DNA of 64,000 nt from Microbacterium caowuchunii (lineage in GTDB: Bacteria > Actinomycetota > Actinomycetes > Actinomycetales > Microbacteriaceae), in the NCBI RefSeq assembly GCF_008727755.1, contig NZ_CP044231.1:62001-126000 (forward strand), read 5' to 3'. Position 1 is the stretch's first letter, and every line of letters starts with the position of its first letter. Both the position numbers and the translations under genes were made by a program. Of this stretch, positions 1 through 64,000 are shown one piece after another. Below the pieces are notes generated by a model. It did not search any database. It was given only the letters and a program-made list of their open reading frames with translations, and was not told the DNA's origin.

Positions 1-498
1 GACTCGCTCGACGAGCTGGCAGGCGCCATCGACGAGTTCAACGGGAAGATCATCGGGATCGAGCCGGGCGCCGGCCTCACCTCGGTGACCGAGAACGAGG
101 TCATCCCCGGGTACGGGCTCCAGGACTTCGACTACATCACCTCCTCGACGCCCGCCATGCTGTCCGAGCTGCAGGCGGCGACCGACGCCGGCGAGAACAT
201 CGTCGTCACCCTCTGGGAGCCGCACTGGGCTTACAGCGCCTTCCCGCTGAAGAACCTCGAGGACCCGAAGGGGACCCTCGGTGGCGCGGAGACGCTGAGC
301 TCCTACAGCCGCATCGGCTTCGCGGATGACTTCCCGGAGGTCGCCGAGTGGCTGGCGAACTTCACCATGGACACGGCGATGCTCGCCGACCTCGAGGACG
401 CCATGTTCAACGAGAACGCGGGCGCCAAGGACTGGAACCCGATCGTGAAGGCCTGGGTCGAGGACAACCGCGACTACGTGGACGCCCTGACCAGCTGA
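1..498 (+). CDS. Glycine betaine/proline ABC transporter substrate-binding protein, C-terminal part
   Basis: The reading frame is open from base 1 and stops at 498, giving the last 165 residues; the start lies outside the window. The residues resemble the OpuAC/ProX family: IIGIEPGAG early, the hinge-like region VIPGYGLQDF, then LWEPHWAYSAFPLKNLEDPK, where family members place tryptophans that cage the quaternary ammonium group. The protein would bind glycine betaine or a similar osmolyte outside the membrane and deliver it to an ABC permease, presumably encoded upstream of the window. A strong hairpin follows the stop codon. Family call is fairly sure; the exact ligand is inferred. Confidence 0.88.
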   Translation, partial: DSLDELAGAIDEFNGKIIGIEPGAGLTSVTENEVIPGYGLQDFDYITSSTPAMLSELQAATDAGENIVVTLWEPHWAYSAFPLKNLEDPKGTLGGAETLSSYSRIGFADDFPEVAEWLANFTMDTAMLADLEDAMFNENAGAKDWNPIVKAWVEDNRDYVDALTS

Positions 499-503
499 CA
501 CCC

Positions 504-544
504 CGCCCCCTGGCGTGTTCCTTCGAGGCGCGCGCCAGGGGGCG
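504..544 (+). terminator. Hairpin terminator after the betaine-binding protein
   Basis: Perfect 12-bp arms CGCCCCCTGGCG (504-515) and CGCCAGGGGGCG (533-544) around a 17-nt loop, starting 5 nt after the stop codon. There is no clear T-run, as is common in GC-rich actinobacteria. The rest of the stretch to 669 shows nothing I can name. Confidence 0.7.
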
Positions 545-669
545 TCCGTCTGCACGGGCGTCCGGGGATCCCGGCCGAGCGGAGGAGATCTGGCCAGGGG
601 AGGGCCGAATCGGGTTCTGCGGCCCTCCGCCCGGCGGATATCCTCCACCCGGCAGGCGAGGGCGCCGTC

Positions 670-1485
670 TCAGCCGCGCTCGGGCGGAAGCTGCTCGGGG
701 TGTGGAGGGTCGTGAGGCTCTGGGGCGGAGCCGGGGGAGGCCGGCGGCGCGGATGGCGGGGGCAGTGGGGGTCGCTCGGATGTCGTGAGCTCCAGCGCGA
801 CCTTCCGCTCCAGCACGTCGATCGCCCCGTCCGACAGTGAGATCAGCCCGTCCAGCTCCTCGCGCACGCGCTTGTAGGCCAGTTGTCGCTCCGCCGGCGT
901 GGCCGCCTCGTCCACTGCCACGGTCAGCAACTGCTTCGCGACGTCCAGACGCTTTCGCTCGGGTGCGGTGAACGAGGAGTCCTTGAGCCGGCGGGCGTCC
1001 CGCTCGGCGAGCTCGAACGCCACCTCGTAGTCGGTCACGGCGTTCTGGTACGCCGCGACCTCCGGCGGCGTGGGAGCGGGGCCGGATGCTGGAGGGCGCA
1101 ACCGGTCGGCCACCTTCTTCGCCCGCAGGAAACCGGCCGTCAGCGGCTGGCGCCCGTCACTCATCGCCGGGTAGGCGATCATCTTCGCCACGTCCAGTTC
1201 GTACTCGAGCCAGCGGGCCGTGATGGCGTCGTGCTCGGCCTGCGTACGGGCGAGGAGATCCGCGGCCGAGGCGGTGGGAGCGGCCTCAGCAGGCGTGTCC
1301 GGCTCGGTCCTGTGCCGAGCGGCGATCTCGACCGCTTTCATCTCGCGCTTGGCCTCGAGGATCTCCAGCCGCCGCTTGTGCCGGCGCTTCGCCGAGCGTT
1401 CCCAGGCGCTGCCGACGCCGCCGAGGGCCCCCATCAGGGGGAAGGCGAGCCACCAGTAGCTGCCCAGGAACTGGAAGAAATCCAC
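670..1485 (-). CDS. Membrane-anchored coiled-coil protein of unknown function (paralogue A)
   Basis: 271 residues from a GTG start. Residues 5-25 form one hydrophobic segment with a WW pair, followed by a very basic patch (KRRHKRRLEIL, about 34-44) and a long charged, probably helical region. The tail from about 235 is proline-rich. Residues 85-110 contain HDAITARWLEYELDV followed by PAMSD, which recurs in the next gene upstream (1507-2442), so the two are tandem paralogues. It is the last gene of a run on the minus strand that begins with purL. I do not recognise a named family. By topology it is probably a single-pass inner-membrane protein with a cytoplasmic coiled coil. Confidence 0.7.
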   Translation of the reverse strand: MDFFQFLGSYWWLAFPLMGALGGVGSAWERSAKRRHKRRLEILEAKREMKAVEIAARHRTEPDTPAEAAPTASAADLLARTQAEHDAITARWLEYELDVAKMIAYPAMSDGRQPLTAGFLRAKKVADRLRPPASGPAPTPPEVAAYQNAVTDYEVAFELAERDARRLKDSSFTAPERKRLDVAKQLLTVAVDEAATPAERQLAYKRVREELDGLISLSDGAIDVLERKVALELTTSERPPLPPPSAPPASPGSAPEPHDPPHPEQLPPERG

Positions 1486-1506
1486 GGCTCCATCGTAGGT
1501 GCGCGC

Positions 1507-2442
1507 TCAGCGGGACGCGGGCGGGCGCTGCCGGCGTCCGGGCACCGGCCATACCGGTTGCGGCAGCGGATCGCGCCGGGCGCCGGACTCGCCCCGGTCA
1601 TCGGCATCCGCGGCCGGGGAGGGCGCCGCCGCGCGCGCTGAGGGGGCGGGGCGGCCGGCTCCGGAGACGGGCTCCGTGGGAGGGGTTCCGGATGCGGCTG
1701 CGGGGCGCGATGGCGCCGGGGATGCGGGACGGAACGCCTCTCGCGCGGGCGTGCGGGGCGGTGTCGCGGCCCGCGCGGAGGTCGCCCGCAGGGCGGCGTC
1801 CTCCGCGGCCGTGAAGGCCGCCTCCATGGTGCGGACGGCGCGACGGTACGCGACGAAGTCCCCCGGGCTCATGCGGGCGGTGGGAGCGGCGGGCCGCAGC
1901 CATTGCGCGTCGCGCTGCGCCTGGAGGAACGCCGCCGTCGTCGGATGGTGCGGATCGGACATCTGCGGGAAGGCGAGTGCCGTCTCCACATCCGTCTCGT
2001 ACTCGAGCCACCGCGCGTTCAGGGCGTCGTGCTCGCGCACGAGCTGCGCGAGGGGCAGGTCGGCGGATGCGCCGCCGTTCAGACGTACGCGTTCGGCACG
2101 CACCCGGCTGCGCGCGGCCTTCAGTGCGAGGCCGGCCGCACGCTGGGCCTGCTTCGCCTGCTGGAGCTGGCGTCGTGCATCGGGGACGCTCGCGATGCCG
2201 GGGGCGGGCACTCCGCGCTGCGCCTGCGCCGAGAGCAACTGCGCCTGCGCGGAACGGGTGTCGGCCTTCGCGGAGACGAGGGCGCGTGCGGCGAGCTGCT
2301 CCTCGTGCCGCGCGGCGTCGAGCGCCAGCCGCCGCGCGCGGCGGCGACCGGTCGTCAGACCGACATAGCTGACGGCTCCGAGACCCACGGTCGTCGGAGC
2401 GGCCCACCACCAGGCGGCGAGGAACTCGAGCAGCGGCTCCAC
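1507..2442 (-). CDS. Membrane-anchored coiled-coil protein of unknown function (paralogue B)
   Basis: 311 residues, GTG start. The N-terminus has a hydrophobic stretch (about 5-30) with a WWW run, then basic residues TGRRRARR, then an Ala/Gln/Arg-rich helix (about 38-122) that looks coiled-coil. Residues 138-163 carry the motif HDALNARWLEYETDV...PQMSD shared with the downstream paralogue, and WLRP follows at 181 in both. The C-terminal 90 residues are low-complexity Ala/Pro/Arg. It lies 39 bp after the small membrane peptide at 2482-2613 and 21 bp before paralogue A, so co-transcription is likely. No function can be assigned. Confidence 0.7.
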   Translation of the reverse strand: MEPLLEFLAAWWWAAPTTVGLGAVSYVGLTTGRRRARRLALDAARHEEQLAARALVSAKADTRSAQAQLLSAQAQRGVPAPGIASVPDARRQLQQAKQAQRAAGLALKAARSRVRAERVRLNGGASADLPLAQLVREHDALNARWLEYETDVETALAFPQMSDPHHPTTAAFLQAQRDAQWLRPAAPTARMSPGDFVAYRRAVRTMEAAFTAAEDAALRATSARAATPPRTPAREAFRPASPAPSRPAAASGTPPTEPVSGAGRPAPSARAAAPSPAADADDRGESGARRDPLPQPVWPVPGRRQRPPASR

Positions 2443-2481
2443 CCTGTCATGCTAACCGCCGCGGTGGACGGTGCCGAGGTC

Positions 2482-2613
2482 TCAGCCGAAGAGCAGCGCG
2501 ATGACGGTGGATCCGCCACCGACGAGCACGAGCGCCACGATGACGACCCAGGCCACGATCTTCATCCGGGCCTGACGCTTCTGGCCGTACAGCTCGGTGT
2601 CGTCGTCGTCCAT
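2482..2613 (-). CDS. 43-residue single-pass membrane peptide
   Basis: ATG at 2613 with a purine-rich ribosome site (GGGGGAAGG) about 7 nt upstream. The product has an acidic start (MDDDDTELYGQKRQARMK) and one transmembrane segment, about residues 18-41 (IVAWVVIVALVLVGGG then STVIALLFG). It begins 29 nt after the purL stop codon on the same strand, so it is probably translated from the purL message. Small proteins of this shape are often present in actinobacteria downstream of purL, but I cannot name a family or function. Confidence 0.6.
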   Translation of the reverse strand: MDDDDTELYGQKRQARMKIVAWVVIVALVLVGGGSTVIALLFG

Positions 2614-2642
2614 CTCGCGCCTTCCCCCTGATCCGGCCACGC

Positions 2643-4991
<2,349 letters not shown>

Positions 4992-5389
4992 GCGGCTGAA
5001 CTCCAGGATTCACGGGGGCCGGACCCGTTCATCCTACTCGGCGCTTCCGTGCGTCCGCCCCTGTTGTTGCGCGGGCCCCGTGCGTCCCGAGGCATGTTGA
5101 GTGTTCACCCGGGCCCGCCCGCCGATGCACCCGTTGAGTGTCCACAACACGCGGGGTGGTGGCGGCCGCATCCGGCGTGTCCTGGACACTCGACCTGAAG
5201 GGCGGCCGGGGGGACCTGAGGCGTGGTGGTTCCGTCTCACTCCGGTGCGCAGTAGGCTCCGAGCCCGAGAGCCGCGCGAGGTGGTCAGATGAGCCTGCTT
5301 CCGGGCGGAGCCGATGGGAATGCGCGAACGATGTGGGGTGCAGAGACGGTGAGGATGCGGAAGACCGCGCCGTCACGCGGGTCCGCCGC
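4992..5389. other. Intergenic stretch upstream of purL with an imperfect long inverted repeat
   Basis: About 400 bp with no convincing gene. It must contain the purL promoter on the minus strand, but I cannot point to clear -35/-10 boxes. At 5133-5194 two 20-base arms (GTTGAGTGTCCACAACACGC and, reading the other strand, GTCGAGTGTCCAGGACACGC) pair with three mismatches. A related half, GTTGAGTGTTCAC, lies about 37 bp upstream near 5097. Confidence 0.5.
5133..5194. repeat. 62-bp imperfect inverted repeat with GAGTGTCCA arms
   Basis: Arms 5133-5152 and 5175-5194 match at 17 of 20 positions and enclose a 22-nt loop. The element sits between divergent genes (purL and a small membrane protein), so it is not a simple terminator. 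The 8-mer GTGTCCAC also occurs in the hairpin at 54853-54898. Confidence 0.55.
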
Positions 5390-5788
5390 ATGAGCAGGAC
5401 CAGCGTGCACGACGGACCGGGCGGTCCGAGGAGGAGCGCACCGTGGGTGCCCGTGTCCGCCGCCCTCGGCTGGGTCGGACTGCTCGTGCACAATGTGGCC
5501 GATTTGCCGGGTCAGACGATCGTCAGCCCGGAATCGCTCATCCCTCTGGCGCTGACGGTTGTGCTCGTCGCTGCGTGGTTCACGCGGCTGCGATCCGTCG
5601 CGGCGTGGGCCCTTTTGGGGTGGGGTGTGTTGAACCTCCTGGGTGCGATCTTCACCGTGCTGCCCCTGCCGATCCTTCCTTTCGATCCGGCTCAGACTCC
5701 CGCCCACTACGCGTTCCACGTGCTCTACGGGATCACCCAAGTGCCGCTCGTCGTCACCACTGCGATCTGGCTCCGGCGTCGGATATAG
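5390..5788 (+). CDS. Small integral membrane protein, unknown
   Basis: 132 residues if translation starts at ATG 5390 (MSRTSVHDG); the frame is open further upstream but that part is low-complexity Arg/Gly and lacks a good ribosome site, so the later start is preferred. Four hydrophobic segments are visible: about 18-38 (VSAALGWVGLLVHNVADL), 45-62 (IPLALTVVLVAAW), 69-90 (VAAWALLGWGVLNLLGAI) and 105-127. It has no cysteine motifs or known domain that I recognise. It is followed by a 250-bp gap and then the ArsR gene. Likely a DoxX-like or DUF-type membrane protein, but unproven. Confidence 0.55.
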   Translation: MSRTSVHDGPGGPRRSAPWVPVSAALGWVGLLVHNVADLPGQTIVSPESLIPLALTVVLVAAWFTRLRSVAAWALLGWGVLNLLGAIFTVLPLPILPFDPAQTPAHYAFHVLYGITQVPLVVTTAIWLRRRI

Positions 5789-6025
5789 CGGCCGTTTCCG
5801 CACGCTCGCCTGCGGCCCCGGATCGCCACAGCCCTCCGTGCAGAGCGCCTGGTGCACCCCTGCACCCGCTGCGCGCCTGCTGAACGACCGCGGCCTCCGG
5901 AGCCGCATCGGCGGTTCGCTGCATTCAGTGCACCGACGACACAGGCAGTGCAACGAGAAGCCCAGAGATGCAACGCGAGTGCATTCCCGACAGGACGGGG
6001 GTTGTCCGGGCGACCCCAGAGGTCT

Positions 6026-6047
6026 AACGTGCAACCAAATGGTTGTA
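6026..6047. promoter_or_regulatory. Palindromic ArsR/SdpR-type operator over the start codon
   Basis: GTGCAACC-AAAT-GGTTGTAC (6029-6048 region) is an inverted repeat with 8-bp arms and one mismatch. The ATG of the regulator gene (6039) lies inside it. Small ArsR repressors paired with SRPBCC proteins commonly carry such a GCAACC-N4-GGTTGC site at their own start, so autorepression is likely. The upstream gap (5789-6028) also has several TGCA-containing short repeats, including ATGCA-N7-TGCAT at 5968-5984, but no gene. Confidence 0.6.
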
Positions 6048-6377
6048 CATCTGACGCTCAACGACGACGAGGTGGACCGGGTCTTCCGGGCCCTCGCCGA
6101 TCGCACACGCCGCGACATCCTGCGGCGCACCCTGCAGACCGAGCAGTCCGTGTCGGCGCTCGCCGCCACCTACGACGTCTCGTTCGCCGCCGTGCAGAAG
6201 CACGTCGCCGTGCTCGAGGCGGCGCACCTCGTCGTCAAACGCGCCGAGGGGCGGGAACGGCTCGTCCGGGCGGACCCGGACACGATCGTCCGGGCTCGGC
6301 GTCTGCTCAACGAGTACGAGCACATGTGGCGGGCCCGGGTCGACCGGCTCGACGATCTGCTCGCCGTGGATCCCTGA
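6039..6377 (+). CDS. ArsR/SmtB-family transcriptional repressor
   Basis: 112 residues from ATG 6039, the normal size of this family. A winged helix-turn-helix is clear: FRALADRTRRDILRR (15-30), QSVSALAATYDVSFAAVQKHVAVLEAAHLV (34-64), then the wing KRAEGRERLVRADP. No Cys/His metal sites are seen, which fits the SdpR-like, non-metal branch. The gene is 53 bp ahead of a tandem SRPBCC (AHSA1-type) protein in the same direction, the usual genetic pairing, and its start codon lies in a palindrome (6029-6048), suggesting it represses both genes. A longer upstream frame exists but lacks regulator sequence. Confidence 0.9.
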   Translation: MVVHLTLNDDEVDRVFRALADRTRRDILRRTLQTEQSVSALAATYDVSFAAVQKHVAVLEAAHLVVKRAEGRERLVRADPDTIVRARRLLNEYEHMWRARVDRLDDLLAVDP

Positions 6378-6430
6378 CGGACGCGGCAGTCGCCGCATCC
6401 GTCCTCCATGCAACGAATCCGGAGAACGAC

Positions 6431-7408
6431 ATGCCTGTCACCGCTGTCAACACCGACACCGCCGACCTGACGATGACCGTCGTCGGCGACTTCCCCGCCC
6501 CCGTCGCCCGGCTCTGGCGCGCCTTCACCGACCCGCGCCAGCTCGAGCGCTTCTGGGGGCCGCCCGGATGGCCCGCGACCTTCACCTACTTCGACTTCGA
6601 GGTGGGCGGTCGCGCACGGTACGAGATGACGAGCCCGCGCGGGGAGAAGTCCCGAGGGGCGTGGGAGTTCCTGCGCATCGAACCGGAGACGGGTTTCGAG
6701 GTACTGGACGGCTTCGTCGACGAGGACGGCAAGGCCACCGCGGACATGCCCTCGATGCGCATGACGTTCGAGTTCACCGAGACCGCCGAAGGCTCGCGCG
6801 TCACCTGCGTGACCACCTTCCCCTCCGAGGATGCGCTCGAGCAGATGCTCGCGATGGGCGCCGAGGAAGGCAGCTCCATGGCCTTCGATCAGCTTGCGAT
6901 CGTGCTGTCGGACCTGCGTGAGTACGCACAGGGGAAGGGCACCTGGACCGAGCTCCTCGACGACCAGCACGTGCGGATCAGCCGCCTCATCGACGGGCCG
7001 CGCGAACTCGTCTGGCGCGCGCACACCGAGCCCGAGCTCATGCGGCAGTGGATGCTGGGCCCGGACGGATGGCGCATGACCGTGTGCGAGATCGACACCG
7101 CCCCCGGGGGGAAGTACCGCTACGAGTGGACGCCCGAGGAGGGTGTGGCGGGCGAGCCGTTCGGCTTCGATGGAGAGTCGCTGCTCACCGAGCGCCCGCG
7201 ACGGATGGTGAGCACCGAGCACATGACCGGGACCGACTACCCGTCCACGCTCAACGACCTGTCGCTGTACGAGGAGGACGGTGCGACCCTCGTCACGGTG
7301 CTCATCGAGTACCCCGACAAGGAGACCCGCGACGCGGTGCTCGCCACCGGTATGACCGACGGCATGGAGGCGAGCTACGCGCGGATGGAGCGCGTGCTGC
7401 TGGGCTGA
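6431..7408 (+). CDS. Tandem SRPBCC (AHSA1/START-like) domain protein
   Basis: 325 residues, ATG 6431. The sequence contains two copies of the AHSA1-type SRPBCC fold: copy 1 about residues 12-160 (FPAPVARLWRAFTDPRQLERFWGPPGW) and copy 2 about 175-322 (IDGPRELVWRAHTEPELMRQWMLGPDGW). Both have the characteristic start (hydrophobic strand, then W-x-A-x-T-x-P) and end in helices. Family members bind hydrophobic ligands or act as stress-related carriers; most actinobacterial partners of ArsR repressors have one domain, so the in-frame duplication is of interest. Probably co-transcribed with the ArsR gene. A strong terminator follows. Confidence 0.88.
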   Translation: MPVTAVNTDTADLTMTVVGDFPAPVARLWRAFTDPRQLERFWGPPGWPATFTYFDFEVGGRARYEMTSPRGEKSRGAWEFLRIEPETGFEVLDGFVDEDGKATADMPSMRMTFEFTETAEGSRVTCVTTFPSEDALEQMLAMGAEEGSSMAFDQLAIVLSDLREYAQGKGTWTELLDDQHVRISRLIDGPRELVWRAHTEPELMRQWMLGPDGWRMTVCEIDTAPGGKYRYEWTPEEGVAGEPFGFDGESLLTERPRRMVSTEHMTGTDYPSTLNDLSLYEEDGATLVTVLIEYPDKETRDAVLATGMTDGMEASYARMERVLLG

Positions 7409-7417
7409 ACCGCTGCT

Positions 7418-7461
7418 GCCGACCCTCTCCCTCCCCGCTTCTGCGTGGGGGGAGAGTCGGC
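7418..7461 (+). terminator. Rho-independent-like terminator after the SRPBCC gene
   Basis: A stem formed by GCCGACCCTCTCCCTCCCC (7418-7436) and GGGGGGAGAGTCGGC (7447-7461) with a small bulge, 9 nt after the stop codon. No long T-run follows. Confidence 0.65.
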
Positions 7462-7643
7462 TGTGAGGACGATCAGGCGGGTCCTGCTAGGGTTGTGTCG
7501 CGCCTTCGTGCGCTGCGTCGTCGATACGCTTCCGGCCTCTCTGAGCGGCCGTGGAATTTCTCGAGCGGCGAAACGATGCGGGATCCCCCGCCGTCGCCCC
7601 ACCTCAGCGGTCGTCTCCGATCGCTTCTCATCCGAAAGCCCCT

Positions 7644-9158
7644 ATGCCTTCCTTCATCGATCTCGGCGTGCCCGCACGCCTCGCCCGCGTCCTCACCGAG
7701 TCCGGTAAGAGCGAGCCGTTCCCCATCCAAGAGGGCACGCTGCCCGACTCTCTCGCCGGGCGCGATGTGCTCGGCCGCGGCCGCACCGGCAGTGGCAAGA
7801 CCCTCGCGTTCTCGCTGCCGCTGGTCACCCGTCTCGAGGGCGGACGCCGCACTTCGGGTCACCCGCGCGGACTCGTCCTCGCCCCGACGCGTGAGCTCGC
7901 GACCCAGATCGCGGCGACGCTGATCCCGCTCGCCGAGGTCGCCGGCCTCACCGTCACCACCATCTTCGGCGGCGTCAGCCAGAAGCCGCAGGAGCAGGCG
8001 CTGCGCGCCGGCGTCGACATCATCGTCGCGTGCCCCGGCCGTCTCGACGACCTCATGAAGCAGAAGCTCGTGCACCTCGACCGCGTCGAGATCACCGTGC
8101 TCGACGAGGCCGACCACATGGCCGACCTCGGGTTCCTCCCCGTCGTCACCCGCGTCCTGTCGGCGACCCCCCGCGGCGGACAGCGGATGCTGTTCAGCGC
8201 CACGCTCGACCGCGGTGTCGATGGCCTGGTCCGCAAGTTCCTGCAGAACGAGGTCCGGCACGAGGTCGACGAGTCGAGCGTCCCCGCCGCCGCGATGACC
8301 CACCGGGTGTTCCAGGTGCAGGACGACGCGAAGAACGACCTCGTCACCGCGCTCGCGTCCGGCAGCGGCCGTCGCATCATGTTCACGCGCACCAAGCACC
8401 AGGCCAAGAAGCTCGCGAAGAAGCTGACCGCCGACGGCATCCCCGCCGTCGACCTGCACGGCAACCTCTCGCAGAACGCGCGTGAGCGGAACCTCGCCGC
8501 ATTCGGCGCCCCGGTCTCGCAGGGCGGCGTGCGTGTGCTCGTCGCCACCGACGTCGCCGCCCGCGGTGTGCACGTCGACAACGTCGAGCTGGTCGTGCAC
8601 GTCGACCCGCCGACCGAGCACAAGGCGTACCTGCACCGCTCCGGCCGCACCGCTCGCGCGGGCGCCGAGGGCACGGTCGTCACCGTCGTCCAGCCGTCGC
8701 AGAAGCGGGATGTGGCGCTCATGCTGCGTCAGGCGGCGATCAGCGCGGAGTTCGAGCTCGTGAACGCGACGCACCAGGCCGTCACCGAACTGGTCGGCGA
8801 CACCGCGCCGTACGTGAAGCCCGTCCCGGTCACCGAGCAGGGTTCGGGCCGCTCCGGCGGTGCCGGTCGCTCCGGTGGTTCGGGTCGCTCCGGCGGTGCC
8901 GGTCGCTCGGGTGGCGCCGGTCGCTCCGGCGGCTCGGGTCGCGCCGGTGCCGGTGCTCCTGCTGCGGCTCGCTCCGGTGGGCGCGCGGCCGCCCGTCCCG
9001 CATCCGCATCCGCATCCGCGGGTCGCTCCGGCGCCGCGCACGGGGGCGGCACCGTCTCGCGGTACTCGACCTCGTCGGGTGAGCACACCAACACCGGTGG
9101 CGGCGCTCGCCGCCGTGGGGGCAACGGTCGCGCGCAGGCGCCGGCCGGTCGCGCCTGA
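7644..9158 (+). CDS. DEAD-box ATP-dependent RNA helicase with Gly/Arg/Ser-rich tail
   Basis: 504 residues from ATG 7644 (MPSFIDLGVP); the frame extends upstream but the helicase homology starts here. Core motifs in order: Q-motif region PFPIQEG (25-31), Walker A GRTGSGKT (46-53), PTRELA (81-86), GG (109-110), PGRL (131-134), DEAD (154-157), SAT (185-187), then the second RecA domain with the ATDVAARGV and HRSGRTARAG motifs. The last about 110 residues are repeats of GRSGGAGRSGGS-type, an RNA-binding low-complexity tail. It would remodel structured RNA in ribosome assembly or mRNA decay. It stands alone between two terminators. Confidence 0.95.
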   Translation: MPSFIDLGVPARLARVLTESGKSEPFPIQEGTLPDSLAGRDVLGRGRTGSGKTLAFSLPLVTRLEGGRRTSGHPRGLVLAPTRELATQIAATLIPLAEVAGLTVTTIFGGVSQKPQEQALRAGVDIIVACPGRLDDLMKQKLVHLDRVEITVLDEADHMADLGFLPVVTRVLSATPRGGQRMLFSATLDRGVDGLVRKFLQNEVRHEVDESSVPAAAMTHRVFQVQDDAKNDLVTALASGSGRRIMFTRTKHQAKKLAKKLTADGIPAVDLHGNLSQNARERNLAAFGAPVSQGGVRVLVATDVAARGVHVDNVELVVHVDPPTEHKAYLHRSGRTARAGAEGTVVTVVQPSQKRDVALMLRQAAISAEFELVNATHQAVTELVGDTAPYVKPVPVTEQGSGRSGGAGRSGGSGRSGGAGRSGGAGRSGGSGRAGAGAPAAARSGGRAAARPASASASAGRSGAAHGGGTVSRYSTSSGEHTNTGGGARRRGGNGRAQAPAGRA

Positions 9159-9190
9159 TCCGCTGACTCCCCGCGCCTGATCCGCGCGCA

Positions 9191-9236
9191 CGAAGCCCGC
9201 TCGAGCCCATCCCGGCCCGGGCGGGCTTCGCTCTTT
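9191..9236 (+). terminator. Terminator after the DEAD-box helicase
   Basis: Perfect 10-bp arms CGAAGCCCGC (9191-9200) and GCGGGCTTCG (9221-9230) followed by CTCTTT. Confidence 0.75.
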
Positions 9237-9272
9237 CCCGGGCTCTTCTCCCGCGGTGCTCCCCTTCATCCC

Positions 9273-9347
9273 CCCGCGAGACTGCACGCACAGCACGAGA
9301 CGGACGTAACCAGCCGCAGTCTCGTGCGTACTATGCAGTCTCGCGGG
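9273..9347. repeat. Nested palindromic repeat, family 1, copy A
   Basis: 75 bp with perfect outer arms CCCGCGAGACTGCA / TGCAGTCTCGCGGG and an inner pair built on CACGAGAC / GTCTCGTG. The same element occurs at 35318-35393 and 61209-61283. This copy lies between converging genes (helicase and sufU), in the opposite orientation to copies B and C when the asymmetric loop is compared. Confidence 0.85.
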
Positions 9348-9350
9348 AAA

Positions 9351-9404
9351 GGGAGCGGAGCGACGGGAGCGGAGCGACGGGAGCGGGGCGACGGGAGCAG
9401 GGGA
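9351..9404. repeat. 14-bp tandem repeat, about 3.8 units
   Basis: The unit GGGAGCGGAGCGAC is repeated at 9351, 9365 and (one change) 9379, with a partial fourth unit. It directly follows palindrome copy A and ends just before the sufU stop codon at 9417. Confidence 0.75.
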
Positions 9405-9416
9405 GGGTGGGGGCGC

Positions 9417-9881
9417 TCAGGCGCGAGCGAGGGCGTCCTCGAGCGCGACCCAGGCGAGCATGGCGCACTTGACCCGGGCGGTGAACTTCGAGACGCCGGA
9501 CAGCGCCGCCGCATCCGCGAAGGTCTCCTCGTCCAGCGGAAGGGTCCCCCGCGAGCGCAGCGCCTCGCGGAAACCGTCCACGAGCGTCTTCGCCTCCGCG
9601 CGCGTCATCCCACCGCGCTCCTCGACGGCGTCCGTCACCAGCACGGCGAGCATCGACGCGGACGCCTGCGAGATGGAGCAGCCGGAACCCTGCCACGTCA
9701 CATCCCGGATCACGTCGGGGTCGTCGGACAGTCGCACCCGCAGCGAGACCTCGTCGCCGCAGATCGGGTTCCGCTGGTGGGAGGTCGCCGTGCGGCCCTC
9801 CTCCGGCGCGAGCTGCTTGCCGTGGGGGTGCTTCGAGTGATCGAGGATCAGCTCCTGATACAGCCCATCCAGCCCGCTCAT
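9417..9881 (-). CDS. sufU: SUF system iron-sulfur/sulfur-transfer protein SufU
   Basis: 154 residues. The family's three conserved cysteines are present as C41 (NPICGDE, with Asp43), C68 (GSGCSISQASASM) and C139 (VKCAML), with the insert typical of SufU rather than IscU. In Gram-positive bacteria SufU is a zinc protein that accepts persulfide sulfur from SufS. Its start codon overlaps the sufS stop (ATGA at 9878-9881 on the minus strand), so it is translationally coupled to the cysteine desulfurase. Gene order on the minus strand is sufU then sufS? No: transcription runs from 11164 downwards, so sufS is first and sufU second. Confidence 0.93.
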   Translation of the reverse strand: MSGLDGLYQELILDHSKHPHGKQLAPEEGRTATSHQRNPICGDEVSLRVRLSDDPDVIRDVTWQGSGCSISQASASMLAVLVTDAVEERGGMTRAEAKTLVDGFREALRSRGTLPLDEETFADAAALSGVSKFTARVKCAMLAWVALEDALARA

Positions 9882-11164
9882 GCGTCCACCCCGAAGTAGG
9901 CCCGGACGGCGGAGACCCCGTCGATCAGCGCGTCGATGTCGTCCTCGGTCGTGAACACGGATGCGGACGCCCGCACGGAGGCGGTGAGCCCGAATCTGGC
10001 GTGCAGCGGCTTGGCGCAGTGGTGCCCGACGCGCACGGCGATCCCGCGGGCATCCAGGAACTGCCCGACATCGTGCGCGTGGACGCCCTCCACCTCGAAC
10101 GAGGCGATCCCGATCCGCTCCGCGCCGTCCGCGTCGCCGAGCAGCCGGACGCCGGGGATGCCGCGGAGCCCGCTCATCATCCGCCGGCCGATCTCCCGTT
10201 CGTGCGCGTGCACGGCAGCCATCCCGAGTCGGTCGAGATAGCGCGTGGCCGCCGCCAGCGCGACGGCCTGGGACACCGGCTGGGTGCCGGCCTCGAACTT
10301 CTGCGGCGCGGGCAGGAACTCGGATTCGTCGAGCGTCACGGTCGTGACCATCGAGCCGCCGGTGAGGAACGCGGGCAGGGCGTCGAGCACGTCTGTGCGG
10401 CCGTAGAGCGCCCCCACGCCGTACGGGCCCATCATCTTGTGCCCGGAGAATGCGGCGAGATCGACACCGAGCGCAGGCAGGTCGAGCGGAAGGTGCGGCG
10501 CCGACTGGCAGGCGTCCAGCACGGTCAGCCCTCCCACCGCGCGGGCGAGGGCGACCAGGTCCGCGACCGGGTTCACGATGCCCAGCACGTTGGACACGTG
10601 TGTGAAGGCGACGATCCGGGTGCGCTCGCCGATCAGCGCGGCCGCGGCATCCATGTCCAGGGTGCCGTCGTCGTGCACCGGGATGTGGCGCAGCATCGCG
10701 CCGGTGCGGGCGGCGAGCTCCTGCCAGGGGATGAGGTTGGCGTGGTGCTCGATCTCGGTGACCACGATCTCGTCACCCGGTTCCAGGGCGAACCGCGCGC
10801 TCGCAGGCGCGCCGCGACCCGCCGTCGCGTTGCCGATCGCGTAGGCGACGAGGTTGAGGGACATCGTGGCGCCCGAGGTCCAGACGAGGTTCTCCGGTTC
10901 GGTACCCACGAACCCCGCCACGGCCGTGCGGGCGTCCTCGAAGAGCTCGGTCGCCTCGGCGGCGAGCGTGTGCGCGCCGCGGTGCACGGCGGAGTTCGCG
11001 CGGGTGAGGAACGACACCTCGGCGTCGACGACCTCCTGCGGCTTCTGGCTCGTCGCGGCCGAATCCAGGTACACGAGAGGTTCGCCGCCGATCGACTGGT
11101 CCAGGATCGGGAAATCGGCGCGCAGCGCCGCCGCGTCCAGGCGCGGCAGATCGGTCGTACTCAC
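9878..11164 (-). CDS. sufS: Cysteine desulfurase SufS
   Basis: 428 residues from a GTG start. Class V aminotransferase fold of the group II desulfurases. PLP lysine is K243 in FSGHKMMGPYG; H140 and H141 (EIEHHAN) and D217 (LDACQS) contact the cofactor; the catalytic cysteine is C383 in VRVGHHCAKP. It removes sulfur from cysteine and passes it to SufU. sufU overlaps its 3' end by 4 nt. The other suf genes (sufBCD) are not in the window. An APC-type permease gene lies 67 bp upstream in the same direction. Confidence 0.95.
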   Translation of the reverse strand: MSTTDLPRLDAAALRADFPILDQSIGGEPLVYLDSAATSQKPQEVVDAEVSFLTRANSAVHRGAHTLAAEATELFEDARTAVAGFVGTEPENLVWTSGATMSLNLVAYAIGNATAGRGAPASARFALEPGDEIVVTEIEHHANLIPWQELAARTGAMLRHIPVHDDGTLDMDAAAALIGERTRIVAFTHVSNVLGIVNPVADLVALARAVGGLTVLDACQSAPHLPLDLPALGVDLAAFSGHKMMGPYGVGALYGRTDVLDALPAFLTGGSMVTTVTLDESEFLPAPQKFEAGTQPVSQAVALAAATRYLDRLGMAAVHAHEREIGRRMMSGLRGIPGVRLLGDADGAERIGIASFEVEGVHAHDVGQFLDARGIAVRVGHHCAKPLHARFGLTASVRASASVFTTEDDIDALIDGVSAVRAYFGVDA

Positions 11165-11231
11165 CCCTCCAGGCTAGTTCCGTCGTGGCGTCCGCGGGTC
11201 CGTCGCGGCGTCCGGACGAGCGCCCGAGCCC

Positions 11232-13268
11232 TCAGACCCGCTCGCCGGTGCGCTGCTGGCCCGGCAGGGGGCGCGACCGCCGCCCGTAGATCAGTTCCGA
11301 GGAATCCAGCAACCAGGGCACGAGGGCGATGGTCACCCCGTGCACGAGCATGAGCTGCGCGGCGATCCGCCGGGAGCGCCGGTTGTGCAGCAGTGACTCC
11401 CACCAGTGCCCGACGATGTACTGCGGCAGGTACACCGTCACCAGGGAGGCGCCGTGCTTCTCCCGGTACTTCTGGATGAACTCGACGATGGGTGTCGCGT
11501 AGGTGCGGTACGGGGACTCCAGGATGACCAGCGGCACCGTCATCCCGTGGGCGGTCCACTCCTCCTGCACCTCGTGCCCGGACTCCGCGGTGGCCGCCAC
11601 ATGCAGAGCGATCGTCCTGTCGTGGCGGGCCGCGACCGCGTAGTCGAGCGCCTTCGCCGCGGGCTTCTGCAGCCGGCCGACGAGCACGATCGCGAGATCA
11701 CCGGATGCCCCGAAATGCGTGTCGTCGTCGAACGCGATCTCCTGCTCGACGTCGCGGTAGTAGCGGCTCACTCCCACCATCAGGAGCGAGAGGATCGGGA
11801 TGGCGAGGAACACGAGCCAGGCGCCGTGGGTGAACTTCGTCACCGTGACGATCAGGAAGACCGCGGCGGTGAGGGCGGCGCCGAGCGAGTTGATCACCAG
11901 GCCGGACAGGATGTCGCGCCGATCCGCGACCGGACGCCCCGACTGGACGGCGCCACCGCGCCGGAGCGAAGCGAGCTCGCGCAGCCAGTGGCGCACCATC
12001 CCGAGCTGACCGAGGGAGAACGACACGAAGACGCCGATGATGTAGAGCTGGATGAGGGTGGTCAGATTCGCCTGCGAGACGACCAGGACCAGGATGGCGG
12101 CGGCACCCAGGATGATCATGCCGTTCGAGAACACGAGGCGGTCGCCGCGGGTGTTGAGCGCCTTCGGCGCGTAACCGTCGCGGGCGAGCGCCGCCCCGAG
12201 CAGCGGGAACCCGTTGAACGCCGTGTTGGCGGCGAGCAGCAGAACGCACGCCGTGGCCGCCTGGATGACGAAGAAGAGCACGGAGCCGCCGCCGAACGTG
12301 GCCGCGGCGATCTGCGCCATGAGGCTCGGCTGCGGCTGGTCCGCGCAGTCGAATCCGATGAGATCGCAGGGGTTCTCGGCGTAGTGGACGCCGGTCACCA
12401 GGGCCAGCAGGGTGAGGCCGGAGAACAGCAGCACCGACGTGAGTCCCATGACGGTCAGCGTCACCTGGGCGTTCCGCACCTTCGGGCGACGGAAGGCGGG
12501 GACGCCGTTCGAGATGGCCTCGACCCCCGTCAGCGCGGAGCAGCCGCTCGAGAAGGCGCGCAGCACCAGCAGGATGACCGCGGCCTGACCCAGGCTGTCG
12601 GCCTCGACGGTGTACCCGGCGCTGGAGGCGACGGGGGCGTCGCCGGCGATCCAGCGGACGACGCCGACGACGATCATCAGCGCCACCGAACCGATGAAGA
12701 TGTAGGTCGGCAGGGCGAACGCGCGCGAGGCCTCGCGGACTCCGCGGAGGTTCACCACGATGATCAGGATGACGAAGCCGACCGCCAGCTCCACCCGCCA
12801 GGGATGCAGCACCGGCAGCGCCGAGATGATGTTGTCGACGCCGGACGCGACCGAGACGGCGACGGTGAGGATGTAGTCCACCAGTAGTGCGGACGCCACC
12901 ACCACGCCGGGGATCTCCCCGAGGTTCTTCCTGGCCACCTCGTAGTCGCCTCCGCCGGAGGGGTACGCCTTGATCAGCTGCCGGTAGGACAGCACGACCA
13001 CGACGAGCAGCACCACGACCGCCGCCGCGACCCAGGGGGTGAAGGAGAGGAAGGAGATCCCGCCGATCAGCAGGATCATCACCAGCTCCTGCGGAGCGTA
13101 GGCGACGGACGACAACGCATCCGAGGCGAAGATCGGCAGCGCCATCCGCTTGCGGAGGAGATGATCGTCGCCGTCCGAGGAGGCCAGCGGGTCGCCGATC
13201 AGGAGACGTTTGACGAGGGGGGATTCAGGAGCCGGTTCTTCGGCGTCACGTGCCACGGCGGGCGACAC
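11232..13268 (-). CDS. APC-superfamily permease (amino acid/organocation or potassium type)
   Basis: 678 residues, GTG start. An N-terminal region of about 45 residues is followed by about 12 hydrophobic segments running from 47 to 470, beginning FASDALSSVAYAPQELVMILL, a typical unwound TM1 region of the APC fold, then a cytoplasmic tail of roughly 200 residues (DDTHFGASGDLAIVLVGRLQKPAAKALDYAVAARHDRTIALH) that looks like a universal-stress-protein-like domain. Long APC permeases with this tail are common in actinobacteria and are usually annotated as amino-acid permeases, although KUP- or KimA-like potassium uptake is an alternative. KimA-type transport fits the tail well. Substrate not determined. 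Confidence 0.85.
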   Translation of the reverse strand: MSPAVARDAEEPAPESPLVKRLLIGDPLASSDGDDHLLRKRMALPIFASDALSSVAYAPQELVMILLIGGISFLSFTPWVAAAVVVLLVVVVLSYRQLIKAYPSGGGDYEVARKNLGEIPGVVVASALLVDYILTVAVSVASGVDNIISALPVLHPWRVELAVGFVILIIVVNLRGVREASRAFALPTYIFIGSVALMIVVGVVRWIAGDAPVASSAGYTVEADSLGQAAVILLVLRAFSSGCSALTGVEAISNGVPAFRRPKVRNAQVTLTVMGLTSVLLFSGLTLLALVTGVHYAENPCDLIGFDCADQPQPSLMAQIAAATFGGGSVLFFVIQAATACVLLLAANTAFNGFPLLGAALARDGYAPKALNTRGDRLVFSNGMIILGAAAILVLVVSQANLTTLIQLYIIGVFVSFSLGQLGMVRHWLRELASLRRGGAVQSGRPVADRRDILSGLVINSLGAALTAAVFLIVTVTKFTHGAWLVFLAIPILSLLMVGVSRYYRDVEQEIAFDDDTHFGASGDLAIVLVGRLQKPAAKALDYAVAARHDRTIALHVAATAESGHEVQEEWTAHGMTVPLVILESPYRTYATPIVEFIQKYREKHGASLVTVYLPQYIVGHWWESLLHNRRSRRIAAQLMLVHGVTIALVPWLLDSSELIYGRRSRPLPGQQRTGERV

Positions 13269-13645
13269 TACGCCGCCCGGCAGGGCTGCGCAATGGCCAT
13301 CCGCCGTGTCGCTCCCGAGGTGCCCTGTGGGTGCGCGCGGCGCGGCGGCTGCCGCCGGTTCGGGGTATCGGCGGCATTCGTCTTGCGGCTACCGGGCGGC
13401 CCTCGTTCCGGGGTGCCGGCGGCCTCCGTGGTGGGGTGCCGGCGGCCTCGTCGCGGGGGTGCCTGCGACGTCCGTGGGTGGGGGCGCCGTGGGCGACCGC
13501 GTCGGTGTGCCATGGGCACCCGTCTTGGGTGCCGTGGGCGTCCACGCCGATGCGCTGGGTGTCCACACCATCGCGGCATCAACGGCATCCGCGGGTGGCG
13601 CCGTGGGCGACGTCCCGGGTCCGCATCCTCACCTACCATCGACGC
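13269..13645. other. Non-coding stretch between divergent membrane-protein genes, with imperfect direct repeats
   Basis: 377 bp without a plausible gene. Two copies of GGGGTGCCGGCGGCCTC (13410-13426, 13433-13449) lie 23 bp apart, and looser copies of GGCGCCGTGGGCGACC follow near 13483 and 13599. All six frames are open here because of high GC, but translation gives low-complexity Arg/Pro/Gly sequence. Confidence 0.5.
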
Positions 13646-14362
13646 ATGTACCTGCCCGATCGCCGGATCGCCCTCGTCTTCCGGGTCCTGTCGATCGCCG
13701 TGATCGTCTGGGGTGTCGGCCGGGTGAGCGGCGTCTGGGACGGACGGCCGAACGCGGTGCAGTTCCTCTACTTCACGGTGCTCAGCAACCTGCTGTGCCT
13801 GGGCTGGTTCGCGGCGCTCGCGGTCCGCACCATCCGGGACCTGCGCGCCGGCGGCCCGCGCGGGTGGTCGGCGCCCTCACCGCGGTTCGCGGCAGCCGTG
13901 ATGTTCGTGATCACCGTGACGATGCTCATCTACCTCGTCGTGCTCGTGCCGGAGACCTTCACCCAGGGCAACGACTACGTGCCGTTCACGCTCACCGACA
14001 ACCTCGTGCACATCATCACGCCCTGCCTGACGATCGCGGACTGGCTGTTGTTCGTGCCGAAGGGGTGGGTCCGCCCGCTCGATCCGGTGCTGTGGGCGCT
14101 CATCCCGTATGCGTATCTGGCGTTCGCCTTCGTCTACGGCGCCGCCGGCGGCGTCTTCGGGGGTGGTACCCGTTATCCGTATCCCTTCATGGATCTCGAC
14201 CGCAACGGACTGGTCGGGGTCGTGCTGTGGATCGTGGGTCTGACGATCGCCCTGGAGATCGTGGCCTACGCGTACTTCGCCATCGACCGGCTGCTCGGGG
14301 CCGCCGCCCGCCGGTGGGGTATCCCGCGTGAGCCCGTGATGCCGCAGCGGGTCATCCCGTAG
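13646..14362 (+). CDS. Pr6Pr-family integral membrane protein
   Basis: 238 residues from ATG 13646 (MYLPDRRIAL). The family signature YFTVLSNLL is at 42-50, followed by the second-helix region and TDNLVHIITPCLTIADWLLF (about 118-137). Six hydrophobic segments are recognisable. Family members are common in actinobacteria and lactic acid bacteria; function is unknown. The frame extends upstream to 13250, but that portion is low-complexity and precedes no ribosome site. The gene is transcribed divergently from the APC permease and followed by an 867-bp repeat-filled gap. Confidence 0.85.
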   Translation: MYLPDRRIALVFRVLSIAVIVWGVGRVSGVWDGRPNAVQFLYFTVLSNLLCLGWFAALAVRTIRDLRAGGPRGWSAPSPRFAAAVMFVITVTMLIYLVVLVPETFTQGNDYVPFTLTDNLVHIITPCLTIADWLLFVPKGWVRPLDPVLWALIPYAYLAFAFVYGAAGGVFGGGTRYPYPFMDLDRNGLVGVVLWIVGLTIALEIVAYAYFAIDRLLGAAARRWGIPREPVMPQRVIP

Positions 14363-14430
14363 CTGGCCCTCCTGCCCCGGTGCCCGCGCCGGTGGCCGTG
14401 CCGTGACTGTTCCGGTGGCCGTGTGCGGCC

Positions 14431-14504
14431 GGCACAACTCCGGCGGATCCGGGTCTTGCAGCCCGTGGATCGGCAGGCCGAACCCCGATTGCAGGAGTTG
14501 TGCC
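14431..14504. repeat. Palindromic repeat, family 2, copy 1
   Basis: Arms GGCACAACTCC and GGAGTTGTGCC are perfect complements and enclose a GC-rich 52-nt centre that ends in CGATTGCA. Confidence 0.8.
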
Positions 14505-14620
14505 TCTCGTGGCCGGCCCGTGGGTGGTTGCCGCCGGTGGGTGGTTGCTGGCTGCCGGGCCGCCGGCTGCCGGTTCCGGGCCGGGCGCGGGGTCCGCGGG
14601 CCTGATGGTCGCTCGGCGGC

Positions 14621-14693
14621 AGCAGAACTCCGGCACTCCCGGGCCCCGGGGCCGTGGATCCGGCTCCACCGGGCGGATTGCCGGAGTTGTGCT
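14621..14693. repeat. Palindromic repeat, family 2, copy 2
   Basis: Ends AGCAGAACTCCGG and CCGGAGTTGTGCT pair with one mismatch; the centre has the shared GTGGATC and GGGCGGATTG blocks. Confidence 0.75.
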
Positions 14694-14815
14694 GGCTGCG
14701 GTGGGGTGGTCGGCGGCCGTGGCCCGGTGCCGGGACGGCGGCCCTGGGTGGTTGCTGTCGGCCGGGTTGGTCTGCGGCGGTCCGGGCGGTGTCCCGGCTC
14801 GGGGTCCGCGTGCCT

Positions 14816-14888
14816 GGCATAACTCCGGCGGTCCTGGGCCTCGGGGATCGGGGAGCAGCCACACCGGGAGGATTGCAGGATTTGTGCC
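14816..14888. repeat. Palindromic repeat, family 2, copy 3
   Basis: Ends GGCATAACTCC and GGATTTGTGCC, two changes from a perfect pair; the centre again carries GGATCGG and GGATTGCA. Confidence 0.7.
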
Positions 14889-15058
14889 CCTGATGGCGGC
14901 TCGGTGGGTGGTCGCTGCCCGTCCGCGGGCCGGCTGCCCGGCTCCGGGACGGCGGCCCGGCGGCTCGCGAACGGCGGCCCGGTAGCGCCCGGCCCTGGGG
15001 CGGCGGTGGTTCGCGGGCATTAGGACGGCAGCACGGCGCGGGGCCCGCGTTAGCCCGC

Positions 15059-15129
15059 GCACAACTCCTGCAGTCCGGGGCCCTGCGGGTCGCGGATCGG
15101 CAGTACCGGGCGGATTGCAGGAGTTGTGC
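15059..15129. repeat. Palindromic repeat, family 2, copy 4
   Basis: Best-preserved copy: 14-bp perfect arms GCACAACTCCTGCA and TGCAGGAGTTGTGC. The centre contains GGCCCTGCGGGTCGCGGATC and CCGGGCGGAT. Confidence 0.85.
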
Positions 15130-15229
15130 CGGTCCGGGTAGCGGGGCGGTGGCGGGCGGGCGGGCGCCGGCGGGGCGCCTGCGCCCGGACGAGCGCCGGC
15201 GGGTGGGCGCGCCCGGGAGGGGCGGGCGG

Positions 15230-16444
15230 TCAGCCGAGCCACTCCCGCGCCGCCACGACGAGGGCTTCGACGCCCCGTTCGATCGTCGGATGGAGGACCG
15301 GAGCGAAGAACGGGGAGTGGTTGGTCGGCACGTCGCGATCGACCGTGCCGGCGGCCGTCGCCCGAGCGAAGAGTTCCGGATCCACCCCGCCCCAGAACCA
15401 GAAGACGAGCGGTGCGCCGGAATCGCGGGCGAACCACGAGACGTCCTCGCTGCCGGTGAACATGCCGGGGTCGATGACGGCGTGCTCCCCGAACTCCCGG
15501 CGGAACGCGGTCGTGACGCGGTCGGTCGCGGCCAGGTCGTTGATCGTCGGCGGCAGGGTGTGGTCGGTGACGATCGTGGGTGGCTGCTCGGCCCCGGATG
15601 CGGCCGCCTCCGCGCGGACGACGCGCTCCACCTTCTCCAGCACGCGATCTCGCGCGGCGTCGTCCGGGTAGCGCAGGCTGAGCTGCAGCGTCGCCTCGGC
15701 GGGGATGATGTTGTGTTTCAGCCCCGCATGGATGGAGCCGACGGTGACCACCGCCACGTCGCGCGGGTCCACCTCCCGGGAGACGATCGTCTGCAGGCGC
15801 ATGATGGTCGCTGCGGCCATCGCGATCGGATCGATCGTCGCGTGCGGGCGCGACCCGTGCCCGCCCCGACCGTGCAGCGTGACCGTCAGCCCGTCGGAGG
15901 CGGACATCTGCGTCCCCGGGCGTACCCCGATCATCCCGGCCGGGAGCGGAGTCAGGTGCTGACCGAGCACGACATCGGGGGCCGGGAACCGCTCGAGCAC
16001 ACCGTCGGCGATCATCGCCTGAGCGCCCGCGCCGAACTCCTCCGCGGGCTGGAAGACGGCGACCACCGTGCCGGACCACTCCGTGCGTGAGGCGGCCAGA
16101 CGCTCCAGTGCGCCGAGAAGTGCGGTGACGTGCATGTCGTGCCCGCAGGCGTGCATCACCGGCACCGCGGCTCCGGACGGATCGACGCCACGCGCCGTGC
16201 TCGCATAGTCCAGGCCGGTGCGCTCCTCCACCGGGAGGGCGTCCATGTCCGCCCGCAGCCAGACGACGGGGCCTTCTTCGTTGCGGAGCACGGCGACGAC
16301 GCCGGTGCGGCCGACGCCCTCCTCGAAGGGGATGCCGAGCGCCGTCAGCGCGCGCGTGACGACCCCCGCCGTGCGGGTCTCCTGGAACGACAGCTCGGGA
16401 TGGCGGTGCAGGTCGATGTACAGCGCTTCGAGGTCGATTCCCAT
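15230..16444 (-). CDS. M20 family amidohydrolase (hippurate/N-acyl amino acid hydrolase type)
   Basis: 404 residues, ATG 16444. Peptidase M20D signature: DLHRHPELSFQE at 11-22, LRADMDALP at 63-71, the metal-binding HACGHDMHV near 98, catalytic Glu-Glu in QPAEEFGAGA near 133, and HGRGGHGSRPHATIDPI in the lid domain. These are two-metal enzymes that cleave N-acyl amino acids (hippurate, IAA-amino acids, N-acetyl-diaminopimelate). Exact substrate not determinable from sequence. The gene is divergent from an FAD monooxygenase, with a shared 144-bp promoter region. Confidence 0.9.
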   Translation of the reverse strand: MGIDLEALYIDLHRHPELSFQETRTAGVVTRALTALGIPFEEGVGRTGVVAVLRNEEGPVVWLRADMDALPVEERTGLDYASTARGVDPSGAAVPVMHACGHDMHVTALLGALERLAASRTEWSGTVVAVFQPAEEFGAGAQAMIADGVLERFPAPDVVLGQHLTPLPAGMIGVRPGTQMSASDGLTVTLHGRGGHGSRPHATIDPIAMAAATIMRLQTIVSREVDPRDVAVVTVGSIHAGLKHNIIPAEATLQLSLRYPDDAARDRVLEKVERVVRAEAAASGAEQPPTIVTDHTLPPTINDLAATDRVTTAFRREFGEHAVIDPGMFTGSEDVSWFARDSGAPLVFWFWGGVDPELFARATAAGTVDRDVPTNHSPFFAPVLHPTIERGVEALVVAAREWLG

Positions 16445-16510
16445 GCGCCGACCCTACTCGGCCGGTGCGGCGCCCGGCTCGGCGCCCGGCTCGGCGGCTG
16501 AAGGCATCAA

Positions 16511-16537
16511 GACTTTGTGCACTATTCGTTCAAAGTC
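16511..16537. promoter_or_regulatory. Inverted repeat, candidate operator for the FAD monooxygenase gene
   Basis: GACTTTG (16511-16517) and CAAAGTC (16531-16537) are perfect complements 13 nt apart, in a locally AT-richer stretch 52 bp upstream of the monooxygenase ATG. A TATTGT box that could be a -10 follows at 16541. Which regulator binds is unknown; none is encoded next to it. Confidence 0.45.
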
Positions 16538-16588
16538 GATTATTGTGAGTGGAGTCAACACCGATCACTAACCGCCGTGAGGACGCCA

Positions 16589-18400
16589 ATGACTGCTTTC
16601 ACCGACATCATCGGAACAGCCGACCAACGGGACACGGAGGCGGCGGGTTCGGAGTTCGACACGGACGTCCTCGTCGTCGGTGCCGGCCCCACGGGCGCGG
16701 CCACCGCACTCGCCCTCGCGACGTACGGGACGCGGGTCATGATGATCTCGCAGTGGTCGTGGCTGGCCAACACGCCGCGCGCCCACATCACGAACCTCCG
16801 TGCGGTCGAGGTGCTCCGGGACCTGGGCGTGGAAGAGGAAGCCAAGCTGTTCGCGCTTCCGTGGGACGAGATGGGTGACACGCTCTTCACGACGTCGCTC
16901 GCCGGACCGGAGGTCGCGCGGCTGCAAACGTGGGGCACCGGCGACGAGCGCGCCGGCGACTACATCACCTCGAGCCCGTGCCGCATGCTCGATCTGCCGC
17001 AGACGCTTCTCGAGCCGGTCCTGGTCAAGAAGGCGGCCGAACGCGGAACCAAGGTCGCATTCTCCACCCGGTATCTCGGGCACACCCAGGACGAGCGAGG
17101 CGTCTCGGTCCGCCTGCTCGACCGGACGTCCGGGAACGAGTACACCGTGCGCGCTCGCTACCTTGTCGGCGCGGACGGCGCGAAGAGTCAGATCGCCGAA
17201 GAGATCGGTCTGGAGTACGAGGGACACCTCGCCCGCGCGGGAACCGTGTATGTGCGGTTCCGCGGAGACCTGTCGAAGTACGTGGCGCACCGGCCCAGCG
17301 TCCTGCACTGGATCCTGAATCCGGCGGCCTCGTTCGGTGAGATCGGCATGGGCCTGCTGCGTTGCGTGCGCCCCTGGAACGAGTGGATCGCCGGCTGGGG
17401 CTTCGACAAGGCGGCCGGTGAGCCCGAGCTGACCGAAGACCAGATGCGTGATCAGATCCGGACGCTGGTCGGGGACCCCGATTTCGATCCCGAGATCGAA
17501 GGGCTCTCCACCTGGTACGTCAACCAGCAGCACGCCCTCGGGATGTCCAAGGGACGCGTGTTCTGCGGAGGCGACGCCACGCACCGGCACCCGCCGAGCA
17601 ACGGCCTCGGATCGAACACCTGCATCCAGGACGCCTTCAACCTCGCGTGGAAGCTGGCGTATGTCGTGCGCGGTGATGCCGGTCCCGGCCTGCTCGAAAG
17701 CTACAGCGACGAGCGGGTCCCGGTCGGCGCGCAGATCGTGGCACGTGCGAACAGGTCGCGTATCGAATACGCCGACCTGCGCGCCTGCTTCGACACGGAC
17801 GCCGGCGACGGCACGCGTTCTGCCGAGGCGGCGCTCGAGCGACTGCAGGCGACGACGCCCGAGGGCGCCGAGCTGCGTGCCCGCCTGGTCCAGGCAATCG
17901 ACCTGAAGAACTACGAGTACAACGCGCAGGGCGTGGAGATGAACCAGCGGTACGTGAGTTCGGCTGTCGTGCCGGACGAGTCCGCCGGGGATGAGGTGTT
18001 CGCCCGCGACCCCGAGCTGTACGTGCAGCCGACGACCCGGCCGGGCGCGAAGCTCCCGCACGCGTGGCTGGTCGACCGTACCGGGCACCGCACGTCGACC
18101 CTCGACGTCGTCGGGAAGGGCTCCTTCGCATTGATCACCGGGCTCTCCGGCACGGCGTGGCAGAGCGCGGCGAACGAGCTCGGCCTGCCGTTCCTGCGCA
18201 CGATCGTGGTCGGCGAGGTCGACTACCAGGACCCGTACGGCTACTGGGCCAAGGCCCGGGAGGTCGCGGAGGCGGGAGCGATCCTGGTGCGCCCGGACGG
18301 ATATGTCGCGTGGCGGCAGGTGGATGCGGTGTGGGACGCGACCGTGGCCGGAGAACTCCTGCGGGGTGCGCTCGGTCGGGTCCTCGATCGCGCCCTCTGA
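16589..18400 (+). CDS. FAD-dependent aromatic monooxygenase (TfdB/phenol hydroxylase-like)
   Basis: 603 residues from ATG 16589 (MTAFTDIIGT). The group A flavoprotein fold is clear: dinucleotide-binding VLVVGAGPTGAATALALATYG (about 27-47) and the second FAD motif GGDATHRHPPSNGLGSNTCIQDAFNLAWKLA (near 330-360), where the HPPSNGLGSNT part matches 2,4-dichlorophenol 6-monooxygenase TfdB. A thioredoxin-like C-terminal domain (about 470-603) is typical of this group. It would hydroxylate a phenol-like ring using NAD(P)H and O2. It stands alone at the left edge of the catabolic region, ahead of a strong terminator. It is too long and too TfdB-like to be called an HpxO urate hydroxylase. Confidence 0.88.
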   Translation: MTAFTDIIGTADQRDTEAAGSEFDTDVLVVGAGPTGAATALALATYGTRVMMISQWSWLANTPRAHITNLRAVEVLRDLGVEEEAKLFALPWDEMGDTLFTTSLAGPEVARLQTWGTGDERAGDYITSSPCRMLDLPQTLLEPVLVKKAAERGTKVAFSTRYLGHTQDERGVSVRLLDRTSGNEYTVRARYLVGADGAKSQIAEEIGLEYEGHLARAGTVYVRFRGDLSKYVAHRPSVLHWILNPAASFGEIGMGLLRCVRPWNEWIAGWGFDKAAGEPELTEDQMRDQIRTLVGDPDFDPEIEGLSTWYVNQQHALGMSKGRVFCGGDATHRHPPSNGLGSNTCIQDAFNLAWKLAYVVRGDAGPGLLESYSDERVPVGAQIVARANRSRIEYADLRACFDTDAGDGTRSAEAALERLQATTPEGAELRARLVQAIDLKNYEYNAQGVEMNQRYVSSAVVPDESAGDEVFARDPELYVQPTTRPGAKLPHAWLVDRTGHRTSTLDVVGKGSFALITGLSGTAWQSAANELGLPFLRTIVVGEVDYQDPYGYWAKAREVAEAGAILVRPDGYVAWRQVDAVWDATVAGELLRGALGRVLDRAL

Positions 18401-18402
18401 CG

Positions 18403-18448
18403 AACGACGAGTGGGTGGGTCGCCGTGGCGACCCACCCACTCGTCGTT
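18403..18448. terminator. Long perfect hairpin, bidirectional terminator
   Basis: Two 21-bp perfect arms (18403-18423 and 18428-18448, beginning AACGACGAGTGGGTGGG) with a 4-nt CGTG loop, followed by TTTC. Placed between converging genes (monooxygenase and alpha-glucosidase), so it can stop both. Confidence 0.85.
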
Positions 18449-18465
18449 TCGATGATGTCTCGACG

Positions 18466-20160
18466 TCAGTCGGTCGTGAGCCAGACGGCCGTGTCGGCCG
18501 GGAGCTCGCGCCCCTCGAACGGCTCGCTCGCCACGAGGATGCGGCCGGCCGGGAGCTCGACCGGAGCGGGACCCGTGTTCGCGATCACCGTGATCGTCCC
18601 GACCTGGAAGGCGAGCACGTCGTCCGGGTACCCGTCGAGCCACGCCAGCGGCGCCGTCGCCAGCTCATGCGCGCGCCGTTCCGCCAGCAGGTGCTTGTAG
18701 AGCTCGAGTGTCGAGCGGGCATCGCCCTCCTGCACGTCGCGGGCGTAGTCCGCCCACGTCGCAGGCTGGGGGAGCCACGCGAGACCGGTCTGGTTGAAGC
18801 CGTAGGCGGGAGCGCCGGCCTCCCACGGGATGGGCACGCGGCAGCCGTCGCGGCCGTACTTCTCGTGGTTCGTGCGGAACCAGGTCGGGTCCTGACGGGC
18901 GTCGTCCGGGATGTCGATCGCCTCCGGCAGCCCGAGCTCCTCACCCTGATAGAGGTAGGCCGAACCGGGAAGCGCCAGCATGACGGTCGTGGCGGCACGC
19001 GCCCGCCGCAGGCCCAGCTCGGGGATCGGCTGCGCGACCGAGTCCGGTCCGATGCCCTCGCCCTGCGGGCTCGGGGCGGTCAGGGCCAGGCGGGAAGCGT
19101 GGCGGATGACGTCGTGGTTCGACAGCACCCACGTGGCCGGCGCCCCCACGGCGGGGAAGGCGCGCAGCGAGTCGGTGATCACCGTGCGCAGGGCCGCGGC
19201 ATCCCATTCCGTCATGGCGTAGGGGAAGTTGAACGCCTGGTGCATCTCGTCCGGGCGCACCCAGAGGGCGGTCTTGTCGGGCGTCGGCAACCACGCCTCC
19301 GCGCAGAGCGCACGGTGGCCGGGGTACTCCTCGAGCACCAGGTGCCAGTCCCGGTAGACGTCGTGCACGCCGGGCTGACCCCAGTACGGAACGTCCTGCT
19401 CCTCGCCGCCCATCGAGTCGGCGTCGTCGGCGGGCGTGTAGTCCGGCAGGCCGTCTTTCTTGATGAGGCCGTGCGCGACGTCCACGCGGAACCCGTCGAC
19501 ACCGCGGTCGAGCCAGAAGCGCAGGATGCGGCGGAACTCCTCGCGGACCTCGGGGTTGGTCCAGTCGAAGTCCGGCTGCGACGAGTCGAAGATGTGCAGG
19601 TACCACTGGCCGGGCGTCCCGTCCGGCTCGGTGACCCGGTCCCACATCGGGCCGCCGAAGACGGACTCCCAGTTGTTCGGCGGAAGCTCGCCGTTCTCGC
19701 CGCGGCCGTCGCGGAAGATGTAGCGGGCGCGCTCGCGGCTGCCGGGAGCGGAGCGCAGGGCCTCCTGGAACCAGACGTGCTGATCCGAGGAGTGGTTGGG
19801 GACGAGGTCGACGATCACGCGGATGTCGAGCCCGTGCGCGCGCTCGAGCATGGCGTCGAAGTCCGCGAGGGTGCCGAAGAGCGGATCGACGTCGCAGTAG
19901 TCGGCCACGTCGTACCCGGCGTCCTTCTGCGGCGAGACCATGAACGGGCTCAGCCAGATCGCGTCGACGCCGAGGTCGGCGAGGGCGCCGAGGCGGGAGG
20001 TGATGCCGGGCAGGTCGCCCAGGCCGTCACCGTCCGAGTCCGCGAAGGAGCGCGGATAGATCTGATAGATGACGGCTGTGCGCCACCATTCGGAACCGGG
20101 CGCGGGAGTGAACGCGTCAGCGGCGGGGACGGGGGATGCAGCGTCCGGCGTCGAAGTCAT
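18466..20160 (-). CDS. GH13 alpha-glucosidase
   Basis: 564 residues, ATG 20160, with AAAGGAGG about 13 nt upstream. A full (beta/alpha)8 glycoside hydrolase 13: DLVPNHSS (118-125), GFRVDVAHGL with nucleophile D227, acid/base E288 in CAEAW, and SNHD with D350 stabilising the transition state; the C-terminal beta domain follows from about 450. It resembles the GH13_30 group that hydrolyses short alpha-1,4 or alpha-1,6 glucosides in the cytoplasm. No sugar transporter is adjacent, so the specific sugar is unknown. The upstream TCGTAACGA (20180-20188) is a weak LacI-like near-palindrome. Confidence 0.93.
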   Translation of the reverse strand: MTSTPDAASPVPAADAFTPAPGSEWWRTAVIYQIYPRSFADSDGDGLGDLPGITSRLGALADLGVDAIWLSPFMVSPQKDAGYDVADYCDVDPLFGTLADFDAMLERAHGLDIRVIVDLVPNHSSDQHVWFQEALRSAPGSRERARYIFRDGRGENGELPPNNWESVFGGPMWDRVTEPDGTPGQWYLHIFDSSQPDFDWTNPEVREEFRRILRFWLDRGVDGFRVDVAHGLIKKDGLPDYTPADDADSMGGEEQDVPYWGQPGVHDVYRDWHLVLEEYPGHRALCAEAWLPTPDKTALWVRPDEMHQAFNFPYAMTEWDAAALRTVITDSLRAFPAVGAPATWVLSNHDVIRHASRLALTAPSPQGEGIGPDSVAQPIPELGLRRARAATTVMLALPGSAYLYQGEELGLPEAIDIPDDARQDPTWFRTNHEKYGRDGCRVPIPWEAGAPAYGFNQTGLAWLPQPATWADYARDVQEGDARSTLELYKHLLAERRAHELATAPLAWLDGYPDDVLAFQVGTITVIANTGPAPVELPAGRILVASEPFEGRELPADTAVWLTTD

Positions 20161-20254
20161 CCCCCCAGATTAGCCTCCTTTCGTAACGATTCGATCCGTG
20201 TGGGTGACTGGATGGTCGCAGCTTCCTCACGGGAGCGGCGGCTAAGGTTGTCCG

Positions 20255-20821
20255 GTGCTGAAAACCGACTCCGACCGCTTCACCTCCGCCGATCCCGGCC
20301 TCGTTCCGGCGCTCGAGCGGGCCGAGAGTCTCATCACCCTGATCCCCGATTACCCGAAGCCCGGCATCCTCTTCCGGGACGTCGCGCCGCTGCTCGCGGA
20401 CGGCCCGGCGCTGCGCGCCGTCACGGACGCCCTGATCGCCCCGTTCGCCGGGGAGTTCGACGTCGTGGCCGGTGTGGAGGCGCGCGGGTTCCTGCTCGCC
20501 GGGGCGGTGGCCATCGCCGCCGGCGTGGGTCTCGTGCCGATCCGGAAGGCCGGGAAGCTGCCGCGCCCCGCGGCATCCGCCGACTACACGCTCGAGTACG
20601 GCACCGCGACCATCGAGATGCACGACGACATCCCGGTCGGAACGCGCGTACTGCTGCTGGACGACGTGCTCGCCACCGGCGGCACGATCGCCGCCGCGAA
20701 GGACCTCGTCGCCCGGGTGGGTGGCGTCGTGACGGGCACGGCCGTGCTCATGGAGCTGGAGGGCCTCGGCGGGCGCGAGATCCTCGGCGACCCCCGCCTG
20801 CACCACATCTTCCGCGGCTGA
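20255..20821 (+). CDS. apt: Adenine phosphoribosyltransferase
   Basis: 188 residues, GTG start at 20255. Type I phosphoribosyltransferase: IPDYPKPGILFRD (30-42), GVEARGFLLAGAVA (72-85), the adenine/PRPP loop RKAGKLPR, and the PRPP-binding motif VLLLDDVLATGGT near 132-144. It converts adenine plus PRPP to AMP and returns free adenine to the nucleotide pool. Its stop codon is only 13 bp from that of uraH, so the two genes converge. The neighbouring purine-catabolic genes make its location suggestive, although apt is a housekeeping gene. Confidence 0.95.
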   Translation: MLKTDSDRFTSADPGLVPALERAESLITLIPDYPKPGILFRDVAPLLADGPALRAVTDALIAPFAGEFDVVAGVEARGFLLAGAVAIAAGVGLVPIRKAGKLPRPAASADYTLEYGTATIEMHDDIPVGTRVLLLDDVLATGGTIAAAKDLVARVGGVVTGTAVLMELEGLGGREILGDPRLHHIFRG

Positions 20822-20834
20822 GACGCCGACCCGC

Positions 20835-21167
20835 TCAGCTGCCGCGGTAGGTGCTGTAGGAGAACGGGCTCAGCAGCAACGGCACGTGGTAGTGCCGCTC
20901 ATCCGTGACCGTGAAGGTCACCGTCACCTGCGGGTAGAAGCCCTCCACGCCCAGCTCGGCGAAGTACTCCCCGGTCGCGAAGGTCAGGGCGTACGTGCCT
21001 GGTGCGAGCACGTCGGGCCCGATCGCGAGGCGCCCGTCCGCATCCGTGCGTCCGGCGGCGACCGGCTCAGCCGCGCTGCTCGGCAGATGCCGGGCGAGGG
21101 TGACCGACACGTCCGCGGCGGGCGCACCACGCGTCGCGTCCAGGATGTGGGTCGTCAGGTGCGTCAT
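20835..21167 (-). CDS. uraH: 5-hydroxyisourate hydrolase
   Basis: 110 residues, ATG 21167. Transthyretin-like HIUase: THILDATRGAPA near the N-terminus (His7), R40/D42 region TDADGRL, and the family-defining C-terminal tetrapeptide YRGS (107-110). It hydrolyses 5-hydroxyisourate, made from urate, to OHCU. The start overlaps the uraD stop (ATGA at 21164-21167), so uraD and uraH are coupled in one operon. The enzyme that makes its substrate (uricase or HpxO-like hydroxylase) is not recognisable in this window. Confidence 0.95.
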   Translation of the reverse strand: MTHLTTHILDATRGAPAADVSVTLARHLPSSAAEPVAAGRTDADGRLAIGPDVLAPGTYALTFATGEYFAELGVEGFYPQVTVTFTVTDERHYHVPLLLSPFSYSTYRGS

Positions 21168-21688
21168 TCGGCCTCCTCCGGCTCGGCGGCATCCGCGTCG
21201 ATCGCCGTGCGCAGGCGCAGCAGCGCGATCTCGGCCAGCTGGGCGGTCGCCTCCCGGGCTTCGGTCTCGTCGTCGTTCTCCAGCCGGCGCTTCAGCTCGC
21301 TCAGCATCTCGCCGGGCGTGCGCCCGGCGGCGCGGATGAGGAACACGCGCCCGAACCGTGCTTCGTAGGCGCGATTGCCCTGGGCGATCGCGGCGGCGAT
21401 GTCGTCCTCGGCCGTGGCCATGGCTGCTTGCTCCGAGCGGGATGCGGCAGCCTCCGCACCGGTTCCGGTCGGCTTCTCGCCGATCCGGGGATGGTGCGCG
21501 AGCGCCGCGTCCAGGTCGGCGCGCGACCAGACCGCGGCGAGCTGACCGGCGTAGGCGGCGAGAGCGCCCGCCGAGGCGTAGGGGCGCGCTGCGACCACGG
21601 CGTCCACCCAGCCGGGGACGGCGGCCCACACGGCCACCGTCTGTGCTGCGGCGGCCGGATCGAGCGCGTTGAACTCGTCGAGATGCAT
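21164..21688 (-). CDS. uraD: OHCU decarboxylase
   Basis: 174 residues from ATG 21688 (MHLDEFNALD); a longer frame to 21748 exists but begins within divergent promoter sequence and adds only basic residues. All-helical decarboxylase with the catalytic-site motif HHPRIGEK (65-72) and SEQAAM (85-90). It decarboxylates 2-oxo-4-hydroxy-4-carboxy-5-ureidoimidazoline to S-allantoin. It precedes uraH and is divergent from the allantoinase gene, with a 122-bp shared control region. Confidence 0.93.
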   Translation of the reverse strand: MHLDEFNALDPAAAAQTVAVWAAVPGWVDAVVAARPYASAGALAAYAGQLAAVWSRADLDAALAHHPRIGEKPTGTGAEAAASRSEQAAMATAEDDIAAAIAQGNRAYEARFGRVFLIRAAGRTPGEMLSELKRRLENDDETEAREATAQLAEIALLRLRTAIDADAAEPEEAE

Positions 21689-21720
21689 GCGCGTCACCCT
21701 ACTGGGCACGCATGTCGCTC

Positions 21721-21789
21721 GCGTTTCGTCGGGTCTGCGAAGGAGCATGGGTCAGGGAGATGTTGGTGCTGGTTACATTCGCGAAACGC
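21721..21789. promoter_or_regulatory. Divergent control region uraD / allB with inverted repeats
   Basis: GCGTTTCG (21721-21728) is complementary to CGAAACGC (21782-21789), and GTCTGCG (21733) to CGCAGAC (21786); TTCGCGAA (21779-21786) is itself a perfect palindrome. The spacing suggests paired operator sites for a regulator of allantoin use, but no regulator gene is adjacent. Confidence 0.4.
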
Positions 21790-21810
21790 AGACCTTCTAC
21801 GGTGAACGGC

Positions 21811-23157
21811 ATGACACCTCCTCCGCCGAGCGCCATCGCCGCGCAGCGCGTGTTCCTGGACGGCGGTTTCCACGCCGCGACCGTGCACATCGCGCACGGC
21901 CGGATCGCGGCGGTCACCGATTTCGACCCGGATGCGCAGACCGTGCTGCCCGACGACGCGGTGCTGCTCCCCGGCCTCGTCGACTCGCACGTGCACCTCG
22001 ACGAGCCCGGCCGCACCGAATGGGAGGGATTCGCCACCGGTACGGCCGCCGCGGCCGCGGGCGGCGTGACCACGGTGGTCGACATGCCGTTGAACAGCTC
22101 GCCGGTCACGACGAGCCCGGACGCCCTGGCGGTCAAGCGCGCGGCGGCAGCCGGCAAGCTCGCGGTCGACGTGGCCTACTGGGGAGGAGCGGTGCCGGAG
22201 AACCTCGGCGCCCTGCATCCGCTGTTCCAGGCGGGCGTCGTCGGCGTGAAGTGCTTCCTGTCGCCCTCCGGCATCGACGAGTTCGGTCACCTCGATCCCG
22301 CACAGCTGGAGGCGGCGCTCGCCGAGCTCGCGGCCTTCGACGGACTGCTCATCGTGCACGCCGAGGACCCGGCGCATCTGCACGCGGACGGCCCGCTCGG
22401 GGTCCGTTACGAGGACTTCCTGGCGTCGCGCCCGCCCGAGAGCGAGCGCGACGCCATCCGGACCGTGATCGCCGCAGCCCGTCGCACCGGCGCCCGCGTG
22501 CACATCGTGCACGTGTCGGACGGCGCGGCGCTCGCCGACGTGGCCGCAGCCAAGGCGGACGGGGTGCGGATCACCGTGGAGACCTGCCCGCACTATCTGA
22601 CCCTGGATGCAGCCGAGGTGCCGGACGGTGCGGCCGATCACAAGTGCTGCCCGCCCATCCGCGATCGCGCCAACCAGGACCTCCTGTGGGCCGGGGTCGT
22701 GGACGGCACGATCGATGCGATCGTCAGCGACCACTCGCCCTCGACCGTCGCGCTGAAGACGGAGCCGGATTTCGGGCTCGCCTGGGGCGGGATCGCGGGG
22801 CTGCAGACCGGGCTGTCCGCGGTGCACACGGCGGCGCTCGCGCGCGGCATCGCGCTGGAGCACCTCATCCCGCTGATGACGACGGGGCCGGCACGGATCG
22901 CGGGTCTCGGTGCGCGCGGCACGATCGCCGTCGGCCGGCCCGCCCATCTCGCCGTCTTCCGGCCGGGGGCGAGCATCACGATCGATGCCGCCGACCTCGA
23001 GTACCGGAACCCCGTCTCGCCCTGGCACGGTCGCACGCTCACCGGGCTCATCGAGACGACATACGTGCACGGCGAGCCCGTGTACCGCCGCGGCGAGCCG
23101 GTCGTGGCCCGCCCGGGGCGGGAGATCATCGCCGCGATCGAGGAGGAAGCCGCGTGA
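21811..23157 (+). CDS. allB: Allantoinase
   Basis: 448 residues from ATG 21811 (MTPPPPSAIA). Cyclic amidohydrolase with the metal-binding SHVHLDEPGRTEWEGF (59-74: His60, His62), which is the allantoinase form rather than hydantoinase, the carboxylated lysine K147 in VVGVKCFL, later histidines in IVHAEDP and HIVHVSD, and the Asp in SDHSPS. It opens allantoin to allantoate. The stop codon overlaps the GTG start of the next gene, indicating coupling. It opens a six-gene plus-strand operon with the genes up to 29891. Confidence 0.94.
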   Translation: MTPPPPSAIAAQRVFLDGGFHAATVHIAHGRIAAVTDFDPDAQTVLPDDAVLLPGLVDSHVHLDEPGRTEWEGFATGTAAAAAGGVTTVVDMPLNSSPVTTSPDALAVKRAAAAGKLAVDVAYWGGAVPENLGALHPLFQAGVVGVKCFLSPSGIDEFGHLDPAQLEAALAELAAFDGLLIVHAEDPAHLHADGPLGVRYEDFLASRPPESERDAIRTVIAAARRTGARVHIVHVSDGAALADVAAAKADGVRITVETCPHYLTLDAAEVPDGAADHKCCPPIRDRANQDLLWAGVVDGTIDAIVSDHSPSTVALKTEPDFGLAWGGIAGLQTGLSAVHTAALARGIALEHLIPLMTTGPARIAGLGARGTIAVGRPAHLAVFRPGASITIDAADLEYRNPVSPWHGRTLTGLIETTYVHGEPVYRRGEPVVARPGREIIAAIEEEAA

Positions 23158-24284
23158 CGTTCCAGATCCTGCAGCCGGGAACCGGGCCCATGCCCGGAGA
23201 CCACTACCTGCCCGCCGCCGTCGACACCGTGATGTGGGGCCGGCTGCCCTGCGCGAGCGACGCTCCGGTGCTCCGCATCGCGCCGGGCGACACCGTGACG
23301 ATCGACACCGTCTCCCACGAGGGCGTCCTCGAGGACCAGGGCAAGGATCCGCTGCTGTTCTTCACGGGTCACGGGGTCCCCGCCGATCAGGTCCTGCAGG
23401 ACGCGATCGGGATCGCGCGGACGCTGTCGCGCGACGTCGTGGCCGACGGCCCGCACGTCGTCACCGGTCCCCTGCACATCGAGGGCGCCGAGGTCGGCGA
23501 CCTCTTGAAGATCACGGTGGAGAACCTCCTGCCGCGCGTCCCCTACGGGGTCATCTCCAACCGGCACGGCAAGGGCGCGCTCGTGGGCGAGCTTCCGCGC
23601 GGCGAGCACAACGTCAGCGTGTTCACCCCCGTGGAGTCCCGCCCCGAGGGGCTCGTCGGCGTCCTGCCGCTCGTGGAGGGTGGCGACCGGATGGTGGAGT
23701 TCCCGCTCGCCCCCTTCCTCGGCACGATGGGGGTCGCCGTCTCGGGCGACCAGCGCCCGCACTCGGTACCGCCCGGCACGCACGGCGGCAACATCGACAT
23801 CAACCTGCTCACCGAGGGAGCGGTGCTCTACCTGCCGGTGCAGGTCCCGGGCGCGCTCGCGTACGTGGGCGACCCGCACTTCGCGCAGGGCGACGGGGAG
23901 GTCGCCCTCACCGCCCTCGAGGCGTCCTTGCGCGCGACCCTGCGCTTCGAGGTGGTCCCCCGCGCCGAGGCGCTCGCCGAGTTCGGCGAGGTCGCCGGAC
24001 CCCTGGTCCGCACGGCGGAGTACCTCGTGCCCACCGGACTCGACCCCGACCTCGGCGAGGCCATGCGACGGTGCGTGCGGGCGGCGCTGACGCTCCTCCA
24101 GGCGCGGTACGGGATGGCGGAGCACCTCGCCTACGCCTACCTCTCGGCCGCGACCGACTTCGACATCTCGCAGGTGGTGGACATCGTCTGCGGCGTGCAC
24201 GCCCGCATCCGGCTCGCCGACTTCGCCGCCGTGGACGTCCCAGCCGCCCGGGACGTCGCCGGCACGGGGGAGGAGACCCGATGA
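23154..24284 (+). CDS. Acetamidase/formamidase family protein
   Basis: 376 residues, GTG start at 23154 overlapping the allB stop. FmdA/AmdA family: MWGRLPCASD near the start, GDTVTIDTVSHEGVLEDQGKD (60s), HVVTGPLHIEGAEVGDLLKITVE, then GTHGGNIDINLLTEGAVLYLPVQVPGALAYVGDPHFAQGDGE with the metal ligands of the family. These zinc/metal amidases release ammonia from formamide, acetamide or related short amides. In this operon the natural amide is unknown; oxamate or formamide derived from purine breakdown are candidates. It is 4 nt from the next gene (ATGA overlap). Confidence 0.88.
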   Translation: MTFQILQPGTGPMPGDHYLPAAVDTVMWGRLPCASDAPVLRIAPGDTVTIDTVSHEGVLEDQGKDPLLFFTGHGVPADQVLQDAIGIARTLSRDVVADGPHVVTGPLHIEGAEVGDLLKITVENLLPRVPYGVISNRHGKGALVGELPRGEHNVSVFTPVESRPEGLVGVLPLVEGGDRMVEFPLAPFLGTMGVAVSGDQRPHSVPPGTHGGNIDINLLTEGAVLYLPVQVPGALAYVGDPHFAQGDGEVALTALEASLRATLRFEVVPRAEALAEFGEVAGPLVRTAEYLVPTGLDPDLGEAMRRCVRAALTLLQARYGMAEHLAYAYLSAATDFDISQVVDIVCGVHARIRLADFAAVDVPAARDVAGTGEETR

Positions 24285-25870
24285 CCGCGGTCTTCGACAT
24301 CCCGGACGACCTGTTCTCCGCGTTCGACCGCTACGAGCGCGCGGTGCTCGACAACGACCTGGCGGTGCTCGACGAGATGTTCGCGACCGGGCCGGGCACG
24401 ATGCGCGGGGACGGAGCGGGGCTCCTCGTCGGGCACGACACGATCAGCGCGTTCCGGGGTGTCCGCGGCGGGGTCCCGCCGCGGGAGATCGAACGGATCG
24501 AGTACCGACCGCTCGCCGACGGGGTCGCGCTGCTGGTATCCGTGTCGCGCTACCACGGCGGTGGCACCGGGCTGCAGACGCAGCTCTGGCAGCGCCAGGA
24601 CGACCGCTGGGTCATCACCGCGGCGCACGTCACGCCGCGCGCGCCGGCGTTCGACCGGTCGGTGTGGCGCACGGTCGGCGACCCGCTCTTCCAGGGAGCC
24701 TGGGAGGGGCCGCTGCGCGGACTGACGGTGGCGGTGAAGGACCTCTTCGCGATCAAGGGCTACCGGATCGGTGCCGGCAACCCGGCCTACCTCGAATCAG
24801 CCCGCGCCGAGACGACCACCGCACCGGCGGTCGCCGACCTGCTGCGGGGCGGGGCCTCCCTGCGCGGCATCGCCCGCACCGACGAGTTCGCGTACTCGAT
24901 CGCAGGCGACAACGTGCACTACGGGACGCCGCCGAACGGCGCGCTGCCGGGAGCCCTGCCGGGCGGTTCGTCGAGCGGCCCGGCGACCGCCGTCGCCACC
25001 GGCCAGGCCGAGATCGGTCTGGCCACCGACACCGCCGGCTCCGTCCGGGTGCCCGCCTCCTATCAGGGCCTCTGGGGCCTGCGCACGACCCACGGCCTCG
25101 TACCCCGGCAAGGGCTCCTGCCCCTCGCGCAGTCCTTCGATACGGTCGGCTGGCTCACGCGCGACGGCGACACGCTCCAGCGGGTCGTGGACTGGTGCCT
25201 CAGCTACGACGGCTCCGACTCCACGGAGAGCGTGTACGGTGAGTCCGGCGACGACCTGCCCTGGCGCTTCGCCGTCCCCGACGAGGTGATGGATGCCGTG
25301 GAGCCCGACACCCGCGCGGCGTTCGACACCCTGCTGGCGCGACTGGCCGCATCCGACGATCCGCCGGTGCTGCGCCGGGTCGCGCTCGGTCCGCTCGATG
25401 ATCACTTCGAGCCGTTCCGCACGGTGCAGGCGGCCGAAGCGTGGCGGAACAACGCGGAGTGGCTGCGTGCCCACCCGGGCGCCACCGGTCCTGCCGTCGC
25501 CGAGCGCTTCCGCGCCGCCAGCCGGGTCACCGCCGCGGAGGAGGCGACGGCCCGCGCGCGACTCGACGACCTGCGCGGTCGCCTCCACGAGACGGTCCGC
25601 GACGTCGTGCTGCTGCTGCCGACGGTTCCCGGCCCCGCCCCCTCGCGGACGGCCGACGGCGCCCGGGTCGACGCGGTGCGCCAGGCGACCCTCCGGATGA
25701 CGACACCGGCCGCCATCGGCGGGCTCCCCGCCCTCTCGGTTCCGCTGCTGACCGTGCAGGCCGCGCAGGGCCCCGCCCCGGTCGGAGTCTGCCTCGTCTC
25801 GCGGAGCGGGACCGACATCGCCCTCGTCCGCCTCGCCCGCCGGCTCGCCGCGGCGGTGCGGGCGCTCTGA
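24281..25870 (+). CDS. Fusion of AtzH-like domain with amidase-signature enzyme
   Basis: 529 residues, ATG 24281. Residues about 8-125 form an AtzH/HpxZ-like (DUF3225, NTF2-fold) domain: FDRYERAVLDNDLAVLDEMFA, then GLQTQLWQRQDDRWVITAAHVTPRA. Residues about 140-525 are an amidase-signature hydrolase with the Ser-cisSer-Lys triad K153 (VAVKDLF), S230 (GGSSSGP) and S254 (DTAGSVRVPAS). In carboxybiuret and oxalurate degradation these two parts are separate small and large proteins. Sitting directly before a PucG-like gene, it is a good candidate for an oxalurate or ureido-acid amidohydrolase. That assignment is inference from context. Confidence 0.88.
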   Translation: MTAVFDIPDDLFSAFDRYERAVLDNDLAVLDEMFATGPGTMRGDGAGLLVGHDTISAFRGVRGGVPPREIERIEYRPLADGVALLVSVSRYHGGGTGLQTQLWQRQDDRWVITAAHVTPRAPAFDRSVWRTVGDPLFQGAWEGPLRGLTVAVKDLFAIKGYRIGAGNPAYLESARAETTTAPAVADLLRGGASLRGIARTDEFAYSIAGDNVHYGTPPNGALPGALPGGSSSGPATAVATGQAEIGLATDTAGSVRVPASYQGLWGLRTTHGLVPRQGLLPLAQSFDTVGWLTRDGDTLQRVVDWCLSYDGSDSTESVYGESGDDLPWRFAVPDEVMDAVEPDTRAAFDTLLARLAASDDPPVLRRVALGPLDDHFEPFRTVQAAEAWRNNAEWLRAHPGATGPAVAERFRAASRVTAAEEATARARLDDLRGRLHETVRDVVLLLPTVPGPAPSRTADGARVDAVRQATLRMTTPAAIGGLPALSVPLLTVQAAQGPAPVGVCLVSRSGTDIALVRLARRLAAAVRAL

Positions 25871-25927
25871 CCGCGGATCGCCCCCCGCGCCCACCTCCCC
25901 GGCATCCCGACACAGGAAGATCACATC

Positions 25928-27160
25928 GTGACCCACCCGACCCCCGGCCCCATCGACCCGCCCGCACGTCTGCTGATGGGCCCCGGCCCCATCTCGGCGT
26001 ACCCCAGCGTGCTGCGGTCCATGTCCGCGCCGCTGGTCGGTCAGTACGACCCGTTCATGACCCACGCGATGACCGAGACGCAGGATCTCTACCGGCAGGT
26101 GTGGGGAACGGTCAACGAGGCCACGGTGCTGATCGACGGCACCTCCCGTGCGGGTATCGAGGCGGCTCTCGTCTCGCTCATCCGTCCGGGTGATCGCGTG
26201 CTCGTGCCGGTCTTCGGACGCTTCGGGCACCTGCTGGCCGAGATCGCCGAGCGCGCGCTCGCCGAGGTCCACACGATCGAGACCGCCTGGGGGCAGGTGT
26301 TCCCCGCCTCCGCCATCGAGGAGGCGATCGTGCGGGTGAAGCCCGCCCTCCTCGCGCTCGTGCAGGGCGACACCTCGACGACGATGAACCAGCCGCTCGA
26401 CGAGATCGGCGCGATCTGCGCGAAGCACGGCGTGCTGTTCTACACCGACGCGACCGCCTCGCTCGGCGGGAACGCCTTCGAGGCCGACGCCTGGGGCCTG
26501 GATGCGGCGACCGCGGGCCTCCAGAAGTGCCTCGGCGGTCCCAGCGGTTCGGCCCCGCTGACCCTCTCCGACCGGGCGGTGGAGGTCGTCCGCTCCCGGT
26601 CCAAGGTGGAGGCGGGCATCCGCGAGGAGGGCGACGCGTCCGCATCCGACTTCGTCCGCTCCAACTACTTCGACCTCGGCATGATCCTCGACTACTGGGG
26701 TCCGCGCCGGCTCAACCACCACACCGAGGCGACCTCGATGCTGTACGCGGCGCGCGAATGCGCCCGGGTGCTGCTCGGGGAGGGCCGGGATGCTGTCATC
26801 GAACGCCACCGCGTGGCGGGCGCCGCGATGCTCGCCGGCGTCCGCGCGCTCGGCATGGACGTGTTCGGCGACGTCGCGCACAAGATGAACAACGTCGTGG
26901 CGGTCATGATCCCGGAGGGCGTGCCCGGAGACATCGCCCGCCAGGCCATGCTGGAGGACTTCGGGATCGAGATCGGCACCTCGTTCGGTCCGCTGCACGG
27001 ACGGGTCTGGCGGATCGGCACGATGGGCTACAACGCCCGGAAGGACGCCGTGCTCACGACCCTCGCCGCACTGGAGGCCATCCTGCGCCGCTTCGGAGCC
27101 CCCGTGCCCGCCGGCGCCGGGGTCGAGGCCGCCGCCGATGTGTTCGCGGGGCGAGGCTGA
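25928..27160 (+). CDS. pucG: PucG-like (S)-ureidoglycine--glyoxylate aminotransferase
   Basis: 410 residues, GTG start. Class V aminotransferase with LLMGPGPI (15-22), the PucG-type VGQYDPFM (37-44), VLIDGTSRAGIEA, D174 in YTDATASLGG and the PLP lysine K200 in LQKCLGGPSG. Alanine-glyoxylate aminotransferases share the fold, but QYDP and GTSRAGIE match the Bacillus subtilis PucG group, which transfers the amino group of ureidoglycine to glyoxylate giving oxalurate and glycine. The next gene starts 1 nt inside its stop (TGATG). The surrounding genes for allantoate production support this role. Confidence 0.88.
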   Translation: MTHPTPGPIDPPARLLMGPGPISAYPSVLRSMSAPLVGQYDPFMTHAMTETQDLYRQVWGTVNEATVLIDGTSRAGIEAALVSLIRPGDRVLVPVFGRFGHLLAEIAERALAEVHTIETAWGQVFPASAIEEAIVRVKPALLALVQGDTSTTMNQPLDEIGAICAKHGVLFYTDATASLGGNAFEADAWGLDAATAGLQKCLGGPSGSAPLTLSDRAVEVVRSRSKVEAGIREEGDASASDFVRSNYFDLGMILDYWGPRRLNHHTEATSMLYAARECARVLLGEGRDAVIERHRVAGAAMLAGVRALGMDVFGDVAHKMNNVVAVMIPEGVPGDIARQAMLEDFGIEIGTSFGPLHGRVWRIGTMGYNARKDAVLTTLAALEAILRRFGAPVPAGAGVEAAADVFAGRG

Positions 27161-28473
27161 TGACGGTCCTGCTCGAGGTCGCGCCCGATCGGATCGCCGC
27201 CGCCGCCCGGCGGGTCATGGCGCGCTGCGAGGAGCTCGCGCGCGTCTCGGCCGCACCGGACGGGATCGAGCGGGTGTACCTCTCGCCGGAGCACGCGCGG
27301 GTCAACCGCCTCGCGGCGGAGTGGATGCGCGAGCTCGGCATGCGCACCCGGCAGGACGCCGCGGGCAACCAGGTCGGGCGCCTCGACCGGATCGAGGGCG
27401 ATCGGCTGTCGCCGGACGCCCCGACGCTCATGATCGGGTCGCACCTCGACACCGTGCCGGATGCCGGACGTTTCGACGGGATCGTCGGGGTGCTGATGGG
27501 CCTCGAGGTGGCGCGGCTGCTGCGCACCCCGGTGGGTGACGGCCGGCACGGGTCCGCGCTGCCCTTCGCGATCGAGGTCGTGGCGTTCTCGGACGAGGAG
27601 GGCACCCGGTTCGGCAAGGCGCTGCTCGGCTCCTCCGCTGTGGCCGGGCTCTGGGACGAGGACTGGTGGGCGCTCACGGATGCGGGCGGCACCACGCTGC
27701 GTCAGGCCTTCCTCGAGTTCGGACTCGACCCCGCGCGCATCGGGGAGGCGGCCCGGCGGCCCGATGAGCTCGTCGGCTACCTCGAGGCGCACATCGAGCA
27801 GGGACCGGAATTGGACCGCCGGGGGGAGGCGCTCGCCGTCGTCTCGTCCATCGCGAGTGCGCGCCGCTTCCAGTTGGTGGTCGAGGGCGAGGCGCGTCAC
27901 GCGGGCGGCACGCCCTACGACATGCGCCGCGACGCGCTGCTCGGCGCGAGCGAGGCCGCGCTGGCGGTGGAGCGGATCTGTCAGGCCGAGCATCACATCA
28001 TCGGCACCGTGGGGCAGCTCGAGGCGTTCCCCGGTGCGGTGAACATCGTGCCCGGCGAGGCCCGGTTCTCCCTCGACCTGCGCGGCGAGTTCGATGGCCA
28101 CCGCGACGACGTCTGGGACGCGATCTCGCACGAGCTCGACGCGATCATGGGGCGCCGCGGCCTGCGCTGGCACTCCCGCGAGGTGCACGACGCGGCCGCC
28201 GTGATGTGCGCGCCGCTGCTGCAGGACGTCGTGCGCCAGGGGATCACGTCGACGCGCGCGACCGGCTCCGAGGACCCCGCGGTGATCTTCAGCCGCGCCG
28301 GTCACGATGCGATGTCGATCGGCGCGATCACGGACGTGGGGATGCTGTTCCTGCGAAACCCGGACGGTATCAGCCACCACCGCGACGAGTCGGTCTCCGG
28401 CGCGGACGTGGCGCTCGGCATCCGTGCGCTCGCCGAGTCCGTGCTGCACCTCGCCGCGGACCGCCGCGCCTGA
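27160..28473 (+). CDS. allC: Allantoate amidohydrolase
   Basis: 437 residues from ATG 27160. M20 family amidase of the hydantoinase/carbamoylase group: GSHLDTVPDAGRFDGIVGV with metal ligands near 100, FSDEEGTRFGKALLGSSAVAG near 143 with the Glu pair, EAHIEQGPELDRRG near 210, and HAGGTPYDMRRDA in the dimerisation region. It hydrolyses allantoate to ureidoglycine, CO2 and ammonia. N-carbamoyl-amino acid hydrolases are the main alternative, but position after allB and pucG favours allantoate. An amidohydrolase gene follows after 44 bp. Confidence 0.9.
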   Translation: MTVLLEVAPDRIAAAARRVMARCEELARVSAAPDGIERVYLSPEHARVNRLAAEWMRELGMRTRQDAAGNQVGRLDRIEGDRLSPDAPTLMIGSHLDTVPDAGRFDGIVGVLMGLEVARLLRTPVGDGRHGSALPFAIEVVAFSDEEGTRFGKALLGSSAVAGLWDEDWWALTDAGGTTLRQAFLEFGLDPARIGEAARRPDELVGYLEAHIEQGPELDRRGEALAVVSSIASARRFQLVVEGEARHAGGTPYDMRRDALLGASEAALAVERICQAEHHIIGTVGQLEAFPGAVNIVPGEARFSLDLRGEFDGHRDDVWDAISHELDAIMGRRGLRWHSREVHDAAAVMCAPLLQDVVRQGITSTRATGSEDPAVIFSRAGHDAMSIGAITDVGMLFLRNPDGISHHRDESVSGADVALGIRALAESVLHLAADRRA

Positions 28474-28517
28474 CCGACCGACGAACCCGACCGACCCCCA
28501 CGATTGCCGAGGACCCC

Positions 28518-29891
28518 ATGGACCTGCTCGTCATCAACGCCCGCCTGATCACGGTCCCGGCCGGGACCGACGACCCCGGGTACATCGAGCGCGGCTGGAT
28601 GCGGGTCGAGGACGGCCGCATCGTCGCGCTCGGTGCCGGGGACCCGCCCGCGGCGGCCGCCGGAGAGGTGCTCGACGTCGCGGGGGCGTTCGTCGCCCCG
28701 GGGTTCGTGTCCTCCCACTCGCACCTGTTCACGAGCGGCCTGCGCGGCCTCGGCGTCGCCGACACGCTCTACGGCTGGTGCGACTCGATGCTGGGGATGA
28801 CGGCGCACGCCACCGCGGAGGACATCTACTGGTCGACCCTGCACGGCGCCCTGGACTTCCTCGCGAACGGCGTGACGACCGCGTACAACTTCACCGATCC
28901 GCTCCAGGCGTGGGAGTCCATGGTCGACGGGCGGCGCGAGGGCACCGCTCCGTTGCGCGAACCGGCGTACCACACCCGGCAGGCGGACGGCTGCCTGGAT
29001 GCCGGCATCCGCTTCGTGGACTCGATCGGGATGGACGCCACCGCCGGAACCGACGAGGAGATCTTCGCCCGGTTCGAGGCGGCCGTCGCCCACACGCGGG
29101 CCATGGATCCCGCCTACGCACTCGGCGCGTCGATCATGGGCCAGGTGCAGTGGTCGCCGCGTCCGGATGCCGCCGAGATCGAGGTCGAGGCGATGCGCCG
29201 GTTCGGTGTGACCAACCAGGCGCACTTCCTCGAGTCCCCGGAGGCCGTGCCGCTGCAGCAGTCCAAGTTCCGGATGTACGCGGATGCCGGTGCGCTCGGA
29301 CCCGACATGATGTTCGGGCACTTCATCCAGACCACACCGGAGATCATTGCGGAGGCCGCGGCGGGCGGGGCGAGCATGTCGTGGCAGCCCGCCTCGAACG
29401 GCCGGCTCGCCTCCGGTGTCGCGCTCGTCCCGGAGATGATCGAGCAGGGCATGAAGGTCGGGATGGGGCTCGACGACCAGGCCTGCACCGACGTCTCCGA
29501 TCCCTGGCAGAACATGCGGATGGGCATCGTGATGCAGCGGGCCCGCACGAAGGATCCGCTGTCGATGATGCCCGAGCGCGTGCTCCGGCTGCACACGCTG
29601 GGAAGCGCGGAGATCATGGGCGTCGCCGACCGGGTCGGCAGCCTCGAGGTGGGGAAGTACGCCGACTTCGTCGTGGTCGACCCGCGCCGTCCGGACGTCG
29701 GACCGCTCTGGCATCCGGTGCGCAGCTACGTGCTCGCCTGCGGCCTGCGGAACCTGACGCGCGTGTACGTCGGGGGCGAGCTCGTCAGCGAGGGCGGCGT
29801 CTCGACCAATCCGCGTGCGGCCGAGGCGAGCGCGCGGCTGCACGACAGCCTGCCGCGGGTCGCCGAGCGCCTCGGCCGTCACCCGCACTGA
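28518..29891 (+). CDS. Amidohydrolase, cytosine deaminase/AtzB-like
   Basis: 457 residues, ATG 28518. Subtype III amidohydrolase (one metal) with HxH S-HSHLF (67-69), the later ligands in AHFLESPEAVP and FGHFI, and the conserved Asp in GMGLDDQACTDVSD. Such enzymes deaminate or dechlorinate heterocycles (guanine, cytosine, 8-oxoguanine, hydroxyatrazine). It is the last gene in the allantoin operon, so it probably feeds a purine such as guanine or an 8-oxo purine into the pathway. The substrate cannot be read from the sequence. It converges with a lipoprotein gene ending at 29925. Confidence 0.85.
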   Translation: MDLLVINARLITVPAGTDDPGYIERGWMRVEDGRIVALGAGDPPAAAAGEVLDVAGAFVAPGFVSSHSHLFTSGLRGLGVADTLYGWCDSMLGMTAHATAEDIYWSTLHGALDFLANGVTTAYNFTDPLQAWESMVDGRREGTAPLREPAYHTRQADGCLDAGIRFVDSIGMDATAGTDEEIFARFEAAVAHTRAMDPAYALGASIMGQVQWSPRPDAAEIEVEAMRRFGVTNQAHFLESPEAVPLQQSKFRMYADAGALGPDMMFGHFIQTTPEIIAEAAAGGASMSWQPASNGRLASGVALVPEMIEQGMKVGMGLDDQACTDVSDPWQNMRMGIVMQRARTKDPLSMMPERVLRLHTLGSAEIMGVADRVGSLEVGKYADFVVVDPRRPDVGPLWHPVRSYVLACGLRNLTRVYVGGELVSEGGVSTNPRAAEASARLHDSLPRVAERLGRHPH

Positions 29892-29924
29892 CACCGGTCA
29901 GCGGGTGGCTCCGCCGCGCCGACG

Positions 29925-30431
29925 TCAGCGGGCGGCTCCGGCGAGGCTGCCCGTGCTCTGCACACCCGGTTCGCCGATGATGCAGGACACGATGCGGTCG
30001 CCGCCCTCCTCCCAGCTCACCTGCGTGGGCGTGTACGACGTGAACTCGAGGACGGACTCCTCGTACGGGAGCCCCACGAAGTCGGAGAAGGCGGCGTAGC
30101 AGGCCTCGTCCGCCGCGGCCCAGACGGACTCCTCGCCGGGCCACGCCCCGTCCGGGAGCACGGCCTCGTGGAAGACCTCGTAGGAGTGCGGCTCCGAGCA
30201 CGGGACGACCGGCACGTCGTACACCTGCTCCTCGCTCTGGTCGTCGAGGCAGTCCCCCACGGAGAGGGCGAACACGTCGATCCTCCCGCTGGCCGTGACC
30301 TCGCCGCTGTCGGTGTCCCGCGTCGCGGTGTCGTCGGCTTCGAGGGCGGTGCCCACCTGGGCGCACCCACCCAGCAGCGCCGCGGCGGCGAGGGCGACGG
30401 CCGCGGGGAGCAGGCGACGGGTGACGGGCAT
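29925..30431 (-). CDS. Septum formation family lipoprotein
   Basis: 168 residues from ATG 30431. A signal peptide ends in the lipobox LLGGC (19-23), so it should be a membrane-anchored lipoprotein. The mature region has the Septum_form signature: SVGDCLDD, VPVVPCSEPHSYEVF, and the terminal IVSCIIG, with conserved cysteines in pairs. Members of this family are found in actinobacteria and were linked to septum formation by homology only. It starts divergently from another lipoprotein gene (30592) and lies inside the catabolic region without clear link. Confidence 0.88.
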   Translation of the reverse strand: MPVTRRLLPAAVALAAAALLGGCAQVGTALEADDTATRDTDSGEVTASGRIDVFALSVGDCLDDQSEEQVYDVPVVPCSEPHSYEVFHEAVLPDGAWPGEESVWAAADEACYAAFSDFVGLPYEESVLEFTSYTPTQVSWEEGGDRIVSCIIGEPGVQSTGSLAGAAR

Positions 30432-30591
30432 GGCGGACTCGCTTTCCAGACGGCGGACGCGCGGGGGAGGCGTCCGGCGGCTCCCGGGGGGTGGAGCGCA
30501 GGTTCCGAGGGTATCCGGGTGCACGTCCGCGGCCGTGGCCCCTGACGCCGTGCCCGCGGACGCGGTACCATCCGCTGCGAAGGGGAGGGAC

Positions 30592-31446
30592 GTGGCCCTG
30601 CGATCGCGAAGCGCCGCGTGGCCGTTCGCACTGATCGTGACCGCCGCGGGGCTCGTCGGCTGTGCGGGCGCGGCGTCCGCGCCCGAGGACATCGCGGTCG
30701 CCGTCTACCAGCCCCGCACCGACGTGGCGGCGGGGCGCATCGCGATCACGGTCGAGAACCTGCGGTCGGAGCCCCTCGAGATCACCGGCGCGCGCCTGGA
30801 ATCCCCCGGGTTCGCCGAACCCATGACCTGGCCGGGCGAGCGGACGGCCACGGTGCCGCCGGGGAGGGCGGTGGACCTGCGCGTGCCGCTCGTCCCGCCG
30901 GACTGCGCCGCGGACCCGCCGGTCACCGGGACGGTCGAGCTGACGTACCGGAAGGGGGCGGACGACGTGGATGCCCGCCTGCCCCTTCCCGGTGGGGACG
31001 ACCGGCTCCCCGCGCTCTGGCGACAGGGCTGCCTGGCGTCGCGGGTCGCCGAGGTCGCCACGATAGGCAGCGCCGACTTCCTCTGGACGCCGGGCGTCCC
31101 CGAGGCCGTGCTCGTGGTCGACATCGTGCCGACCGGCCGGGAGGGGACCGTGCGGCTCCTCGAGGCTGCCGGGACGACGCTGCTGTCCCCGGCGCAGGAG
31201 GGTCGTGCCGTGCCCAGCGCGCCGCTGGACATCGCGGTCTCGGCGTCCGACCCGCCCTCGTCGCTGCGGGTGCCGATGGTGCCCAACCGATGTGACGCCC
31301 ATGCCCTCGCCGAGGACAAGGTCGGCACCCGCATCCCCCTCCTGGTCGAGACCGAGGACGGGTCGACCGGCCGGCTGGTGCTCGCCGCATCCGATGCGCT
31401 CCGGGAGCGGATGTACGGCTTCTTCGTGGACGCCTGCGCGCTCTGA
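30592..31446 (+). CDS. Putative lipoprotein, unknown
   Basis: 284 residues from GTG 30592 with a good ribosome site (AAGGGGAGGGA). N-terminal signal peptide with lipobox VGCAG near 22-26. The mature part has two similar beta-rich halves (AVYQPRTDVAAGRIAITVENLRSEPLEITGARLES and VVDIVPTGREGTVRLLEAAG). The C-terminus is DALRERMYGFFVDACAL. No named family is recognised. Divergent from the septum-formation lipoprotein gene and 208 bp before the ABC importer operon. Confidence 0.7.
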   Translation: MALRSRSAAWPFALIVTAAGLVGCAGAASAPEDIAVAVYQPRTDVAAGRIAITVENLRSEPLEITGARLESPGFAEPMTWPGERTATVPPGRAVDLRVPLVPPDCAADPPVTGTVELTYRKGADDVDARLPLPGGDDRLPALWRQGCLASRVAEVATIGSADFLWTPGVPEAVLVVDIVPTGREGTVRLLEAAGTTLLSPAQEGRAVPSAPLDIAVSASDPPSSLRVPMVPNRCDAHALAEDKVGTRIPLLVETEDGSTGRLVLAASDALRERMYGFFVDACAL

Positions 31447-31485
31447 TCCGCGGCGGGGCATCCCGCAGATGTGTAACGGTGCCGA

Positions 31486-31503
31486 AACACGAGCGCCAGT
31501 GTT
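31486..31503. promoter_or_regulatory. Candidate operator upstream of the ABC importer operon
   Basis: The 18-mer AACACGAGCGCCAGTGTT is an imperfect palindrome (AACAC, GCGC core, GTGTT). It lies 152 bp before the first gene and just upstream of a possible -10-like TAGCGT at 31523. A cupin-XRE regulator gene sits at the end of this block and could act here, but there is no direct evidence. Confidence 0.35.
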
Positions 31504-31654
31504 CGTGAAATCTACATCGCATAGCGTCGGTCACGTCGCGCACCTCTGGCTTCACCGCGACGGGGTCCCCGGGGAATCCGGTCCCCGTCCGTTTCGGAAC
31601 CGCGAGACGCACCCACCCACCCGAGTGCACCAACCGACAAACGGGAGACAGCAT

Positions 31655-32728
31655 ATGTCCCGCTTTTCCACCCGACGCGCACGCGTCGCCACCTCTCTGG
31701 CAGCCCTCACGCTGTCCGCCCTCGCACTGAGCGCCTGCGCCGGCGGATCCGCCGACGAAGCGACCGCGGCGGCCGACGACGAGAGTGCGAGCCACGGCGA
31801 CATCACCCTCCAGCTGAGCTGGATCAAGAACGAGGAGTTCGCGGGCGAGTACTTCGCCGACAGCGAGGGCTACTACACCGAAGCGGGCTTCGACTCCGTG
31901 ACCCTGGTGCCCGGACCCTCCGGCGGCATCCCCGAGATCATGAGCGGCACCGCGGACATCTCGATCAGCGACGCCGTCCAGGCGGGCGCAGCCATCGCGA
32001 ACGAGGGCGCACCGATCAAGATCATCGGAGCCACCTTCCAGGCGAACCCCTTCACGGTGCTCTCGCTCGCCGACGGCGGTGACATCGCCACTCCGGAGGA
32101 CCTCAAGGGCAAGAAGATCGGCGTCCAGGACTCGAACATGACGCTGTTCAACGCGTTGCTGGATGCGAACGACATCGACCCGTCGGAGCTGACCATCGTC
32201 CCGGTCCAGTACGACCCGGCGCCCCTGCTCAACGGCGAGGTCGACGGCTTCATGGCCTACCTGACCAACGAGGCGATCTCGGTCGAGATGGAGGGCTTCG
32301 CCACCACGAACTTCCCGCTCGCCGAGAACGGCATGCCCTTCGTCGCCGAGGTCTTCATCGTCACCGACGAGAAGATCGCGTCCGACCGGGAGATGCTCAA
32401 GGCGTTCCTCGCCGCTGAGATCAAGGGCTGGACCGACGCGGTCAACGATGCGGAGGCGGGAGCCGCGCTCGCCGTCGACGTGTACGGCAAGGACCTCGGT
32501 CTCGACCTGGAGAAGGCCGTGGCCGGATCCGTCGCCCAGAACCTGCTGATCGACACCGAGGAGACCCGCGAGAACGGTCTGTTCACCGTCTCCGAGAAGC
32601 TCCAGAAGGAGACGATCGCGACGCTCGAGCGGGCCGGCATCACGGTGACCGCCGACGTGCTGTTCGACATGTCGCTGCTCGCAGAGGTCTACGAGCAGTA
32701 CCCCGAACTGATCGCCTACGCGGGCTGA
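31655..32728 (+). CDS. NMT1/SsuA-type ABC transporter substrate-binding lipoprotein
   Basis: 357 residues from ATG 31655. Signal peptide with lipobox ALSAC (C28). The mature protein has the periplasmic-binding fold of the NMT1/THI5 group: LSWIKNEEFAGEYFADSEGYY, LVPGPSGGIPEIMSGTADISI, GKKIGVQDSNMTLFNALL and VPVQYDPAPLLNGEVDGFMAY. Such proteins bind pyrimidine, purine, sulfonate or nitrate-like ligands. The block organisation (binding protein, ATPase, two permeases, then deaminases) suggests a purine or pyrimidine base. A close paralogue is encoded at 45729-46781. Confidence 0.9.
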   Translation: MSRFSTRRARVATSLAALTLSALALSACAGGSADEATAAADDESASHGDITLQLSWIKNEEFAGEYFADSEGYYTEAGFDSVTLVPGPSGGIPEIMSGTADISISDAVQAGAAIANEGAPIKIIGATFQANPFTVLSLADGGDIATPEDLKGKKIGVQDSNMTLFNALLDANDIDPSELTIVPVQYDPAPLLNGEVDGFMAYLTNEAISVEMEGFATTNFPLAENGMPFVAEVFIVTDEKIASDREMLKAFLAAEIKGWTDAVNDAEAGAALAVDVYGKDLGLDLEKAVAGSVAQNLLIDTEETRENGLFTVSEKLQKETIATLERAGITVTADVLFDMSLLAEVYEQYPELIAYAG

Positions 32729-32761
32729 CCCCCCATCCCCGCCGGATAACGAAGGAATACT

Positions 32762-33586
32762 GTGACCGACACGGCCACTCTGACCGGTGCCCAGGGGACG
32801 ACCCTGGGCACCGGGCTCCAGATCACGGATCTCAACAAGGTGTTCAGCGTCGGCCGCAAGAGCGTCGTCGCGCTGCAGGACGCCAACCTCCACACCGACC
32901 AGGGCACCTTCCTCTCGCTGCTGGGACCGTCCGGATGCGGCAAGTCCACCATCCTGCGGATCCTCGCCGGGCTCGAGGACCCCACCAGCGGCACCACCCG
33001 CGTCGACGGCAAGAGCCCCAAGCAGCTGCGCAAGGCGAACGAACTGGGCATCGCGTTCCAGGACTCGGCGCTCCTACCCTGGCGCAGCGTCCAGTCCAAC
33101 ATCCAGCTGCCGTTCGAGGTCGCGGGCAAGCCCGTCGACAAGGCCTACGTGGCCGAGATGATCGCGCTGGTCGGGCTCAAGGGCTTCGAGAAGGCCAAGC
33201 CGGCGCAGTTGTCCGGCGGGATGCGCCAGCGCGTCTCGATCGCCCGGTCCCTCATCATGAAGCCCTCGGTGCTGCTGTTCGACGAACCCTTCGGTGCGCT
33301 CGACGACATGACCCGGCAGAAGCTCAACCTCGAACTGCTGCGCATCTGGACCGAGAAGCCGGCGACGACCCTACTGGTCACCCACGGCATCTCCGAGGCC
33401 ATCTTCCTCTCCGACCAGGTCGCGGTCATGAGCCCGCGTCCCGGTCGCATCAAGGAGGTCATGACGATCGACCTGCCGCGCCCGCGGACCCCGGAGATGA
33501 TGCGGACGCCCGAGTTCCACGCGTACGTCGACCAGGCCTCGGAACTGCTCTTCGGCGTCGGAGGCGCCGCCGCCGATGACCACTGA
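32762..33586 (+). CDS. ABC transporter ATP-binding protein (SsuB/TauB/ThiZ type)
   Basis: 274 residues, GTG 32762. Walker A GPSGCGKS (55-62), Q-loop Q100, signature LSGGMRQR (150-157), Walker B LLFDEP (171-176) and switch His208. Group of ATPases that energise NMT1-type importers. Start lies 33 bp after the binding-protein stop and its end overlaps the permease start by 11 bp. The C-terminal extension after 220 carries [21 protein letters not shown], typical of this subfamily. Confidence 0.95.
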
Positions 33587-34412
33587 GCAGGCGGTGGGCG
33601 GCACCATCCGCTGGGAGGACATCCGCCTCCCCGCCTGGGTGACCGGCCTCATCGGCGGCATCGCCGTGATCATCGCCTGGTGGATCGCGGCGACCACGAT
33701 CTTCGCGAACGTCGGCCCCGGCAACGTGCAGGCCATCCCGACGCCGATCCAGGTCGTGGAGGGCTTCTTCATCAGCGGGTGGGACTTCTACCTCCGCAAC
33801 TTCTCCGTCACCCTCTCCGAGGCCGGCATCGGCTACCTCTGGGGCAACGTCATCGCCCTGCTCCTGTCCGGCGTCGTGCTGGTGGTGCCGCGGCTCGAGG
33901 GCGTCGTCATGCAGCTCGCCATCATCACGTACTGCATCCCGATCGTCGCCATCGGCCTCCTCCTGGTCATCGTCATCCCCGTGCCGAAGGCGGGGGAGCC
34001 CTCCGGCACCGCGATCGTGCTGGCGGCGCTGAGCGTCTTCTTCACCACGGTCGTGGGGGCCCTGCTCGGGCTGAAGGCCGCCGACAAGGCGAGCCTCGAC
34101 GTGATCACCGTCTACGGCGGGTCGCGCTTCACCCAGCTGCGGAAGGTCCGGCTCATCGCCGCGCTCCCCGCCATCCTCAACGCACTGCAGATCGCGGTCC
34201 CGGCCGCGTTCCTCGGGGCGGTCCTCGGCGAGTTCTTCGGCAAGGTCGAGCTCGGGGTCGGGCCGTCCATGATCGCCGCCCAGCAGGCGTTGAACGCGCC
34301 CCTCGTCTGGGACATCGCCCTCGCCTCCGGAGCCGTCGCCCTCGCCGGGTACGGCCTCATCGGACTCATCGCCCGCGCCATCGCGCCCTGGTCGAAGGGA
34401 GCACAGAAATGA
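33576..34412 (+). CDS. ABC transporter permease 1 (NMT1-type importer)
   Basis: 278 residues, ATG 33576. Six hydrophobic segments: about 20-42, 85-105, 109-135, 147-170, 190-220 and 245-265. The cytoplasmic EAA-like loop is [29 protein letters not shown]_transp_1 fold, likely forms a heterodimer with the next gene product. Overlaps the ATPase gene by 11 bp and the next permease by 4 bp. Confidence 0.92.
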
Positions 34413-35293
34413 CCGACACCCTGGCGGCCCCGCTGCCGCCCACCGTCGCGAGAGCGGCGTCGTCCGCCCCCCTCGACGTCTCCATCAAGCAGGAGGCGCG
34501 CAAGGCCACCCTCCGCGCCGTCGGCAGCTCGCTGCTGACCTTCGGCCTGACGATCGTCGCGGTCGTCGTGCTCTGGGTCGGTGCGCTCTGGGTCTTCAAC
34601 GTGAGCCCATACGTCGGCAAGGGTCCGGTGGACGTGTGGAACTACCTGTTCGCCCTCCCCGCATCCGACGCCAACCGGGCACAGATGTTCTCCCAGCTGT
34701 GGGTGACCCTCGGCCACTCCGCGGTGGGGTTCTTCGCGGGGCTCGTCGTCGCGCTCCTCGTCGCAATGATCTTCCAGCTGAGCCGCGGTGCCGAGCACGC
34801 CCTGATGCCGTTGGCGATGCTGTTGCGCTCGGTCCCGCTCGTCGCGATGGCACCGGTCATCATCCTGATCTTCGGCCGCGACTTCGCCTCGGTCGCGGTG
34901 ATCGGCGGCATCGTGGTGCTCTTCCCCGCGCTCGTGAACATCGTGTTCGGCCTGAAGTCCGCGCCGCCCCAGATGAACGACCTGGTGTCGGTCTACGGCG
35001 GAAGCTCGTGGACGACGCTGCGCAAGGTCGCCCTGCCCTCCGCGCTGCCCTCGCTCCTGGCGGCCGTCCGGATCTCCGTGCCCGGCGCCATCACCGGGGC
35101 CCTGCTGGCGGAGTGGCTGGCGGTCGGCGGCGGGATCGGCGGCGCGGTGGGCGGATACATCGCCGCGGCGCAGTTCTCGGCGCTGTGGACCGCGGTCGTG
35201 TTCGTGACGGCCACCGCCCTCATCCTGTACAACCTCGTGCAGCTGCTGGAAGCGGTCGTCCTGGCCCGGATGGGGATGGCCGACCGCGCCTGA
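34409..35293 (+). CDS. ABC transporter permease 2 (NMT1-type importer)
   Basis: 294 residues, ATG 34409. Same fold as permease 1 with EAA-like loop DLVSVYGGSSWTTLRKVALPSALPSL, and a longer N-terminal cytoplasmic region. Six membrane segments are visible from about 40 to 285. The operon ends here; palindromic repeat copy B follows 25 bp downstream and may act as terminator, then the deaminase gene begins after 176 bp. Confidence 0.92.
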   Translation: MTDTLAAPLPPTVARAASSAPLDVSIKQEARKATLRAVGSSLLTFGLTIVAVVVLWVGALWVFNVSPYVGKGPVDVWNYLFALPASDANRAQMFSQLWVTLGHSAVGFFAGLVVALLVAMIFQLSRGAEHALMPLAMLLRSVPLVAMAPVIILIFGRDFASVAVIGGIVVLFPALVNIVFGLKSAPPQMNDLVSVYGGSSWTTLRKVALPSALPSLLAAVRISVPGAITGALLAEWLAVGGGIGGAVGGYIAAAQFSALWTAVVFVTATALILYNLVQLLEAVVLARMGMADRA

Positions 35294-35317
35294 CCCCGCC
35301 CCGTTTCCCACCCTCTT

Positions 35318-35393
35318 CCCCGCGAGACTGCATAGTGGGCACGAAACAGCGCGTGACGGCATCCGTCTCGTGCTCTCTATGCAGTCTCGCGGG
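35318..35393. repeat. Nested palindromic repeat, family 1, copy B
   Basis: 76 bp with the same outer arms CCCGCGAGACTGCA / TGCAGTCTCGCGGG and an internal TCCGTCTCGTGC block shared with copy C; lies after the ABC permease stop and before the adenine-deaminase-like gene. Orientation matches copy C. Confidence 0.85.
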
Positions 35394-35468
35394 AGAATGA
35401 CCTGAACCATCCCGACCGGCCACCATGCCCGGCCGCCCGTCGGCCTGCCGGACCAGCTAAGGAAGACC

Positions 35469-36500
35469 ATGACCGATCTCACCGCCTTCGCCTTCGGACT
35501 CCCCAAGGCGGAGCTCCACCTGCACCTCGAGGGGACGCTGGAGCCGGAACTGAAGTTCGCCCTCGCCGCCCGCAACGGCATCGAACTGGCGGAGAAGACC
35601 GTCGAGGACGTCCGCGCCACCTACGACTTCACCGACCTGACGAGCTTCCTGGCCGTGTACTACCCCGCGATGCAGGTGCTGCAGACCGCGGAGGACTTCC
35701 ACGATCTCGCCTGGGCATACCTGGAGCGTGCGGCAGCGCAGGGCGTCGTGCACGCGGAGATGTTCTTCGACCCGCAGGCGCACACCAGCCGCGGCGTGCC
35801 GTTCGCGAACGTCATCACCGGATACCGCCGCGCCGCCGTCCGTGCGCAGGACGAACTCGGCATCTCGGCCGAGCTGATCATGTGCTTCCTGCGCGACTTT
35901 TCCGCGGAGTACGCGATGGCGACCCTGATGGAGGCGCTCCCCTACAAGGCGTGGATCCTCGGGGTCGGCCTCGACTCCGACGAGCGCGACAACCCGCCGG
36001 CGAAGTTCGCCGCCGTCTTCGAGCGCGCCAAGGCCGAGGGCTTCTTCCTCACGATGCACTGCGACATCGACCAGATCGGCTCCGTCGACAACATCCGCAC
36101 GGTCCTCACCGGGATCGGCGTCGATCGCATCGACCACGGCACGAACATCGTCGAGGACCCGGAACTGGTCGCCCTCGCGATCGAGAAGGGGATCGGCTTC
36201 ACCTGCTGCCCGGTCTCGAACTCGTTCGTGACCGAGCAGATGAAGGCGGACGAGATCGTGGGGCTGCTGCGCCAGGGCGCTCGCGTCATGCTGAACTCGG
36301 ACGACCCGGCCTACTTCGGCGCCTACGTCGGGGACAACTACGTCGCGCTCGCCGAGCAGGCCGGTCTGTCGGAGGCCGAGCTCGTGCAGCTGGCGGTCAA
36401 CTCCTTCGAGGCCTCGTGGCTCACGCCCGCACGCCGGGCCGCGTACATCGCGCGGGTGCACGAGTACGCTGCCTCGCACAGCGCGGCGATCCCCGTCTGA
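35469..36500 (+). CDS. Adenine/adenosine deaminase-like protein lacking the HAGE glutamate
   Basis: 343 residues, ATG 35469. It has the ADA fold: HLHLEGTLEPE with H17/H19, MCFLRDFSAEYA near 138, GVGLDSDE (166-172), IDHGTNI with H223 and NSDDP with D278/D279. The GLDS-x-E and HGTNI sequences resemble adenine (6-aminopurine) deaminases more than adenosine deaminases. However, where the family has HAGEEG (catalytic Glu as proton donor) this protein has MHCDIDQ (H197 to Q202). The enzyme may therefore use another acid or be changed in substrate. Co-transcribed with the regulator and the next deaminase-like gene. Confidence 0.85.
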   Translation: MTDLTAFAFGLPKAELHLHLEGTLEPELKFALAARNGIELAEKTVEDVRATYDFTDLTSFLAVYYPAMQVLQTAEDFHDLAWAYLERAAAQGVVHAEMFFDPQAHTSRGVPFANVITGYRRAAVRAQDELGISAELIMCFLRDFSAEYAMATLMEALPYKAWILGVGLDSDERDNPPAKFAAVFERAKAEGFFLTMHCDIDQIGSVDNIRTVLTGIGVDRIDHGTNIVEDPELVALAIEKGIGFTCCPVSNSFVTEQMKADEIVGLLRQGARVMLNSDDPAYFGAYVGDNYVALAEQAGLSEAELVQLAVNSFEASWLTPARRAAYIARVHEYAASHSAAIPV

Positions 36501-36524
36501 GTGCCGCCGAGCCGAGAGCAGCAG

Positions 36525-37160
36525 ATGAGCGAAATCCTTCCGGCGCCGGCAGGGGCCGCGGACGAGGATGCGGCGAGCCGCCGGCTCGGCGCCCGCATCC
36601 GCGAGCTGCGCACCGGGCGCGGCCTCACCCTCGTGCAGGTGGCCGCCGCCACGGGGCTGTCCCACCCCTTCCTCAGCCAGCTCGAACGCGGCCTCGCCCA
36701 GCCGAGCCTCGCGTCGTTGCGGCGCATCGCGGTGGCGCTGGAGACCAGCCCGATCGAGCTGATCGCCGCATCCGACGGGGATGCCGGGACCCCCGGTGCC
36801 GTGGAGGTCTCGCGGGCCGGAGAGGGGGCGCTGCCGGAGGGCTTCGCGTCCGGGGATGCCCGTCTGCTCGCGCACGGAGCGGCGGCCTTCCACCCCATGG
36901 AGGTCACCGCGGACGCGCTGGAACCCGGGGAGCTCTTCGTGCACGACGAGGAGGAGATCGTGTACGTGGTGGAGGGCGCCATCCGGGTCGATCTGGATGG
37001 CGCGGTGCACGACCTCGGCCCCGGCGACTCGATCTACTATCCGGGCGGCGTCTCGCACCGGTGGTGGTCGCGGGACGGGGAGGGTTACCGCCTCATCGTC
37101 GTGAAGAGCGCGGGTTCGCCCCGGGCCGGCCGGGTGCGCCCGGCGGAGGGAAGCGCATGA
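36525..37160 (+). CDS. XRE-family regulator with C-terminal cupin domain
   Basis: 211 residues from ATG 36525; a GTG at 36501 in the same frame is possible. Residues about 19-80 are a helix-turn-helix (RRLGARIRELRTGRGLTLVQVAAATGLSHPFLSQLERG). Residues about 135-200 are a cupin (LFVHDEEEIVYVVEGAIRVDLDG, then GDSIYYPGGVSHRW) expected to bind a small effector. This architecture is common in regulators of amine and heterocycle catabolism. Located between two deaminase-like genes and overlapping the second (ATGA). A paralogue lies at 46924-47568. Likely an autoregulator of this block. Confidence 0.88.
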   Translation: MSEILPAPAGAADEDAASRRLGARIRELRTGRGLTLVQVAAATGLSHPFLSQLERGLAQPSLASLRRIAVALETSPIELIAASDGDAGTPGAVEVSRAGEGALPEGFASGDARLLAHGAAAFHPMEVTADALEPGELFVHDEEEIVYVVEGAIRVDLDGAVHDLGPGDSIYYPGGVSHRWWSRDGEGYRLIVVKSAGSPRAGRVRPAEGSA

Positions 37161-38227
37161 TCTCGTACCAGGACTACCTGCAGCTGCTGCCGAAGACCGA
37201 GCTGCACTGCCATTTCGTGTCGACCATGAACGCCGCGACCTTCCTCGAGCTCGCCGGCAAGCACGGTGTCGCCCTGTGGGGATCCGATCCGGAGACGCTC
37301 TTCGACTTCGCGGATCTCGTCGACTTCCTGGTGGGATTCCGTGCCGCGCACGACGTGCTGCGTGATCCGGAGGACTTCGCCCGGGTCGCCTGGGAGGGCG
37401 TGCGGGACGCGGTGGCGCAGGGCAACCTCCGCTACCGGGAGTACTACGTCAACCCGCAGTACTTCGCCGCGCGCGGGGTGGAATACCTGGAGGTGATGGA
37501 GCCCATCATCGCCGGACTCCGCCGCGCTGAGCGGGATTTCGGGGTGGGCTTCGCGATCATCGCAGCGATCAACCGGCGTGACGACGCGGCATCCGCGGTG
37601 GAGATGGTGCGCCAGGTGATCGCGCATCCACTGCCGGAGGTCGTGGGGATCGGCCAGGACGATCTCACCCCGGAGAACACCGAGGATCCGACCCGCTTCG
37701 CCGCCGCCTACGAGCTCGCCGCGGCCCACGGGCTCAAGCGCACGGCGCACGTCGGCGAGACCGACGCCGCGACCTCGGATGCGGTGCGCCAGGCGATCGA
37801 GGTACTCGGGTGCGAGCGCCTCGACCACGGCTACCGGATCACGGACGATCCCGAGGTGGTCCAACTGGCCCGGGAGCGCGGGATCGCCTTCGCGACCACG
37901 CCGGTGTCGACCACGATCTGCTCGGACTGGGCGCTGGACGAGGCGCACCGCATCCGGGCGATGATCGACGCGGGGCTGATGGTCACGGTGTCGACCGACG
38001 ACGCCATGTTCTTCCGCACGGACCTCGGGCGCGAGTACCGGGAGGGGCTGTTCGCGATGGGCGTGGATGCGGCGACGGCGAAGCAGATCGCCCTGAACGG
38101 GATCACGGGCGCGTTCTGCGACGAGGCACGGAAGGACCGCCTGCGGGCGGAGTTCCGCGCTCAGTTCGCCGCCCTCGACGCCGTGCTGGCACCCGCCGAC
38201 TGGGCCTCCGCCGTTCCGGCGTCGTAA
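37157..38227 (+). CDS. Adenosine deaminase-like enzyme with intact catalytic site
   Basis: 356 residues, ATG 37157 overlapping the regulator stop. ADA-family metal site: HCH (H17, H19), AHVGE with H198 and E201, LDHGYRI with H224, and STDDAMF with D281/D282. All catalytic residues are present, unlike the gene at 35469. It could act on adenosine, methylthioadenosine or another amino-purine derivative. Its stop codon is immediately followed by the family-2 repeat (38226). Confidence 0.88.
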   Translation: MISYQDYLQLLPKTELHCHFVSTMNAATFLELAGKHGVALWGSDPETLFDFADLVDFLVGFRAAHDVLRDPEDFARVAWEGVRDAVAQGNLRYREYYVNPQYFAARGVEYLEVMEPIIAGLRRAERDFGVGFAIIAAINRRDDAASAVEMVRQVIAHPLPEVVGIGQDDLTPENTEDPTRFAAAYELAAAHGLKRTAHVGETDAATSDAVRQAIEVLGCERLDHGYRITDDPEVVQLARERGIAFATTPVSTTICSDWALDEAHRIRAMIDAGLMVTVSTDDAMFFRTDLGREYREGLFAMGVDAATAKQIALNGITGAFCDEARKDRLRAEFRAQFAALDAVLAPADWASAVPAS

Positions 38228-38289
38228 CTCCTGCGGTCCGCGGGCGGGAAGCGGCCCGCGGACGTAGCCGGGCCGGTTCTGCAGGAGTT
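38226..38289. repeat. Palindromic repeat, family 2, copy 5
   Basis: AACTCCTGC at 38226 overlaps the last two bases of the deaminase stop codon; the other end is GCAGGAGTT (38281-38289). The centre contains a further hairpin GTCCGCGGGC / GCCCGCGGAC. The string CGGTTCTGCAGGAGTTGTGT is shared with copy 6. Confidence 0.8.
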
Positions 38290-38443
38290 GTGTCGCCACG
38301 GCGGTCGAGACCGCCGAACCGGCCCTGCCACCGGCCGATCCGTCCCCGTCCCGGAATTCCACTCCGCCACCCCGGGGATTCCGCCCCGTCCCCGTCCCGG
38401 AATTCCACCGCGTGCCCCGCCGGGAACTCCGCTCCGTCGCCGT

Positions 38444-38506
38444 AACTCCTGCATTCCGCCCGTGTGAGGGGGGCCAGGCCGTGGCCGCACCGGTTCTGCA
38501 GGAGTT
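38444..38506. repeat. Palindromic repeat, family 2, copy 6
   Basis: Ends AACTCCTGCA (38444) and TGCAGGAGTT (to 38506). The flanking CCGGTTCTGCAGGAGTTG and CGCCACGG are shared with copy 5, suggesting duplication. Between the two copies CCCGTCCCGGAATTCCAC occurs twice as a direct repeat. Confidence 0.8.
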
Positions 38507-38518
38507 GTGTCGCCACGG

Positions 38519-38576
38519 TGGCCTGCACCGCCGCACGAACGGGATGCCGGTGGCCTGCACCGCCGCACGAACGGGA
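38519..38576. repeat. 26-bp direct repeat, two copies with 32-bp period
   Basis: TGGCCTGCACCGCCGCACGA plus ACGGGA is repeated exactly at 38519-38544 and 38551-38576, separated by 6 bp (TGCCGG). The region 38228-38622 holds no gene. Confidence 0.85.
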
Positions 38577-38606
38577 CCCTCACCGCACTCCGAGTCGCGG
38601 TGAGGG
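38577..38606 (-). terminator. Hairpin terminator after the GMC oxidoreductase gene
   Basis: Perfect arms CCCTCACCGC (38577-38586) and GCGGTGAGGG (38597-38606), 16 bp past the stop codon of the minus-strand oxidoreductase gene. A terminator for the block-3 operon. Confidence 0.7.
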
Positions 38607-38622
38607 CCCTCCGGGTCCAGGG

Positions 38623-40185
38623 TCAGGCGGCGGCGATCAGCTCCGCCGCCCGCTCGGCGATCGCGACGGTCGGCGCCTGCGTGTTGCAGGTCGGGATGCT
38701 GGGCATGACCGACGCGTCGGCGACCCACAGCCCCTCCAGCCCGTGGACCTTCAGCCCCGGGTCGACGACCGCGAGCTCGTCGGTCCCGATCCGGGCGGTG
38801 CCGGAGCAGTGGAAGAACGTGCCGATGTTCTGACGTACGAACTGCGTCTTCTCCTCCCGCGAGAGTCCGCGGACGGGCGTGATCGGCCCCTCGGCGAGCT
38901 CGGCGTAGGCGGATGCGGCGACGAGATCCTGCACCGTATCGACCGCCTCGACCATGGTGGCGAGGTCGGTCGGGTCGGCCAGGTAGTTCGGGTGGAAGTC
39001 CGCCGCTGCATCCGGGTCTGCGGACCGCACGCGCACCCAGCCGACGCTGCGGGACCGGTACAGCCCCGGCACGAGCGCGAACACGCGGTTGCCGGACAGG
39101 TCGTGCGCCGCGTGCAGCGTCTCGTCCCCGCGGGACCCGTGCGCGACCACCGTGTGCATGTCCGGTCCGGAGGCCGCGTAGGAGCTGCGCCAGTTCAGCA
39201 TCGCGCCCCCGCCGTTGCCGATCACCGGGCCGAGGTCCGCTCGGGCGCGGAAGTTCATCCCCAGGATCAGCGGATGGTCCTGGAAGTTCTCGCCGACACC
39301 GGGCAACGCGTGCACCGGCCGGATGTCGGCGGCGGAGAGGCGGGCGGGGTCGCCGATGCCGGACAGCTGCAGGAGCCGGGGCGTGTCCAGTGCGCCGGCG
39401 GTCAGCACGACGCGCGCGGCGGAGGTCGTCACGAGCTCCCCGCCGACGACGTGCCGGATGCCGGTCACGACTCCGGCCGAGAGGACGAGCGCGTGCACGC
39501 GGCTGTCCACCACGACGTCGAGGTTCGGCCGGGCGAGGGCGGGTTCGAGGTATCCGCGGGCGGTGCTCCAGCGCTCGAACGAGCCGTCCGCGCCGACGAT
39601 CGCGTTGTAGTCCGCGTAGACGGCGCCCTCGTTGTCGGCGCCGTTGGCGTCGTCGATCACGGGCAGGCCACGATCGGCGGATGCGGCGATCAGCGCGTGC
39701 GCGATGGGGTGCACGTCGGCGAGGGGCCCGACCCGCATCGGGCCGTCGGTGCCGCGGAACGCGGGGTCACCGCCCGCCCGCGTCTCGGACCGGCGGAAGA
39801 AGGGGAGCAGGTCGTCGAAGCCCCACCCGGTTGCTCCGGCATCCGCCCACGCGTCGTAGTCGGCGCGGTTGCCGCGGTACCAGAGCATCGCATTCGTGGA
39901 GGAGCTGCCGCCGAGAACCTTGCCGCGGGGCATCGCGAGCGCGCGGCCGAGCACGTGCTCGGTGGGGGTGGATCGGTAGCCGTGGTCGTAGGGCCCGCCG
40001 ATCAGGGCGTCCCAGTGTGCGGCGTCGAGCACCTCGCGGACGCCCCGGTGGTCGGGTCCGGCCTCGACGAGCAGCACCCGGGCGTCCGGGTCCTCGGACA
40101 GACGCGCGGCCAGCACGCAGCCGGCCGCGCCGCCGCCCACGACCAGGTAGTCGTAGGCGGCGGCGGGGGAGGGGACGACGGGCAT
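38623..40185 (-). CDS. GMC family oxidoreductase
   Basis: 520 residues from ATG 40185. FAD-binding GGGAAGCVLAARLSE (17-31), MPRGKVLGGSSSTNAMLWYRGN in the N-terminal family signature, GALDTPRLLQLSGIGD in the second signature, and FHCSGTARIG near 462-471 with the catalytic His of the C-terminal active site. GMC enzymes oxidise alcohols (choline, glucose, side-chain alcohols) to aldehydes or ketones. It is the last gene of the minus-strand operon and overlaps the ThDP subunit by 1 nt (TGATG). With the aldehyde dehydrogenase, the pair could oxidise an alcohol made by the pathway. Confidence 0.92.
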   Translation of the reverse strand: MPVVPSPAAAYDYLVVGGGAAGCVLAARLSEDPDARVLLVEAGPDHRGVREVLDAAHWDALIGGPYDHGYRSTPTEHVLGRALAMPRGKVLGGSSSTNAMLWYRGNRADYDAWADAGATGWGFDDLLPFFRRSETRAGGDPAFRGTDGPMRVGPLADVHPIAHALIAASADRGLPVIDDANGADNEGAVYADYNAIVGADGSFERWSTARGYLEPALARPNLDVVVDSRVHALVLSAGVVTGIRHVVGGELVTTSAARVVLTAGALDTPRLLQLSGIGDPARLSAADIRPVHALPGVGENFQDHPLILGMNFRARADLGPVIGNGGGAMLNWRSSYAASGPDMHTVVAHGSRGDETLHAAHDLSGNRVFALVPGLYRSRSVGWVRVRSADPDAAADFHPNYLADPTDLATMVEAVDTVQDLVAASAYAELAEGPITPVRGLSREEKTQFVRQNIGTFFHCSGTARIGTDELAVVDPGLKVHGLEGLWVADASVMPSIPTCNTQAPTVAIAERAAELIAAA

Positions 40186-40802
40186 CAGTTGTGCTCGCTC
40201 GGTCCCATGATGGTGATGCCCTCGATCGACTCGACGTGCCGGACGAAGACGTACTTGTCCTCCCGGCCGTCCGAGTGCTTGCGCGTGATCCCCGGCTCCA
40301 GGATGCCGTCGGTCTTGGCGACGAGCACGTAGGGCTCCTCGGCGGCCAGGCCTGCTTCGCAGTGCCGATCGAAGTCCTCGAGGGTGGTCGCGGTGTACGC
40401 GTGGGTGATGCCGGCGCCGCGGGCGATGCCGGCGAGGTCGACGCGACCCTGCTGGGTGTGGGTGCGGGGGCCGCCGATCGACTGGTAGCACTCGTTGTCC
40501 CACACCACGATGAACAGGTTCTTCGGCTGCTCGTTCGAGACGGTGGCGAGCGCGCCCAGGTTGAACAACAGGCCGCCGTCGGTGTCCAGGGACACGACCT
40601 GACGGTGCGGCAGGCCCACCGCGAGCCCGAAGGCCTCCGGGGTCACGCAGCCGAGCTGCTGCTGGAACAGGCTCGCCTCGCGCATGTGCGGAGCCGCGTT
40701 GTACCACTCGTCCACCGCTCCGCCGAGCGAGAGGATCACCAGGGCGTCGTCGGTCAGGCGTGCACCGAGCAGCTTCATGCATTCATAACGGCTCATGCTC
40801 AT
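40185..40802 (-). CDS. Thiamine diphosphate-dependent decarboxylase, C-terminal (TPP-binding) subunit
   Basis: 205 residues, ATG 40802. Similar to the beta subunit of sulfopyruvate decarboxylase and to the C-terminal half of phosphonopyruvate decarboxylase. The ThDP/Mg motif is DTDGGLLFNLGALATVSNEQ with the later Asn in WDNECYQ. It overlaps the alpha subunit gene by 4 nt (ATGA) and the GMC gene by 1 nt. The pair would decarboxylate a 2-oxo acid to an aldehyde, which the aldehyde dehydrogenase of the operon could then oxidise. Confidence 0.88.
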   Translation of the reverse strand: MSMSRYECMKLLGARLTDDALVILSLGGAVDEWYNAAPHMREASLFQQQLGCVTPEAFGLAVGLPHRQVVSLDTDGGLLFNLGALATVSNEQPKNLFIVVWDNECYQSIGGPRTHTQQGRVDLAGIARGAGITHAYTATTLEDFDRHCEAGLAAEEPYVLVAKTDGILEPGITRKHSDGREDKYVFVRHVESIEGITIMGPSEHN

Positions 40803-41299
40803 CGCACGATCCCCCCTCCGAGGACGACAGCGGCGTGGTAGTAGGACGAGTAGGCGGTCTCGTAGGCGTTGACGATGGCCTGCTCGATCTGGTCGACCTC
40901 GTGCACGATCGTGTACGGGGTGCGCAGGGTCTGCAGCAGCGGCTCCATGGTGACCCCGTGCGGGATGGCCCACCAGTTGTTCTCGCCCATCTCGCCGCGG
41001 TAGCTCATGATCATGACGACCGGGATGCCGGCACCGAGGCCGAGCCGGGCGAGGTGCTCGGTCGCGGCACGCAGACCGGAGTTCTCCATCACCAGGACGG
41101 CGCGCTTGCCGGAGAGGAAGACGCCGCCGGCGAGGGCCGCGCCCTCGCCCTCGTTGGTCACCGGGATGGTGCGGATGTCGGCATCCGCATCCAGGGCCGG
41201 GTACAGCTCCTTCAGCAGTGAGTCGGGGAGGTAGGTGGCGACGCTGACCCCGGCCTTCTTCAGGCCGCGGATCACCGCCTCGACGGCATCGGCTCTCAT
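40799..41299 (-). CDS. Thiamine diphosphate-dependent decarboxylase, N-terminal (PYR) subunit
   Basis: 166 residues from ATG 41299, with a clear AAGGAG ribosome site. Resembles the ComD-like alpha subunit of sulfopyruvate decarboxylase: VSVATYLPDSLLKELYP, VTNEGEGAALAGGVFLSGKRAVLVMENSG (the Glu that activates ThDP is in NEGEG), then MIMSYRGEMGENNWWAIPHG. The two-subunit form is uncommon in bacteria outside sulfonate metabolism, which makes a 2-oxo acid with a large side chain a possible substrate. A long hairpin lies 38 bp upstream. Confidence 0.88.
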   Translation of the reverse strand: MRADAVEAVIRGLKKAGVSVATYLPDSLLKELYPALDADADIRTIPVTNEGEGAALAGGVFLSGKRAVLVMENSGLRAATEHLARLGLGAGIPVVMIMSYRGEMGENNWWAIPHGVTMEPLLQTLRTPYTIVHEVDQIEQAIVNAYETAYSSYYHAAVVLGGGIVR

Positions 41300-41336
41300 G
41301 GTGTCTCCTTGTCGTGCTCTCTCGTGTCTGATGTCT

Positions 41337-41398
41337 GTCGACTCGCCAGGAAATGCGGATGCGGCGGTCCCGACACCCGCATTTCCTGGCTAGTCGAC
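41337..41398. terminator. Long hairpin between the LLM monooxygenase and decarboxylase genes
   Basis: Arms of 22 bp with one mismatch (start GTCGACTCGCCAGG at 41337; end CCTGGCTAGTCGAC to 41398) around an 18-nt loop. It overlaps the TAG stop codon (41390-41392) of the monooxygenase gene. Could reduce read-through to the three downstream genes or stabilise the upstream mRNA. Confidence 0.75.
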
Positions 41399-42778
41399 CG
41401 GGGTGTGGGGGGAGGCGCTCGCGGTGAGGCGGTGGGCGCGGTGCGTGGCGGCCAGACGCGGGGTGCCGCTGATGTGCTCGCGGAGCGTCGACCCCTCGGG
41501 GGTGCCGACCCGGCCGCGGCCGGCCAGCACGGGCACGACGAGCTCGATGAACGCGCGGTAGGCGGCGGGGCCGCCGAACGTCGGTTCCAGCATGATCCCG
41601 TCGATACCCGAGCCGTCGATGATCGCCTCGATCTCGTCGGCCACCTCCTCCGGCGTACCGGTCACCTGGAACCCGCGGATCGCCTTCGTGCGGAACTGAT
41701 CCAGGATGTCGCCGACCCTCATCTCCGGGTCCTGCCGGGCGTAGCGCTGGATGAGCGTCTGTCCGAGGTCCGTGGTGAGGTCGACGACCCGGGTCTCCGG
41801 GTCCAGCCCGGTGAGGTCGAGGCCGGTGATCCCGGCGAACATGACGGCGGCGTCGTCCCGGCCGAGCAGCTCCTCGTACTCGGCGCGGAGGGCCTCCGCC
41901 CCGGCGCGGGTGGGCGCGACCGTCACGGTCATCCCGGTGACCACGGCGATGTCCTCGGGGTGGCGGCCGTTGCGGACCGCCTGGTCCCGGATGTCGTGGA
42001 CGTGCGCCGCCGCACTCTCGATCGTCTGCCCCTGGATGAATACGGCCTCGGCGTTCCGCGCCGCGTACGCCCGGCCGCGGTCGGACGTTCCGGCCTGGAA
42101 GAGCACGGGGGTGCGCTGCGGGGTCGGGGGCACGGCGAAGATCCCCTGGGAACGCTGGTAGGCATCGTCGACCTCGACCCGGTGCAGCTTCGCCGGGTCG
42201 GCGTACACCCGCCGGGCGCGGTCGCGCACCTCGGCGTCGTCGTCCCAGCTGTGCTCCCAGTACCGCAGGCAGGTGTCCAGGAACGAGTCCGCCGCATCGT
42301 ATTTGCCGTCGTGCGAGAGCTTCTCGGTGACGCCGAACAGCTCATCGGTCGTCGCCTGGGAGCTGCCGGTGACGACGTTCCAGCCGATGCGTCCCTGCGT
42401 GAAGCGGTCGAGACTCGCGAAGCGGCGGGCGGTGGCGTACGGGCGCTCCACGGTGGTGGGGGAGGTCACGACGAAGCCGAGGTTGTCGGTCGCCCGGGCC
42501 AGCGCGGTGATCGCGAGCATCGGGTCGAGCGCCGGGAACTGGATGCCGTGGGCGGCGACCTCTTCGGGCATGCGCCCGCCGAGGGTGGCGTAGCCGTAGG
42601 TGTCGGCGAAGAACAGGAAGTCGAAGCCCGCCGCATCCAGCTCCTGAGCCAGCTCCACCCAGTAGTCCAGGCGGTCCCAGTCGTCGCCGCGGCCCTCGGG
42701 GTGCGTCCACGTCGGCATCCCGTTGGAGGGGTTCATCATCTCGAAGACCCCGAGTCGGATCCGCTTCTTCTCGTTCAT
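41390..42778 (-). CDS. LLM-class FMN-dependent monooxygenase (NtaA/SnaA/DszA type)
   Basis: 462 residues, ATG 42778 overlapping the ALDH stop codon by 4 nt. Luciferase-like fold: LGVFEMMNPSNGMPTWTHPEGRGDDW at the N-terminus, FDFLFFADTYG (about 53-63), LGFVVTSPTTVERPYATARRFASLDRFTQGRIGWNVVTGSSQ (about 100-143), PVLFQAGTSDRGRAYAARNAEAVFIQGQT (about 215-243). This FMNH2-using branch cleaves C-N or C-S bonds in heterocycles and chelators (nitrilotriacetate, dibenzothiophene, pristinamycin precursors). RutA is a more distant relative, so pyrimidine ring opening is only a possibility. A flavin reductase gene was not found in the window. Confidence 0.9.
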   Translation of the reverse strand: MNEKKRIRLGVFEMMNPSNGMPTWTHPEGRGDDWDRLDYWVELAQELDAAGFDFLFFADTYGYATLGGRMPEEVAAHGIQFPALDPMLAITALARATDNLGFVVTSPTTVERPYATARRFASLDRFTQGRIGWNVVTGSSQATTDELFGVTEKLSHDGKYDAADSFLDTCLRYWEHSWDDDAEVRDRARRVYADPAKLHRVEVDDAYQRSQGIFAVPPTPQRTPVLFQAGTSDRGRAYAARNAEAVFIQGQTIESAAAHVHDIRDQAVRNGRHPEDIAVVTGMTVTVAPTRAGAEALRAEYEELLGRDDAAVMFAGITGLDLTGLDPETRVVDLTTDLGQTLIQRYARQDPEMRVGDILDQFRTKAIRGFQVTGTPEEVADEIEAIIDGSGIDGIMLEPTFGGPAAYRAFIELVVPVLAGRGRVGTPEGSTLREHISGTPRLAATHRAHRLTASASPHTPVD

Positions 42779-44280
42779 ACGACCATCACCACGCTCTTCG
42801 TCTCCAGGTAGTTCTCGAGGCCCTGCGCCCCGTTCTCGTAGCCCCATCCGGACTCCTTGTGGCCGCCCTTGGGCAGTTCGGGGCCGAGGAAGGAGTGGCA
42901 GTTCACCCACACCGTGCCCGCCTGCAGCCGGGCGGCGATCCGGTGCCCGTTGCTCAGGCCCTCGGTCCACACGCTCGCGGCCAGGCCGTAGTCGCTGTCG
43001 TTGGCCCAGCCGACGACCTCGTCCACGTCGTCGAAGGGTGTGACGACCGCGACCGGGCCGAAGATCTCCTCGCGCATGAGGCGCATGTCCGCGGTCACGT
43101 CGGTGAGCACGGTGGGCGTGTAGAAGGTGCCGTTCGCGCCGTCGCGCTCGCCGCCGGTGACGACGGTGACGCCCTCGGCCACCCCCTCGTCGACGAACGC
43201 GGCGACGCGCTCCGCCTGTGCGGTGCTCACGAGCGGGCCGAGGTCCGTGGCGGCGGCGAGTCCGTGCCCCATCCGCAGGCTCCGGCCGGCGTCGGCCATG
43301 CCCGCCACCACCGCGTCGTAGACGTCCCGGTGGGCGTAGATGCGAGCGCTGGCGACACAGACCTGGCCGCCATTGTCGAAGATGCCCCGGGAGACGCCCT
43401 CGATCGCGGCCGGCAGGTCCGCATCCGGCATGATGATCGACGGCGACTTGCCGCCGAGCTCGAGGGTCAGCCGGGCGAGCCGGGAGGATGCGGTCTGCAC
43501 GAGGCGCTTGCCGACAGCCGTGGATCCGGTGAACGCGATCTTGGCCACACCGTGGTGCTCGACGAGGGCCTGTCCCGCCTCGGTCCCGTAGCCGGTGACG
43601 ATGTTGACGACGCCTTCGGGGACGCCCGCCTCCTGGAGGAGCCGCCCGAGGTACAGGGCGGTCAGGGACGTGTTCTCGGCCGGCTTCAGCACGAGGGTGC
43701 AGCCGGCGGCCAGGGCCGGTGCGAGCTTCATCGCGGTCATCACCATGGGCGAGTTCCACGGCACGATCGCCGCCACCACGCCCACGGGTTCCCGCCGTGT
43801 GTAGGCGAAGACCTCTTTCCCCTCGGGGGTGCGGGAGAGGGATGTGGGGATGGTCTCGCCGAGGATCTTGGTGGGCCAGCCGGCGTAGTAGCGGAACTGG
43901 TTGATGGCGGCCGGGATCTCCCCGAACCGGGACGTGCGCAGGCTCTTGCCCTGGTCCAGGGTCTCGAGCTCGGCCAGGGCGTCGAGGTGCTCCTCCATGA
44001 GGTCGGCGATGCGCCAGAGGAGGCGGGATCGGTCGGCCGGCCGCATCCGGGCCCAGCCGTCGAGCGCGTAGCCCGCAGCGGTCACGGCGCGGTCGACGTC
44101 GGCGGCGGATCCGCGCGCGACCCGGGCGAGCTCCTCGCCGGTCGCGGGGTCGAGCGATGCGAAGTCGGCTCCGTCCGCGGACGGGGCCCAGCGGCCGCCG
44201 ATCAGGTGGCGCCCGGGGTCGTCGGCGAGGAAACGGAGGACCCGTTCGCTCAGCTGCCCGCGCTCGGTGTGGATGGTCAT
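42775..44280 (-). CDS. Aldehyde dehydrogenase (NAD(P)+)
   Basis: 501 residues, ATG 44280. Catalytic Cys308 in NGGQVCVAS and Glu275 in LELGGKSP, cofactor motif FTGSTAVGKR (250-259), and the N-terminal PWNSPM. Resembles betaine-aldehyde or gamma-aminobutyraldehyde dehydrogenases. In the operon it is placed to oxidise an aldehyde, either from the ThDP decarboxylase or the GMC oxidase. Confidence 0.95.
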   Translation of the reverse strand: MTIHTERGQLSERVLRFLADDPGRHLIGGRWAPSADGADFASLDPATGEELARVARGSAADVDRAVTAAGYALDGWARMRPADRSRLLWRIADLMEEHLDALAELETLDQGKSLRTSRFGEIPAAINQFRYYAGWPTKILGETIPTSLSRTPEGKEVFAYTRREPVGVVAAIVPWNSPMVMTAMKLAPALAAGCTLVLKPAENTSLTALYLGRLLQEAGVPEGVVNIVTGYGTEAGQALVEHHGVAKIAFTGSTAVGKRLVQTASSRLARLTLELGGKSPSIIMPDADLPAAIEGVSRGIFDNGGQVCVASARIYAHRDVYDAVVAGMADAGRSLRMGHGLAAATDLGPLVSTAQAERVAAFVDEGVAEGVTVVTGGERDGANGTFYTPTVLTDVTADMRLMREEIFGPVAVVTPFDDVDEVVGWANDSDYGLAASVWTEGLSNGHRIAARLQAGTVWVNCHSFLGPELPKGGHKESGWGYENGAQGLENYLETKSVVMVV

Positions 44281-44313
44281 GTCAGCCTCTCGGTGTGATG
44301 TCGGGGCGGGCGG

Positions 44314-45687
44314 TCAGTGGGAGAAGAGACCGGCGAGGTCGTCCTGGGTGGCGATCCACTCGGCCCGTCGGGCGAACAACCCCGGCACGAGCGAGCGGAC
44401 CCGGTCGATCAGCTCGGCGAGGTCGGCGTTCACGAGGCGCCCGTCGCGCACCACCACCGAGCCGTCGACCATGGTGAGGTCGACGTCGGATCCGCGGACG
44501 GCGTGCACGAGATTGTGGTGGATGTTGGCGTGCCCGCCGGCGGGCAGGAGCGGAGTCATCCGCGGGGTGTCCGTGCGCACCGCGACGAGGTCGGCCTTGC
44601 GTCCGGCCGTGATGGCGCCCAGCTCGTCACCGCGGCCGATGGCGGCCGCCCCTCCGCGGGTGGCCATGCCGAGCACCTGCCACGAGTCCATCGCGGCGGC
44701 GTCCATCGTGCGGAGTTTGCCGAGGAGGCTCGCGACCTTCATCTCCTCGAACATGTCCAGGTTGTTGTTCTCCTTCTCGCCGTCGGTGCCGAGACCGACC
44801 GCGACGCCCGCCGCGAGCATCTCCGCCACCGGTGCCATGCCGCTCGCGAGCTTCATGTTCGAGACCGGGTTGTGTGAGACGCCGACACCGCGTCGGGCGA
44901 TGAGGTCGATCTCCTCCTGATCCAGCCAGACGGCGTGGGCGATCATGGCGTGCGGGGCGTCGAAGAACCCGAGCTGCTCGAGCGCCATCATCGGTCGCGT
45001 GCCGTACCGCGAGCGGAAGTCGGCGAGCTCGATCTCCGATTCGCTGCAGTGCGTGTACAGGCCGGTGCCGTAGGCGCGGGCGAGGTCCACGGCACGCCGC
45101 TGACCGGCGGCATCCGCGTAGAACGGGTGCTCCAGTCCCACCCACGGCATGATCCGGCCGTTGGCGGCACCGGTCCACTCCGTCAGCATCCGCTCGTTGT
45201 CATCGAGCGTGTCGAAGTAGTCGAAGTCCGGGTGCTCGCCCACGTAGTTGACGGAGACGAGCCGGTTGCCCAGCGTGCTCGCCGCGCGGGCCGCGCCGTC
45301 CATGAACCGCCACATGTCGACGACCGTGGTGGTGCCCGAGAGCAGCCCCTCGGCGTAGCAGAGCCAGGCGGCGGCTTCGGCCTCGTCCGGGCGCAGCACC
45401 CGGTGCATGGGGTCGATGTGGATGCGCAGCCATTCCCACACCGGGAGGTGTTCGGCGGTGCCGCGCAGCATCCCGCTGTGGTGGTGGGCGTTGATCAGGC
45501 CGGGCATCAGCACGCGGTCGGGCAGGTCGATGCGAGCGGCGTCCGGATGCGCGGCGAGCAGTTCGTCGCGGGGGCCGACGGCGGCGATCGTGTCGCCGAC
45601 GACGTGCACGGCCGAGTCGGTCAGAACGCTGCGGTCGTCGTCCATCGTCACGACGATGTCGGGGAGGAGAAGGGTGGAGTCGCTCAT
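44314..45687 (-). CDS. Amidohydrolase, TrzA/AtzB/MtaD-like deaminase
   Basis: 457 residues, ATG 45687. Subtype III amidohydrolase with the HxH pair in NAHHHSGM (68, 70), THCSES near 210, VSHNPVSNMKLASGMAPV near 300, and the Asp in GLGTDGEKENNN. The same arrangement is seen in methylthioadenosine/S-adenosylhomocysteine deaminase and in triazine hydrolases. A heterocycle deaminase fits the operon. It lies between the binding-protein gene and the ALDH gene. Confidence 0.9.
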   Translation of the reverse strand: MSDSTLLLPDIVVTMDDDRSVLTDSAVHVVGDTIAAVGPRDELLAAHPDAARIDLPDRVLMPGLINAHHHSGMLRGTAEHLPVWEWLRIHIDPMHRVLRPDEAEAAAWLCYAEGLLSGTTTVVDMWRFMDGAARAASTLGNRLVSVNYVGEHPDFDYFDTLDDNERMLTEWTGAANGRIMPWVGLEHPFYADAAGQRRAVDLARAYGTGLYTHCSESEIELADFRSRYGTRPMMALEQLGFFDAPHAMIAHAVWLDQEEIDLIARRGVGVSHNPVSNMKLASGMAPVAEMLAAGVAVGLGTDGEKENNNLDMFEEMKVASLLGKLRTMDAAAMDSWQVLGMATRGGAAAIGRGDELGAITAGRKADLVAVRTDTPRMTPLLPAGGHANIHHNLVHAVRGSDVDLTMVDGSVVVRDGRLVNADLAELIDRVRSLVPGLFARRAEWIATQDDLAGLFSH

Positions 45688-45728
45688 GGGGGCCTCGGGG
45701 GATCGGAGGGATGCGGACGGCGGGACGA

Positions 45729-46781
45729 TCAGGACCGGGTGAAGAGGTCGGGGGTCTCCTCGTACACCTCGGCCAGGAGGCTGAGGTCGAACAGGTCGGC
45801 GACGTCGAGGCGGAAGCCGGCGGCGGCGAGACTCGCGATGGTCTGCTTCTGCAGTTCCGGGGAGACCGTGAACAGTCCGTTCGCCGTCGTCTCTTCCGAG
45901 ACGACCAGCAGGTCCGCCTGGGCGGTGGCGCTGGCCAGCGAGGTCTCCGGGGAGAGCCCGAGGTCCGCACTGTAGGTCTCGACGGCGAGGGTCGCGCCGA
46001 TGGCGGGGTCGCCCACCGCATCCGTCCATCCCCGGATCTCCGCGCGGAGGAAGTCCTTCAGCACCTCGCGGTCGTTCGCGATGGTGTCGTCGGTCGCGGT
46101 GACGACGTGCCCGACGAACGGGAGGCCGTTGTCGGCGAAGAGCAGATCGGTCACGGCGAAGCCCTGCACGGTCAACGTCACGGACTGGCTGGTGACGAAG
46201 GCGATGAGCCCGTCGACCTCGCCGGTCGTCAGCGGCGCCGGGTCGTACTGCACGGGCACGATCTCGAGCTCGTCGGGGGCGATGTCGTTCGCGGCGAGGA
46301 AGGCGTCGAACACCGGGCGGTTCGCATCCTGCACGCCGATCTTCTTGCCGATCAGCTGCTCCGGGGTGCGGATGTCGGCGCCATCGGCGAGCGAGGTGAT
46401 CGTGAACGGGTTCTTCTGGAAGGTGGCGCCGACGACCTTCAGCGGGGCGCCTTCGTTCGCCACCGCGGCGCCGATCGAGACCGCGTCGGTGAGGGCGATG
46501 TCGGCGGTTCCGCTGAGCAGTTCGGCCACGCCGCTGGACGGGCCGGGGACCAGCGTCACGTCGGCGAAGCCGGCGTCCGTGAAGTACCCGCGGTCCTGCG
46601 CGATCAGCTCGCCCGACCACTCCTCGTTGAGGATCCAGCTCAACTGGACGGTGAGGTCGCCGTGACCGTCCTCCGGGGCGGCGGGCGCAGCGGAGGAGGC
46701 GCAGGCGGTCACCGTGAGGGCTGCGGCGGTGAGCACCGCGGCGGTGGCGGCGATACGGGCGAAGGAGCGGGGGCTTCTCAT
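45729..46781 (-). CDS. Orphan NMT1-type substrate-binding lipoprotein
   Basis: 350 residues from ATG 46781; signal peptide with lipobox VTAC (C27). Strikingly like the protein at 31655: both carry LVPGPS, GTADI, GATFQ, GKKIGVQD, VPVQYDPAPL and a similar C-terminus. No ATPase or permease genes accompany it; the nearest set is 31762-35293 (32762-35293), 11 kb away. It may deliver its ligand to that transporter, adding a second specificity. It is the first gene of the block-3 operon and its promoter carries a palindromic operator. Confidence 0.88.
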   Translation of the reverse strand: MRSPRSFARIAATAAVLTAAALTVTACASSAAPAAPEDGHGDLTVQLSWILNEEWSGELIAQDRGYFTDAGFADVTLVPGPSSGVAELLSGTADIALTDAVSIGAAVANEGAPLKVVGATFQKNPFTITSLADGADIRTPEQLIGKKIGVQDANRPVFDAFLAANDIAPDELEIVPVQYDPAPLTTGEVDGLIAFVTSQSVTLTVQGFAVTDLLFADNGLPFVGHVVTATDDTIANDREVLKDFLRAEIRGWTDAVGDPAIGATLAVETYSADLGLSPETSLASATAQADLLVVSEETTANGLFTVSPELQKQTIASLAAAGFRLDVADLFDLSLLAEVYEETPDLFTRS

Positions 46782-46842
46782 GACGACTCTCTCTCGGCGC
46801 CGGGGGTGGCCGGTGCTGCTGCGCCGGTCGGCGTTTGAGTTG

Positions 46843-46879
46843 ATCGTAGAGAGCAATCATTGATTGCAAATGGCAATCA
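46843..46879 (-). promoter_or_regulatory. Promoter with palindromic operator for the block-3 operon
   Basis: On the minus strand a -35-like TTTGCA (46865-46870) and a -10-like TACGAT (46843-46848) are 16 nt apart. GCAATCA-T-TGATTGC (46853-46867) is a perfect 15-bp palindrome across the spacer and -35, and a third half-site GCAATCA lies at 46873-46879. The neighbouring XRE-cupin regulator (46924-47568) is the natural candidate to bind it. Confidence 0.6.
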
Positions 46880-46923
46880 GGTTTCCGTGGTGTTACCCCT
46901 CGGAAGGACGGGTCCTGGCCCGC

Positions 46924-47568
46924 TCAGGAGGTGCGGGCGTGCACGAGGAGCACCGTCACCGGCTCGTCTCCGGTGATGCTCCAGCGGTTGCGGATCGCGC
47001 CCGGGTGGGCGAGGGCGTCCCCCGGGCCGAGGACCCACTCGCCCCGGCCATCGAGGGTGACCGTGAGGGTGCCGGATACGACGTACACGGTGTTCTCGCC
47101 GTCCGACTCGAACCAGTCGCCGAGGTAGGGCGCGCGCCCCAGGCGGTACTCCTGCACGGTGGCGGCACGCGCGGCGCCGGAGGAGATGATGCGGCTGAGC
47201 GCCGCGTCGTCCGTTTCGTCGACGGCGACGAACTCCCCCTCGTGTCGCCGGGTGACGTGGATGGGCTCGGGCTCGTCGTCGCCCGGCAGCAGATCGGACG
47301 GGGAGATGCCGAGCACCTTCGCCAGCCGGAAGAGCGTCACGATCGAGGGCATCGTGTGGCCGCTCTCGATCTGGCTGAGGAACGGCTGGCTGATCTCGGC
47401 GGCCGCGGCCAGTGCCCGCATCGAGAGGGAGTTCGCGGTGCGCGCGGCCCGGATGCGGCGGCCGAGCGAGATGCCGATGAGGCTGTCGTCGGCGCCGCCC
47501 GGCGGAACCGGGGGGCCTGCGTCGGCGGAGGGCACGGCTCCAGGATAGGCGGGAGAGTCCGGTGCCAC
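46924..47568 (-). CDS. XRE-family regulator with cupin domain (block-3 regulator)
   Basis: 214 residues from a GTG at 47568; other GTG starts about 10 residues downstream are possible. Helix-turn-helix about 34-94 (SLGRRIRAARTANSLSMRALAAAAEISQPFLSQIESGHTMPSI), then a cupin about 130-210 (YLGDWFESDGENTVYVVSGTLTVTLDGRGEWVLGPGDALAHPG). Same architecture as the regulator at 36525. The gene lies upstream of the block-3 promoter and immediately downstream of the molybdenum hydroxylase gene (3 nt gap), so it is likely co-transcribed with xdh and acts on GCAATCA palindromes. Confidence 0.88.
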   Translation of the reverse strand: MAPDSPAYPGAVPSADAGPPVPPGGADDSLIGISLGRRIRAARTANSLSMRALAAAAEISQPFLSQIESGHTMPSIVTLFRLAKVLGISPSDLLPGDDEPEPIHVTRRHEGEFVAVDETDDAALSRIISSGAARAATVQEYRLGRAPYLGDWFESDGENTVYVVSGTLTVTLDGRGEWVLGPGDALAHPGAIRNRWSITGDEPVTVLLVHARTS

Positions 47569-47571
47569 GGG

Positions 47572-50319
47572 TCAGCTCCCCTGCACGAGGCGCCACACCC
47601 GGTCGCGGCTGAAGGGCTGCTCGAAGGGCCGGCGGCCGACGGCGCGGGCGATGGCGTTGCCGATCGCCGGCGCGACCGGGTTGTACGGGGCCTCGCTCAT
47701 CGACTTCGCCCCGAAGGGTCCGACCGTGTCGTCCGTGTCGGCGAAGTACACCTCGGTGTCCGGGACGTCGGCGAACTGCGGCACGCGATAGGTGCGGAAC
47801 ACCGGCGTGATCACCGCTCCGGCGCCGTCGGTCATGACCTCCTCGTAGAGCGCGCTGCCGAGTCCCTGCGCGGCACCACCCTCGATCTGTCCGCGGCACT
47901 GCGCCGGGTTCAGGACGGTGCCCGCATCCGCCGCCTGCACGGACTGCAGCACCCGTACGGTCCCGGTGGCGGGGTCGACCGCCACGCGCACGGCGTGCAC
48001 GTTGAACGCGAGCGAGCGGATGTCGCCGAGCTCGCTGCCGTCCGCCGTCAGACCGTCCTCTCCCCGTTCGGATGCCGGGGCGGCCGCCACGATCTCGGCG
48101 AAACCGACCGTGCGCGCCGCAGTCACGACGCCGTCGGCGCTCACGCGCGCATCGCTCTCGGCGGTGCCGGTGATCTCGGCGGCGATGCGCCGCATCCGGG
48201 ACGCCAGCGTGCGGCAGGCGGCATGGAGCGCCTTTCCCGCGACCGTGATGCCGGTCGATGCGAAGGCGCCGGTGTCGTGCGCGACGGCGTCGGTGTCGGC
48301 GTGCCAGAGGGCGAGGCGGTCGAACCCGACCTCGAAGACGCTGGCCGCGATCTGACGGAGCACGGTGGAGGTGCCGTTGCCGAACTCGGCGGTCCCCGCC
48401 TGCAGCAGATACGTGCCGTCGGCGCGCAGGGTCGCGTGGGTGTGCGAGACGTGCCCGAACGGGGCGATCGTCGCGATCATCGCCGTGGCCATGCCCTCCC
48501 CGACCAGCCATCCCTCCGGCGCGCGGCTGCCGTTGCCGCTGGCCAGGGCGTCCCGGGCGAGGTCCAGGCACTGGTCCAGGCCGTGGCTTCCCCACACCAG
48601 GCCGTTGTCGAGGCCACCGTGCTCGGGGCGGAGCGCGTTCATCCGCCGCAACTCGAAGGGGTCGATGCCGAGACGCTCGGAGAGCATGTCCATCGCGGAC
48701 TCGACGCCGAGCATGACCTGGCCGAGGCCGTACCCGCGGAACGCCCCGGACGGAACGTTGTTGGTGTAGACCGCCTCGGCATCGATGCGGCGGGAGGGCA
48801 CCCGGTACACGTGCGTCGATTCGGACACCGCGTGGAAGAGCACGCCTCGGGAATGGTTGCCGTAGGCGCCCGCGTCGCTCAGGACGTCGACCGCCATCGC
48901 CGTCAGAGCGCCGTCCGCATCCGCGCCCAGGCGTACCCGGACCCGCATCGGATGCCGGAGCGCGGCGCGCTGGAACTGGTCGGTGCGGGAGAACTCGTAC
49001 GCCACCGGACGCCCGGTGCGCAGCACGGCGAGGGTGACGAGGTCCTCGGTGAAGATCTCCTGCTTGCCGCCGAAGCCGCCGCCGACGCGGGCCGCGTACA
49101 CCCGGACCCGGTCGCGTTCCAGATCGAAGACACGGCACAGTTCGTCCCGCGTGAGGAAGGGCACCTGGGTGGACGAGCGGATGACGAGCCGGCCGTCCTC
49201 GTCGAGCCATCCGATCGCGCCGTGCGTCTCCAGCTGCGCGTGGGTGACGCGGGAGGTCTGCCAGGTGCCCTCGACCGTCACGGCGCTGGCAGCGAGGGCG
49301 TCTTCGACGTCGTCGCCGTGCGACTCGTGGAAGGACAGCACCGTGTTCCTCGCCGCGTCGTCCACCCGGTCCGCGGGCGTGCGGTCCGGATGGATCACCG
49401 GAGCGGCGCCGCTCCGGGCGGTTTCCGGGTCGAACACGGCGGGCAGCACGTCGTACTCCACGCGCACCAGGCGGCAGGCGGCATCCGCTGCGGCGGCGGT
49501 CTCCGCGACGACCGCCGCGACGCGCTGGCCGATGAAGCGGACGGTGTCGTCGAGCACTCGCGTGTCGTCGGGATCGTCCTCCCGGTGCTCGTGCCGTCCG
49601 GTGGAGAAGAGGGTCTTCGGGGCGTCCTCGTGGGTGAGCACGGCGACCACGCCGGGGATCGCGAGGGCCGCGGATGCATCGATCGAACGGATGCGGGCGT
49701 GCGCGTACGGGCTCGCCACGACGCGCAGGGTCAGCGCGGTTCCCGTCCAGGGCTGGTCGGGCGTGCCGACGACATCGAAGGTGTAGGGCTCGAGGCCCTG
49801 CACGATCCGCCGGCCCGCCTCCGGCCGCACGGACCCGCCGACGCCGCTGGGCGCCGTGGCGGGGCGCGGGCCGGTCTCCCGTATCGGGCCGAGCACGGAT
49901 TCGCGGATCGCCTCGCGGATCGGGCGGTATCCGGTGCACCGGCAGAGGTTGCCCTTCATCCGGCGGTCGAGGTCGTCGAGATCGCTCTCGCACAGAGTCG
50001 AGGCGGTGACGCTCATACCGGGCGTGCAGAAGCCGCACTGGAAGCCGAACTTCTCCACGAGCGCCTCCTGCACCGCGTGCAGTGCGTCGCCCGGGGCGAG
50101 GCCGGCCGCCGTCGTGACGCGGGTGCCCTCCGCTCGCACGGCCGGGACGATGCAGGAGTGCACGGGTGCCCCGTCCACGAGCACGGAGCACGCGCCGCAG
50201 TCGCCGGCGTCGCAGCCCTTCTTCACCTCGGTGTGACCGTGCTCGCGAAGCAGCGTCCGCAGGCACTGGCCCGCCGCGGGCTCCGCCTCGACGGGCGCAC
50301 CGTTGACCTCGAACCTCAT
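47572..50319 (-). CDS. Molybdenum hydroxylase, fused 2Fe-2S and molybdopterin subunits (xanthine dehydrogenase family)
   Basis: 915 residues from ATG 50319. Residues 1-150 are the two-cluster iron-sulfur part: plant-type C36, C41, C44, C56 and the second cluster C95, C98, C126, C128. Residues about 165-915 are the Moco-binding part with VGGGFGGKQE and GAFRGYGLGQVM; the C-terminal active-site Glu is E876 in GAKSMSEAPYNP. In xanthine dehydrogenases the Glu motif is GVGE; here the flanks differ. It hydroxylates a C-H bond next to a ring nitrogen, with electrons passed to the FAD subunit. Starts 4 nt inside the FAD subunit gene (ATGA). Confidence 0.92.
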   Translation of the reverse strand: MRFEVNGAPVEAEPAAGQCLRTLLREHGHTEVKKGCDAGDCGACSVLVDGAPVHSCIVPAVRAEGTRVTTAAGLAPGDALHAVQEALVEKFGFQCGFCTPGMSVTASTLCESDLDDLDRRMKGNLCRCTGYRPIREAIRESVLGPIRETGPRPATAPSGVGGSVRPEAGRRIVQGLEPYTFDVVGTPDQPWTGTALTLRVVASPYAHARIRSIDASAALAIPGVVAVLTHEDAPKTLFSTGRHEHREDDPDDTRVLDDTVRFIGQRVAAVVAETAAAADAACRLVRVEYDVLPAVFDPETARSGAAPVIHPDRTPADRVDDAARNTVLSFHESHGDDVEDALAASAVTVEGTWQTSRVTHAQLETHGAIGWLDEDGRLVIRSSTQVPFLTRDELCRVFDLERDRVRVYAARVGGGFGGKQEIFTEDLVTLAVLRTGRPVAYEFSRTDQFQRAALRHPMRVRVRLGADADGALTAMAVDVLSDAGAYGNHSRGVLFHAVSESTHVYRVPSRRIDAEAVYTNNVPSGAFRGYGLGQVMLGVESAMDMLSERLGIDPFELRRMNALRPEHGGLDNGLVWGSHGLDQCLDLARDALASGNGSRAPEGWLVGEGMATAMIATIAPFGHVSHTHATLRADGTYLLQAGTAEFGNGTSTVLRQIAASVFEVGFDRLALWHADTDAVAHDTGAFASTGITVAGKALHAACRTLASRMRRIAAEITGTAESDARVSADGVVTAARTVGFAEIVAAAPASERGEDGLTADGSELGDIRSLAFNVHAVRVAVDPATGTVRVLQSVQAADAGTVLNPAQCRGQIEGGAAQGLGSALYEEVMTDGAGAVITPVFRTYRVPQFADVPDTEVYFADTDDTVGPFGAKSMSEAPYNPVAPAIGNAIARAVGRRPFEQPFSRDRVWRLVQGS

Positions 50320-51179
50320 GCCGCCGCTCCCGCCAGTTCCGACCGGATCCGTGCCGCCAGCTCGACGCTCACGCCGCGGCGCCAGTCCGCGCTGCCGAGC
50401 GGATCGGTGTAGTAGTCCTCGGCCGCCGAGACGGATGCCGCGAGCGTCGCCGCATCCGGCAGCTCCGGGAACCGCAGCACGGCCGGGCGCGTCGTCGCGG
50501 CCGTCACGACGAAGGTCGCCGCCCCGTCGTCGTCGACCCGTCCGGTGACGACCGCTCCCGAGCGACCGAGCTCGGCCAGTGCGATCTTGCGCAGGAGCGC
50601 GGGGGAGCGAAGGGCCGGGGCGGGCAGCTCGACCGCTCGGAGCACCTCGCCCGGGGCGAGCGCGTTGGTGCCGTTGCCGGTCGGCAGGTGCGCGACCGGT
50701 ATGCGGCGCTCGCCGCCGTCGGGCGTCCAGACCACGGCGATGCCGTCCAGCGCGGCGGCCAGCGAGATCATCGCGCCGGCCGCGAACGAGCGGCAGATGT
50801 TGCCGCCGACGGTGGCGGTGTTCCAGACCTTGAACGACGCGAGCAGGGCGTTGGCCGCATCCGGCACGAGCGATACCGCCTGCCAGTCCGCGGGGACCGA
50901 TGGGAGGTCGTCGGCGCGCCCTTCCGCCCACGCCACGAGGCGCGCGATCGTGCAGGTGGCGCCGATGCGGAGGCCGTCCTCGGATACCTCGATCCCGGAC
51001 CAGCCCATGCCGGTGAGGTCGACGAAACCCGTCGTGGCGGGCTGCGGCTCGCTCATCAGCCAGGTCCCTCCGGCGATGAGCACTTCCCCGGAAGCGAGCG
51101 CGAGGTCCGCGCGGGAGCGTGCCACGCGGTACGTCTCGATGCTCGTGATATCCACGGGGCGCCCTCCGATGTTGGTCAC
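50316..51179 (-). CDS. Molybdenum hydroxylase FAD-binding subunit
   Basis: 287 residues, GTG start at 51179. CoxM/XdhB-like FAD fold: SGEVLIAGGTWLMSE near the start, RIGATCTIARLVAW (about 71-84), WNTATVGGNICRSFAAGAM (about 118-136) and the C-terminal CO-dehydrogenase-FAD domain. It accepts electrons from the 2Fe-2S centres of the fused partner and passes them to NAD or a quinone. XdhC lies 118 bp upstream on the same strand. Confidence 0.9.
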   Translation of the reverse strand: MTNIGGRPVDITSIETYRVARSRADLALASGEVLIAGGTWLMSEPQPATTGFVDLTGMGWSGIEVSEDGLRIGATCTIARLVAWAEGRADDLPSVPADWQAVSLVPDAANALLASFKVWNTATVGGNICRSFAAGAMISLAAALDGIAVVWTPDGGERRIPVAHLPTGNGTNALAPGEVLRAVELPAPALRSPALLRKIALAELGRSGAVVTGRVDDDGAATFVVTAATTRPAVLRFPELPDAATLAASVSAAEDYYTDPLGSADWRRGVSVELAARIRSELAGAAA

Positions 51180-51297
51180 ATGAACAGTTGCCTCCGAGTC
51201 AAGCAGCGGAGCGTTTCGCGGGTGTTTCCTGCGTGTGAGCGCGTGCGCCCGTGCCGCACGGGGGTGAGCCGGGCGCGAAGCGGGGACGGACCAGGCG

Positions 51298-52389
51298 TCA
51301 GACGCTCAGGGCGCACCCGACGGCGACGGATGCGGCTGCCGGCCGGCCGGGGGAGACCGTGCAGGCCGCGTCGTCCGCCGCCCGGCGGTGCAGCGGACCC
51401 GCGAGCTCGCGGAGCGGACGACCGGTGCCGCCGTGCCGCGCGGCGATGATCTCGGCGAGCACCGCGACGGCGGTCTCCTCGGGACCGGCGCCGCCGAGAT
51501 CGAGCCCGAGCGGGGAATGCAGCCGTGCCAGCTGCGCCGCGGAGACGCCCTCGGAGCGCAGCATCTCCGCTCGGCGGGCGACCGTCGACCGCGCGCCGAG
51601 CGCCCCCACGAAACCGACCGGCATCGCGAGCGCCGTGCGCAGTGCGGGGATGTCCAGGCGCACATCGTGCGTCAGGACGCAGATCGCGGTGCGCTCGTCG
51701 ATGTCCTCGGGTTCCTGCCGCTCCAGGTAGGCGTGCGGCAGGTCCGCGACGAGCTCCCGGGCATCGGGGAAGCGCTCGCGGGTGACCAGCAGCTCCCACA
51801 CGTCGCAGACCGACACCGCGAATCCGGCGGCGGTGCCCACCCGGCTGAGTGCGGCGGCATGTTCCCCTGCTCCGAGCAGGATCAGCCGCGGCCGCGGAGT
51901 CGACGCCACGGCCAGCACGTCCGCGCCGTCGTCCGCGCAGCCGAGGACGCGGCTGTCGTTCGTCGTGGGGTCGACGTCCACGACGCGGCCGGCGCGCGGT
52001 CCGTTCAGCACGATCCCGATCCGTGCCCTGCGGTCCGCGGCCGCGTGTTCCAGGGCGGCGATCGCCACCTCGTCGTCGGGACGGACGAGCGCGACGACCG
52101 CGTCGACGGAGCCGCCGCAGGCCAGCCCCGCGGCGAACGCCTGTTCGTCGCTGAAGCCGAAGCGGGCGGACGACCCGCAACCGGACGCCAGCGCGGCGAG
52201 GGACAGTGCCACCGCGTCCGCCTCCACGCACCCGCCGGAGATGGAACCGATCACGCGTCCCTCACGGGTGACGGCCATCGCGGAACCCACGCCACGCGGT
52301 GCGCTCCGGGCGACGCCGGAGACGGTCACGGTCGCGACCGTCTCCCCCGCGCGAAGCAGCGGAAGCAGATCGGTGGCGAGTTCGAGCAT
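51298..52389 (-). CDS. XdhC-family molybdenum cofactor insertion protein
   Basis: 363 residues, ATG 52389. N-terminal XdhC domain with GSISGGCVEADAV (about 48-60) and LACGGSVDAVV, and a C-terminal Rossmann region with LILLGAGEHAAALSRVG and ALGARSTVARRAEML. XdhC-type chaperones deliver sulfurated Moco to xanthine dehydrogenase. It stands ahead of the FAD and fused subunit genes in the same direction. Divergent from the MobA-like gene with a 50-bp gap. Confidence 0.93.
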   Translation of the reverse strand: MLELATDLLPLLRAGETVATVTVSGVARSAPRGVGSAMAVTREGRVIGSISGGCVEADAVALSLAALASGCGSSARFGFSDEQAFAAGLACGGSVDAVVALVRPDDEVAIAALEHAAADRRARIGIVLNGPRAGRVVDVDPTTNDSRVLGCADDGADVLAVASTPRPRLILLGAGEHAAALSRVGTAAGFAVSVCDVWELLVTRERFPDARELVADLPHAYLERQEPEDIDERTAICVLTHDVRLDIPALRTALAMPVGFVGALGARSTVARRAEMLRSEGVSAAQLARLHSPLGLDLGGAGPEETAVAVLAEIIAARHGGTGRPLRELAGPLHRRAADDAACTVSPGRPAAASVAVGCALSV

Positions 52390-52439
52390 GCCAGCACGGT
52401 AGTCGGCGCGTGTTTCGTGCAGGCTACGCTGGCGTGATC

Positions 52440-53027
52440 ATGCGCCCCACCGCCGCCGAGGCATCCGTCACCGGTCTCGTGCTCGCCGCCGGTGCGGGGA
52501 CGCGTTTCGGTCAGCCCAAGGGTCTCACGCGGACCGCTGCGGGGGAGTCGTGGGTCGCCATCGCGGTGCGGATGCTGCGCGCCGCCGGCTGCGACCGGAT
52601 CCTGGTGGCGGTGGGGGCCGCGGGAGACGAGGTGGCCGCCCTCGTGCCCCGCGAGGCGGAGGTCGTGCCGGTCGCGGACTGGGCGGACGGGCTCTCCGCG
52701 TCGCTCCGCGCCGGACTCATCGCGGTCTCCGGAGCGGATGCCTCCGGAGCGGATGCCGTCGTCGTCATCACGGTCGACACCCCCGATCTGCCGGCGGCCG
52801 CCGTGCGCCGCGTACTGGCGGTGGCGGGACCCCTCCCGCATGCCCTGGTGCAGGCCGTCTACGGCGGGCGGCCGGGACACCCGGTCGTCCTCGGGCGGAC
52901 CCGCATCGCCGCCGTGGCCGCATCCGTCCGCGGCGACCGCGGGGCGGGAACGTACCTCGCAGAGCACGGCGCGCAGCGCGTCGAGTGCGGCGACCTCTGG
53001 TCGGGCGAGGACATCGACAGCCGCTGA
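52440..53027 (+). CDS. MobA-like nucleotidyltransferase (molybdenum cofactor cytidylyltransferase type)
   Basis: 195 residues from ATG 52440; a GTG two codons upstream (52434) is possible. GT-A type nucleotidyltransferase: GLVLAAGAGTRFGQPKGL (11-28), ADWADGLSASLRAGL, VVITVDTPDL and GHPVVLG. Enzymes of this type (MocA/MobA) add CMP or GMP to molybdopterin. Next to xdhC it probably makes the cofactor form the hydroxylase needs. Xanthine dehydrogenases use the cytosine or plain molybdopterin form, so MocA is the likelier assignment. Confidence 0.88.
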   Translation: MRPTAAEASVTGLVLAAGAGTRFGQPKGLTRTAAGESWVAIAVRMLRAAGCDRILVAVGAAGDEVAALVPREAEVVPVADWADGLSASLRAGLIAVSGADASGADAVVVITVDTPDLPAAAVRRVLAVAGPLPHALVQAVYGGRPGHPVVLGRTRIAAVAASVRGDRGAGTYLAEHGAQRVECGDLWSGEDIDSR

Positions 53028-53083
53028 CCCCGGGCGGTCGTCGTCCCCTGCCCGAGATGCCCGGCGCGGTGCACAATGGTGTC

Positions 53084-53896
53084 ATGGCGGGCGTCGCCGA
53101 TGACGAACTGGCAGCGCTTCGAGCCCGTGCGTACGGTCCGGATGCGGACATCGACGCCGACCCCGAAGCGCTGGCACGACTGCGCCAACTCGAACGGATC
53201 GAGGACGGCGAGGAAGAGTCGCCGGAGGAGCCGGGGCATGCGCTCGGCGGGACCCGCGCGCGGGTCGTCCCGGATACGCGCAGAAGCCCCCATGGTCATG
53301 CCCGGCCGGAAGCGGGGGATCCTTCGGCCCGGCCAGGCCGACGCGAAGGCCCGGGTGAGCCGTCCCGGGATCGGGATGGCGCCGAGCGGCCGACCCACCG
53401 ACAGGGGCTCGTCCTGGCTCCCCGTGTCCGGGCGGGGTGGATCGCGAGTCTCATCGCGGTGGCGGCGGTCGCGACGACCCTCACCGCCTGGAGCCTCCCG
53501 TTCGGGGTCCGTGACGACCAGCACCACGACGCGCAGATGGCGGTCGTGGAGGGGGAGGCCTCACCGGATCTCATCCGCAGGCTGGGGGCGGCGGAGGTGG
53601 GCACGGTGCGGGCGTTCGGCGAGTACCACGGCCTCGAGGTGTTCGCGACGCAGTACTGCCTGCACGTGGTGCTGAACAGCGAGCGCGGCCCGATGTTCAC
53701 CGACTGTGCGGGCGGCGGTCTCTCCCCCATCGTGGATGTGTACGTGCCCGCGACCGGTGCGCCCGGATACACCAGCGCGCGGTCGGACTACCCGCAGGAG
53801 CTGACCCGTCACGTCCCGGACGGCGCGGTCATCCGATTCGAGCGCCGAGGCGACGCGGTCCTCGTGGACGAGGGGGACATCCCCGGAGCGCGCTGA
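53084..53896 (+). CDS. Membrane-anchored protein of unknown function
   Basis: 270 residues from ATG 53084. The N-terminal half is acidic then Arg/Pro-rich (GADIDADPEALARLRQLERIEDGEEESPEEPG). One transmembrane segment occurs at about 122-142 (IASLIAVAAVATTLTAWSLPF). The C-terminal part has the paired cysteines TQYCLHVVLNSERGPMFTDCAGGG. Such architecture (one TM, extracellular disulfide domain) recurs in actinobacteria, but I cannot name a function. It marks the right edge of the catabolic region. Confidence 0.75.
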   Translation: MAGVADDELAALRARAYGPDADIDADPEALARLRQLERIEDGEEESPEEPGHALGGTRARVVPDTRRSPHGHARPEAGDPSARPGRREGPGEPSRDRDGAERPTHRQGLVLAPRVRAGWIASLIAVAAVATTLTAWSLPFGVRDDQHHDAQMAVVEGEASPDLIRRLGAAEVGTVRAFGEYHGLEVFATQYCLHVVLNSERGPMFTDCAGGGLSPIVDVYVPATGAPGYTSARSDYPQELTRHVPDGAVIRFERRGDAVLVDEGDIPGAR

Positions 53897-53902
53897 GGAC
53901 GC

Positions 53903-54814
53903 TCAGGTGGTCAGCACCACGTTCTCAGGCTCTTCCCCGCGCACGAGGTGCTCGATCTGGCGGCGGACGAGACGGGCGATCCGCGGACGCATGGCGCTCG
54001 TCGCTCCGCCGACATGCGGGGAGATCAGCACACCCGGGAGCGACCAGAGCGGGTGATCGGCCGGCAGCGGCTCGGGGTCCGTGACATCGAGCCCGGCGCG
54101 GATGCGTCCCCGGGAGACGTGCTCGACGAGCGCCTCCGTGTCGATGAGGGACCCGCGCCCGACGTTGATCACGAGCGCTCCGTCCGGGAGGGCGGAGAGC
54201 TCCGCGTCGCCGATGATCCGGGGGGTCGAGTCGGAGCCGGGGAGCGCGACGAAGAGGATGTCGGTCTCGGCGAGCACCTGGTGCAGATCGTCGATGGCGG
54301 CGACGGGCACGCCGTCCTCCACCCGCTCCCGCGATGCCACCGCCCGCAGCTCCACCTCGAAGGGGAGCAGCCGTGCCGCGATGGCCTTGCCCACCCCGCC
54401 GAAGCCGAGGATGGTGACCCGGCGGTCGGCGAGGCTGTCGGCGAAGACCCGTGACCATTCCCTGTCGTGCGCGAACCGGTCGAGGTGTCGCTGCACGGCC
54501 AGGGCGAGGCCCACCGCGAGCTCGGCCGTGGACGTCTCGTGCACCGTCGCGGCGTTCGCCAGGACCGTGCCCCGCGGCAGGAGGCCGGCGATGTCCTCGT
54601 AGCCGATCGACTGGCTCTGCACGAGACGCGTCCGCACGCCGTCCAGGGCCGCGACGACATCGCGGGCGCTCATGTAGGGCGTGACGACCATGTCGATGCG
54701 CTCGCGTGGCGCGGGGTCGGTCATCGGCCACACGACGACCTCGACGCCGTCGGGGACGGGGCCGATGTCCGCGGCGAGCTCGGGGGTGGGGACGGAGACG
54801 ACGAGGCTGGTCAC
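53903..54814 (-). CDS. D-isomer specific 2-hydroxyacid dehydrogenase
   Basis: 303 residues from a GTG at 54814 (frame MTSLVVSVPTPEL). A longer open frame to 54895 exists but would run through the hairpin at 54853. Rossmann motif GFGGVGKAIAARL near 140, the active-site Arg region VALPGSDSTP, Glu in LDVTDPEPLPADHPLW and His in ISPHVGGATS near 283. NAD-dependent reduction of a 2-oxo acid. Lies directly downstream of purQ on the same strand but separated by 290 bp and a hairpin. Confidence 0.9.
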   Translation of the reverse strand: MTSLVVSVPTPELAADIGPVPDGVEVVVWPMTDPAPRERIDMVVTPYMSARDVVAALDGVRTRLVQSQSIGYEDIAGLLPRGTVLANAATVHETSTAELAVGLALAVQRHLDRFAHDREWSRVFADSLADRRVTILGFGGVGKAIAARLLPFEVELRAVASRERVEDGVPVAAIDDLHQVLAETDILFVALPGSDSTPRIIGDAELSALPDGALVINVGRGSLIDTEALVEHVSRGRIRAGLDVTDPEPLPADHPLWSLPGVLISPHVGGATSAMRPRIARLVRRQIEHLVRGEEPENVVLTT

Positions 54815-54852
54815 CCGCTCGAGGGTAGTCCGCCGGGCTCCGGCGCAACCGG

Positions 54853-54898
54853 GGGGTGTCCACGCTCCGGAAAGGACTCCGGTGGACGTGGACACCCC
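54853..54898 (-). terminator. Hairpin between purQ and the hydroxyacid dehydrogenase
   Basis: Perfect 12-bp arms GGGGTGTCCACG (54853-54864) and CGTGGACACCCC (54887-54898) with a 22-nt loop. Shares GTGTCCAC with the inverted repeat at 5133. Terminates the purSQ transcript or acts as a REP-type unit. The stretch 54899-55107 shows only one more weak stem (CGCACCC/GGGTGCG, 55011-55046). Confidence 0.7.
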
Positions 54899-55107
54899 TC
54901 GTTCGCGGTGTGGTCACCAGGAACCACGGCCGGTAGTCGCGGTCGAGCACACTGCGATCCGGGACCGCGTCTGCCGATCGTGGCAGCGGCCGATCCGCCG
55001 GGGAACCCCGCGCACCCACCGAATCCGGTGGTTCCGCGCGGGTGCGTCCGCGCGCAGCGACGGGCTCGGGCCCGGTCACCCGGTTCGTGCGTGCGGCGCG
55101 TGCGGCG

Positions 55108-55815
55108 TCAGGCCGCGGCGCCGACGACGGCGGCGATCGCGGAGGTGAAGAAGCCCAGCCCGTCGACGCCGGAACGCATCGCCTGGGCGGTGTCGGGACC
55201 GAATCCCGCTTCGACGGCGTGCTCGGGATGCGGCATCAGACCGACCACGTTCCCGCGCTCGTTGGTGAGGCCCGCGATGTCGTCGAGCGACCCGTTCGGG
55301 TTCACCCCGACGTAGCGCAGGGCCACGAGGCCCTCCCCCTCGACACGGGCGAGCGTCTCCGCATCCGCCGTGAACCCGCCGTCCGCGTTCTTGAGCGGGA
55401 TGACGATCTCCTGCCCTCGGCGGAAGTCGTTCGTCCACGCCGTGTCGGCGTTCTCGACGCGCAGGCGCTGGTCGCGCCGGATGAACTGCTGATTGGCGTT
55501 GCGGATCAGCCCGCCGGGGAGCAGGTGCGCCTCGACCAGCATCTGGAAGCCGTTGCAGATCCCGAGGATCGGCATGCCGGCCTCGGCGGCGTCCTTCACC
55601 TCGGACATGATCGGGGCCAGCGCGGCGATGGCTCCCGCGCGGAGGTAGTCGCCGTAGCTGAATCCTCCGGGCAGCACCAGCGCATCCACGCCGTCCAGGT
55701 CGTGCGACCCGTGCCACAGCGCGACGGGCTCGGCGCCGGCGATGCGGATGGCGCGCTGCGCGTCGCGGTCGTCGAGCGAGCCCGGGAACGTGATGACGCC
55801 GATGCGGATCGTCAT
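55108..55815 (-). CDS. purQ: Phosphoribosylformylglycinamidine synthase subunit PurQ
   Basis: 235 residues, ATG 55815. Class I glutamine amidotransferase: [12 protein letters not shown] at 8-19, [15 protein letters not shown] (49-63), nucleophile Cys87 in ILGICNGFQ, and the His-Glu in MPHPEH near 210. It supplies ammonia to PurL. The gene overlaps purS by 4 nt (ATGA). Confidence 0.97.
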
Positions 55816-56060
55816 TCCACGACCTCGATGCCGACCACGTCCTCGATGACCGAGTTCGAGAGCACCTCGTCCGCGATCCGGCGGGCGGCGTCCAGCACCG
55901 TCTCGTCGACCTCGCCGTCCACGGTGAGTTCGAATCGCTTGCCGATGCGGACGGCGGAGAAGCTCTCGACGCCGAGACGAGCGAGCGCACCGGAGACAGC
56001 CTTCCCCTGCGGGTCCAGAAGTTCGGACTTGGGCATGACGTCGACGACGATCGTAGGCAT
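55812..56060 (-). CDS. purS: Phosphoribosylformylglycinamidine synthase subunit PurS
   Basis: 82 residues from ATG 56060, the normal length. Sequence [22 protein letters not shown], then the family's SARIG-like [12 protein letters not shown] and [10 protein letters not shown]. PurS bridges PurQ and PurL in the FGAR amidotransferase complex. It is divergent from the GH1 gene; on the minus strand a possible -10 TAGACT lies at 56099-56104. purL is about 51 kb away in this window. Confidence 0.97.
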
Positions 56061-56123
56061 GAGAAGCTCCGAGTGGGTGCGGGAGTCGTGGCCTGCCCAG
56101 TCTAGTGGTCCCCGGTGTTCTCC

Positions 56124-56153
56124 TTGACAGCCGTGAGAGCGCTCCCATACAGT
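56124..56153 (+). promoter_or_regulatory. Promoter with CelR-type LacI operator for the beta-glucosidase
   Basis: A perfect -35 TTGACA (56124-56129), an 18-nt spacer, and -10 TACAGT (56148-56153). In the spacer TGAGAGCGCTCCCA (56134-56147) differs by one base from the CelR operator TGGGAGCGCTCCCA known from Thermobifida. The LacI gene at 57688 is the obvious repressor. Confidence 0.85.
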
Positions 56154-56172
56154 GCAGTGAAAGGACGACGAC

Positions 56173-57612
<1,440 letters not shown>

Positions 57613-57626
57613 CCCTCTGAGGTCCC

Positions 57627-57652
57627 CCGGGCGCGCTGGTCCAGGCGCCCGG
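57627..57652 (+). terminator. Hairpin after the beta-glucosidase gene
   Basis: Perfect 8-bp arms CCGGGCGC (57627-57634) and GCGCCCGG (57645-57652), 14 bp after the stop codon. Confidence 0.6.
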
Positions 57653-57687
57653 TCGCGGTCGGGCGATGACGCGGGGAGTGTGGCGCA

Positions 57688-58683
57688 ATGGTGGGCTCGG
57701 TGACGATCGAAGAGGTCGCCCGTATCGCGGGGGTGTCCCGATCGACGGTGTCCCGCGTGGTCAACGGGTCCCCGGCGGTGAGCCCGGAGGCATCCGAGGC
57801 GGTCCGTCAGGCCATCGAGTCGCTCAACTACGTGCCCAACCGTGCCGCGCGTTCGCTCGCGAGCAGCCGGGCGCTGGCCATCGCGGTGATCATCCCGGAG
57901 GATCTGCACAGGTTCTTCGGAGACCCGTTCTTCGCGTCCACGGTGTCCGGGATCAACGCCGCGATCGCGGCATCCGAGTACGTGCTGACGCTCGCGATCG
58001 CGAGCAACGACCCGGATGACAAGATGATCGGCTACGTCCGCAGCGGATCCATAGACGGCGCGATCGTGGTGTCGCACCACGCGAACGACACGTTCGTGGA
58101 GCGCATCGCGGCCGCCGTGCCGGTGGTGTACGGCGGGCGCCCGGCCAGCGGCGCCACGGACGCCTACTACGTCGACATCGACAACGCGCAGGGAGCCCGC
58201 GACGCCGTCGAGTACCTGATCGGGCAGGGGCACCGGTCGATCGCGACCATCACAGGGCCGATGACGATGGCGGCGAGCGTCGACCGGCTCGAGGGGTACC
58301 GGCAGGCGCTGGCGGCCGCTCGGCTGCGACCGGGGGCCGTCGCCGACGGCGACTTCACCGCCGAGGGTGGTGCGGCGGCGATGCGCAGCATCCTGACCGG
58401 GAAGCGGCCGGACGCGGTGTTCGTGGCGAGCGATCTCATGGCACGCGGCGCGATCGGGGTGCTGCAGAGCGCGGGTCTGCGCGTGCCGGAGGACATCGCC
58501 GTGATCGGGTTCGACGATTCGCCCGTGGCCACCGGCGTCGCCCCGATGCTCACGACCATGCGTCAGCCCTCGCACGAGCAGGGCGAGCGGATGGCGCGGG
58601 TGCTGCTGGACGTGCTCGAGGGCGGCAAGCCTCCGCACGCGACGATCATGCCCGCCGAGCTGATCGTGCGCGAGTCCGCCTGA
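57688..58683 (+). CDS. LacI-family regulator (CelR-like)
   Basis: 331 residues from ATG 57688. Helix-turn-helix TIEEVARIAGVSRSTVSRVVNGSPAVSPEA near 6-35, hinge helix and periplasmic-binding-like effector domain (AVIIPEDLHRFFGDPFFASTVSGINAAIAASEYVL). It follows a beta-glucosidase gene with a CelR-type operator, so it is probably a cellobiose-responsive repressor. A long perfect hairpin follows the stop codon. Confidence 0.93.
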   Translation: MVGSVTIEEVARIAGVSRSTVSRVVNGSPAVSPEASEAVRQAIESLNYVPNRAARSLASSRALAIAVIIPEDLHRFFGDPFFASTVSGINAAIAASEYVLTLAIASNDPDDKMIGYVRSGSIDGAIVVSHHANDTFVERIAAAVPVVYGGRPASGATDAYYVDIDNAQGARDAVEYLIGQGHRSIATITGPMTMAASVDRLEGYRQALAAARLRPGAVADGDFTAEGGAAAMRSILTGKRPDAVFVASDLMARGAIGVLQSAGLRVPEDIAVIGFDDSPVATGVAPMLTTMRQPSHEQGERMARVLLDVLEGGKPPHATIMPAELIVRESA

Positions 58684-58695
58684 CCGCGCACGAAA

Positions 58696-58750
58696 CGGCT
58701 CACCTGTCACGACGCGCGGATGCGACCGTGCGTTCGTGACAGGTGAGCCG
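58696..58750. terminator. Long perfect hairpin, bidirectional terminator
   Basis: 17-bp perfect arms CGGCTCACCTGTCACGA (58696-58712) and the complement (58734-58750) with a 21-nt loop, between the converging LacI and permease genes. Confidence 0.85.
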
Positions 58751-58800
58751 GAGATGGTCTCGGGGCGCGGGTGTGACCGGCCCCGAGGGAGCGGTGCGGG

Positions 58801-60123
58801 TTACTGCGGGTCGCCGCCGAGCTGCCCGACCGCCGGGATGGGCCCGCCGTCGTCGGCGCCGGTCTTGCGCGCCCGGGCGACCGCGTTGCCCAGGTGGTAG
58901 ATTACGAGCGCCGCGGCCGAGGCGAGGACGATCGCGCCGAGCTCGAAGGCGCCCCAGCTCATGGTGAAGCCCGCCACCGCCATGACCAGCGCCACCGCGG
59001 CGGTGTACTGGTTGACCGGACGGGAGAAGTCGACGCGGTTGTCGACCCAGATCTTGATGCCGATGATGCCGATCAGGCCGTACAGCGCGGTGGTCGCCCC
59101 ACCCAGCACACCGCCGGGGATCGAGTTGAAGATCGCCCCGATCTTCGGCGACAGGCTGAGCAGCACCGCGACGATGCCGGCGACCCAGTACGCGGCCGTG
59201 GAGTAGACCCGCGTGGCGGCCATGACGCCGATGTTCTCGCCGTAGGTGGTGGTGCCGGAGCCGCCGAAGAGGCCCGCGACCGTGGTCGAGACGCCGTCCG
59301 CGATGAGCGCCCGTCCCGTCGTCTTGTTCACCGACGGGTCCTCGGTCATGGTGGCGACCCCGCGGACGTGGCCGACGTTCTCGGCGATGAGCACCAGCAC
59401 GACGGGCAGGAACATCGCGATCGCGGACCACGTGCCCGGCGCCGTGAAGTCGGCGATGTGGAAGGTGGGGAGGCCGATCCAGTCCGCATCCGCGACGGCG
59501 CTGAAATCGAGTTCGCCGGCCACGGCGGCGACGACGTACCCCACGAGCACGCCCAGGAAGATCGAGATCCGGCCGAGGAACCCGCGGAACAGCACGCTGA
59601 ACAGGATGATCGACCCGAGCGTGATGCTGGCGACGAGCGGTGCCTGCTGGAAGTTGTTCCACGCCGCGGGGGCGAGGTTGAAGCCGATCAGCGCGACGAT
59701 CGAACCGGCCACGACGGGCGGCATGAGCTTGTCGATCCAGCCGAGCCCGGACACCTGCACGATGACACCGACGAGGGCGAGCAGGATGCCGACGGCCACG
59801 ATGCCGGCGAGGGCGGAACCCATCCCGGCGGTCGCCGTGGCGGCGGTCACCGGCGCGATGAACGCGAACGAGGACCCGAGGTAGCTGGGCAGCTTGTTCT
59901 TCGTCACCAGCAGGAACAGGAGCGTGCCGATACCGGAGAAGAGGAGGGTGGTCGAGACGGGGAAGCCGGTGATGGTCGGAACGAGGAACGTCGCGCCGAA
60001 CATCGCGACGACGTGCTGCGCCCCGATGGCGATCGTTCCGGGCCAGTTCAGGCGTTCATCGGGCTTCACGACCGCGCCGGGGGCGACGGTGCGGCCGTTG
60101 CCGTGCAGTTTCCAGGTGGGCAT
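58801..60123 (-). CDS. Uracil/xanthine permease (NCS2/UraA family)
   Basis: 440 residues, ATG 60123 with GAGAGGAAG upstream. About 14 hydrophobic segments in the NCS2 inverted-repeat arrangement. Signature elements are QHVVAMFGATFLVP near 36, the substrate-site ALIAENVGHV (about 224-233) and GGSGTTTYGENIGVMAATRVYS. The Glu in AENVGH and GENIG match uracil permeases, although xanthine or urate relatives share the fold. A base importer next to purC and a purine-catabolic island makes uracil or xanthine uptake likely. Confidence 0.9.
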   Translation of the reverse strand: MPTWKLHGNGRTVAPGAVVKPDERLNWPGTIAIGAQHVVAMFGATFLVPTITGFPVSTTLLFSGIGTLLFLLVTKNKLPSYLGSSFAFIAPVTAATATAGMGSALAGIVAVGILLALVGVIVQVSGLGWIDKLMPPVVAGSIVALIGFNLAPAAWNNFQQAPLVASITLGSIILFSVLFRGFLGRISIFLGVLVGYVVAAVAGELDFSAVADADWIGLPTFHIADFTAPGTWSAIAMFLPVVLVLIAENVGHVRGVATMTEDPSVNKTTGRALIADGVSTTVAGLFGGSGTTTYGENIGVMAATRVYSTAAYWVAGIVAVLLSLSPKIGAIFNSIPGGVLGGATTALYGLIGIIGIKIWVDNRVDFSRPVNQYTAAVALVMAVAGFTMSWGAFELGAIVLASAAALVIYHLGNAVARARKTGADDGGPIPAVGQLGGDPQ

Positions 60124-60222
60124 GCGACTTCCTCTCGAGGATGGGTGCGGGTCGCGCGTCGTCGGGCGTCGCCGCGAGGTGGGACGGATCAGGTCAGCGG
60201 GGGTTGCCCCGGTGCTCGGAGG

Positions 60223-61152
60223 TCACGAGGTCAGCCGCTGCAGCAGTTCGGCGTACCGGGCGGCGGTGCGCTGGACGATCTCGGCGGGGAGCTGTGGAGG
60301 GGTGCCCTCCTGGCTCGTCCAGTTCTCGGCGAGCCAGTCGCGGACGATCTGCTTGTCGAAGCTCGCCATCCGCTCGCCGGGTGTGGTGCCCGTCGCCCAG
60401 GCCGCCGCATCCCAGTACCGGGAGGAGTCCGGGGTGAGGACCTCGTCGGCGAGGGTCATGACGCCGTTCTCGTCCAGGCCGAACTCGAACTTCGTGTCGG
60501 CGAGGATGAGGCCGTGCTCCTCCGCCGTCTCGGCAGCGCGGGCGTAGATCTCCAGGGAGAGGCGGCGCAGCTCCTCGGCCCGGTCCGCACCGACGAGCTC
60601 GACGGTCTGCGCGAAGGAGATGTTCTCGTCGTGCTCACCCATCGGTGCCTTGTAGGCGGGCGTGAAGATCGGCTCCGGCAGGCGGTCGCCGTTCCGGAGA
60701 CCCTCGACCAGGGGGATCCCGCAGACGGTGCCGGTCTCCCGGTACTCCGCCCAGCCCGAACCGGTGAGGTAGCCGCGCACGACGCACTCGACCGGTTGCA
60801 TATCGAGGCCGCGCACGAGCATGGCGCGCCCGATGACCGCATCCGGGATCAGGGAGTGCGCTTCGTCGTCGTCGCCGAGGACGCGGTCGGGGACCAGATG
60901 GTTCGGGATGCGGCGTCGCCCGTCGCCTCCGTCGAGACGGTCGAACCACCACAGGCTGAGCGTCGTCAGCAGCTCCCCCTTGCCGGGGATCCCCGGGTCC
61001 AGGACGTGGTCGAACGCGCTCACCCGGTCACTGGCGACGACCAGCATGCGTTCGGCGGTCGCGCCGTCGGGAAGATCCGCCGGGACGTACAGGTCGCGCA
61101 CCTTGCCGGAGTACACATGGCGCCATCCGGGAAGGGTCTGGGCGTGGGTCAC
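60223..61152 (-). CDS. purC: Phosphoribosylaminoimidazole-succinocarboxamide synthase
   Basis: 309 residues, GTG start. SAICAR synthetase: YSGKVRDLY (15-23), VASDRVSAFDHV, RGYLTGSGWAEY, ILADTKFEFGLDENG, TLADEVLTPDSSR. Joins CAIR and aspartate with ATP in step 8 of purine synthesis. The type with a C-terminal extension as in yeast and actinobacteria. A permease gene lies just downstream in the same direction. Confidence 0.97.
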   Translation of the reverse strand: MTHAQTLPGWRHVYSGKVRDLYVPADLPDGATAERMLVVASDRVSAFDHVLDPGIPGKGELLTTLSLWWFDRLDGGDGRRRIPNHLVPDRVLGDDDEAHSLIPDAVIGRAMLVRGLDMQPVECVVRGYLTGSGWAEYRETGTVCGIPLVEGLRNGDRLPEPIFTPAYKAPMGEHDENISFAQTVELVGADRAEELRRLSLEIYARAAETAEEHGLILADTKFEFGLDENGVMTLADEVLTPDSSRYWDAAAWATGTTPGERMASFDKQIVRDWLAENWTSQEGTPPQLPAEIVQRTAARYAELLQRLTS

Positions 61153-61208
61153 CCGCCCATTATCCCGCTCGACGGGCCGCGCTCCCGTCCACCCGCGGTG
61201 CGTCTTTT

Positions 61209-61283
61209 CCCGCGAGACTGCACGGGGCCCACGAGACTGCGCGTGAGCACGTCCGTCTCGTGCGCCGCATGCAGTCTCGCGGG
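61209..61283. repeat. Nested palindromic repeat, family 1, copy C
   Basis: 75 bp, the same perfect 14-bp outer arms CCCGCGAGACTGCA / TGCAGTCTCGCGGG and internal CACGAGAC / GTCTCGTG. This copy sits in a divergent intergenic region (purC and MFS exporter), so it cannot be only a terminator. Confidence 0.88.
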
Positions 61284-61311
61284 GCGTGGCGGGGGGCGCG
61301 GGCGGCGCGGC

Positions 61312-61365
61312 GGGGCGGGCACGGGCGGGGCGGGCACGGGCGGGGCGGGCGCGGGCGGGGCGGGC
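61312..61365. repeat. 15-bp tandem repeat, 3.6 units
   Basis: GGGGCGGGCACGGGC repeats at 61312, 61327 and (one change) 61342, with a partial unit to 61365. Lies between palindrome copy C and the MFS gene. Region 61153-61458 holds no gene. Confidence 0.8.
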
Positions 61366-61458
61366 TTCCTCCCGGCGGGATGGATGTCGCCGGCGCCGGC
61401 GGGACCTGGCTAGAGTCCAGCTGGTCCCGAGTCCCGGGCAGCGAAAGGCCGACCGGCG

Positions 61459-62940
61459 ATGACGTCAGCGATCTCCCTCCCTCGCTCGGCCGTGCGCAGT
61501 CCCTGGCCGGCGCTGTGGGCGATGGTCGTCGGGATCTTCATGATCCTGGTGGACACCACGATCGTGAGCGTCGCGAACCCTGCGATCAAGGCTGCGCTCG
61601 ATCCGGCCAGCGCCGATCTCGACGACGTGGTGTGGGTGACGAGCGCGTACCTGCTCTCCTACGCCACGCTGCTGCTCCTCGCGGGCCGGCTCGGGGACCG
61701 GTTCGGGCCAAAGGCCATCTACCTGATCGGGCTGAGCGTGTTCACGCTCGCGTCGCTCGGATGCGGACTCTCCGACTCGCTGGGAACGCTCATCGCCATG
61801 CGCGCTGTGCAGGGGGTGGGCGCCGCGCTCATGACGCCGCAGACCATGGCGGTCATCACGCGGACCTTCCCCGCCGCGAAACGGGGCGCGGCGATGGGGC
61901 TGTGGGGGGCGACATCCGGATTGGCCATGCTGGTGGGGCCCCTCGTCGGAGGACTCCTCGTCGACGCGCTCGGATGGGAATGGATCTTCTTCGTCAATCT
62001 GCCGGTGGGTGTGGTCGGCTTCGTCCTGGTGTGGCTGGTCGTCCCGCGACTCGAGACGCACGCGCATCGTTTCGATGTCGTGGGCGTCGTGCTCAGCGGC
62101 CTCGGGCTCCTCCTCATCGTCTTCGGGCTGCAGGAGGGAAGCCACTACGAGTGGGGGACGGTCTTCGGCCCCATCACGATCTGGATGATCGTGACCTCGG
62201 GGGTGCTGGTGCTCGGTTGCTTCGTCTGGCAGCAGTTCCGCACGCGCCGGGAACCGCTCGTGCCGATGGGGCTCTTCCGCGACCGCAACTTCGCCGTCGC
62301 GAACATCGCCATCGCGGCGCTGGTGTTCAGCGTCGCGAGCGTGGCGCTGCCCTTGCAGTTCTATCTGCAGCTCGCGCGCGGTCTCACCCCGGCCGAGTCC
62401 GGACTGCTGCTCGTGCCCATGGCGCTCGCCGCCGGGTTCCTCTCCCCGGTGGCCGGACGGATCCTGGACCGGACGGATGCGCGCTTCCTCCTCATCCCCG
62501 GCATGCTCGCCTCCGCCGGCGCGCTGCTCTGGTACGCCTCCCTCATGGATGTCGACACCCCGACGTGGTGGATGCTGTTCCCGGCCGGGCTGATGGGGAT
62601 GGGGCAGGCGGCGATGTGGGGACCCCTCGCCACGACGGCGACCCGGAACCTGCGGCCCCGCGATGCGGGCGCGGGGGCGGGGGTGTACAGCACGACCCGC
62701 ACGATCGGCTCGGTCATCGGGACGGCCGCGATCGCCGCGCTCATGCAGGCGCGGCTCCAGGCGAACCTGCCGGGGGCGACGGGTGCCGAGTTCGCGGGGG
62801 GTGTGCTGGCCCCCTCCGTCGCCGGACCGTTCGCGCAGGCGATGGCGCAGGCCGTGATCCTGCCCGCCGCCGCGACGCTCATCGGCCTGGTCGCGGTGCT
62901 GTTCCTCCGGCGCCCCGCCGCCGGTGCCGCTGTGCGCTGA
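61459..62940 (+). CDS. MFS transporter, DHA2 (EmrB/QacA) drug-exporter family
   Basis: 493 residues from ATG 61459, about 14 hydrophobic segments. Family features are WAMVVGIFMILVDTTIVSVANPAI in TM1 (Asp32 of the DTTIV motif), LLAGRLGDRFGPKAIY (motif A) and GPLVGGLLVDALGWEWIFFVNLPVG (motif C and start of TM6). Probably exports a drug or metabolite by proton antiport. Substrate unknown. Confidence 0.9.
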   Translation: MTSAISLPRSAVRSPWPALWAMVVGIFMILVDTTIVSVANPAIKAALDPASADLDDVVWVTSAYLLSYATLLLLAGRLGDRFGPKAIYLIGLSVFTLASLGCGLSDSLGTLIAMRAVQGVGAALMTPQTMAVITRTFPAAKRGAAMGLWGATSGLAMLVGPLVGGLLVDALGWEWIFFVNLPVGVVGFVLVWLVVPRLETHAHRFDVVGVVLSGLGLLLIVFGLQEGSHYEWGTVFGPITIWMIVTSGVLVLGCFVWQQFRTRREPLVPMGLFRDRNFAVANIAIAALVFSVASVALPLQFYLQLARGLTPAESGLLLVPMALAAGFLSPVAGRILDRTDARFLLIPGMLASAGALLWYASLMDVDTPTWWMLFPAGLMGMGQAAMWGPLATTATRNLRPRDAGAGAGVYSTTRTIGSVIGTAAIAALMQARLQANLPGATGAEFAGGVLAPSVAGPFAQAMAQAVILPAAATLIGLVAVLFLRRPAAGAAVR

Positions 62941-63286
62941 CCCCGCGTCCGGTTCCCACGCGGAGCTGCTCGTACGCGATATCGCCCGCCGTTGGTTGCA
63001 ACCCGAGCCGGACGAATGCCTCGCCTGCTACGTGTGGCGGATGCTGGAGGAGTTCGGCTGCGCGGGCACGCTGCGCTTCGCTGCCGGGTTCCGTGACGCG
63101 CGGATGCCGCGCGCGCGTGCGCTGGAGCGAAGACTGCAGGATGCGGGCGGCTTCTGCGACTGCGAGGTGCTGTACAACACGGTGCGCGAAGCGGTCCCGT
63201 TCCCCGACGACGCGCGCCCTGTCTGTCGGGGCGTCACGCCGCGTACGATCCAGCCGTGTGCGCTGTGGCGGACCCGGCGCTGGTGA
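62924..63286 (+). CDS. DUF2695 domain protein
   Basis: 120 residues from a GTG at 62924 that overlaps the MFS stop by 17 nt. Cysteine-rich protein with CLACYVWRMLEEFGC (33-47) and the family hallmark GGFCDCEVLYN (75-85). Conserved in actinobacteria, function unknown. Possibly translationally coupled to the exporter. Converges with purD, leaving a 3-bp gap. Confidence 0.75.
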   Translation: MPLCADPASGSHAELLVRDIARRWLQPEPDECLACYVWRMLEEFGCAGTLRFAAGFRDARMPRARALERRLQDAGGFCDCEVLYNTVREAVPFPDDARPVCRGVTPRTIQPCALWRTRRW

Positions 63287-63289
63287 GGG

Positions 63290-64000
63290 TCAGCCCTCGA
63301 CTACCCGCGCGGCGATGTCGGTACGGTGCTGCCCGCCCTCGAGCTCGATCCGGTCCATCGCCTGGTAGGCGCGATCGCGGGACTCGCGGAAGGTGGAACC
63401 CAGGGCGACGACGTTGAGCACCCGTCCGCCGGTGGCCACGAGGGTGCCGTCGCGTTCGGCTGTGGCTGCGTGCGCCAGGTGCACGCCCTCGACCGCCTCG
63501 GCCGCTTCCAGACCGGCGATCGTGCGTCCGGTGATCGGCGCGGCGGGGTACCCCTCGCTCGCGAGCACCACCGTGACGGCCGTCGCCTCGGCGAATGCCG
63601 GCCGCGGCTCCTGCTCGAGGGTCCCGGATGCCGCGGACAGCAGGAGCCGGGACAGCGGGTCGATCAGGCGAGGCAGGACGACCTGCGTCTCCGGGTCACC
63701 GAACCGGGCGTTGAACTCGATCACCTTGATTCCGCGATCGGTGAGGATGAGGCCCGCGTAGAGCAGCCCGATGAAGGGGGTGCCGTCCGCATCCAGCTGC
63801 CGGATCACCGGTTCCGCCACCGTCCGGGTGACGAGATCCACGAACTCTTCCTCCCCGCCGAAGCGTTCGCTCAGCCAGGGGAGGGGGGAGTATGCGCCCA
63901 TGCCGCCCGTGTTCGGGCCGTCGTCGCCGTCGCCGAGACGCTTGTAGTCCTGTGCCGGGCTGAGGGGACGCACGGTGTCGCCGTCGCTGAGGAAGAAGAG
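63290..64000 (-). CDS. purD: Phosphoribosylamine--glycine ligase, C-terminal part
   Basis: The frame is open through the window edge, giving 236 C-terminal residues; the start is outside. ATP-grasp features are SDGDTVRPLSPAQDYKRLGDGDDGPNTGGMGAY at the beginning, FIGLLYAGLILTDRGIKVIEFNARFGDPETQ near residue 110-140 with the Mg ligands, and the C-terminal SxGYPAA region. GARS joins phosphoribosylamine and glycine in step 2 of purine synthesis. Convergent with the DUF2695 gene. In many relatives purD, purC and purSQ lie near one another, as here. Confidence 0.97.
   Translation of the reverse strand, partial: LFFLSDGDTVRPLSPAQDYKRLGDGDDGPNTGGMGAYSPLPWLSERFGGEEEFVDLVTRTVAEPVIRQLDADGTPFIGLLYAGLILTDRGIKVIEFNARFGDPETQVVLPRLIDPLSRLLLSAASGTLEQEPRPAFAEATAVTVVLASEGYPAAPITGRTIAGLEAAEAVEGVHLAHAATAERDGTLVATGGRVLNVVALGSTFRESRDRAYQAMDRIELEGGQHRTDIAARVVEG

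Follow-up and report, generated by a model that had tools for sequence, protein, structure and literature searches.

Within a 64,000-nucleotide stretch of Microbacterium caowuchunii DNA (referred to below as the window), seven genes read from the minus strand, running from 46781 to 38623, form a conserved operon. With a probability of about 0.38, we tentatively propose that this operon would be an accessory branch of purine catabolism, which would take a modified nucleobase of the adenine type, strip it of a carbon substituent and hand the remainder to xanthine dehydrogenase (XDH) and ureide genes.

Gene calling, with a check of gene order, confirmed the whole minus-strand run reported by the first-pass annotation, and the Pfam families agreed. 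The genes encode, in order, an NMT1/THI5-type binding lipoprotein (SBP, 45729..46781; NMT1, 3.6e-37), an adenosine/MTA-deaminase-like amidohydrolase (DEAM, 44314..45687; Amidohydro_1), an aldehyde dehydrogenase (ALDH, 42775..44280; Aldedh, 1.1e-173), an LLM flavin monooxygenase of the NtaA/DmoA family (41390..42778; Bac_luciferase and TIGR03860), the α (ThA, 40799..41299; TPP_enzyme_N) and β (ThB, 40185..40802; TPP_enzyme_C) subunits of a ThDP decarboxylase, and a GMC-family alcohol oxidoreductase (38623..40185; GMC_oxred_N/C). As had been noticed previously, several starts and stops overlap: the ALDH/LLM and ThDP α/β junctions by 4 nt each, and the ThDP β/GMC junction by 1 nt. Residues characteristic of the enzymes are retained, i.e., the Cys and Glu motifs of ALDH in 25/25 aligned relatives, the NEGEG motif of ThA (unchanged) and the D-x-D-G and D-N residues of ThB at all 39 of 39 loci, and the active-site His of GMC in 32/32 relatives with alignment coverage there. 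Among the matches listed, none of the operon enzymes reached a single-function NCBIfam cut-off. The literature searched yielded no description of this gene set, in line with the earlier claim that no described pathway contains it. The range originally given proved too narrow, omitting an adenosine-deaminase-family gene (ADA2, 37157..38227) and a urate/ureide cluster at 20.8-28.5 kb.

Upstream of the operon, the Mo-hydroxylase, chaperone and XRE-cupin regulator listed in the first-pass annotation were all located. The regulator (XRE2, 46924..47568, minus strand; Pfam HTH_3 and Cupin_2) presumably controls the operon, given its position. Between them lies a palindromic operator-like site (GATTGC-N5-GCAATC, at 46853..46878), overlapping GCAATCAATGATTGC in the minus-strand reading, and an identical or near-identical palindrome precedes the first operon gene at ten loci in relatives. 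A second XRE-cupin regulator (XRE1, 36525..37160, plus strand), 36% identical to XRE2, stands beside ADA1 and/or ADA2 at five loci. A second NMT1-type SBP (31655..32728, plus strand) is also encoded in the window, accompanied by an ABC transporter of its own; in a BLAST comparison it shares 61% identity with the operon SBP. Reading of the sequence by eye assigned the ATPase (32762..33586, plus strand; 97% identical in L010 and L013) and the permease (33576..34412, plus strand; 72-76% identical in L010, L012 and L013). The ATPase presumably serves both binding proteins.

We surveyed 247 genomes of the same genus. ThB was present in 20, LLM in exactly the same 20, DEAM in all 20 plus one more, and GMC in 19 of the 20; ADA2 was found in 21 genomes, comprising all 20 with ThB and one other. 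The hypergeometric p values for co-occurrence ranged from 1.7e-27 to 7.5e-30, with genomes taken as independent and kinship ignored. The association of these core genes in relatives is far above chance. The first-pass annotation had considered that the genes might occur apart in other genomes; within the genus they do not, with single exceptions (G577, G515, G648). In 8 of the 20 genomes DEAM and ThB were separated by more than 12 kb or lay on different contigs, so that the link of DEAM to the core is not only physical. One of these eight (G490) probably reflects a break in the assembly, and in two others the distance is just 13-15 kb. A DEAM ortholog at an identity of at least 62% was absent from 5 of 30 locus genomes, which counts against our proposal.

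The gene neighborhood suggests that the core is linked to purine catabolism, in agreement with the N-heterocycle connection made earlier. The Mo-hydroxylase is of the XDH type, with fused FeS and Mo domains (47572..50319, minus strand; MoCoBD_1/2 and Fer2_2), a FAD subunit (50316..51179, minus strand; weak XdhB-type matches) and an XdhC-type chaperone (51298..52389, minus strand; XdhC_C and XdhC_CoxI). It was found in 106/247 genus genomes, including all 20 with the core, and in 86 of the 227 genomes that lack the core. Because it occurs so far beyond the core, it looks like a general purine enzyme that would receive the product, rather than the dedicated first hydroxylation step envisaged in the first-pass annotation. 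The urate/ureide cluster comprises HIU hydrolase and OHCU decarboxylase (both minus strand) and allantoinase (plus strand) at 20835..23157, all over cut-off (TIGR02962, TIGR03180 and TIGR03178, respectively), followed on the plus strand (23154..29891) by an FmdA/AmdA-family protein, an amidase, a class V aminotransferase, an allantoate amidohydrolase (NF006775, over cut-off) and a second amidohydrolase, AH2. Despite these genes, uricase (PF01014) gave no match in the source genome. Across the 30 genomes searched, uricase lay within ~40 kb of the core on the same contig in 5 of the 9 genomes that possess it. Near the core or DEAM in relatives there are also adenine-deaminase-like genes (below the TIGR01178 cut-off); two other genes there do pass their cut-offs, one for a guanine deaminase and one of the PRK08203 type. 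The genus profile, the presence of XDH in all 20 core genomes, the urate/ureide genes, and the uricase and deaminases near the core in relatives all count for a purine branch.

ADA1 (35469..36500, plus strand; TIGR01430, 335.8 bits) and the divergent ADA2 (plus strand; 229.6 bits, above the cut-off of 216.55) belong to the adenosine deaminase family. The best solved relative of DEAM was an MTA/SAH deaminase (4f0r, 5.5e-59), and no curated equivalog cut-off was reached among the best 25 of its 31 matches. It was rejected as a 5'-deoxyadenosine deaminase (PRK07228, 313.3 bits against a cut-off of 522) and as a member of the 8-oxoguanine deaminase/AtzB cluster (PRK08203, 228.5 bits against 532). 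That cluster also includes the N2,N2-dimethylguanine (methylated guanine) hydrolases, NdmH, whose physiological context was still under study in the same report (PMC13054789). DEAM orthologs at the loci have M, L or F in place of the Q of HxHxxQ (23/23), whereas the PRK08203-type protein has the Q. In L035 a gene close to the core scores above the PRK08203 cut-off, and it could have either the 8-oxoguanine deaminase or the NdmH activity.

LLM scored 408.3 bits against TIGR03860 (NtaA/DmoA family FMN monooxygenase; cut-off 279.7). Its best solved relative was riboflavin lyase (PDB 5w48, E 1.5e-99, 337 bits, query residues 2-440), which we take to be RcaE of Microbacterium maritypicum; alkane monooxygenase (283 bits) and dimethyl-sulfide monooxygenase (275 bits) followed. 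The operon context differs from that of the lyase, and by eye neither a flavin reductase nor a sugar kinase was seen beside LLM in the window. At alphaproteobacterial loci no LLM ortholog was seen, and a split Rieske oxygenase is encoded instead: its catalytic protein lacks the Rieske domain, which is carried by a separate protein, and a GST-like protein accompanies the two. LLM and the Rieske oxygenase seem to fill the same pathway slot. The Rieske protein best matches SxtDIOX/SxtT, then NdmA/NdmB.

GMC follows ThB at 34 of 38 evaluable loci, which counts for our proposal; at one locus, L026, it is present only as a fragment. The ThDP subunits were rejected as sulfopyruvate decarboxylase ComDE (TIGR03845, 100.6 against 147.95 bits; TIGR03846, 87.5 against 221.5). 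In L049, too, a GMC gene (32% identity) lies next to distant ThA/ThB genes; the ThDP-GMC pair therefore also exists outside this cluster, which counts against our proposal.

From these families we infer the following route. Uptake would fall to the operon SBP, working with the ABC transporter encoded at 32.8-34.4 kb. LLM would hydroxylate an alkyl, probably methyl, group, as the Rieske oxygenase seemingly does in relatives; GMC would oxidize the alcohol to the aldehyde, and ALDH the aldehyde to the acid. DEAM and/or ADA2, deaminases by sequence class, would remove the ring amino group, perhaps at this point in the order. By analogy with LumK/LumL in lumichrome breakdown, the two-subunit ThDP enzyme would then take CO2 from the heteroaryl acid, and general XDH would finally accept the remaining purine. 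The substrate class is most likely a modified base from RNA turnover; for most such bases we know of no degradation route. 2-Methyladenine, which occurs in 23S rRNA and tRNA, is the candidate that would use every enzyme: methyl hydroxylation by LLM or the Rieske oxygenase would lead to purine-2-carboxylate and its ThDP-dependent decarboxylation. As far as we know, this would be the second case in biology of ThDP serving to decarboxylate a heteroaromatic acid. In that exact form, recycling of a C-methylated RNA base is unlikely. Two observations also count against the purine branch generally, i.e., that two deaminases (DEAM and ADA2) are hard to account for on one base, and that UbiD-family decarboxylases adjoin ThA-ThB in L031 and L040, where GMC is absent.

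A different use of the same enzymes, which we regard as somewhat improbable, is that LLM or the Rieske oxygenase cuts an N-alkyl chain, e.g., a cytokinin-like N6-substituent, from an adenine derivative, with GMC, the ThDP enzyme and ALDH consuming the side chain, and ADA2/DEAM and XDH the base. It is favored by the fact that the nearest solved relative of LLM and two of the nearer Rieske relatives, NdmA and NdmB, are N-dealkylases, and ADA-family and Ade-like deaminases do accompany the core. RcaE itself removes the N-linked ribose chain of riboflavin (PMC12746152). The alphaproteobacterial set, moreover, resembles the methylxanthine N7-demethylase NdmCDE (PMC4408171), whose catalytic subunit likewise lacks a Rieske domain and pairs with a GST-like protein, although NdmCDE carries that domain on its reductase as a fusion. 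The window has LLM instead, and NdmCDE is not known to have ThDP, GMC or ALDH partners. Simple N-demethylation, however, would leave the ThDP-GMC pair without a job, NdmA/B rank behind SxtDIOX/SxtT, and none of the common N-alkyl adenines is known to us to bear a side chain that is a 2-oxo or 2-hydroxy acid.

The nearest chemistry to that proposed for the operon is the lumichrome (vitamin B2) pathway encoded by lumA-Y of Nocardioides simplex, reported in 2025. There, LumM was demonstrated to remove a ring amino group by hydrolysis, and LumK/L, a two-subunit ThDP enzyme, to decarboxylate a heteroaryl acid in the next step (PMC12746152), a precedent that counts for the proposed route. In the same report LumJ is of the xanthine-oxidase type, the oxidases LumT and LumN act on aryl-CH2OH and aryl-CHO, and RcaE was not found co-located with the lumichrome genes. 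A deaminating hydrolase, a two-subunit ThDP decarboxylase and a Mo-hydroxylase share one cluster in both cases, matched as enzyme classes and not as sequences; the operon differs in carrying LLM, and its neighboring Mo-hydroxylase is in two polypeptides. A parallel pteridine or flavin pathway, in which GMC and ALDH would yield a pterin-6-carboxylate-like acid for deamination by DEAM, hydroxylation by the Mo-hydroxylase and decarboxylation by the ThDP enzyme, gains from these shared step kinds and from the riboflavin lyase match, but is improbable. No LumU-type P450 or LumE-type extradiol dioxygenase occurs in the window (profiled proteins, with other ORFs read by eye), XDH is widespread in genomes without the core, and the neighborhood is one of urate/ureide breakdown and adenine-type deamination. 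Compared by length alone, DEAM (457 aa) also differs from a Variovorax pterin deaminase of 399 aa (PMC9513972).

Less probable again is a pyrimidine branch, in which a carbon substituent of thiamin pyrimidine (HMP) or of 5-methylcytosine/5-hydroxymethylcytosine would be oxidized before decarboxylation and deamination. The NMT1/THI5-type SBP and a CH2OH to COOH to CO2-loss sequence would fit, but in several lineages the core is embedded among purine genes, an adenosine-deaminase-family protein co-occurs with it, and no pyrimidine-specific genes were noticed in the fetched neighborhoods, read mostly by eye. The thymine 7-hydroxylase/isoorotate decarboxylase and HMF (Hmf) pathways likewise convert a heteroaromatic methyl or hydroxymethyl group to a carboxylate that is then removed, but with other oxygenase and decarboxylase families, and they are not known to include deaminases. 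Least credible is the order in the first-pass annotation (Moco hydroxylation, deamination, ring cleavage by LLM, decarboxylation and alcohol/aldehyde oxidation of some N-heterocycle): one neighborhood does hold all of these enzyme classes, but XDH is common without the core, LLM reached only 33.9 bits against the RutA pyrimidine oxygenase model (TIGR03612, cut-off 498.3) and has a riboflavin lyase as its nearest solved relative, and where LLM is missing the loci encode Rieske proteins whose relatives include N-demethylases and SxtT.

If the purine branch is correct, a patchy but conserved cassette that includes a two-subunit ThDP decarboxylase and occurs in both Actinomycetota and Alphaproteobacteria would open the degradation of modified bases to genetic study. 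The operon would extend the heteroaryl decarboxylation by ThDP reported in 2025, and would offer a case in which one pathway slot is filled either by a flavoenzyme of the LLM type or by a split Rieske oxygenase.

We confirmed the minus-strand run of seven genes at 46781-38623 described in the first-pass annotation, which encodes a binding lipoprotein (SBP), an amidohydrolase (DEAM), an aldehyde dehydrogenase (ALDH), an LLM flavin monooxygenase, the alpha and beta subunits of a two-subunit ThDP decarboxylase (ThA and ThB) and a GMC alcohol oxidoreductase. The reported overlaps of gene ends were also found, i.e., 4 nt for ALDH/LLM, 4 nt for ThDP alpha/beta and 1 nt for ThDP beta/GMC. Among the NCBIfam matches listed (the best 25 of 43 for ALDH and the best 25 of 31 for DEAM), none of the seven proteins reached the cut-off of a single-function model, and LLM passed a broad NtaA/DmoA subfamily model. 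The closest solved relative of LLM was riboflavin lyase, with alkane and dimethyl-sulfide monooxygenases ranking behind it, and the closest relative of DEAM was MTA/SAH deaminase. A second SBP, of NMT1 type (31655-32728), was assigned by BLAST. Repeated segments around acaactcctgcagaaccgg and gcaggagttac were noted at 38230-38580, in the intergenic region between GMC and ADA2, an adenosine-deaminase-family gene on the plus strand (37157-38227).

When the species collection was scanned with ThDP alpha, 39 loci were obtained, from Microbacteriaceae, Dietzia, Rhodococcus, Blastococcus, Pseudonocardia, Rhizobiales, Methylorubrum, Komagataeibacter and other taxa. ThB lay no more than 74 nt behind ThA in all of them. 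In 34 of the 38 loci that could be evaluated (L014 ends at this point), GMC came next, at most 211 nt beyond ThB; it was lacking behind ThB in L031, L032, L040 and L041. Behind ThB in L026 there was only a 22% GMC fragment (11220-11582), and then an unrelated gene. UbiD-family decarboxylases adjoined ThA-ThB in L031 (1040-2461 and 5509-6858; Xanthobacteraceae) and L040 (8571-9992; Anaerolineaceae), and no GMC was seen in either of these UbiD-bearing loci. LLM, at 59% identity or more, preceded ThA in 15 of the 39 loci, with ALDH also ahead of ThA in 14 of those 15. Residues that we take to be catalytic were retained, i.e., the ThDP Glu, D-x-D-G and D-N motifs in 39/39 loci, the GMC His in all 32 relatives whose alignment covers it, and the ALDH Cys and Glu in 25/25 aligned relatives. 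At the HxHxxQ position, as found in a PRK08203-type protein in L035, the 23 DEAM orthologs of the loci had M (8), L (4) or F (11).

We also searched 247 genomes of the genus, all at least 90% complete and including that of the organism itself (G000), with E-value thresholds of 1e-60 (ThB), 1e-130 (LLM), 1e-150 (DEAM), 1e-170 (GMC) and 1e-90 (ADA2). ThB occurred in 20 genomes and LLM in exactly the same 20, so the conserved association proposed earlier holds in the genus. DEAM was found in these 20 plus G577, ADA2 in the 20 plus G515, and GMC in 19 of the 20, the exception being G648; co-occurrence with ThB gave hypergeometric p values of 1.7e-27 to 7.5e-30, uncorrected for relatedness. In eight of the 20 core genomes, DEAM and ThB were over 12 kb apart or lay on different contigs; the distance was 13 and 15 kb in G569 and G620, and G490 probably has one operon split between two contigs (L006 and L057). 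A genome search for DEAM covering 30 of the 39 scan loci found an ortholog at 62% identity or more in 25, and none at that level in G413, G414, G420, G421 and G422, which counts against the association, as do the UbiD-bearing loci L031 and L040. The idea that ADA2 stands in for DEAM in L018 was dropped, DEAM being present elsewhere in that genome. These counts are not independent, since several of the locus genomes recur in the sample of 247 (e.g., G396 and G490 share their DEAM coordinates).

As controls, we hand-picked seven plasmid loci with ThDP proteins of 31-38% identity from 55 records below 60%. These had organic-acid, phosphonate or other neighborhoods, and DEAM, LLM and XDH (the xanthine-dehydrogenase-type Mo-hydroxylase just upstream of the operon) occurred together in none of the seven, as far as their incomplete gene tables extend. 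There were single resemblances, i.e., an LLM-class gene in L078 and an amidohydrolase-family gene in L080. Separately, a GMC gene adjoins a distant ThA/ThB pair in L049. A ThB search of 394 genomes of the class yielded two genus genomes and seven others at 30-41% identity, and no lum-like cluster was present in the 3.3-3.6 kb loci of those seven. A literature search on PDB entries 9u8q, 9u8r and 9u8s did not find a paper on that enzyme.

A palindrome, GATTGC-N5-GCAATC, overlapping GCAATCAATGATTGC (46853-46878, as on the minus strand), is located 72-97 nt before the start of the SBP gene. Sites preceding the operon's first gene matched one of the two parts exactly in the window, L004, L005, L008, L009, L012 and L057, with one mismatch in L003, L010 and L013 and with two in L015. 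The site was not found in L006 (which begins at the operon), L007, L011, L014, L016, L018, L027 or L028; the DEAM loci L052, L054, L055 and L056 yielded no copy either. Six first-order Markov sequences as long as the window contained no copy of the 15-mer, even with two mismatches allowed. The N5 form, with one mismatch allowed, turned up on average 0.67 times in each, and the window has one extra match of this kind, at 21373, so the one-mismatch sites rest on position.

We consider the operon to be a branch of purine catabolism, with a probability of about 0.65. HIU hydrolase, OHCU decarboxylase, allantoinase and allantoate amidohydrolase were all over cut-off in the window, and its ureide genes include an FmdA/AmdA-family gene, an amidase and an aminotransferase. 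The amidase (24284-25870), which lies between the other two, has an N-terminal extension that by eye is AtzH-like. There was no uricase match in G000, despite its HIU hydrolase, OHCU decarboxylase and allantoinase genes at 20835-23157, and the matches of an FAD monooxygenase at 16589-18397 included no urate hydroxylase. Uricase was present in 9 of 30 genomes (29 of those searched for DEAM, plus G000). G399, G401 and G410 carry it 20-21 kb from DEAM on the same contig; the corresponding distance is about 18 kb in Rhodococcus phenolicus (G411) and about 40 kb in G419. We dropped LLM as the missing uricase because, among these 30, LLM-bearing genomes occur both with uricase (G396, G399, G401, G404 and G410) and without it.

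Near the core or DEAM in relatives we found ADA-family genes, a guanine deaminase over cut-off (L051, a Rhizobium tumorigenes plasmid), the PRK08203-type gene of L035, also over cut-off, and adenine-deaminase-like genes (L019, L021-L025, L053, L055 and L056), two of which were tested and scored 349 and 366 bits, below the 472.5 cut-off. According to a 2026 report, three AtzB-cluster enzymes have N2,N2-dimethylguanine hydrolase activity, and the 8-oxoguanine deaminase of Pseudomonas aeruginosa belongs to the same cluster (PMC13054789). The L035 gene could thus encode either activity and, since both would act on altered guanines, this hints at modified bases. In L053 (9077-18050), L055 (9830-18891) and L056, all from Microbacterium, DEAM lies away from the core, near a BMP-type ABC transporter and an adenine-deaminase-like gene, adjoined by an acyl-CoA-dehydrogenase-fold protein in L053 (weak SfnB match) and L055 (by eye).

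The Mo-hydroxylase had been proposed as a dedicated first step. XDH was present in 106 of the 247 genus genomes (93 at 64% identity or more), versus 20 with the core, and in all 20 core genomes at 72% or more, a distribution that fits a general acceptor enzyme instead. The 13 genomes matching at 50-59% may, on sequence, carry another Mo-hydroxylase.

The oxygenase appears to be exchangeable. No LLM ortholog was seen within the fetched alphaproteobacterial loci, most of which have VanA/Rieske-family genes (18 loci altogether have this family); L039 has a 27% LLM relative on the opposite strand. The annotated plasmid L051 encodes two VanA_C catalytic proteins that have no Rieske domain, along with a Rieske protein encoded separately and a GST-like protein; a full-length Rieske gene lies near the core in L015 (Dietzia), and a gene of the same family directly precedes ThA in L033 (Pseudonocardia). 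LLM and Rieske oxygenases both attack alkyl C-H bonds, so the reaction they have in common is, we infer, probably oxidation of an alkyl group or N-dealkylation, and not the ring cleavage previously assigned to LLM. Two distant lineages have a gene of 2OG-Fe(II)-oxygenase type within the cluster (L057:6531-7580, by eye; L058:2278-3342, by Pfam), possibly a third type of oxygenase for this step. In Subtercola (L052:8260-12096), DEAM (73%) and an ADA1-like gene are clustered with a second LLM, 48% identical to that of the window, next to an NMT1-type ABC transporter.

The closest demonstrated chemistry is lumichrome catabolism, where the hydrolase LumM removes the amino group adjacent to a heteroaryl carboxylate and LumK/L, a two-subunit ThDP enzyme, then decarboxylates (PMC12746152). 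By analogy, LLM or the Rieske enzyme would hydroxylate an alkyl group, GMC would convert CH2OH to CHO and ALDH would convert CHO to COOH; DEAM and ADA2 would deaminate, ThA/ThB, mapped from LumK/L, would decarboxylate, and xanthine dehydrogenase would act last. This scheme employs every operon enzyme. We hold the full route, in which the alkyl substituent would be oxidized to a carboxylate and lost as CO2, only tentatively, at somewhat less than even odds, and 2-methyladenine itself is a candidate substrate of low probability. The main rival is N-dealkylation followed by breakdown of the released side chain, which is favored by the relationship of LLM to riboflavin lyase and of the Rieske-less catalytic protein to NdmA/NdmB, its best match after SxtDIOX/SxtT. 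The L051 gene set resembles NdmCDE, in which, however, reductase and Rieske domain form a fusion; NdmCDE homologues are noted chiefly in Sinorhizobium and Mesorhizobium (PMC4408171). DEAM as a pterin deaminase was set aside (the Variovorax pterin-deaminase gene encodes 399 aa), and sulfonate catabolism (isethionate, sulfopyruvate) was dropped, the ComDE models not being reached.

The claim that the operon is undescribed stands: no published description of this gene set was found in the non-subscription literature searched for it and for candidate pathways, which was mostly judged by title or opening of the abstract. The operon would represent nucleobase catabolism by an unfamiliar combination of enzymes whose families are themselves known. 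In G648, LLM is present twice and no GMC passes the threshold, and DEAM in G577 and ADA2 in G515 both occur without ThB; these exceptions could reveal the step that each enzyme serves.
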